The translations under genes were made by a program, and so were the position numbers. A stretch of 32,553 nucleotides of DNA from Ectocarpus siliculosus (lineage: Eukaryota > Sar > Phaeophyceae > Ectocarpales > Ectocarpaceae). The stretch lies in NCBI GenBank assembly GCA_000310025.1, contig FN648410.1, forward strand, positions 227,450 to 260,002. Direction: 5' to 3'. Position 1 is the stretch's first letter. Each line of letters opens with the position of its first letter. A model generated the notes under the pieces. It was not told where the DNA came from. It made no database searches and worked only from the letters and a program-made list of their open reading frames with translations. This document shows positions 1-32,553 of this stretch, in pieces.

Positions 1-452
1 CCCCCCCCCCCAAACGCCAGACAATTTCCTATATAAACAAGTCTATAATAAATCCTATATGTAAAGTGGGCACATTTCATGCAAGGGGGTAGTACAATCC
101 ACGTAGCCCCTGCTCCGAAGTACCGCAGCCCGCAGCCGCGGTACGGTCCGTAACAAAGGAGCGAGGGAGAGCGAGAGCTTGGGGAGAGTGGTCGCGATGA
201 GCACAGTCTCCGTGCGGATCCCTATCAACAACCGCCTTCGACAAGACGGCTTGGCTAAACCGCGTCATCCGAGAGCGAGCGGATGGCATGGAGTTTGTTT
301 CCCGCTGCGGACACAACTTCGACGACGGTTCAGGAGTCGACGAGGGCACCGCCTTGCAGCATGAGGCTTCGCACAAGCACGAAGAGTGAGTGTAGAGGAA
401 TGAGGACCATTTTGTGAGATTGCCTTGGTTGCATTATAGTATAATCTGCCTC

Positions 453-489
<37 letters not shown>

Positions 490-1342
490 GAACAACACAC
501 ACGACAACCCACACCAAGGTTGGACGCAACCAAGAGTGCGCGAATGCGGAGCCCTCGCGATGCAACTGCCGTCGTGTTGTACACACCAAACGTGGTTGTA
601 CTGCTACCCGTGTAGCTGGCAGCGGCATCTGCGTGTGTGTTGTGCTCCTTCCCATGTAACTAGAAGCAGCAGTAGCGGGAGCCTCAACAGCAGAGGCAGA
701 AACCGCAGCGGTAGCTGAGCAGCATGACAACTTGTGACAACGTTTGAGAAAAAAAAAGCGCGAATTGCAGACCGGCACCACTCACAAGGCTCTGTGCCAC
801 GGGGATATTCGTGCCTCTGCAGAAGAACTGGCCTTTACATTGGTGCCCCCTGCCCTTGCCTGCCACTTTCCGCACGCCCATCGCATGCAGGCAGATCGCG
901 TTCACCTGGTGCGAAAATCGCTCAGAAGAATAGCAGTGGCAACTGGGTTTGCACCACGCGCCAGCACTTATTCGGCTCCGGTGAAGGGCTGATCCAGTTT
1001 CATGTGAACCAGCACGAGAGGTCGACCGCACACATGTGAGGGCGATGGCGGTCGGTGTCCGCAGTTGCATCCTCGAGTAATTTGGACTGCTCACTTGTGC
1101 TTACCAACATTTCAAGACCTCGCAAGACCCGTTACTTTGTCTATCCTCGCCGCACGCATGTCGCGCAAAGTATCAAGGCGTGCATGCAGCTTTGTCGGTG
1201 TGTGCGAATGTGTCGCCTACTACGCAACTTGACACAGTACGTACAGTAGACCGATTAGATATTCCGTCTCTCAACGGCGGATCAATCAATATTTATTCAC
1301 ATCCGAAGGCGTGGTGCTGAAGCTAAGCGTCAGAGGAATACA
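1..1342. other. Region without a recognised gene
   Basis: The window opens with a C homopolymer. The short open frames here (60-136 codons) overlap on both strands, show no domain and have no consistent coding signal. The only clear structure is the GCA microsatellite listed separately. The AT-rich stretch near 1255-1300, just before the gene at 1343, could hold its promoter, but no specific motif can be defended. Confidence 0.5.
453..488. repeat. (GCA)12 trinucleotide microsatellite
   Basis: There are twelve uninterrupted GCA units. The repeat is open in several frames and produces poly-Ala, poly-Ser/Gln or poly-Cys shadows on both strands. CAG/GCA microsatellites of this kind are common in brown-algal genomes, which fits the suggested origin but does not prove it. 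Confidence 0.95.
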
Positions 1343-2709
1343 ATGCTGAGGTTTTTCAAACCGACGATCACTACGGGCGGCGGGAAGGGGTCGAGGGACG
1401 TGATGGATAGCAGCGGTGTCGCAAGCAGTGACGTTGAGGTGGTTACGACGGGAGGTGCAGGCGGGCGTGAGGGCGGAGCAGGTGCGGGTAGCGACGCTGA
1501 GGTGGTTGCGACGGGAGTTTCAGGCGGGGGTGGAGGCGGAGCGGGCGCAAGCAGTGACGTTGAGGTGCTCTCGACGGGAGTTGCAGGCGGGCGTGAGGGC
1601 GGAACGGGCACGGGTAGCGACGGTGAGGTGGTTGCGACGGGAGTTGCAGGCGGGGGTGGAGGCGGAGCGGGCGCAAGCAGTGACGTTGAGGTGCTCTCGA
1701 CGGGAGTTGCAGGCGGGCGTGAGGGCGGAACGGGCACGGGTAGCGACGGTGAGGTGGTTGCGACGGGAGTTGTGAACGGGCGTGAGGGTTGTGAGGGCGC
1801 GAGCAGCGAAATGGATGGAACTTTCTCCGACGCTGCACACGAGAGTGGTTCGACCGATATGGTGCGCGTCCAAAACCCTCTCCGCTGCGCGGGATTGCGT
1901 CCGAAGGTTCGGGAGCCTTTTCTCCAACACTACCCAGCAGCTTTTCATGGTGTCGTCAAAAAGGGGCTGTCGTGGGAGGCTCGGATAGACCCGAATGGCG
2001 TGGCTCTTTACGCCATGGAATCCGTCTCCCGCGGCATCCTGAGCCCAGGTTGTGCTGGAACAGTGGAAGAACCAGGAGGCACGTGCGAGCCGTGTGTGGA
2101 CATCAAGGGTAGCGAAAAAAACGCGAAATAGGAAGGCACAACTAGGAAGGCAAGACAATTTAACTGTCGTATACCCTCATTCCACCACACATGTACTTTT
2201 TTTTAATTGGATTGTTCCCTCTGCACCCCTTCCGACGTGGAGCAGATCTGGTTCAACGATCATTGTTGGAGCCAGAAGACTCAAGGTCGAAGCACCTTGC
2301 TCTAGATTGGTTGACTCCGCACCAGCAACGAAGCAGGCTGACGCGGTGGAAGAAGAAGTTCGAAGTGCAGAAAGTGTACACTTTGAACCAACTCAGGAAG
2401 TGCGCGGCTTTGCATGGTCGTGTTGCACTCGCGAAGAGTATCTTCATTTACATGGCAGACAATGACGTGAATGGCATTCGAAGGTTGATGGCTCAAGCGC
2501 GGCGAGACGGCTTGTCGCTGGGTGGTATCATGCATAGGTTAGAGCAGGCGGTGAATGGCAAGTATAGTGCCAAAGGGTTCAGCGAGGATGAGTTTGACTT
2601 GGCAATACTGGAGGAGCTTCGGGGAGTGAATAGGAAGTACATTCCAAGACAAATTGCTATTATTTGTGGATGGGTGTTGCACGTGGCGAAGGTGATTCCA
2701 CCGCCGTAG
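1343..2709 (+). CDS. Probable two-exon protein of unknown function with Gly-rich repeats
   Basis: I do not recognise this gene by name. The start is the ATG at 1343. Reading 1343-2108, then an inferred intron 2109-2245 (GT...AG, with a T/C-rich tract before the acceptor), then 2246-2709 joins two open frames in phase and removes the stop at about 2129. It gives a protein of roughly 410 residues. The N-terminal half has Gly/Ser/Val repeats of 21 residues. The middle has a Cys pattern around GTCEPCVDIK. The C-terminal half is basic and helical-looking, with NDVNGIRRLMAQARRDGLS and a KGFSEDEFDLAILEELRG segment. From memory, this middle and C-terminal pattern recalls large uncharacterised protein families of basidiomycetes and algae, some possibly transposon-associated. 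Sequence after 2709 might hold a further exon. The splice model is inferred from frame only. Confidence 0.5.
1416..1790 (+). repeat. 63/126-bp in-frame minisatellite in the Gly-rich gene
   Basis: Units of 63 bp (21 codons) alternate between two subtypes, one carrying GGREGGTGTG and one GGGGGGAGAS. The higher-order period is 126 bp; the same motif ends at 1560 and again at 1686. The unit is a multiple of three, so long open frames appear on both strands and in other frames; those are shadows. Confidence 0.85.
2109..2245 (+). other. Putative GT-AG intron of 137 bp
   Basis: The donor is AAGG|GTAGCG and the acceptor GAGCAG|ATCTGG. The last 70 bases include an eight- to nine-T run and a C/T-rich stretch. 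Splicing keeps phase (one base of a codon upstream, two downstream) and removes in-frame stops. This is an inference from frame continuity; there is no transcript evidence. Confidence 0.45.
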
Positions 2710-2876
2710 GCTCATCGACAGGCCCTCTTCGGTATGTTGCCGGCTTGAGTAAGCTTGGAATGATGACGTTTCGACGCATGGGTATGTGTCATTTGGTTGT
2801 GTCCTTTCGCCACATTCGACCGAGGGTCAAATGTCGTCAACTTGTCGCAGAGGCTTGGGAGAAATTCTAAGTTACT

Positions 2877-3110
2877 TGTAGTGGGGGGGTTGTCCGAAAG
2901 CATTATTGTTGTATTCCAAGACTGAAAACCCAAATAAAAAGTTTCCCCACCCCATCCCAGCATATTTTTCAGTACAGAAAGTACCATTTTCCCCTTTCCC
3001 CCCAAGGGAGAGGGAAAAACCCAAAAAAAACCCTGTAGAAAAATTTTAAAAAAAATTTTTTTTCCCCCCCCTCCGGGGGGGGGGGGGGGGGGGGTAGGGT
3101 TAGGTGTCGG
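2877..3110. other. Homopolymer-rich, suspect sequence
   Basis: Runs of A, T, C and finally twenty G (3075-3094) follow each other with little complexity. This looks like the degraded end of a read or a low-quality contig join rather than biological sequence. A short TAGGGTTAGG follows at 3095-3104. Confidence 0.55.
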
Positions 3111-3129
3111 ATAAATTGTTTTTTGTGCG

Positions 3130-4020
3130 CCCTTGGGATCCCAGAATCTAATTTTCTAATCTGCTTTCCTCTCTCGAACCCGAAATAAAGGAAGCGCCGG
3201 ACGGGAGAGAGGGAAAAGTAGCAGAGCGGCGTCGTAAGCGTTCGTTCCCCGTATTGGACATGGCATGGCATAGAGTCGAATAGTGGTGGCAGTAGCCTCT
3301 CTCTGTACGATCAGGTCCGAAGGCCGCCAGTATCCGGCGCTGTTGTGTAGCACCCATGGATGCAGTATATAGTAGCGGTGCATGCACGGTTGTACTGTAG
3401 ACCACTGCGGAAACTATTCGAGACTACGAATCATACAACAGGTGGTTGTGGGTGGGTGGGGGACCATAGGAGACCGTGTAGTCTGTTTCTCGCAAGCAAG
3501 AACGAAGGGCAACAAAAATAGAGGGACAGCGACAGGAAGCAGAGACAGAGGTAGAGGAGAGCGGAGTGATGAGACAAGAGACCCTTGCTTGCCGCTTTGA
3601 CCAACCGGAAGCTTTCCATGTAATGCAGCAAACAGCAGGGGAAGCACCCATCACCTCACGTGCAGTGAGAGGTTTGCATGGACTGGTAGTCTACAGTCCC
3701 TCTCTCGAAGAACGAAGACCACCCGGCCGGGCGAACGTGCATTTGTAGTCACAAGAAACACAAGAAAGAACATCATGATTAACGTACTTTTCCTGCTAGT
3801 CGTGGGAAATGCGCATAGCTTTGTGCGCATTCCGCACAACTGCGCACTTAAATGTGCTGCCGTCGACCCCCGTGAACTCCCCAACAGCTACACCCAATTC
3901 TTGCCCGCCGCAGGAGGCGGGAGGTACTCAAACCCGGGGGGTTATGATTTGCAATTTCCTGAACCGTACTTGAAATCTTACTTGGCGCACCATATCATGG
4001 ACATGGCAAGAAGATCCCCT
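3130..4020. repeat. Diverged interspersed repeat, copy 1
   Basis: Landmarks in the order GCCGGACGGG, GACATGGCAT, CACGATCAG/ACGATCAGG, ACCCATGGATG, a GA-rich tract, ACGGAAGC-like, TCACGTGCAG-like and TAGTCAC occur here and again in the same order at about 7060-7960. The two stretches are clearly related but much diverged with indels. There are no conserved ORFs, so this is probably an old noncoding transposon or duplicated segment. Boundaries are approximate. Confidence 0.5.
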
Positions 4021-4039
4021 CAAGAAAAACTACCGGAAA

Positions 4040-4520
4040 TGTTGTGTGGGTGGGTAGGTGGGGGACCCCAAAGCACAGAGCACGAACAACGAAAAATACT
4101 AATAAAAAATCGAGAGAGTGCAAGATAGTGAGCCAGACGCGACAGGTTTCAGTGAGTAGGCGGAAGAGAGCAGCAACAAAAACGAACCCTCGCCGTTCTG
4201 AACCCCCGGAGTCTAGGTATTGGCTCATGCAGCAACCTCATGGCCATGTCCACTATCACCTCACATACGTGCAGGGGCAGCGCCCATCGTTTCGCATGCA
4301 ACAGCCGGGTGCACGGGTACCCTCTTACTCAGTCAAAAACAAAACAAATGTGCTTCGCGTTGGGATGGGGGCCCCACCGGCGAAAGGCGGGGGAGAGAGG
4401 TAAGAAGAGAGAGAGCGGGGAGAAGATAAGGCAATCACTCTCGAGAGCACACACATTCTCGTCCCTCAGACCCACCGGAAGCTTTCCGACCAGAAATAAT
4501 GCAGCAAACGCGACGAACGG
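4040..4520. repeat. Further partial copies of the same diverged repeat
   Basis: The motif TGTGGGTGGGT...GGGGGACC near 3444 recurs near 4044. The block 'CACCGGAAGCTTTCC...AATGCAGCAAACG' near 4470-4512 matches that at about 3603-3635. This stretch therefore looks like one or two shorter, rearranged copies. I see no gene here. Confidence 0.4.
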
Positions 4521-4548
4521 CGATATCGGATACACTGATGATATGCAT

Positions 4549-4568
4549 AGTACTTTACGTAAAGTACT
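4549..4568. repeat. 20-bp perfect palindrome
   Basis: The sequence from 4549 to 4568, centred on TTTACGTAAA, equals its own reverse complement with no spacer. It lies in noncoding repeat-rich DNA. It could be a fold-back remnant or a dimeric protein site; nothing next to it decides which. Confidence 0.9.
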
Positions 4569-4934
4569 GATGCAGTCTCACCGAGCAAGAAACGTAGTCG
4601 CCTAACGGGACCTACGGTTTCGACTCTTTTTCTTTCGTCGTGGTATCGATAACTGACAGAGGAACATGATGACTACGCGCCGCGGAAGAACTACTACACA
4701 TCAAAACGCTTGCTATCCGTGTTCGATGCGCACCGACCGCTACAAGACCAAGGCGTCGTCCGTTCTCATAGTTTACTACATAGTACATGAGATTGTGTGC
4801 TGCCATCGACCCATCGCTCAAGTTACGTACTAGAAGACGCAGCAAGACGCTCAAGTTTCGTACGCAGAAAGAACATGGGTCGCATGCGGCGGACCGTCTG
4901 TTGCTGTTTGTCTCTTCAACTGCTGCTGTTCTCG

Positions 4935-5400
4935 CGATACCCCAAGGCATCTAGCCTGGTACCAGAAAGATGCTGGGTAGAGCTAGCTCCCTCGGGGTGG
5001 CATTGCTGTTGCTGTTTCCTTCTCCTTCGAAAAGTTATCGCTGGAAAACCATACCATGCGCACACAATCCCTGCGAACTTGAACCAACCGCTCTCTGAAC
5101 TGGGTACTTGAGGATCGATCAATCCTTTTTTCCCGATGCGCACGATACCCCACGGCACCAAACCTTGGGCATGAAAGATGGAGCAGAGAGCTACCTCCCA
5201 CCGAGTGGCCTTGCTATTGCTGTTGCTTCCTCCTTCGGAAAGTTATCGGTGGATAACCAAACCCATGGCGGTCGAAAAACATCGAACTTGAACTAACCGC
5301 TGGCGGCCGTTGAAGGTTGTGCACAGCACAAACCTTTTTTCCCGCCGCATTCGGCACCCCAAGGCCCCAAACCATGGCATTGCCCAACAGCCCATGGCAT
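4935..5400. repeat. Decayed tandem repeat of about 207 bp, 2.3 units
   Basis: Unit 1 starts near 4935 (CGATACCCCAAGGCATC), unit 2 near 5142 (CGATACCCCACGGCACC) and a partial third near 5351 (GGCACCCCAAGGCCCC). Each full unit continues through a GTGGC(A/C)TTGCT block, a CCTTCG(A/G)AAAGTTATCG block and a CGAACTTGAAC(C/T)AACCGCT block. No coding signal is seen. Confidence 0.6.
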
Positions 5401-5742
5401 CACCTCCTTCCAGACACCATTCATGAGGCAACTCGTTAAGTATTCGTTAAGATATCGGTGATCACAACCTTCCCACAATCGATGATGGAGAGGGTCTACG
5501 TGTGCGGTAGCAGCTTGACGTGAACCGGTAAAATTTCCGCCTTTTTTTTCGCGCCTTCCCGACTCGAGAAAAGCTGCAAAACGTTTCGGCCAGGTTGCAG
5601 CTTTTCGCTCCGGAAAAAAAGTTGTAAAACTTTTCGTGCAATTTCGAGCTCCCACACTGAGCGTACATTAGCAAAGCTGCAAGAAAAGTTGCAGAAATGC
5701 AGTCTTTTTTGAAACATTGTGGAGCCATAAAAAGCGGTGTCA

Positions 5743-7001
5743 GACCCATGTTTATGGTCGCCAAATCTTTGCGAAAATGTTTATATTTTCAAACATTTGC
5801 GGACAAAGATTTTGTTTCACTGTTTATGGGAGAAAATCTTCGGCAAAATATTCTCAAACATTTTGAAATGGGGCAAAAGTCGCTCGTTTGACAAAATATT
5901 CTCAAACATTTTGAAATGGGGCAGGTCACGAAAATGTTTCCCAAGCGCGGCGAGATTAGTAGCCGACCGCCCCTTCCGTCCTAAACACCAACCACTGCGC
6001 AGCGCACACTCAACGTAGCAAGCTCATAGAGGGATCCGGGCAACCCTAGAGTCACCGTGTCAATGTTTTGCCGGCTGATACATGGCGGGAGCTCGTCAAG
6101 CGTGCACAAAAATACAAACAGACAGGGGTGGTTTGGAGGGCCCGGAGAAAGCGTGGTTTGTGTCTCCGAACGGCAAAAAGTCGGCTTCTCGAGAGGAGAG
6201 GTGAGCACAAAACTATCCAGCTCTCGTCCTCTAGACCATCGCTTCATGTTTTGTTTGCTTGGGTGTCTTCTCGATCAACGGCTCTCATCCGGGTGTGCGT
6301 GGTTCAGCAGTGGACGTACTCAACAGGCAGGGAGGCGCGTCGCTGTGAACTTGATGTGTTGAAAAAGTCTTTTTTGGGATGGAGGAACAAGCCCTCTATA
6401 TTCAAGTGAAAAAATAGACCCAAAAAAACGTTGTGTCCACAACTATGCGCGCACAACGATGTGCCTCCCTGCCGGCTGAGCGCGGCCACTGCTAACCCAC
6501 GCACAACCGGATGAGAGTCGTTGACGGAGAAGACACCCAAGAAGACAAAACATGAATCGATGGTCTAGAGGACGAGAGCTGGATAGTTTTGTACTCACAT
6601 GTCCTCTCAAGCGGCCGACGTTTTGCCGTTGGGAAGCGCTGACGCACGTTTTGGTCTCTTTTTGACACCGAGAACATTTTTCCTCGCACGCACGGAGCGC
6701 TATCGCCACATATTGGCGGGCACAGCATCAGCTCAGTGCATCAAGGGTTGTGGGGAGCCCTTTGCGAGCTCGTTACATTCAGTTTCCATGACGCATTTGT
6801 GGTTTGTCTGTCACAAATCGTTTGGTAGCAGTAGACCACGATTCGCGCCGCACGTGCGATGCATTTCGAGAAAACCTCACGATAAAGACTTTTTTGCACA
6901 TAAAAACGGTACTCAGATGTTCCTCTGGCAGATATTCGCGCGCAAAAGTTTGACATCATTTGAAGATTGTTTCAAAGATTTGGCGACCATAAACATGGGT
7001 C
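5743..7001. mobile_element. Fold-back non-autonomous DNA transposon, copy 1
   Basis: The perfect 29-bp terminal inverted repeats are 5743-5771 and 6973-7001; they begin GACCCATGTTTATGGTCGCC. The element is flanked by the direct triplet TCA (5740-5742 and 7002-7004). Inverted similarity continues inward: the ACTATCCAGC arm at 6212 pairs with the copy at 6578-6587, and the whole 1,259-bp element folds about a centre near 6400. It has no transposase and no convincing ORF. The 3-bp T-N-A target duplication fits PIF/Harbinger-type mobilisation better than hAT (8 bp), Mutator (about 9 bp) or Tc1 (TA). Family assignment is inference. Confidence 0.85.
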
Positions 7002-7059
7002 TCAGCAAGAAAATCACTAACGCCAAAAAAAGGAACCAGGGGACTAAATGGGCAGACCC

Positions 7060-7960
7060 CAGATATTCGTTTTCAGACTATTAGTTTCCTCTCCTCATCA
7101 GAGGAAGAGCCGGACGGGGGAAAGAGGAACAGGGCATATTATGCGAGGTCTTTCCCCGTCATAGACATGGCATAAAGTCTTTGTGGTGAAAGCTAGTAAC
7201 CTAGTAGCTATTTTCGACACGATCAGCTCAGAAGGCCTCCAGAAGAACGCGCTCGACTTGTCCATGGTTTATTGTACCCATGGATGGCGGTGACCCCAAT
7301 AAACAACGGTATTTCTTTTGCAAGAAAAAAATGACAAGAAGAGAGAAGAATGTTCTCCGGCGATATGAGCAGAGAGGCGCGTAGAGGAGCAGAGGGAAAT
7401 ATACAGCACCCTCGCCGCTCCGACCCAACGGAAGCCGACATGTACCACAACAAATGTTAGGGGCTGCAGCCGCTGCCTCACATGCAGCAGTACCTGTCAG
7501 CAAGAAACAAATTGCCCGTGCGGACTTGCATGCATTGTAAAATAGTCACGGCAAAGAAGGAAAGAAAGGAACATCCGAAGAGCATTCATTAATAAGTTGC
7601 TGCCGGTGGGAGATGCGCGTCTCTACTCGAGCAAGGCATCAACCCCTCCCGTAGCTTACTTGTCTGTACGGACATGAATGCGCTGCAGGCGATCGAACTC
7701 CACACGCTCACATGTATGCGAAGCGCTGGACATATTGACTGATTGATTGGTGGCAAATACAAAATGTGGCGAACGAAGCGGACCCTCCTGTGTCTCTTTA
7801 ACTCCTCCTGCTGTTCGTGGATGGCGACACAGACAGCAGTGTCTAGTCTCCGGCACATTTGCCCGCAGCAGAAGAAAGAGGACGTTTAAACTAGGGGCGG
7901 GGTCGTGATTTGCTATTCCCGACCGAACCATGCTTGAGGTGCCGCGAGATTTGCACGTGT
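7060..7960. repeat. Diverged interspersed repeat, copy 2
   Basis: This is the counterpart of 3130-4020, with the same landmark order and strong divergence. It lies just right of fold-back copy 1. Further weak echoes of its last part continue to about 8180, where GGGGGTCATGGTTTGTGATTCC resembles GGGGCGGGGTCGTGATTTGC near 7905. No protein-coding gene is supported. Confidence 0.45.
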
Positions 7961-8179
7961 GGAGATCACACTGGCTGGAAGTCCCTCTAACCCGACAAGA
8001 AAAAAAATATACAAAGTCTATGGGGCGCACCGGACCCTCTTTCTCGGTTCAACCGGCCGTTCCCACGGCGAAACAGTAGTCAAGGCCGAGTCGTGTCGGC
8101 CACAGGACGTGGAAGCTGCTCAAACTCGGGGGTCATGGTTTGTGATTCCATACGGTCATATCAACCCAGTCACGAGGTT

Positions 8180-9402
8180 CATTTCGTCGCCATATATCGA
8201 ATGGAGAGCAGAGACAACAGTGCCCACTCACCCAACCAACACTCAGCGTTGTTACTTGGACGCGAGCCGTTCGCAAAAACAAACTCGTTCCTTATTCAGA
8301 GCTAAGTGGCAACCCCGATCGTCATCGTGGGCAGTGACCCCACGGGAGTACAAAGTAGTATCACGGTCGATCCCTCTATCTATCAGATACTCCGTTCAAG
8401 CCCATCGCAAACATCTGCCGGAAAAGAATCCCATCACACCCGAGAGAAAAGTAACCATCATCAGTACGGACGGCGATTGAAGTCTACTGCTGTAGGCTAG
8501 GCAGCATTTTCGCCGTTCATTAACGTGTTGAGACGATACCTGAAAACGTAGGGTTTCGGGGTCTGTGTTGAATCTTGCTGCTGTTGCCGAGCCAGAGGAT
8601 GGAATGATAAGGGCGTGGACGTCTCTCCCTTTTCAGGACAACAGGGAACTCGGAATTATTGTCTGATTGACCAGCCACACAAAAAAAAATACTCCGGAGT
8701 ACTCCCGAAACAAGAAGTGAGACACGCGTTTCCTGATTGAGGTGCACATAGTTACGCCGCACAATCATAAGATATATGTTATAAATTAGCCAACAGACCA
8801 AAGGGAACGAACGAGTAACACGGGCTCTTCATGACAGTTCAAGACGTGGAGCGATGTGTGTGATTACTCTCGGGCATGTGGCTGCCGCAGGTGCTTCGTG
8901 CCTCCAGTTCAAGCCGTATAGGCATTGCCACCTTGATCAGTTGTCTTGCATGCATAAAAACGGCGCCGGATGTTCCTGCCGACTGTAGACTATGGGGGAA
9001 CACAAAATGTCCAAAAAATGGCAAGCTGCCGATGGCCACAATTCAAAAAACAAGCCTTCCAGAGCACTCCCGAGGGTGCGGATTGCATGACGAGCATCGC
9101 TTGTTGTAGCTGATACCTCGCACATGTGTTTGATGTGCGCTTGTCAACAGCTTGCTTCAAAACCTCACCACTCCTTCTTCCTCTACCCTCCACTCGTCTT
9201 TTTGCATCTAATGGTTTTATTTGTTGTATTATGTGTCGCCTTTGAATGCCTGCGGGCCGCGCGCGCTGAACTACTCCGTGTCCCCTGTAGATGTGGTGTA
9301 CAGATAACGCCCGCAGTTAAAAAAAATATATGCCAAGAAACACAGCTCCAATCTTAGGGTCGGTCTTAACCCCTTTAGGGCTGGATCGAGTTTTGGGGAC
9401 TT
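8180..9402. other. Intergenic region, no gene recognised
   Basis: Short frames of up to about 95 codons are present on both strands, but none shows a domain, repeat or coding bias. At 9366-9379 the string TTAACCCCTTTAGG resembles the left end of the piggyBac-like element at 22202, but no matching right end was found. Confidence 0.4.
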
Positions 9403-9578
9403 TGTGATTTGCTCAAGAAATTTGGATTATTAGAAAAAGCGGCAAGAAATCGGAAACGCCGAAACCAAGAAATATCAAAACCAAAATCCAACCTATGAGC
9501 CGAACAATTGTCTTCCTCTTGGACTCACTAGGTATCAATTATCGGGCTAACCCGACGTCTATGCCCAGGTCATATCCC
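9403..9578. repeat. 176-bp direct repeat, copy A
   Basis: From TGTGATTTGCTCAAG to CAGGTCATATCCC it matches 11218-11393 in the same orientation, with only scattered substitutions and equal length. The pair brackets fold-back copy 2. The right copy lies 49 bp beyond the stop of the DIRS recombinase, so the repeat may be a terminal repeat of that element. Confidence 0.85.
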
Positions 9579-9630
9579 TTGACAAGAAAAGACAAAAATC
9601 AACGCAAATTTGAGAACAAATTTGGCATTA

Positions 9631-10890
9631 GACCCATGTTTATGGTCGCCAAATCTTTGCCAAAATGTTTATATTTTCAAACATTCGCGGACAAAGATTT
9701 TGTTTCACTGTTTATGGGAGAAAATCTTCGGCAAAATATTCTCAAACATTTTGAAATGGGGCAAAAGTCGCTCGTTTGACAAAATATTCTCAAACATTTT
9801 GAAATGGGGCAGGTCGCGAAAATGTTTCCCAAGAGCGGCGGGATTAGTAGACGACCGCCCCTTCCGTCCTAAACACCAACCACTGCGCAGCGCACACTCA
9901 ACGTAGCAAGCTCATAGAGGGATCCGGGCAACCCTAGAGTCACCGTGTCAATGTTTTGCCGGCTGATACATGGCGGGAGCTCGTCAAGCGTGCACAAAAA
10001 TACAAACAGACAGGGGTGGTTTGGAGGGCACGGCGAAAGCGTGGTTTGTGTCTCCGAACGGCAAAAAGTCGGCTGCTTGAGAGCAGAGGTGAGTACAAAA
10101 CTATCCAGCTCTCGTCCTCTAGACCATCGCTTCATGTTTTGTTTGCTTGGGTGTCTTCTCGATCAACGGCTCTCATCCGGGTGTGCGTGGTTCAGCAGTG
10201 GACGTGCTCAACAGGCAGGGAGGCGCGTCGCTGTGAACTCGATGTGCTGAAAAAGTCTTTTTTTGGGACGGAGGAACAAGCCCTCTATATTCAAGTGAAA
10301 AAATAGACCGAAAAAAACGTTGTGTCCACAACTTTGCGCGCACAACGATGTGCCTCCCTGCCGGCTGAGCGCGGCCACTGCCAACCCACGCACAACCGGA
10401 TGAGAGTCGTTGACGGAGAAGACACCCAAGAAGACAAAACATGAATCGATGGTCTAGAGGACGAGAGCTGGATAGTTTTGTACTCACGTGTCCTCTCAAG
10501 CGGCCGACGTTTTGCCGTTGGGAAGCGCTGACGCACGTTTTGGTCTCTTTTTGACACCGAGAACATTTTTTCTCGCACGCACGGAGCGCTATCGCCACAT
10601 ATTGGCGGGCACAGCATCAGCTCAGTGCATCAAGGGTTGTGGGGAGCCCTTTGCGAGCTCGTTACATTCAGTTCCCATGACGCATTTGTGGTTTGTCTGT
10701 CACAAATCGTTTGGTAGCAGTAGACCACGATTCCCGCCGCACGCGAGATGCATTTCGAGAAAACCACACGACAAAGATTTTGTTGCCCATAAAAACGGTA
10801 CTCAAATGTTCCTCTGGCAGATATTCGCGCGGAAATGTTTGACATCATTTGAAGATTGTTTCAAAGATTTGGCGACCATAAACATGGGTC
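9631..10890. mobile_element. Fold-back non-autonomous DNA transposon, copy 2
   Basis: This is the same 1.26-kb element as at 5743-7001, in the same orientation, with the identical 29-bp terminal inverted repeats at 9631-9659 and 10862-10890. It is flanked by the direct triplet TTA (9628-9630 and 10891-10893). It is very similar to copy 1 over its full length, with scattered substitutions and single-base indels. Different target triplets at the two copies show independent insertions rather than one segmental duplication. Confidence 0.88.
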
Positions 10891-10893
10891 TTA

Positions 10894-11217
10894 GACAGAT
10901 ATTTCTATTCCCATTGATCCCTCCTCTCTTGAGCGACAGGGTGGGTGGGTGGGAAATTCGATCAAGTCCCAAACGAAAACTCTTTTCTCTCGCTGCTGTT
11001 TTGCTGCACTGCCTTTGCGGGCGATGCAACGTTTTTCCCTTCGAGGTCCTCGGCTTTGCAAGGATCCCAAAAGCTTCTGCCAACCTCTCTCTCTTCTCTG
11101 TACCCTGTACATAGCTGTACCTCCGTGTACCCTTTTTTGTCTCTCGCCGCTCTTTCACGAAATTTCCGGAACGCTTCCACAAACCACGGATTCACGGTTA
11201 TACCGAATCCATCGTTG
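10894..11217. other. Spacer between fold-back copy 2 and repeat copy B
   Basis: It contains a GGGTGGGTGGGTGGG stretch near 10939 and C/T-rich sequence. No gene is recognised. Confidence 0.4.
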
Positions 11218-11393
11218 TGTGATTTGCTCAAGAAATTTGGATTATTAGAAAAAGCGACAAGAAATCGGAAACGCAAAAACCAAGAAATGTCAAAACCAAA
11301 ATCCAACCTATGAGCCGAACCATTGTCTTCCTCTTGGACTCACTAGGTATCACTTATCGGGCCAACCCGACGTCTATGCCCAGGTCATATCCC
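11218..11393. repeat. 176-bp direct repeat, copy B
   Basis: This is the partner of 9403-9578. It begins just downstream (in minus-strand sense) of the DIRS recombinase stop at 11442, where a terminal repeat of a DIRS/Ngaro-like element would be expected. Confidence 0.8.
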
Positions 11394-11441
11394 ATTGCGC
11401 GGCCCGATATTCGGCGCTCTTGTCCACGCTATTTCTCCCCT

Positions 11442-12195
11442 TCAACTAGACTCTAGTGCGCGCGATACATAATTAGCGCCTTCGCCTCCTGCCCTAACGT
11501 ACGTCATAAAGGCTCCTGACTTCCACCTCCCCGCCCTCTGAATGTAAATAACCGATGCGCCCTGCTTTGCTAGTTGCGTCGCACCACCTATCCTCCCTGA
11601 ATGTAGCGCAAAGTGCATTGGGTTTTCTCCTACTCTTCTTGCCATGTCTCTCAGCACTGTTGTTGCTTCCGACCTCGACACTACTGCCCACCGTCCCTGC
11701 TTGACCGACTGCATGAGCGGCGCGGTACTTCCTAACTCTGGGTGCACGTCAAGCAGATTCAGCAAATTTTCTAGCGCCCCCATCTTCTCAACCATCTGTC
11801 CCACTTCCTCGTCCCGCATTACTCTCTCTCTCTCGTCACTACCGCGCCTCGCCTCTTTTGGTCCATTTTCGATGCACGAAAAGTCACTTCTACTCTGTCT
11901 GCCTGCCTTCTTTCTTCCCACGCTAGCCGACACGATCCCTCGAAGAATACGAGGTTCCCTCTCGTGAGACAAAATCGGCGTGTACTAAGCCGTTGTGGTA
12001 GGCCCACAGCTCAGACGCTCGGCACAGCAAGAAATACGAGAGAGCGATCCCCATCCACGTCACTAGTCTGAAAACATCCGTCTGCGCTCTTTCTCTCCCC
12101 GCTATAATCATCGGCACGGTGAGCGGTTGCCTTACCAACGGTTTCGTCTCTGCCCTCGCATGCAGTCTGTCTATTGCGTTCCCAACAGCTACCAC
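11442..12195 (-). pseudogene. Tyrosine recombinase catalytic domain (DIRS), frameshifted
   Basis: In DIRS elements this enzyme inserts the circular DNA intermediate. The first catalytic Arg is in LLCRASELW in the frame 12195-11923. The remaining residues are in the frame 11972-11442: H-x-x-R in HSGRIGG, the Trp of AGRWKS and the nucleophile Tyr of FMTYVR. All catalytic residues are therefore visible, but they lie in two frames because of a frameshift near 11925-11975. The stop at 11442-11444 follows a short tail about 20 residues after the Tyr, a normal length for the family. Confidence 0.85.
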
Positions 12196-12629
12196 TCTGA
12201 AGTGCGACGTGGGCAGCTCCCAGCCTGCATACAGTTTATGGAATTACTTGATAGCCGCGAGGTACCCTTCACCGTTTGGCTCTGGTTCTTGTACACTAAA
12301 CCCCTCGACGCCATAAACACAGTCGGCCCTCTCACTGCGCTATCCACACCGTCCTCCTGGTACAACCATGGACTCAAATTCGCTTTAGCTCTTTCAGCTG
12401 TCCACGTGTCCCACTTGCTGTGGTATCCCTTCAGCGTGCTCGCGTTCAGGGAGCCGTGCTCCATTATCCTGAGGAGCCTTTCGCCTTCATCGCTCGTTCC
12501 CTTCATCCCGTGTTCGCTTCCTGTACTTGAACACGTTAGAGTCATTACACCTTCTTTAGTTATTTTGCTCATCATTCTCGTCTTTCTCTCATCACTTCTT
12601 CTCTTTACACGCTTGCCATGCGGCTCCAT
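12189..12629 (-). pseudogene. Recombinase N-terminal (core-binding) region of the DIRS element
   Basis: The segment ERLLRIMEHGSLNASTLKGY followed by HSKWDTWTAERA resembles the SAM-like core-binding domain that precedes tyrosine recombinase catalytic domains. It lies in the expected place between RNase H and the recombinase but in a different frame from both neighbours. The assignment rests on position and the short pattern. Confidence 0.6.
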
Positions 12630-13957
12630 ACGAGGACATCCATTCTTTGGTTCCAGAGTTTCTCCTGCAGTATCATTTCAATTAGCTCTCTTCCGGTGTC
12701 TCCGATGTCTTGCATTCGCCAGTTATCATCATGCGTGAGTCTTTCCACATTGACTTCTACGTCCTCTGACTTCCATCTAGATATCTCGTCCGAGAGGGTA
12801 TTCTCGCGTCCCGGGATGTGTTTCGCCACGTGACACCATCCGTTCTCAATCTCCATGCGACAAAGCAGTCTCTCGAGCCCCCGCATCTGTTCACCCATGA
12901 TACCGCCGACACATTGTCTCCCCTCATCATGATAGCTTGTCCGTGTTGCGTCGGCTTTTCTCCCACGACCATTAGGACCACCCAGCATGTAATTATCATT
13001 CCGAGCAATTCTAGCGCCCATCTCCATAAGTCTAGGTCTCCGTGGAACTCCCAACCGAGACGTACCTGCCTCTTCTCTCTCGACGGTCTGTTTGTCTTGT
13101 CGTGTAGGCCGGTGAGGCGTAAGAGGCGCCATACGAAATATTTCCCCGCCCTCATGACATATGACTGGTTCCAGAGTTTTCCCGCCATACTCAGGACTTC
13201 TTGCACACTGGCGAATTCTCTGGTCTGTGGCCAATCGTTCTCTAGCGCGGTCCTTATCGTGTCGATCCTCTCACGTGTTGTCGCGATCGTCATTTTATGG
13301 GGGTCTATCGTGTGTCCGAGATATTCCACTTTCGTGTTCCAGTCTGTGCTTTTCTTCGGGGCGAGAATGGGCGTTTGGCCCGCCTCTGCTGGCCCGACGA
13401 GTCTCACACAGTCAGACGCTAATGACGCGGAGGCTACCAGCGCTGAAGCGTCGTCTGGCGCATGTCGTACTTTCAGTAAAGCGAATTCGTCTACGTACAC
13501 CCCGCACGAGAAATCATCGTGTGGTCCGCCTCCGTCATGCGGTTTCACGTTGGCATCTCGGGGCACTCGGGCGGGTGGTCCGTCTTCCCACGGCTCGACT
13601 ATTTTTACATGTGACATCATTTCGATCCCTTCGTCTACTAGTTGTACGTTGTGTACGTTGGTGTTGCGGTGTGAGTGTTCAGCAGCGGACGCCATGACTC
13701 CCCAAAAACCGGGTGAACCTGCCCATCCAAACGTCAGTCCGAAGTCGGCGACTAGTCTCCTATCCCACAGCAGAATTTTTGTGCATCGTCTGGCGCAACT
13801 CTCACGCTTCGGTAAGCGCTGTTCACGTCCGCCGTGGACACTAGTATCCTCTTGTCAGGCCATAAGACTCTCAAGCGCGTTAAATCAGAAAGGAAAGCAG
13901 GTAGAGTCTCTCCGCACAAACAGTCGGGTACTTCTCCTGTTACCGTATCCACGTTGA
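12605..13957 (-). pseudogene. Reverse transcriptase and RNase H remnant of the DIRS element
   Basis: Motif A (ADVNSAYRSVRV, near 13825) is in the frame ending at 13752. One indel in an A run near 13787 separates it from the next frame, which carries FGWAGSPGFWGVMASA (motif B region, near 13710), YVDE (motif C, about 13490) and VEYLGHTID. The catalytic YVDD box reads YVDE. RNase H retains RGDNVSAVSW and, after another frame change, HIPGRENTLSDEISRW, but RWALELLGM joins two parts that are normally separated by tens of residues, so the first RNase H Asp block is deleted. Confidence 0.85.
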
Positions 13958-14061
13958 CTCCTCCCTTGTGTCCGCGCAGTAGTTTGGGGTCACAAGAACA
14001 ATCGTTGGTGATTCTGATTTTTTTCCTACCGCAGCTCCTAGCGGCGATATGCGAACGCCCT

Positions 14062-14252
14062 TCATGCGAGCTGCGTCGCTACGTTAAATACGAGGCATCT
14101 GTTCTGTTCGACGTCGTCTATCAGCTTCTTCCACACCATTTCCGTGTGGGCGTCTATCGTACTGTGACTTCCGTATCGGAGAGCGCTCTCGAGGTTAGAC
14201 GGGCTGTCGTGGGCTTTTGCTGGCACCCGTTGTCTACGACGTCTATGAGATT
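14062..14252 (-). pseudogene. Pre-RT conserved segment of the DIRS element, interrupted
   Basis: The segment SALRYGSHSTIDAHTEMVWK with KLIDDVEQNRCLVF is the block that precedes RT in this DIRS group. Its upstream coding continues not into the Ty3 LTR but into the sequence beginning at 29490, in the same frame. The frame ends with TGA soon after VATQLA, and the next RT part is in another frame. Confidence 0.75.
14249..14252. repeat. Target site duplication of the Ty3 element, left
   Basis: GATT directly precedes the 5' LTR and directly follows the 3' LTR at 29486-29489. A 5-bp duplication AGATT is possible if the LTR is taken to end one base earlier. Confidence 0.85.
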
Positions 14253-14561
14253 TGTTATGGTATTTGGAGGTAGACATGTGATCGTGGTTGATCATGGTTA
14301 TTTGGCGCCGTCGGATGATAAGACGTGACGTCATGCTAGATCAGGGCTTTATGCCGAGACATGTGCCCTTCTGTTCAGTGTGTGCGTACAGGCGATCTAT
14401 GATCGCGTGTGCGTGGGATATTGTGAGTTGGCTTGGAAAGCGTTAATCAAGAGAAAGAGAACAACGGAAAGCAACAACAACCTGCTACTGTGGTCGGACA
14501 AGAGAGTTCCACACAGCTCAAAGGTGATTGATTCTGAAGGAAGGGGTCAAAAACCATTACA
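14253..14561 (+). repeat. 5' LTR, 309 bp
   Basis: It begins TGTTATGG and ends CATTACA. It matches 29177-29485 without gaps; I count two transitions (G/A in GGCGCC(G/A)TCGG and T/C in ACATG(T/C)GCCC). It contains TGACGTCA at 14326-14333 and a short perfect hairpin GCGATC-TAT-GATCGC at 14392-14406. Confidence 0.97.
14326..14333. promoter_or_regulatory. TGACGTCA palindrome (CRE/ATF-type site) in 5' LTR
   Basis: The octamer is the consensus for CREB/ATF-type bZIP dimers and is preserved in the 3' LTR at 29250-29257. Its use as a stress-response promoter element is inference, since an eight-base match can arise by chance. Confidence 0.4.
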
Positions 14562-14562
14562 C

Positions 14563-14580
14563 TGGCGTTGTTGGTTTTGG
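14563..14580 (+). promoter_or_regulatory. Candidate primer-binding site
   Basis: TGGCGTTGTTGGTTTTGG begins one base after the LTR, the usual place for a site complementary to a tRNA 3' end (TGG pairs with the CCA tail). The matching tRNA was not identified. Confidence 0.45.
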
Positions 14581-14682
14581 TCGTGTTGCTTGATTCTTGC
14601 GTTCAATTGATTTTGATTTTTCGCTTTTTTGCAGTCTGCTGAATAGCGGCAAGCAAGGTAACAGCCTTGGCCCTGCTTCGGC

Positions 14683-15633
14683 ATGTCGGCTCCTGATGAG
14701 CCGCGAGGTAGCAGCGACTCTGCTGTCTCGACCCCGGTCCCTTTGTCGCCGCACGACACTCCTGATGATGATGATTCGCATGCTTCGCGTAGCTCGCTCG
14801 GTGTTGATGAGGATTCGCCGAATGCCTTCTTGCATGTTCGCGGTCGGACTTTTCAGCAGCAGCAGCAGCAGCCACGATCGCGATCGCAGTTCGGACGCAC
14901 GTTAGCAGACGTAGACTCTCAGGAAGATGATGTTGCACGATCGCACACTGAAGGCCTTGGTCGCGCACCGCGCTCCAGGTCTGTGCCCTCTCGTGATTCA
15001 GCTCGCCGCTGGTCATCAGATGTGGCACACCGCCTTGAGACACCTGCAGAAATGCAGATGCGCTCGGTGGTTCAACGCGCACACTCACACCCCGCAGCCA
15101 TATCCGAACACAGCAAAAATGTGCCGGAATTGGATGGTGAAGGCTCTCGCTCTCCGAGTTTGATTGAAGCCTCACGCACGCACACGAATGAAGCTCACAG
15201 CTCCATTGTGCGCGTGTCGGACGCCCCCAATGGCGCGGTCGAGTCTAGTACTCCTGCCCCTGGTAGCCCAGCTGTCGCTGTCGGCATGTTTGAACCTCAG
15301 AGTTTGAATTATTCCGACGCCAGCCCGGCTGCATCCCATTCCGAGCGCGGATATGTGCCGAATGTGGATAGTGTTGGCTCTCACTCCACGAGTTTGATCG
15401 ATGCCTCACACACGCACTCGATTGGAGTTAGCAGCTCCGTCGAACGCACGTCAGAACGCACCAGCGGAGCGGTCGCCTCGAGCGATTCTGCCCCTGGTCT
15501 CGCTGTCGCAAGCCCCCGAGAAACTATCAAACGTTCTCTCGGCTGCATGCCGACACCCCTTCTTTATCGCATTCCGAGAACACCACAAATGTTTCGGAGA
15601 TGGATGGAGATGGCTCTCGCTGGCAAAGTTTGA
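14683..15633 (+). CDS. N-terminal Ser-rich extension of gag, part 1
   Basis: The ATG at 14683 is the first good start after the LTR and is probably the real polyprotein start. The 316 residues are hydrophilic and disordered-looking, with DTPDDDDSHASRSS and a six-Gln run at about 14855. Two degenerate repeats of about 60-75 residues are seen, each with SE..x..VP..D..GS.S.SLI(E/D)AS.TH, and a third copy continues in the next frame from about 15570. The true reading frame therefore shifts near 15490-15570 and the stop at 15633 is not a natural end. No enzymatic domain is seen. Confidence 0.6.
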   Translation: MSAPDEPRGSSDSAVSTPVPLSPHDTPDDDDSHASRSSLGVDEDSPNAFLHVRGRTFQQQQQQPRSRSQFGRTLADVDSQEDDVARSHTEGLGRAPRSRSVPSRDSARRWSSDVAHRLETPAEMQMRSVVQRAHSHPAAISEHSKNVPELDGEGSRSPSLIEASRTHTNEAHSSIVRVSDAPNGAVESSTPAPGSPAVAVGMFEPQSLNYSDASPAASHSERGYVPNVDSVGSHSTSLIDASHTHSIGVSSSVERTSERTSGAVASSDSAPGLAVASPRETIKRSLGCMPTPLLYRIPRTPQMFRRWMEMALAGKV

Positions 15634-16178
15634 GAGTCACTGCGACCTCACAGCAGTCGGATACACTGAGATCCGCTGATGGTGAGACACCGCAAGCCAC
15701 CAGCGGCGCCTTTGCGTCCAGCAACCCTGCCCCGCTTGGTGCCGCGCATGATGCACGCGACGCTGCACTTGTGTACCCGCGTCCACAATCACGTGAATAC
15801 ACAGACAGCGAATATGTTCCGACTGGCAACCATGCTTCTGCCTCTGTCCGCACCGATGCAATTGCAGGCAGAGACGTAGAACCTGTATCTAGTGTATCTT
15901 TACCCGCCGTAGACGAAGATCGTACCCCTACAGCAGTCCCTCCTCTCCCATTTGGGCCCACACGCGTGCAAACTACGAGTATGCCTGTTGGTAGACGGTC
16001 ACGGCGTCTAGCTGGTAAACCACCATCTGGCACTCTCGATCTAACACGGTCAACGGCCGCTCCAACGCGTCCTGTACCTGCCCATGAAATTACCGAAAAA
16101 CGACTACACCCAGTTGTACCCCATGGTATGGTAATGCAATCTCGTCTGTTGGACCTTCACCCAGCTGACCGGCTCTAA
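15568..16178 (+). CDS. N-terminal extension of gag, part 2
   Basis: The frame continues the repeat series with HSENTTNVSEMDGDGSRW, so it belongs to the same protein as 14683-15633 and is out of frame by an indel. It is Ser/Thr/Pro-rich, with a basic patch VGRRSRRLAGKPP. It ends at TAA 16176 just before the 25-residue repeats, whose reading lies in another frame, so this stop also looks like the result of an indel. An independent start at ATG 15600 is unlikely. Confidence 0.55.
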
Positions 16179-16181
16179 TGA

Positions 16182-17201
16182 GCATGGTTTGCAGCAGGCT
16201 CGCCCTTACCCTTCGGGGTATGGTTCGCAGAGCCCCTCGCTCACCGATCCTACGGGATTTGGTTCGACGCGAAACCCACCAAGCTCACCGGCTCTAATGA
16301 GCATGGTTTGCAGCAGGCTCGCACTTACTCTTCGGGGGATGGTTGGCAGAGCCCCTCGCTCACCGATCCTACGGGATTTGGTTCGACGCGAAACCCTCCC
16401 ACCGACTCACAGGGGTTCGGTGCGGAGCCCTCGCTCACCGATCCTACGGGATTTGGTTCGACGCGAAACCCTCCCACCGACCCACAGGGGTTCGGTGCGG
16501 AGCCCTCGCTCACCGATCCTACGGGATTTGGTTCGACGCGAAACTCTCCCACCGACCCACAGGGGTTCGGTACGGAGCACACGCTCACCGGTCCTTCGGG
16601 ATTTGGTTCGCAGCACATGGCGCTCACCGGCTCGAATAAGCTTGGTTCCGAGCCCCAGCACGCCGGCCCTGCGGGGTACGGTCTGCCATACCAGCAGCAA
16701 GGGCTGTTGCTGAACCCACCACTGTCCATCGCTAGAGGTGGTTATGTGGTACCGCCCCCGGCCCAACCGTCATACAGCCAAATGGCGCAAGGACCGCCGG
16801 ACCTCAGCCTCCGAACGGGGGATGAATTGTTCCTTGACATTCCGGTGTCCAACTTCGCGCACATGCACCAGCAGGCCTTCACGGAAGCATGCAGGATACC
16901 AGTCACCAAGGCGGCTACAGTGCTGACGACGATGTTAGAAAGCTCGGAGAGACCTACGGTCACTCTCCGTGAATTCATGCATCACGTCGCTCATGCCCCC
17001 ACGGTAGACGCCCCGTTAGTCGAATTGGTAACGCGTCTTCTGCACGGGCTCAGAGGAGGTTACGCTAACCTTACAGGTGGCTACCGCCCGGCGGAGGTCA
17101 ACTGGTACCTTTCCGCCTTCGACAACACCAACGACTTGTGTTTCCGCAGCGCTCGCCAAACTGGCGGAGCGTCTGGACCAACCCCTGACAGCCGCACGTG
17201 A
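16182..17201 (+). CDS. Gag repeat region and pre-core
   Basis: This stretch encodes Gly/Pro/Thr-rich repeats followed by a Pro/Gln linker and a folded-looking stretch (FLDIPVSNFAHMHQQAFTEA, then TLREFMHHVAHAP). The first repeat reads correctly in the frame of 16189 and later ones in the frame open from 16182 to 17201, so another indel lies near 16260-16310. The ORF stops at 17201, while the gag core continues in a different frame from about 17145 (AALAKLAERLDQPL). No ATG is available near its start, which supports its being an internal part of gag. Confidence 0.6.
   Translation, partial: AWFAAGSPLPFGVWFAEPLAHRSYGIWFDAKPTKLTGSNEHGLQQARTYSSGDGWQSPSLTDPTGFGSTRNPPTDSQGFGAEPSLTDPTGFGSTRNPPTDPQGFGAEPSLTDPTGFGSTRNSPTDPQGFGTEHTLTGPSGFGSQHMALTGSNKLGSEPQHAGPAGYGLPYQQQGLLLNPPLSIARGGYVVPPPAQPSYSQMAQGPPDLSLRTGDELFLDIPVSNFAHMHQQAFTEACRIPVTKAATVLTTMLESSERPTVTLREFMHHVAHAPTVDAPLVELVTRLLHGLRGGYANLTGGYRPAEVNWYLSAFDNTNDLCFRSARQTGGASGPTPDSRT
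16240..16608 (+). repeat. 75-bp tandem repeats in gag
   Basis: The string CTCACCG(A/G)TCCT starts at 16240, 16359, 16434, 16509 and 16584: one 119-bp spacing, then three spacings of 75 bp (25 codons). The encoded unit is LTDPTGFGSTRNPPTDPQGF followed by GAEPS. The array is nearly homogeneous, so it is recent or kept by conversion. Confidence 0.9.
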
Positions 17202-18661
17202 TGACAGGCAAGTACCGTTGTTGGGTGATGTTGCAGCCAGCGACCACTCATTGATGTCACGCAACGATGCATTCGTAGGCCATAACGCCCAACCGTTGTC
17301 GTCAACGACTGCTCGTGCTCGCCAAGTAGAGATAGAAAAGGCTGAAGCGCTTGCAGACGCTGCACGAATCAGAGAGATCAGTGCGAAGTTCATCAAGACG
17401 AAGTTTAGGGATATTCGTATACAACCATCGATCCCTTGGCCGGCAAACCTGAAACAGGCAGTGCCGCAGTTGCTAGATTCTATCAAGGCTGCAGCCTTAG
17501 ATGTCTTGCAACAGGCTGACCCATTCATCGATTTTGACAAATCCGATACGTGGGTTCGCGGGTGGGAAAACCCGCTGAAGAAAGCCATCATTAACGCCGT
17601 ATCCCCAAACAAGCAAACCACTGGTGACCTTATCAGCTCTATCAATGGTATGTTTGTGCAGGTGAAGCAGCGTATGGACGACGGTATGAACGGAGGAGAA
17701 GCTTTCAAGCACCTTCTTCGTCTGATCGCGTCCCACTTCAAGCATGAAGACCGTGGAGACGCCTTGACAACGCTGAATGCGTTCGGTGTTCCCAATGGAA
17801 CTACGTTTGGAGAATTTTTGCGACAGTATCGTACTGCCGTGAACAACATCACGCACTATTCCAGTCGTTTTAGCCTTAACGAGACTTGGATTGTCGGGAT
17901 CACAAGGAATAAGATCAACGACCAGTTTTCTGTGATGATGTCTGACTGTTTTCCGGGTGCAAAGCGTACCGCTGCAGAACCCTACAGTAGTCTGGATGAG
18001 ATGTGGCGAGTGCTGAATGAGTTCACGACCTCTAAGGTTAAGGCAGAGAATGGCGAGCAATATGCTGCGCTCTCGCTTAGTGGATTATCGTTGCATTCGC
18101 AAGGCGGTAGTCGTTCTCAAGGACGTTCGACGACGCAATCGCAGCAGCCTTGGAGCTCCCAGGGAGCACGTGGCAAATCGGTCATGCGTGTTAAGGCAGA
18201 GCCAATTCATGATGTGTTTTGTGTTAGCTACGATGCTTGGCCGCTGGCCACCGATGATCATTGGGAGACAGTGCATGCTGTTGTTTCCAGTGGTTTCAAA
18301 CGTCAACTCCCCCCCCTTTGGACACCACTCCTTAGGACTAGAGCTGACCGAGCACAAGCGTTCAGCGCGAATGCTGGCCGTTGTTTAAACTGTCACGGGT
18401 CTGGCCACTCCATCAAACACTGTGAACAGCCTTTCACCAATGCTAGTGGTGTTCTGAACCCAGATTTAGGTGCACTGACTGATGGTGATGACACGTTTCG
18501 CCTGCGGCAAGAGCGCTTGCGGTCCTGGAGGACTAAGCCTGCGACTGCCACAACACACGGCTCACGCAACTCGAATGGCCAACAAAACCGGCGCCGTTCA
18601 CACAGACCAGCTCATAGAGTTCAATACGCTGGTAACGCTCCCAACCCGCAACAATACACTC
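17137..18661 (+). CDS. Gag capsid core and CCHC zinc knuckle (left of scaffold gap)
   Basis: The frame is open from before 17137 with no ATG; it continues the preceding gag frame after an indel near 17140. A helical capsid-like region with the retrotransposon-gag pattern TTFGEFLRQYRTAVNNI lies near 17810, preceded by GGEAFKHLLRLIASHFK. The nucleocapsid knuckle CLNCHGSGHSIKHC (C-x2-C-x4-H-x4-C) lies at about 18382-18423. The protein packages element RNA into cytoplasmic particles. The frame runs into the run of N at 18662. Confidence 0.85.
18260..18661 (+). repeat. Left copy of duplicated contig end
   Basis: These 402 bases recur right after the N run at 18762-19164 (403 bases). I see one C-run length difference (8 versus 9) and one substitution (CCCAACC versus CCAAACC). 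They are the overlapping ends of two contigs that were scaffolded without being merged. Confidence 0.93.
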
Positions 18662-18761
18662 NNNNNNNNNNNNNNNNNNNNNNNNNNNNNNNNNNNNNNN
18701 NNNNNNNNNNNNNNNNNNNNNNNNNNNNNNNNNNNNNNNNNNNNNNNNNNNNNNNNNNNNN
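18662..18761. other. Scaffold gap of exactly 100 N
   Basis: The round 100-N placeholder lies between two copies of the same 402/403-bp sequence. The true gap length is almost certainly negative, meaning the contigs overlap. Confidence 0.97.
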
Positions 18762-19370
18762 ATTGGGAGACAGTGCATGCTGTTGTTTCCAGTGGTTTCA
18801 AACGTCAACTCCCCCCCCCTTTGGACACCACTCCTTAGGACTAGAGCTGACCGAGCACAAGCGTTCAGCGCGAATGCTGGCCGTTGTTTAAACTGTCACG
18901 GGTCTGGCCACTCCATCAAACACTGTGAACAGCCTTTCACCAATGCTAGTGGTGTTCTGAACCCAGATTTAGGTGCACTGACTGATGGTGATGACACGTT
19001 TCGCCTGCGGCAAGAGCGCTTGCGGTCCTGGAGGACTAAGCCTGCGACTGCCACAACACACGGCTCACGCAACTCGAATGGCCAACAAAACCGGCGCCGT
19101 TCACACAGACCAGCTCATAGAGTTCAATACGCTGGTAACGCTCCAAACCCGCAACAATACACTCAGACGTGGCATCAACCGCCACCACAGGGCCTGCTGC
19201 AATCTAGTGCACCAGCCCAACAGCACACATTGGTAGCATACCAGCCTCATGCAGGTACTGCTCCAGCGTCTGCCACACACGCGCAGCCGGCGTTAAGAAT
19301 CAACAGCCGACTCCCCGTAGACTCCAACCCAAATGCCCGCACTCCTGGAACGTATAATGCTGGTAACTGA
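18762..19370 (+). CDS. Gag nucleocapsid and C-terminal tail (right of scaffold gap)
   Basis: It repeats the zinc knuckle and then continues past the left copy with a Gln/Pro/Ala-rich tail to TGA at 19368-19370. When the duplicated overlap is counted once with the 8-C version, this frame is the direct continuation of the gag core frame. The next ORF (19419 onward) is in the same frame after this TGA and a TAA at 19416, so gag and protease are separated only by two stops. Confidence 0.8.
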   Translation: MGRQCMLLFPVVSNVNSPPLWTPLLRTRADRAQAFSANAGRCLNCHGSGHSIKHCEQPFTNASGVLNPDLGALTDGDDTFRLRQERLRSWRTKPATATTHGSRNSNGQQNRRRSHRPAHRVQYAGNAPNPQQYTQTWHQPPPQGLLQSSAPAQQHTLVAYQPHAGTAPASATHAQPALRINSRLPVDSNPNARTPGTYNAGN

Positions 19371-19418
19371 CAGCCCAACGGCGGCTTGTCGTTACTCCCC
19401 GACCCGCCGATGGCATAA

Positions 19419-22259
19419 CAGGGAGCAGCTAGATATGTGTCGCAGGATGCGCGTATAGTAGGTACGGTCGAGTGTTCCACTCCTGTTCCTACAACCGACA
19501 CTTCCGCTACAAGCGGTAGTGCTTCGGCCTCATCGGGTGAAGATGGTGTAGCCCACACTCCCGATCACGGCAGCTTCAGCGCTGTCGTCAATGCATATAC
19601 CCCAAGGTTAGGAACTCAAGGAGCGACCTGTCTTGAAGGCGGCTCCCCGAGTTTTAACACAGCTCGAGCAGCTTGCACAACCCACGATTACACCACGTTG
19701 CCGCCCGCGAACCAGCCTGAACCATTACGTGTTGGCTACACGAATGCAAGGGTCGGTTTGAGGTGCGGGTACGGAAGGTCGGGATTGTCGAGCACGCCCA
19801 AGAGGTCCGCTCAGACGTCCTCGTGGAAGACCGTTAAGACACCTACGTTGTCGACAATACATGAAGTGTCGCCGGGTTTAGCCACCTCGAGCGATGCTTT
19901 GGACATGTCCACTACGTACGGGTCATCGACAGCCTGCGGCGATACAGCCGATGGAACTCGAGACGGTAATAAAAGTCACTCGCCGCACGGTGAAGCGAGT
20001 ATGACCGATTGCGTTGAAAGAAATACGCGTCGATTTCCCGTGGTTTGCGATTCGCGGAGTACCAAAACTGAGCGGTCCCCAACCGCGACCACGGAGGTGC
20101 TGACAACACGGTATTCGGAGGACGCTCCGATTGCGCCCCTCGCTGAACAAACAGCGAAAAACTCGCGACCCTCGTCAAGGGAGGTCCGTCATGTCTCCAA
20201 CGTGATGGATTCTAGCGAAAGCACTACAGACTATACACCCCCACCGGGTTGCGCTGTTGGTAGAGTAGAGGACTTGGGGAAACAGACATCCCCCTCCTCC
20301 GCTAAAGCTGGTATTCATATCTACCCTCCTCCTCCGACCGACGCCAGGTGTTCACCACCAGCGTTTGATCCGAGCAAGGAGTACTGCACACCTGACATGG
20401 TGTTGTTCTGGCAAGCCCCGTCGGTTTTCTCGCAATGGACGCCCTCCATATTTACTGTAGATTGTGTGGAATACTCTTGTGTAGAACAATTCTTCGCGGC
20501 TGCCAAGGCTCGTCTCTTTGGCGACCAAGATACGTTGCGGCGGATTATGCGTGTTTCTGACCCGATTAAACATAAGCGTTACGGACGCCAAGTTAAAGGG
20601 TTTGATGAAGCTGTTTGGGAGCGCGAGCGTGAAAACGTGGTGCGTGTCGCCTCCTACTACAAATTTTCGCAAAATCCCGCTATGCAACAACATCTTTTGG
20701 GCACCGGCGACAAAATGCTCGTCGAAGCTAGCCCATTCGATGCCATATGGGGCATTGGACATCGCGCGGATGATCCTGCTGCAGTCCAACCCTCTATATG
20801 GCGGGGCTCCAATCTGCTTGGCAAAAGCCTGCAGGTTGTTCGAGACCTACTCCGAGAGCACGCGCCGACGCCGACACTTCCACCACAAGTTTCGTCCGAC
20901 GCTCAGCTCCGGAATACAATACATGAGGTTAACCGTGCAACGCAAGAGCGAATTTCGACGGCTGCCGCCGAGGAGGCCGCCCCGTCGTCAGGTTACCGCA
21001 TAAAATCAGCGCATGTTCCAAGGGATCACAGCGCTGAAGTTCTCGCGGTTACGTCCGCTGAGTATCACGAGGAAGATCGTGTACCGTTGCTCGCTGAGCA
21101 TGGTCCTTGCCTCGTAAGTGGTGTCGTTACAGTTGACGACGCTTCATTTACGACTCCTCGAGTCAAAATCCACGCTGGGCCAGCCAAATCACAATATGGT
21201 TGCGCCGCTCTGCTCGATTCAGGATCACCAGCCACGTTCATCAACAGCAACGCTGTCGGTACCCTCAAAGCCATGGGAGCCATCTCAGAGGCTTGCATCT
21301 CGCACGGTAACTCACGTTCTTGGGGAGGTTTTGGTAAATCCGAGTCTCTTCAGACGTCTGATACAGTCCGTCTGAGTGTGCAATTTTTCCACGGTGATAT
21401 GCCTTCGGCTTCTCTTGCCGTTTGGGCGCACATCGTCCCTGCAAACACCGTGCAGTTTCCCATCCTATTGGGACGCGATAGTTTCATGCGATTTAACACT
21501 CGCACGTACCGTATGTTGCCTCCGAGGCCACTGGACAATCGCGTTTTTGGTGAATATACGCTTTCCCACCAGGATGATTCTGGTGCGGTCGCGTATGTGC
21601 CCGATTTCACAGCCCCGGCGGACCAATTCCAGCTCCGTTATGCAGGGCCAACGGGTACTTCATTGTCAGACGACCACCAAATGATTGAAGTCAACTTGGT
21701 GCGTTCCAACGGTACACCGGCTCTGACCGGTCAATACCTTGTCGACATGTTGCCTGATGTTTCGTCGAATGAAGAGATCTTTGTCTCCGACGGACGTCAG
21801 TTTGTGCCGCTCGCGGGCGCTGCAGAACTTGAGCCAGGAGACTTGCTCGGTACTGCTGCCGCCCCGCTGATGCGCGTCCCGGTAGAGCATTTAGAACAAC
21901 AGTTTAGTGACGAAGCTGACACTTCATGTTCGGTGCCTGGACCTATTTTGGGTTCTACCGAGGATAACGCGGACAGGACCGTCGATCCGCAGGTGCATTG
22001 CCACGATCCCTTCGTGCACAACCTACGACCCACCGATCCTCCTGTGCCGGACCCATGGAAATCACCCCCTGCGGCCCCTACCCCCGCTCACACTTCGCCC
22101 TCGCCGCCACCACAGCATGTGATGGAGCGGTTGAGCGCTGATCAGAGAGTTAGCTTTGAGTCATTGTGGAATCGCTTGCCGCCTCACCTGAAGTTGGTTA
22201 ACCCCTTTGGGTCTAGGCTGGACTGTCAGATTTCTTTTCGCCACATCGAACAAAAATGA
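19419..22259 (+). CDS. NADAR (YbiA-like) domain fused to retroviral-type aspartic protease
   Basis: The frame follows the gag frame after TGA and TAA stops and has no ATG for about 480 bases, so it is probably made as a gag fusion. Residues are counted from 19437. Residues 1-315 are Ser/Thr/Pro-rich and disordered-looking. Residues 320-475 form a NADAR domain: VEQFF, a conserved Trp, YYKFSQNP, GTGDKMLVEASPFDAIWGIG, WRGSNLLGKSL and VVRDLL are all present. Residues 575-690 are the protease, with the active-site LLDSGSPATFI (Asp about 594) and ILLGRDSF. NADAR proteins are reported to hydrolyse ribosylated or ADP-ribosylated substrates; activity here is inferred. The last 20 or so residues are read from the inserted piggyBac-like element, so the natural protein would continue into RT. 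Confidence 0.9.
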   Translation, partial: QGAARYVSQDARIVGTVECSTPVPTTDTSATSGSASASSGEDGVAHTPDHGSFSAVVNAYTPRLGTQGATCLEGGSPSFNTARAACTTHDYTTLPPANQPEPLRVGYTNARVGLRCGYGRSGLSSTPKRSAQTSSWKTVKTPTLSTIHEVSPGLATSSDALDMSTTYGSSTACGDTADGTRDGNKSHSPHGEASMTDCVERNTRRFPVVCDSRSTKTERSPTATTEVLTTRYSEDAPIAPLAEQTAKNSRPSSREVRHVSNVMDSSESTTDYTPPPGCAVGRVEDLGKQTSPSSAKAGIHIYPPPPTDARCSPPAFDPSKEYCTPDMVLFWQAPSVFSQWTPSIFTVDCVEYSCVEQFFAAAKARLFGDQDTLRRIMRVSDPIKHKRYGRQVKGFDEAVWERERENVVRVASYYKFSQNPAMQQHLLGTGDKMLVEASPFDAIWGIGHRADDPAAVQPSIWRGSNLLGKSLQVVRDLLREHAPTPTLPPQVSSDAQLRNTIHEVNRATQERISTAAAEEAAPSSGYRIKSAHVPRDHSAEVLAVTSAEYHEEDRVPLLAEHGPCLVSGVVTVDDASFTTPRVKIHAGPAKSQYGCAALLDSGSPATFINSNAVGTLKAMGAISEACISHGNSRSWGGFGKSESLQTSDTVRLSVQFFHGDMPSASLAVWAHIVPANTVQFPILLGRDSFMRFNTRTYRMLPPRPLDNRVFGEYTLSHQDDSGAVAYVPDFTAPADQFQLRYAGPTGTSLSDDHQMIEVNLVRSNGTPALTGQYLVDMLPDVSSNEEIFVSDGRQFVPLAGAAELEPGDLLGTAAAPLMRVPVEHLEQQFSDEADTSCSVPGPILGSTEDNADRTVDPQVHCHDPFVHNLRPTDPPVPDPWKSPPAAPTPAHTSPSPPPQHVMERLSADQRVSFESLWNRLPPHLKLVNPFGSRLDCQISFRHIEQK
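20403..20862 (+). other. NADAR domain within the polyprotein
   Basis: It is full length for the family (about 150 residues) and has no internal stop or gap. The key blocks are EYSCVEQFFAAAKA, the VWERERENVVRVASYYKFSQ helix, LLGTGDKMLVEASPFDAIWG and GSNLLGKSLQVVRDLL. It sits between the gag tail and protease, so it would be delivered into the particle with the polymerase proteins. Confidence 0.9.
22198..22201. repeat. TTAA target site, left of the piggyBac-like insert
   Basis: TTAA flanks the insert directly here and at 23267-23270, as piggyBac-type elements do. Confidence 0.75.
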
Positions 22260-23266
22260 GAGCGAGAGCGAGCGGGAAAGAGACAAGTGCAGAGAAAGAC
22301 ACCAGTGTACTTGTACACACGCAACAGCTATCTCCACCTGTTGGCCATGAGGGAAGCCGGCGACAGGGTGGTGGCCACAGACAGGGTCGTAGAAGGGTTG
22401 ATGGGTGGTCGCGCTGCGGTCAGTAGGGCCGGTTAGCTGTGTAGACTTTTAAATGATCAGTCGTCTAGCTGCCTCAACTAGTCTATTTCCGGCGTATTGT
22501 AAATGATCAGTCCAGAGAGGTGAAATCATCAGTGAAGACCCATAGCTGGTATTTGTACTTCTGTACTTCTCGGGTTCTCTGTGCCCCCCCGAAATATGCC
22601 CTGCCAGCTCTCTAGAGCTCCTGTGTTTTTCAACCAACAAGCACACCCACCAGCACATCCCTGTACCTCGTGGTTTCTAGATCCGGGGCGAGGGGATGTG
22701 TGGCGCTACGAGTGTGGATGTGTTGCTGATTTGTTTTGCTCGTCTACAGCAGTGGTAGTGTTGTTATAGCGTTGTAGCTGCTGACACGATGACTGCTGGA
22801 TCTTGGGAACGATTTTCAAATTGTTGGGAGATGCAGCACACCACACGATATCCTCGATATCTGGGCTTCTGCAGAGCTTGCAATACCCCTCCCTTTTGTT
22901 GCCCTCTGCTCTTTGCAGCAGTGGCTTTCTACGTTCGGGCGAGGATGGGTATGTGTGGTGCTACGAAATAACACATATGTATGTATTTATGTATGCACAC
23001 ACACGTACATGTATAGACATATGAGAGATTCATGATTTGGCATTGATTGGCCCCACCCGAGATCTTGATTTTACCCGCTGTCACTGACGTCTTTTCATTC
23101 GTCAGCCGGTTAGCGCGGGTGCTAATAATCTAGACACACCTACCTATGGACTTGCCAATACCCGGCGCGAAGGGCGGCAGGGCGGCAACTCCACGACTTG
23201 CCACTACACCAGCATTTGCAAATGATCGATCAATGATCAGTCAAAACGCCTGAAGACTCAAAAGGG
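22202..23266. mobile_element. Non-autonomous piggyBac-like element (1,065 bp) inside pol
   Basis: It is bounded by TTAA on both sides. The ends are imperfect inverted repeats: left CCCCTTTGGGTCT, right (reverse complement) CCCTTTTGAGTCT. Subterminal copies of AATGATCAGTC occur at 22452-22462, 22502-22512 and 23232-23242, with a variant at 23220-23230. No transposase ORF is present, so it would need one in trans. It separates the protease ORF, which ends inside it, from the RT ORF, whose coding resumes exactly at its right end. Family assignment rests on TTAA, CCC-starting ends and the interruption of a conserved protein. Confidence 0.75.
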
Positions 23267-26200
23267 TTAATTGATTTACACGGTCCTGGTTGGTCACCAG
23301 AGGTCATCACAGAACTTGGTGATCTTTTGCATGATTTCCAAGACGTGTTTTCCACATCCTCGACGGATTTAGGGTCCTGTTCCCTGATGCCGTTTGGGAT
23401 CAAAGTACCTCCGGATTGTCCCCCTGTGACGCCCAAACCGCACCGTATGAATCCTTTGGTTGCAAAGCAAGTCGATGCCATTTTGGACCAGTATCTAGCT
23501 GCTGGCCTATCGACCTCTCCTTATTCCAGCCCCATCGTGGTTATACCAAAGAAGTCTGGTGGAATACGCATCACGGTTAACTACAGAAAGTTGAACCATA
23601 TCAGCAGCTTTGGTCAACTTCCCATCCCCCGAGTCGACGAGATTCTAACGAAACTCAACAGAGCTTCGATTTTCTCGCTGTTCGATTTCACGGGTTCTTT
23701 CCACCAGATCACTGTCCACAAGGACACTATCCCCCTTACGGCTTTTGCGACCCCCACTCGTTTGTTCGAATGGCTCCGCATGCCGATGGGTGCTAGCCAA
23801 TCCGCAGGCCACTTTGTAAAAGTGATTAACGAAGTAATCAAAGGACTCGATGGAGTCGAGGCATACCTCGATGACGTCGTTGTTTTTAACGAAGGCCCAC
23901 TGCAGCATGTCCGTAATATGCGCACGCTCTTCGAACGGTTGAGAAAGTACGACCTCAAACTTTCTCCCTCGAAGGCCACCATCGGTACCACCAAGGCTGA
24001 CTTCTTGGGGCACACCATATCTTCGAAAGGTGTCCTCCCCAACGCCCGTAAAGTAGCCGCCCTGGCAGGTATGCCCATGCCTACGACCGTCAAGCAACTC
24101 AGGTCACTCATGGGTGGTCTGAGCTACCACCGACGTTTCCTCAGAGACATGGCCAAGCGTGTGAAGTCCATTACGCACTTGCTCAAAAAAGGTGTTCCCT
24201 TCGCTTTCACGAGCGACATGGAAACAACTGTTCGCAGCCTACTGGCTGAGCTCGCGAAACCGCCCATTTTAGTGTTTCCTGATTGGGACGCTATCGCGGA
24301 CGGTACACGCCCTTTACGTCTTTCCTGTGACGCCAACTCCGACGGTCTCGGCGCCGCGCTGGAGCAAGAGCAGAAGGACGGCTCGGTACGGCCGATCGTT
24401 TTCATCAGCAGAGCCACGCTCGACGCTGAACGCAACTGGACCGCTCTCGATCTCGAAGCAGGAGCCGTTGTATGGGCGATCAAGCGTCTCCGCGAATACC
24501 TTCGTGGCACACACTTCCGCATCTATTCCGACAATAAGGCGCTGGAAAGTTTGTCAAAAATCAGCGAGCACAACCCACGCGTCCAACGCTGGATTGAGTT
24601 CCTTGAAGCATACAGCTACACGTTGGAGTACCGGAGAGGTGCCTCCAACGGAAACGCTGACATGCTGTCTCGTCTGCCGATTGAGCCTACTGCCGCAGAC
24701 ATCAACGGTAACAGTCGTTTGACGTCCCCAGAAGACGTTGGTGTGTATCTGATCAGAGCGACAGGTCACGCACCACCCGGACAAACCACGCCTGGCGTTG
24801 GTTTGGGTGGGCTGGCGCCCCCGAGCGAGAACGCCGCTTTGGGTGGGCTACCCCTCACTTCCGATGATTTTGCGGATTTTCGCAAACACGGGCCTCGAAT
24901 GAGGATTGACGACCTTGATGCTCCTGCAGGAGAATTCGTCGCTCGTGTTTTTCCGTACGTCAATGCGCGAGGACCTTTGCGACACCTTGCGGACGATCGT
25001 GCATTGTCTTGCACCGACCACTCCGTATTTGCTGTGCCTGAGGTTACTTCCGCTGCAACCCAGAAAATACAGGGCGCTGTGCCGGCACTCCGGTCTTCAG
25101 CTTCTCCTGTTGTGTCTCCGATGAGACCATTGTATAGGGACACCGCCACGGTTTATGGACCGTCTGCGCGACCCCACACGGATACAGCTGCATTTGCGCT
25201 CCCTGTCCACGACACACAGACCGCCGACGATAACTCTCGGTTGCCCCCTGTCGTGTCTCCTGCGACCGCAACTGTCGACGCCGGCTCCCACTCTGATCGT
25301 TTGGATGCCGCCGACTCATTGCCGCCGCCTTCGACCTCTCGGTTGCAACCGCATCGTATTGATCCGTCGGAACTGATCTCTACTCGTACGCGTCGCCGAA
25401 CCGCGGCTGCTGCGGGTCAGCCTCGACCCGATGTAAACTACGGTTTCGGTCCTGATTTGTCGATCCCCCCACACGTTCCGCGTGCAGGCGCTTCTCGTCG
25501 TCAAACACGAGTGACACCAGCTGCCACCACGCCTGAGCCTGCTGTCGAACCTGTCCCAACGGTGCCCATAGCGCCGCCGGAGACGGTTACCGGCGCCCCT
25601 ACGGGTCCTCTGTTGGGTTTGTCACAACCGGCTGCTGCAGCTGGTAAGGCAACGCCCGCAGTGGGTTCCATGGTCCTCAACCCTGCAGAGTTAGAATTCC
25701 GTGAGTCCGTCGAACGCTACACGCGTGTCGATTGGGCGCGGGAACAGCAGAAAGAGCCGGTGTGTCAAGCCACCATCCGCTACATTCTCCTCAAACGCCC
25801 TCAGAGTCTACCTGTCGATTTCTTTGCCAGAGTGTCATATCACTCCAGGCATAGACCGTCGTTGGAGGATATTCGAGAGCTTGCAGATAAAGGACGCCTC
25901 GTCACTGACGATGGCCTTTGCCTCTTGGTACGAAAGAATACCAAGCCCCCGGTCTCTTCTGACCATCCCGGAGGACGAGCTGTACGTCTATTGAATGACG
26001 AACCCACTCGTATTTACGTGCCCATGTTATTGCGACCTTGGGTCATGCAAGCTTGTCATGCCAACGCCCTCTGCCACCTTGGTACCGCTCGCACGCTCAG
26101 CTTGCTTGAGAGGTTTTACTGGTGGACTGGGATGAGTATCAGTACTCGTTGGTGGATTCGGCGATGTTTGAAATGTCAGGCCCGCAAAACTGCGCGCCAG

Positions 26201-27931
26201 ACTATTCGCTGGCCGATTCTCACGATCCCTCTGCCTTCGGCACCAGGGGTCGCGATTAGCGTCGACTATTTTGGTCCGCTTCCCACAACTCCGCGAGGTT
26301 TCTCGTATATTTTGCTATTCACTGACCGTTTCAGTCGGAGAGCCAATATGTACGCAGTGACTGACGCCGAGTTCACAGCTGAAGGTACAGCTGACGTCCA
26401 TGTCAATAAATACATGCCTGTTTGGGGATGCCCCGTCAGCATTCTTTCTGACAACGGATTGCAGTTTTGCTCCAAACTGTCGGTTGCCATCCTAAAATTG
26501 CTACGCGTCCGAAAAATTACGATTTGCGCGTACCACCCTAGCGGCAACGGAGGAGTTGAGCGCGTGAACCACACCATGGCCCAGATGCTGGCGATGGTTG
26601 TAAACGAACGACAAGATGATTGGGACATTCATCTCCCTCATGTGGAATTCGCGTACAACAACTCCGTTAGCGCTGCAACAGGATTGGCGCCCAATGAGGT
26701 GCATATGGCGCGCCTTCCCAGGTTTCCACTGACCGTTTTGGACAACATTTACGCTCGTGGTCACCAGTCCCTTGCCCGCGATCAGCTCGAGAATTGCAAC
26801 CTTGCCGCCGATCGGCAACGGCGCTCCTACGAGCTAGTGCGTGAACAACACGCACTCACAGTTTCCCGTATGGAAAGACGGAACTCGAAACTGTCTGATG
26901 CCTTACACAAACTACCCGTTTACGCTACCGGTGGTTGGGTGTGGGTCTACAACCATTTGGCTACCATCCGCCAAGGTGCCAAACTCACTTCCAAGGCCCG
27001 CGCAGACGCTGACTCCCAGGTACTCAAAAAGAAGCTGTCATTGAATTGGACAGGTCCTTTTAAAATCCTCGCAGTCGGTCCTTGCAACAAGGCTCCCGAT
27101 GGCAGTCCGGTGGCTGACAAGCTCCTGTATTTGGATCTTCCCTCCGATATGCCCGGAGTGGATGCCAAGCGCCGAGTTTCTGTCGCTCGTTGCAAACCGT
27201 GTGCGAACCCACACGATAGTGACGACATGCCTCGGTTCTTGCCTGCAGGCCTCACGCAGTACGTTCTCAACAACTACACGACGAAGTCTCCGCCGTACCA
27301 TGTTACCGCGGACGATGTTTCGGCGCCTGTCCGTAGGCTCGAGGTTGAGAAAATCACGGGACACCAGTCGGTTCGAGGACGTGGCGGCGTTATCGCAGTA
27401 ATGTACGAGACCCACTGGAAAGGTCTTCTGCGGCCCTCGTGGGAACGAGAAATGGACCTCCAACACTCCCGAAAACAGATTCTTCTGTATTGGGCTGGTA
27501 CACCCGACCAACACCGGCAGACTAACCGTCTGTATCGTCGCATGCGCATCGGCGCAGCGGAACGTGAACTGTCTCGCATCAAAGGCGAGCGGTCCTCGTC
27601 GCCTGGGTACGAATATGTTCCCCGCGATGCTTGGGCCCGCCGTTTTCGCAACACCGTGCTACCTGTTGCCTCACACTTCTGGTACAAGGCTCAAGATGCT
27701 CTATGGTGGCTAAAAAAAATCTCCGGACATACTCCAACTACAAACGTCTTCGTCGTTCGCTTCCTGCATGACCCTGGACCTGTCAAGATCACCCTCTCCC
27801 CGTCGCGCTACACGACAGCTTTGGGAGCTGTTTGTGGTTCTTGGTGCCTTCAGCTGCGCCGAAGTAGTCCCTTCATGCGAGGTATCTTACGCAATGTGGA
27901 CGAGTCGCGTGGTACGGCTATAGATGCCTGA
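23237..27931 (+). CDS. Pol: RT, RNase H, DD35E integrase and chromodomain
   Basis: The frame opens at 23237; native coding begins at about 23267 with LIDLHGPGWSPEVITELGDL, typical of the protease-RT linker. There is no upstream ATG, so it is made as part of the polyprotein. Residues are counted from 23327. RT has VNYRKLNHIS and YLDD (180-183). RNase H has CDANSDG (about 335), IYSDN (about 400) and NADMLSRLP. An unusual Pro/Ala/Thr-rich insert covers about 465-785. Integrase has the H/H and CLKC zinc residues (about 907-950) and D, D, E in VDYFG, LSDNG and GGVERV, with 35 residues between the last two. A chromodomain-like segment (about 1340-1390) has VEKITG, then YETHWKGLLRPSWE. About 130 further residues have no recognised fold. 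It copies RNA to DNA and inserts it in chromatin. The frame is uninterrupted and the active sites look intact. Confidence 0.95.
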   Translation, partial: SVKTPEDSKGLIDLHGPGWSPEVITELGDLLHDFQDVFSTSSTDLGSCSLMPFGIKVPPDCPPVTPKPHRMNPLVAKQVDAILDQYLAAGLSTSPYSSPIVVIPKKSGGIRITVNYRKLNHISSFGQLPIPRVDEILTKLNRASIFSLFDFTGSFHQITVHKDTIPLTAFATPTRLFEWLRMPMGASQSAGHFVKVINEVIKGLDGVEAYLDDVVVFNEGPLQHVRNMRTLFERLRKYDLKLSPSKATIGTTKADFLGHTISSKGVLPNARKVAALAGMPMPTTVKQLRSLMGGLSYHRRFLRDMAKRVKSITHLLKKGVPFAFTSDMETTVRSLLAELAKPPILVFPDWDAIADGTRPLRLSCDANSDGLGAALEQEQKDGSVRPIVFISRATLDAERNWTALDLEAGAVVWAIKRLREYLRGTHFRIYSDNKALESLSKISEHNPRVQRWIEFLEAYSYTLEYRRGASNGNADMLSRLPIEPTAADINGNSRLTSPEDVGVYLIRATGHAPPGQTTPGVGLGGLAPPSENAALGGLPLTSDDFADFRKHGPRMRIDDLDAPAGEFVARVFPYVNARGPLRHLADDRALSCTDHSVFAVPEVTSAATQKIQGAVPALRSSASPVVSPMRPLYRDTATVYGPSARPHTDTAAFALPVHDTQTADDNSRLPPVVSPATATVDAGSHSDRLDAADSLPPPSTSRLQPHRIDPSELISTRTRRRTAAAAGQPRPDVNYGFGPDLSIPPHVPRAGASRRQTRVTPAATTPEPAVEPVPTVPIAPPETVTGAPTGPLLGLSQPAAAAGKATPAVGSMVLNPAELEFRESVERYTRVDWAREQQKEPVCQATIRYILLKRPQSLPVDFFARVSYHSRHRPSLEDIRELADKGRLVTDDGLCLLVRKNTKPPVSSDHPGGRAVRLLNDEPTRIYVPMLLRPWVMQACHANALCHLGTARTLSLLERFYWWTGMSISTRWWIRRCLKCQARKTARQTIRWPILTIPLPSAPGVAISVDYFGPLPTTPRGFSYILLFTDRFSRRANMYAVTDAEFTAEGTADVHVNKYMPVWGCPVSILSDNGLQFCSKLSVAILKLLRVRKITICAYHPSGNGGVERVNHTMAQMLAMVVNERQDDWDIHLPHVEFAYNNSVSAATGLAPNEVHMARLPRFPLTVLDNIYARGHQSLARDQLENCNLAADRQRRSYELVREQHALTVSRMERRNSKLSDALHKLPVYATGGWVWVYNHLATIRQGAKLTSKARADADSQVLKKKLSLNWTGPFKILAVGPCNKAPDGSPVADKLLYLDLPSDMPGVDAKRRVSVARCKPCANPHDSDDMPRFLPAGLTQYVLNNYTTKSPPYHVTADDVSAPVRRLEVEKITGHQSVRGRGGVIAVMYETHWKGLLRPSWEREMDLQHSRKQILLYWAGTPDQHRQTNRLYRRMRIGAAERELSRIKGERSSSPGYEYVPRDAWARRFRNTVLPVASHFWYKAQDALWWLKKISGHTPTTNVFVVRFLHDPGPVKITLSPSRYTTALGAVCGSWCLQLRRSSPFMRGILRNVDESRGTAIDA

Positions 27932-29176
27932 TAGCACTGTTGCCTTGTTTTCCTTGTTTTATGTGTATGTATATGTATGTGTATATGTTTGTGTGTTACA
28001 TGTTTGTGTTTATGTATGTTTGTCTGTATGTTTCTAGCTCGCCCTCTCGATCTATTTTCGAGACTGGCTATTGCTTTTGTATGTTTCTAGCTCGCCCTCT
28101 CGATCTATTTTCGAGACTGTGGCTATTGCTTCTGTATGTTTCTAGCTCGCCCTCTCGATCGATTTTTGAGACTGGCTATTGCTTCTGCATGTTTCTAGCT
28201 CGCCCTCTCGAATATTTCGAGACTGGCTATTGCTCCTTTATGCTTTCCGCTCGCCCTCTCAATCTCTCTGAGACTGGCTTTTGCTCTTGTGTCGCGTACT
28301 TTCTCGCCCCGTTTGTCACTTCTCGGTCGGTTGTCGAAAGTTTTCGCTCCCCTTTTCCTATTTTTCCATGCAAACCTAGGTTCGTCATTAGTTGCGGTGA
28401 CACCCAAAGTTGGTACATCGTTTAACTCGCCCCCCTATGGTTTGCTTTGCATATTTTGTGGTCCAACGTTCCGCCAGTGCTTCTATTGCATGCCACGGCC
28501 AACGTGTTCCATCTGGATACTTTCTTTAGCATTTTTCTTCCTGCAATTGGCCTTGACGTCCCATTAGGATTGTTTTCCTCGCCCCACCCCGATCGCAAGC
28601 ACGTTGTATCGTGACATGCGAACGTTGTTTTTGGCGTTGGTTCCTGTCCTTTCCTTTGGCCGTTGTTTACGTTCCCCGGAAACCCCCTCTTTCCCTGCTT
28701 TTCTCGATTTTGGTCGACCCCTAGCGGTTTTCCATGTCGTTTGATCCTTTGCAGGCTCGATTTTCGTTTCTTATTCTTTATGCTTACATTTCAGCACTCG
28801 ATCGCATCGTAGCCCCCCCTTTCCGTAAGGTTCTGGCTTACTTGATTGCGTATTCGATCGGTTCATTCGTACGAGATCGTTTGTGATTTTCTCTTCACGA
28901 TTTCGTTACTTCGTGTTATGGTCTTTTCGGTTCGGATGTTTTGGTTATTTTTCGCACCCATAAGCGTTTTTCCGAATTTATCCGCCGACTTTGCCGCTCC
29001 GGCTTCTTTGTTTTCTTCTTTCTTGGTTCCGCTTCTTTGGCTTGGTTAACGGAGAGGTGCGGGTGAGGGTTTTGAGTTGTCGTATCTTCGATCCATCCCG
29101 CAATCCTCTTGATTGACTAGAGTCCCTCCGAGGTTTGCTTCGGTATCTGCATCTTCGTCCACTCAGGGTGGGCTAT
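27932..29176 (+). other. 3' noncoding region of the Ty3 element
   Basis: This is 1.2 kb of T/C-rich sequence between the pol stop and the 3' LTR. It starts with a GT/TATG-rich stretch (27958-28030), then the tandem stem-loop array. The rest has only short frames with no domain. The stretch next to the LTR, AGGGTGGGCTAT, is a weak candidate polypurine tract. Confidence 0.6.
28025..28286 (+). repeat. Five tandem units of about 53 bp, each with a stem-loop
   Basis: Units start at 28025, 28078, 28133, 28186 and 28238. Each contains GCCC-TCTCGA-loop-TCGAGA-CT-GGC or a variant. Stem-loops span 28041-28068, 28094-28123, 28149-28176, 28202-28227 and 28253-28278. The last unit is the most diverged. 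Confidence 0.88.
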
Positions 29177-29485
29177 TGTTATGGTATTTGGAGGTAGACA
29201 TGTGATCGTGGTTGATCATGGTTATTTGGCGCCATCGGATGATAAGACGTGACGTCATGCTAGATCAGGGCTTTATGCCGAGACATGCGCCCTTCTGTTC
29301 AGTGTGTGCGTACAGGCGATCTATGATCGCGTGTGCGTGGGATATTGTGAGTTGGCTTGGAAAGCGTTAATCAAGAGAAAGAGAACAACGGAAAGCAACA
29401 ACAACCTGCTACTGTGGTCGGACAAGAGAGTTCCACACAGCTCAAAGGTGATTGATTCTGAAGGAAGGGGTCAAAAACCATTACA
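29177..29485 (+). repeat. 3' LTR, 309 bp
   Basis: It is the partner of 14253-14561, collinear with no gaps and with two substitutions. The terminal TG...CA is kept, as are the TGACGTCA octamer (29250-29257) and the GCGATC-TAT-GATCGC hairpin (29316-29330). Confidence 0.97.
29250..29257. promoter_or_regulatory. TGACGTCA palindrome in 3' LTR
   Basis: It is the same octamer as in the 5' LTR. Function is unproven. Confidence 0.35.
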
Positions 29486-29489
29486 GATT
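29486..29489. repeat. Target site duplication of the Ty3 element, right
   Basis: GATT follows the 3' LTR directly and matches 14249-14252. Confidence 0.85.
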
Positions 29490-29600
29490 CGCTAAGTCTG
29501 GGAAGTGTTTTTTTTTTTTTTTGGTTCCGAAGTGTTGTTCGAGGTCGCTCAGGTTTAGCGGCGGTGACACCAAGGTGCCGCCGATTTCCCTCGCGACATC

Positions 29601-30324
29601 TTATAACTTTCCGTCGTTCGTTTTCAGAAGCATGCTACCAGTCTTCGCAAGTTCGTGAATGATTTCCTGTTTTCCGTCAAGTCGTGTACCACGTCCTAGA
29701 CATTCCTTTTGTTCTCTCCACATTTCAGCCAGTAGCTTCCCATAAGGAGGTGGCAAGGCTGCCGACCCGTCACTATCCGAGTCCCTCTTGCCGTAGGGGT
29801 CTTTGTCTCCAATACACGTATTGGGTCTAGCACTCTTGCGATCTTCTCCCTGGTGCGAGGGGTCTTTTTCTCCCCGGTAACTGGGGTCTTCTCTAGTGTT
29901 CCCACTAGGTCTTTCTCCGTCTTTGTCTCCAATACACATATTGGGTCTAGCACTCTTGCGATCGATCTTCTCCCTGGTGCGAGGGGTCTTTTTCTCCCCG
30001 GTAACGGGGGTCTTCTCTAGTGTTCCCACTAGGTCTCTCTCTGTCTTTGTCTCCAATATACGTATTGGGTCTAGCACTCTTGCGATCTTCTCCCTGGTGC
30101 GAGGGGTCTGCTTCTCCCTTGTGACGGGGGGCTTCTCCAGCGTTCACGCCGGGTCTATTATCTTCTCCCGTGTTACGGGGGTCTTTTTCTCTGACTTGTT
30201 CAAGTCTAGCACACGGTTGTTCATCCCCTTGGTTAGAGGGGTCCATTAGCGCTGGTTCTGCAGTAATTTCATGTCCATCACTATCGGTGCGTGGTTTACT
30301 TTGGCTGGTACTTCTCGAGTACAC
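29601..30324 (-). pseudogene. First ORF of the DIRS element, repeat-rich, broken
   Basis: The best reading is the frame 30077-29601, with the upstream part in the frame 30324-29947. It is charged and low-complexity, with repeated units containing ARPNTCIGDKD, GNTREDP and SHQGED. It then has a non-repetitive part, ALPPPYGKLLAEMWREQKE followed by GKQEIIHELAKTGSM, and ends at a TAA at 29601-29603 before an in-frame continuation. It is probably a gag-like structural protein by position. No zinc knuckle is seen. Confidence 0.6.
29820..30180 (-). repeat. 120-bp tandem repeats in DIRS ORF1
   Basis: ATTGGGTCTAGCACTCTTGCG starts at 29820, 29940 and 30064. Spacing is 120 and 124 bp, the second enlarged by a GATC duplication that breaks the 40-codon frame. 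Inside each unit a shorter motif of the type CTTCTCCC(T)GGT...GGGGTCTT recurs. A separate pair of TGGTTCTGCAGTAATTTCATG blocks lies 110 bp apart at 30253 and 30363. Confidence 0.85.
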
Positions 30325-30537
30325 GGTGGTTCTACTCCTTGGTGAGAGGCGTCTATCAGCTCTGGTTCTGCAGTAATTTCATGTTCCTCGCTATTGGTAC
30401 TTAATTTACTCGGGCGGGTACTTCTTCTCTCACCGTATAACACGTTCGGTGCCACCAACCCGGGACAGTAGAAGCAGCGTCGCCGCGGGCTCGTCTCCCC
30501 ATGCCGTCGTATCTCGGCGGAACCTCTCGTTCTGTAG

Positions 30538-31203
30538 TGCCTGGGCTACGGACACGACAAGAGCACGTGCTCGTCCGAGCAGGCGGTGCTCGCGGTGGAG
30601 CTGCCGGTCTTGGACGCCACCGCACTGGACGTGGCAGAGGAGGCGCTAGTGGTCCGCGACTTCACAGGCGAGTGGAACAGAGTAGTTGATCGAGGGGGTG
30701 TAGAGCAGGCCAGGCAGGAAAGTTTTGTGGCCGATACCGGCGCAACCAACCACATGTTCCCGAGCGCTAACGCGTTCGACAACTACCATGAGTGCGATCG
30801 ACGTTTGAGTGTCGCCGCAGGGAAGCAAGCCTTCGCCATCGTAGGGTATGGCGACGTGAGGGTGACCATCGGTTCTCGCGTTGGGACCACAGACCTGTTG
30901 TTGAAACGGGTCGCTCATGTGCCAGAGCTCAACTACAACCTCGTGTCCCTCACAGCCCTCTTGAAACAAACCAAGGGCCGCTTAGCCGCAGACGAGCACG
31001 AGTTGGAGGTGTTCGTTGGTGGGGGGGAGTCGGTGTACTTCCCTCTATGGGGGGACCTGTTCGTTCAGACTGGTCACCGCATAGAGTCGGGTAGGGAACT
31101 AGCCTGTGCCATCATTGCTCCTGGTATCGCGGAAGCGAACCGCACCCCCGTTGACATCAACGACTTCCACTGCGCGCACGGCCACTCCCACAGGTGCTGC
31201 TGA
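30538..31203 (+). pseudogene. Ty1/Copia protease and pre-integrase part, truncated
   Basis: The frame follows a TAG at 30535. It begins with CLGYGHDKSTC, the back half of a gag zinc knuckle whose first Cys is missing, then an aspartic protease with the active site FVADTGATNHMFPS (about 30722-30765) and the Copia hallmark HVPELNYNLVSL. It ends with the start of the integrase zinc site (FHCAHGHSH), after which a frameshift near 31190 leads to TGA at 31201. The gag N-terminus and any LTR are absent. Confidence 0.88.
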
Positions 31204-32020
31204 AGAACACGGCGAAGCAGCAAGGAGTGACGCTGGTGGGCCAGCTCCGGGAGTGCATGGGGTGCTCCACGGCAAAGGGGCTATCCAAGCCCATCCCCAA
31301 CAGGACGTCAACCCGAGCAGTTAAGAAACTGCAGAGAGTTTTCGTGGATTTGAGTGGGAAGGCAAGGGTGCAGAGCTTGGGGGGGAAGTGGTACACTCTC
31401 ATTGTAAGGGATGATTGCACGAGGTGGAACCGCGTCTACTTCTTGAAAAACAAGTCAGACGCTGCAGAGGCATTCGGGAGATACCTAGCGGAAAACAGGG
31501 CAGACGGAGCCCCACCCGAGGTCATGGTCGTGCGGTCTGACAACGGAGGAGAGTTTTTCGAGGGAGAGTTCGGAAAGCTGTGCCGCAAGTATTGCATCAA
31601 GCAGGAGTTCACCCCCGCATACAGCCCAGAATACAACGGTGTAGCTGAGAGAGCACTGGGACTGATAAAGGATGCAGCACTAGCCGCCCGCATACAAGCG
31701 CCGATTCTTTACCCCGAAGCACCAAGCTACCCCTCCCTTTGGGCCGAAGCCACAGCTTGGGCATGCAACGCCCTGAACTGCACCTCCACCACATCCAACC
31801 CGGACAAGCAATCGCCGTACGAAATGTGGCACGGGCACCCACCTCCCCCAGAGGCGACGTACCCGTTCCTCAAACCCGCCGTATACAAGGTCAAGCGCAC
31901 GCACAAGTCAGAGCCGAAAGCAAAAAAGTGTTTTTACCTCGGCCCTGGAATCAACACAAACCGTGATTGCGTGCGCACCCTGAACGAAAAACGCCAAGCG
32001 ATCACCGTTCGCAACTCGTG
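31194..32020 (+). pseudogene. Ty1/Copia integrase, frameshifted and cut off
   Basis: It continues the same protein in another frame from LLKNTAKQQGV; there is no ATG at its start. The second zinc pair is ECMGC. The catalytic core has D in FVDLSG, D in RSDNGGEF and E in YNGVAER, with 35 residues between the last two. The later conserved stretch KKCFYLGPGINTNRDC is present, then the frame ends at TGA 32018-32020, the first codon of the tandem array. Integrase C-terminus, RT and RNase H are missing. Confidence 0.9.
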
Positions 32021-32553
32021 AATCGCCACACAGGCAACAACCCTGGTGAGTAGCGCTGTCGCGAAAACAAGCCCACCACCATGGCCGCCACGCACTATTT
32101 ATGTGTGTGGTTCCGGCATTCGTACTCTCTGTATTCATGCGTGAATCGCCACACAGGCAACAACCCTGGTAAGTAGCGCTGTTGCGATAACAAGCCCACC
32201 ACCATGGCCGCCGCACACTATTTATGTGTGTGGTTCCGGCATTCATACTCTCTGCATTCATGCGTGAATCGCCAGACAGGCAACAACCCTGGAAAGTAGG
32301 GCTGTCGCGAAGACAAGCCCACCACCATGGCCGCCGCACACTATTGATGTGTGTGGTTCCGGCATTCATACTCTCTGTATTCATGCGTGAATCGCCACAC
32401 AGGCAACAACCCGGGTAAGTAGCGCTGTTGCGAAAACAAGCCCACCAACCACGGCCGCCACACACTATTGATGTGTGTGGTTCCGGCATTCATACTCTCT
32501 GTATTCATGCGTGAATCGCCACACAGGCAACAACCCTGGTAAGTAGCGCTGTT
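32018..32553. repeat. 123-bp tandem array, continuing past the window end
   Basis: Units beginning GTGAATCGCC start at 32018, 32141, 32264, 32387 and 32511 (spacing 123, 123, 123, 124). The fifth is cut by the window end. Units differ by a few substitutions each. Since 123 is 41 codons, a minus-strand frame stays open through most of the array (32489-31908), but its sequence is repetitive and shows no domain. Confidence 0.95.

Follow-up and report, generated by a model that had tools for sequence, protein, structure and literature searches.

A NADAR domain at the head of Pol, constrained and co-inherited with reverse transcriptase, in a Ty3/Gypsy lineage of Ectocarpus siliculosus

Introduction

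A 2025 study of Ectocarpus described NADAR domains in one Gypsy lineage, and the core finding treated here, that Ectocarpus Gypsy elements carry NADAR, is already published (PMC12477816). According to the available parts of that study, Gypsy-12_Ec32 and its relatives are Ty3/Gypsy elements in which a NADAR of the YbiA family occupies the N-terminal end of Pol. The window, which is the 32,553-nucleotide stretch of Ectocarpus siliculosus DNA analyzed here, contains an element with its NADAR in the same position, and, matched by this published description, the element most probably belongs to the Gypsy-12_Ec32 lineage. Tests of selection and of the active site, the in-frame UGA that separates gag from pol in four subfamilies, and the NADARs of retroelements P0128, P0129, and P0147, which lie outside the lineage, are absent from the accessible portion of the published account.

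The biochemistry of NADAR offers several points of comparison. As stated in the sections of PMC11543638 available, the NADAR of P. nicotianae acts on guanine-ADP-ribose in DNA, and the equivalents of E43, K50, and E125 are required for hydrolysis in the E. coli C7 NADAR; YbiA-type NADARs are also N-glycosidases on riboflavin intermediates, which counts against the explanation preferred below. DarT1-NADAR toxin-antitoxin systems (BC4488 subfamily) share the NADAR domain with the window element and provide the model activity, reversal of guanine ADP-ribosylation (PMC11543638, in part). In the parts of PMC11543638 and PMC11125620 consulted, the described examples of nucleic-acid ADP-ribosylation come from bacterial toxin-antitoxin and phage systems. 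NADARs built into the ORF1 of Pacific oyster Tx1 LINEs (PMC12477816, in part) and into RNA-virus polyproteins (PMC9503650, in part) likewise sit within proteins of mobile elements or replicators, although of other classes, and the likeness drawn here is one of description rather than of sequence.

Structure of the element

The window element is flanked by a GATT target duplication (14249–14252 and 29486–29489), and its LTRs together with the order RT–RNase H–integrase in a single ORF place it in Ty3/Gypsy (Metaviridae); its sequence is broken by a gap in the assembly and by a nested insert (Table 1). A zinc-knuckle pattern, CX2CX4HX4C, was recognized by eye in gag (18885–18926), and the Pfam scan of gag listed nothing at E 0.1. 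The C-terminal region of Pol resembles a chromodomain by eye, and Pfam at E 0.1 listed no chromodomain there. Within the 940-aa ORF, whose final codons fall inside the nested insert, the DSGSPATFIN ... ILLGRDSF block is what we take to be an aspartic-protease-like motif; the Pfam scan of this ORF listed no protease.

Table 1. Coordinates of the retrotransposon and its parts within the window
Feature	Position	Strand	Basis or remark
Ty3/Gypsy LTR retrotransposon, 15.2 kb	14253..29485	+	LTR pair, TG..CA ends, Pfam RT/RNase H/integrase
5' LTR, 309 bp	14253..14561	+	two mismatches vs 3' LTR
gag, main part, broken by N gap in assembly	17077..19370	+	ORFs
Assembly gap, 100 N	18662..18761	.	18260–18661 repeated at 18762–19164 (99.5%)
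In-frame TGA (TGA-C) ending gag; pol goes on in same frame	19368..19370	+	
Extra in-frame TAA, window copy	19416..19418	+	
ORF, head of Pol: spacer, NADAR, protease-like stretch; 940 aa	19437..22259	+	
NADAR domain	20406..20855	+	Pfam, residue mapping, predicted model and fold search
Aspartic-protease-like stretch (DSG ... ILLGRD)	21090..21560	+	motif; conserved across subfamilies
Nested insert, 1,063 bp, splits pol	22202..23264	.	GGTTAA duplicated at 22196–22201 and 23265–23270
Remaining Pol: RT, RNase H, integrase	23327..27931	+	Pfam RVT_1, RT_RNaseH, RT_RNaseH_2, Integrase_H2C2, rve
3' LTR, 309 bp	29177..29485	+	

An earlier note on this DNA had attributed frame changes to gag, but the break near 18.7 kb proved to be the 100-N gap with approximately 402 bases repeated on both sides, a repeat that none of the 10 subfamily A copies retrieved at 10 kb contains. 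The nested insert, equally absent from those 10 copies (fetched at 10 kb), is a real defect that had escaped the earlier list. The window copy is broken, with pol split by the insert and five private substitutions in NADAR.

The NADAR domain and its active site

Pfam PF08719 matched residues 324–473 of the ORF at 19437–22259 with an E-value of 1.9e-46 over profile positions 2–163 of 163, and the score of 158.7 bits, against a curated cut-off of 35.1, assigns the domain to the NADAR superfamily. The earlier description of a full-length NADAR lying between gag and RT, in one uninterrupted frame with the protease-like stretch, is thus borne out, and the doubt that no significant match might appear is removed. 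Its claim that the domain carries no disrupting mutation does not hold, as five amino-acid changes are private to the window copy when compared with 11 subfamily A copies. One of these, Gly to Val, directly precedes the catalytic Glu, for which reason the VEQFF block is private to this copy; among in-frame copies, the preceding residue is Gly in 26 of 39, Ala in 12, and Val in the window alone.

The ligand site is strongly conserved across the family. Counted over 39 in-frame copies, with the frame-shifted L050 and L051 set aside, E43, G78, R79, V81, W89, R93, E125, D130, and W133 are present throughout, and K50 and K75 are present in 38, the exception both times being the degraded copy L049; the equivalents of E43, K50, and E125 occupy domain positions 27, 34, and 107. 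Ten of the 13 ligand positions are invariant, compared with 51 of the 150 columns (P 0.0012). Three observations count against the preferred explanation: Y84 is replaced by Phe in all 39 copies, D86 is variable, and R93 is replaced by Cys in P0125–P0127. Glu at the E125 position in the last strand (39/39), where BC4488 has Asp as the third catalytic residue and phage NADARs have His, marks the YbiA subfamily; with this Glu and no DarT in the genome search, the family falls outside the DarT1-associated (BC4488) group.

The predicted NADAR model (pLDDT 96.3) matched only two PDB entries below E 0.001. The best solved match was the P. nicotianae NADAR with ADP-ribose bound (8bau; TMq 0.86, 31% identity), and the other was E. 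coli YbiA (2b3w; TMq 0.76, 28% identity); ADP-ribose-site residues are common to both and the window domain. The window domain differs from these two proteins in belonging to a retroelement polyprotein and in having Phe in place of Y84. Taken from residues and predicted fold, this conservation suggests that the NADAR domain still works.

Since E43 and E125 also contact ribose, their conservation is compatible with binding and with catalysis alike, a further point against the preferred explanation. NADAR might instead read ADP-ribose, binding ADP-ribosylated chromatin or PARP-marked breaks and steering integration together with the chromodomain-like C-terminus. The conserved ligand contacts, the chromatin-reader domains borne by the published NADAR-Gypsy relatives (available parts of PMC12477816), and the four weak PARP-like matches of exon size in the host genome are in keeping with such a role. 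However, a mere reader need not keep E43, K50, and E125, all three of which are retained, and NADAR lies at the head of Pol, distant from integrase; we regard this role as unlikely. Degradation of a nucleotide- or NAD-derived metabolite or signal, aiding the element in a stressed cell, appears slightly less likely again. Activity of the YbiA family on riboflavin intermediates (PMC11543638, in part) and the small ADP-ribose derivatives proposed as targets of phage NADARs (PMC9503650, in part) speak for it, whereas fusion to Pol would put the enzyme in the particle with nucleic acid rather than in the cytosol, and guanine-ADP-ribose in DNA is the substrate of the nearest relative with a solved structure. 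A riboflavin intermediate and a cyclic ADP-ribose variant are candidate substrates of this kind.

Copies, selection, and co-inheritance

The Ectocarpus siliculosus genome yielded 150 scored NADAR matches, and a listed NADAR lies upstream of RT in 85 of the 100 closest RTs, which disposes of the concern that the window domain is a one-off capture. An alignment of 41 NADARs, comprising the window and two sets of 20 genome loci, resolved into six subfamilies; 40 of these loci also matched the protease stretch, and the exception, L046, has RT 563 bp behind NADAR. No host NADAR gene outside elements was found among the loci examined, which are a part of the 150 scored; L063, chosen for its outlying match length and score, is a degraded subfamily C copy. 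For 29 of the 150, no RT was listed and no extended match was obtained, and several of these 29 were among the loci examined. Among the 15 closest RTs without a listed NADAR upstream, three have a partial NADAR and protease stretch, one (L054) has a fragment, and one sits at a contig start. The remaining ten gave no NADAR or protease match in the 610 bases of each examined where these would be expected; in a comparison with the fetched copies, a mere 32 bases of L053 matched, and the ten look like truncated or rearranged copies. Over 145 residues, the NADAR of P0124, from Ectocarpus sp. CCAP 1310/34, shares 92% identity with that of subfamily E.

NADAR is as constrained as RT and integrase, with omega at 0.08–0.09 for NADAR, 0.074 for RT, and 0.09 for both protease and integrase (IQ-TREE). 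Neutral evolution (omega = 1) was rejected in 15 of 15 NADAR pairs, so the earlier suggestion of selection on the domain is upheld, as purifying selection. Between most subfamilies, synonymous substitutions have reached saturation, which counts against the preferred explanation, and single pairwise omegas near 0.01 are therefore not literal; the least saturated pair, D–F, gave 0.195. Pairwise values for RT, RNase H, integrase, spacer, and chromodomain cover subfamilies A to D, and in the counts of private changes NADAR and protease are represented by more copies than RT and integrase are. The Gypsy NADARs form one clade (98/88), and their distances agree with RT distances (0.82); at the sequence level, this establishes common descent of NADAR within the lineage and its co-inheritance with RT.

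These results weigh against NADAR being a passenger, taken from the host or from a bacterium and of no use to the element. In favor of a passenger, the occurrence of accessory domains can be patchy: in the search with P0129, 2 of the 120 proteins listed (174 found) have NADAR. Nonetheless, copy number, constraint equal to that of RT, protease, and integrase, RT linkage, and distances following those of RT led us to reject capture as a passenger or one-off, which we consider very improbable.

The gag–pol boundary and a proposed role

Copies from four subfamilies (A, B, C, and D) have the same TGA-C at the gag–pol boundary. The extra TAA of the window copy is missing from all five subfamily A copies whose boundary can be read. 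Other in-frame stops precede the boundary in 11 of 20 fetched long copies, which are therefore uninformative on the UGA. Because Gag and Pol share one frame with a single UGA, NADAR probably arises through readthrough alone, within a Gag-NADAR-protease-RT-integrase product. Its position in pol behind the in-frame UGA makes carriage into the particle plausible.

The explanation that we tentatively prefer, while granting that it may well be wrong, is that NADAR is an accessory enzyme, expressed by UGA readthrough and packaged with RT, that reverses guanine ADP-ribosylation of element RNA or cDNA. In this view, a Ty3/Gypsy lineage would have gained its YbiA-type NADAR, in the simplest case by a single event that placed the domain at the head of Pol, and may have retained it through deep divergence in this accessory role. 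Having entered the particle with RT, NADAR would most likely hydrolyze ADP-ribose off guanine in element RNA or single-stranded cDNA, which could shield the replication intermediate from host ADP-ribosylation as a putative counter-defense. The accessory-enzyme proposal of the earlier note thus gains from a family-wide place in the polyprotein, a retained ADP-ribose site, and purifying selection, while its substrate and defensive purpose stay conjectural.

The host genome was searched in six frames with introns ignored. Under these conditions, no match was found for DarT (control positive in 1 of 14 genomes), KptA, or ART (control genomes likewise all negative), PARP gave four weak exon-size matches, and the macrodomain gave one; no partner enzyme was consequently identified. 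That the DarT, ART, and KptA searches yielded no host guanine ADP-ribosyltransferase counts against the preferred explanation. A literature search on brown algae, ADP-ribosylation, and retrotransposons retrieved nothing pertinent. If NADAR does strip ADP-ribose from nucleic acid, hosts must add it, and the family would open a way to study ADP-ribosylation of nucleic acids as a eukaryotic defense against retroelements.

NADAR might instead take part in maturation or repair of the element RNA intermediate, as proposed by the Ectocarpus authors (PMC12477816, in part); the nematode trans-splicing factor SNA-3 offers a parallel. Mutating conserved NADAR residues inactivates SNA-3 (PMC9303266, in part), but the Pfam scan of the polyprotein listed no RNA-repair partner and KptA was unmatched in the host (introns ignored), and we hold this role to be the least likely of those in which NADAR serves the element.

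NADARs in other retroelements

NADAR precedes RT in P0129 and follows it in P0147. P0128 is divergent, with NADAR as its only Pfam match and RT recognized by eye only. These cases suggest that unrelated retroelements acquired NADAR too. P0129 and P0147 also contain motifs that we presumed to resemble a methylase and a tyrosine recombinase; neither assignment was supported by Pfam or by a PDB sequence search, and both were dropped.

A broader possibility, doubtful at present, is that eukaryotic microbes have an undescribed defense in which guanine of retroelement RNA or cDNA is ADP-ribosylated, and that several unrelated element classes each captured NADAR against it. The Gypsy lineage would then have captured NADAR once and inherited it vertically since, with separate captures by elements of the P0129/P0147 kind, by P0128, and by the oyster Tx1 LINEs. 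Retroelements of different kinds that took up this one small enzyme also supply a natural panel in which substrates could be compared. Finally, Esi0017_0056 is a stress-induced Ectocarpus NADAR protein whose nearest relatives, according to the available parts of PMC7922944, are two other Ectocarpus proteins and then prokaryotic ones; it may possibly be an offshoot of the NADAR-Gypsy element family.

Structure and state of the element

NADAR is a selected part of a Ty3/Gypsy lineage that is already in print (PMC12477816), and among the matches listed from the open-access literature no further paper on NADAR in retroelements was recognised. As the earlier note had proposed, the domain shares one ORF with a protease-like block, and Pfam confirmed it there. 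The 309-bp LTRs differ by two mismatches; because they are 99.4% identical, their sequences suggest a recent insertion.

The window copy is broken. Its 1,063-bp insert, with GGTTAA duplicated, is absent from all 10 copies of subfamily A that were fetched at 10 kb; with weakly similar inverted ends and no gene, it resembles a short DNA transposon. An extra TAA follows the TGA with which gag ends in this and other copies, and the NADAR carries five private substitutions, two at glycines, relative to 11 subfamily A copies. One of the gag frame changes in the earlier note proved to be an assembly gap of 100 N, flanked on either side by the same ~402 bases; a biological duplication was rejected in favour of unmerged contig ends.

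Features of the window (positions in the window)
Feature	Position	Evidence or remark
63-bp tandem repeat	1420-1809	inside ORF near left end
~1.26-kb direct duplication	5742-7005 and 9630-10894	97% identical, 3.9 kb apart; inverted copies nearby
Remains resembling a retroelement	11442-13695, minus strand	
LTR retrotransposon, Ty3/Gypsy	14253-29485	LTR pair, TG...CA ends, GATT target duplication
Tandem repeats (75 and 119 bp)	16158-16652	gag region
Region holding the 100-N gap	18260-19164	
Extra TAA	19416-19418	
ORF with NADAR and DSG protease-like block	19437-22259	Pfam for NADAR
NADAR domain	20406-20855	Pfam E 1.9e-46
Insert	22202-23264	
ORF with RT, RNase H, integrase	23327-27931	Pfam
Fragment	30586-32021	Pol_BBD and integrase core matches (Pfam)
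123-bp tandem repeat	32017-32553	behind the preceding fragment

Distribution and selection

A NADAR profile search of the genome (189 Mb, 492 contigs) returned 230 candidates, and all of the 150 that were scored exceeded the Pfam cut-off. Open frames of at least 2,000 aa hold 26 of these 150; among them, two matches are interrupted by a stop and two frames are oddly long (6,365 and 10,887 aa). When the closest 100 of 648 RT candidates were scored, 85 were preceded on their own strand by a listed NADAR, mostly at 1.44–1.63 kb (extremes 563 bp and 4,995 bp); the domain is thus family-wide, and not the one-off captured fragment that the earlier note had considered. Among the remaining 15, three have a partial NADAR, one has a fragment, one lies at a contig start, and ten show neither a NADAR nor a protease match at the expected place. 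Alignment of 41 NADARs gave six subfamilies (A–F, the window copy belonging to A), whose representatives are 55–80% identical between subfamilies.

Omega estimated on a tree of nine copies from subfamilies A–D (values from logs) was 0.08–0.09 for NADAR, 0.09–0.10 for protease, 0.074 for RT, 0.06 for RNase H and 0.09–0.12 for integrase. The pairwise model rejected omega = 1 for 15/15 NADAR pairs (likelihood ratio at least 44.2), so that NADAR does not evolve neutrally; most pairs are saturated at synonymous sites, and the least saturated, D–F, gave 0.195. Private NADAR changes within subfamilies number 71 synonymous and 64 nonsynonymous, against 1 to 3.35 predicted from the sites, which gives a ratio of 0.27. 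The corresponding ratio is 0.30 for protease and, from fewer copies, 0.40 for RT and 0.44 for both RNase H and integrase.

ADP-ribose site and expression

The predicted enzyme is probably active. With residues numbered by the ADP-ribose-bound P. nicotianae NADAR (PMC11543638), E43, G78, R79, V81, W89, R93, E125, D130 and W133 are present in 39/39 aligned in-frame copies, and K50 and K75 in 38/39, both missing only in a degraded copy (L049). Position 84 is Phe throughout and position 86 is variable; 10/13 ligand positions are invariant, compared with 51/150 columns (P 0.0012). The AlphaFold model of the window NADAR (pLDDT 96.3) has two PDB fold matches at E < 0.001, namely 8bau (TMq 0.86) and YbiA 2b3w (TMq 0.76).

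Upstream of NADAR, 9/20 of the long copies fetched have a single TGA-C behind a long gag frame as their closest in-frame stop (loci L014, L015, L018, L023 and L028 of subfamily A, L022 of B, L029 of C, L024 and L031 of D), and the surrounding bases differ between these four subfamilies. Other in-frame stops come first in the remaining 11/20, which are uninformative on the TGA. L023 has an open frame on each side of the TGA, gag at 202-1851 and pol at 1867-8379, and the window copy has the same TGA, met before its extra TAA on the way to NADAR. NADAR would be made only through UGA readthrough, at a low level and alongside RT. The main text of PMC12477816, searched by term, mentions neither readthrough nor stop codons nor frameshifts.

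Origin and possible captures by other retroelements

In a tree with 41 short database homologues, the 18 Gypsy NADARs group in one clade (support 98/88) together with seven short proteins from the database. NADAR and RT-RNase H distances are correlated across nine elements (0.82, Mantel p 0.0005), and no strongly supported conflict was seen between the two trees for these elements, some NADAR forks being unresolved. The simplest reading of these trees would be a single acquisition by the Gypsy lineage, followed by inheritance with RT. The named homologues among those listed are mostly bacterial (Corallococcus, Streptomyces, Burkholderia), in agreement with PMC12477816, and include one algal-type MMETSP transcript (P0048).

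The polyprotein search returned nine NADAR proteins. P0121–P0124 nest among subfamilies A and E. Among the relatives of the polyprotein a single organism is named, Ectocarpus sp. CCAP 1310/34; over 145 residues its P0124 shares 92% identity with a NADAR of subfamily E in this genome. P0125–P0127 are Gypsy proteins on contigs of 0.57–1.5 Mb, with Cys at R93; P0128 and P0129 complete the nine.

The most interesting new lead is separate NADAR capture by other retroelements. P0128, P0129 and P0147 are placed outside the clade of Gypsy NADARs, on long branches that make their placement unsure; they keep E43, K50, R79, E125, D130 and W133, with Ala at R93 in P0128 and P0129 and Arg at K75 in P0129. 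Together these features point to separate captures. NADAR lies before RT in P0129 and after RT in the related P0147, the only two carriers by precomputed Pfam among 120 proteins listed of 174 found with P0129. Readings of a methylase and a recombinase in P0129 and P0147 are motif impressions; database searches matched NADAR and RT alone.

Putative role and genomic surroundings

Searches of the host genome that ignored introns, with 14 genomes as control, identified no partner enzyme for NADAR among DarT, KptA, ART, PARP and macrodomain. DarT and KptA gave no match (control 1/14 and 3/14); ART likewise gave none, uninformatively, as its control was 0/14. PARP gave four weak exon-size matches (control 0/14), and macrodomain gave one match of exon size (control 8/14). 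Counter-defence is the best single, unproven reading of the putative role. Published work covers NADAR enzymology (PMC11543638, PMC11125620), viral NADARs (PMC9503650, PMC11287256), an RNA role (PMC9303266) and accessory domains of retrotransposons (PMC6338049). Esi0017_0056, an Ectocarpus protein with NADAR that is induced by stress and was investigated as a novel gene (PMC7922944), may be related to the element family.

Outside the element, the minus-strand remains resemble, by eye, a recombinase-type retroelement, their only Pfam match being a sub-threshold one to phage integrase (E 0.018). The combination of Pol_BBD and integrase core towards the right end is that of Ty1/Copia elements.
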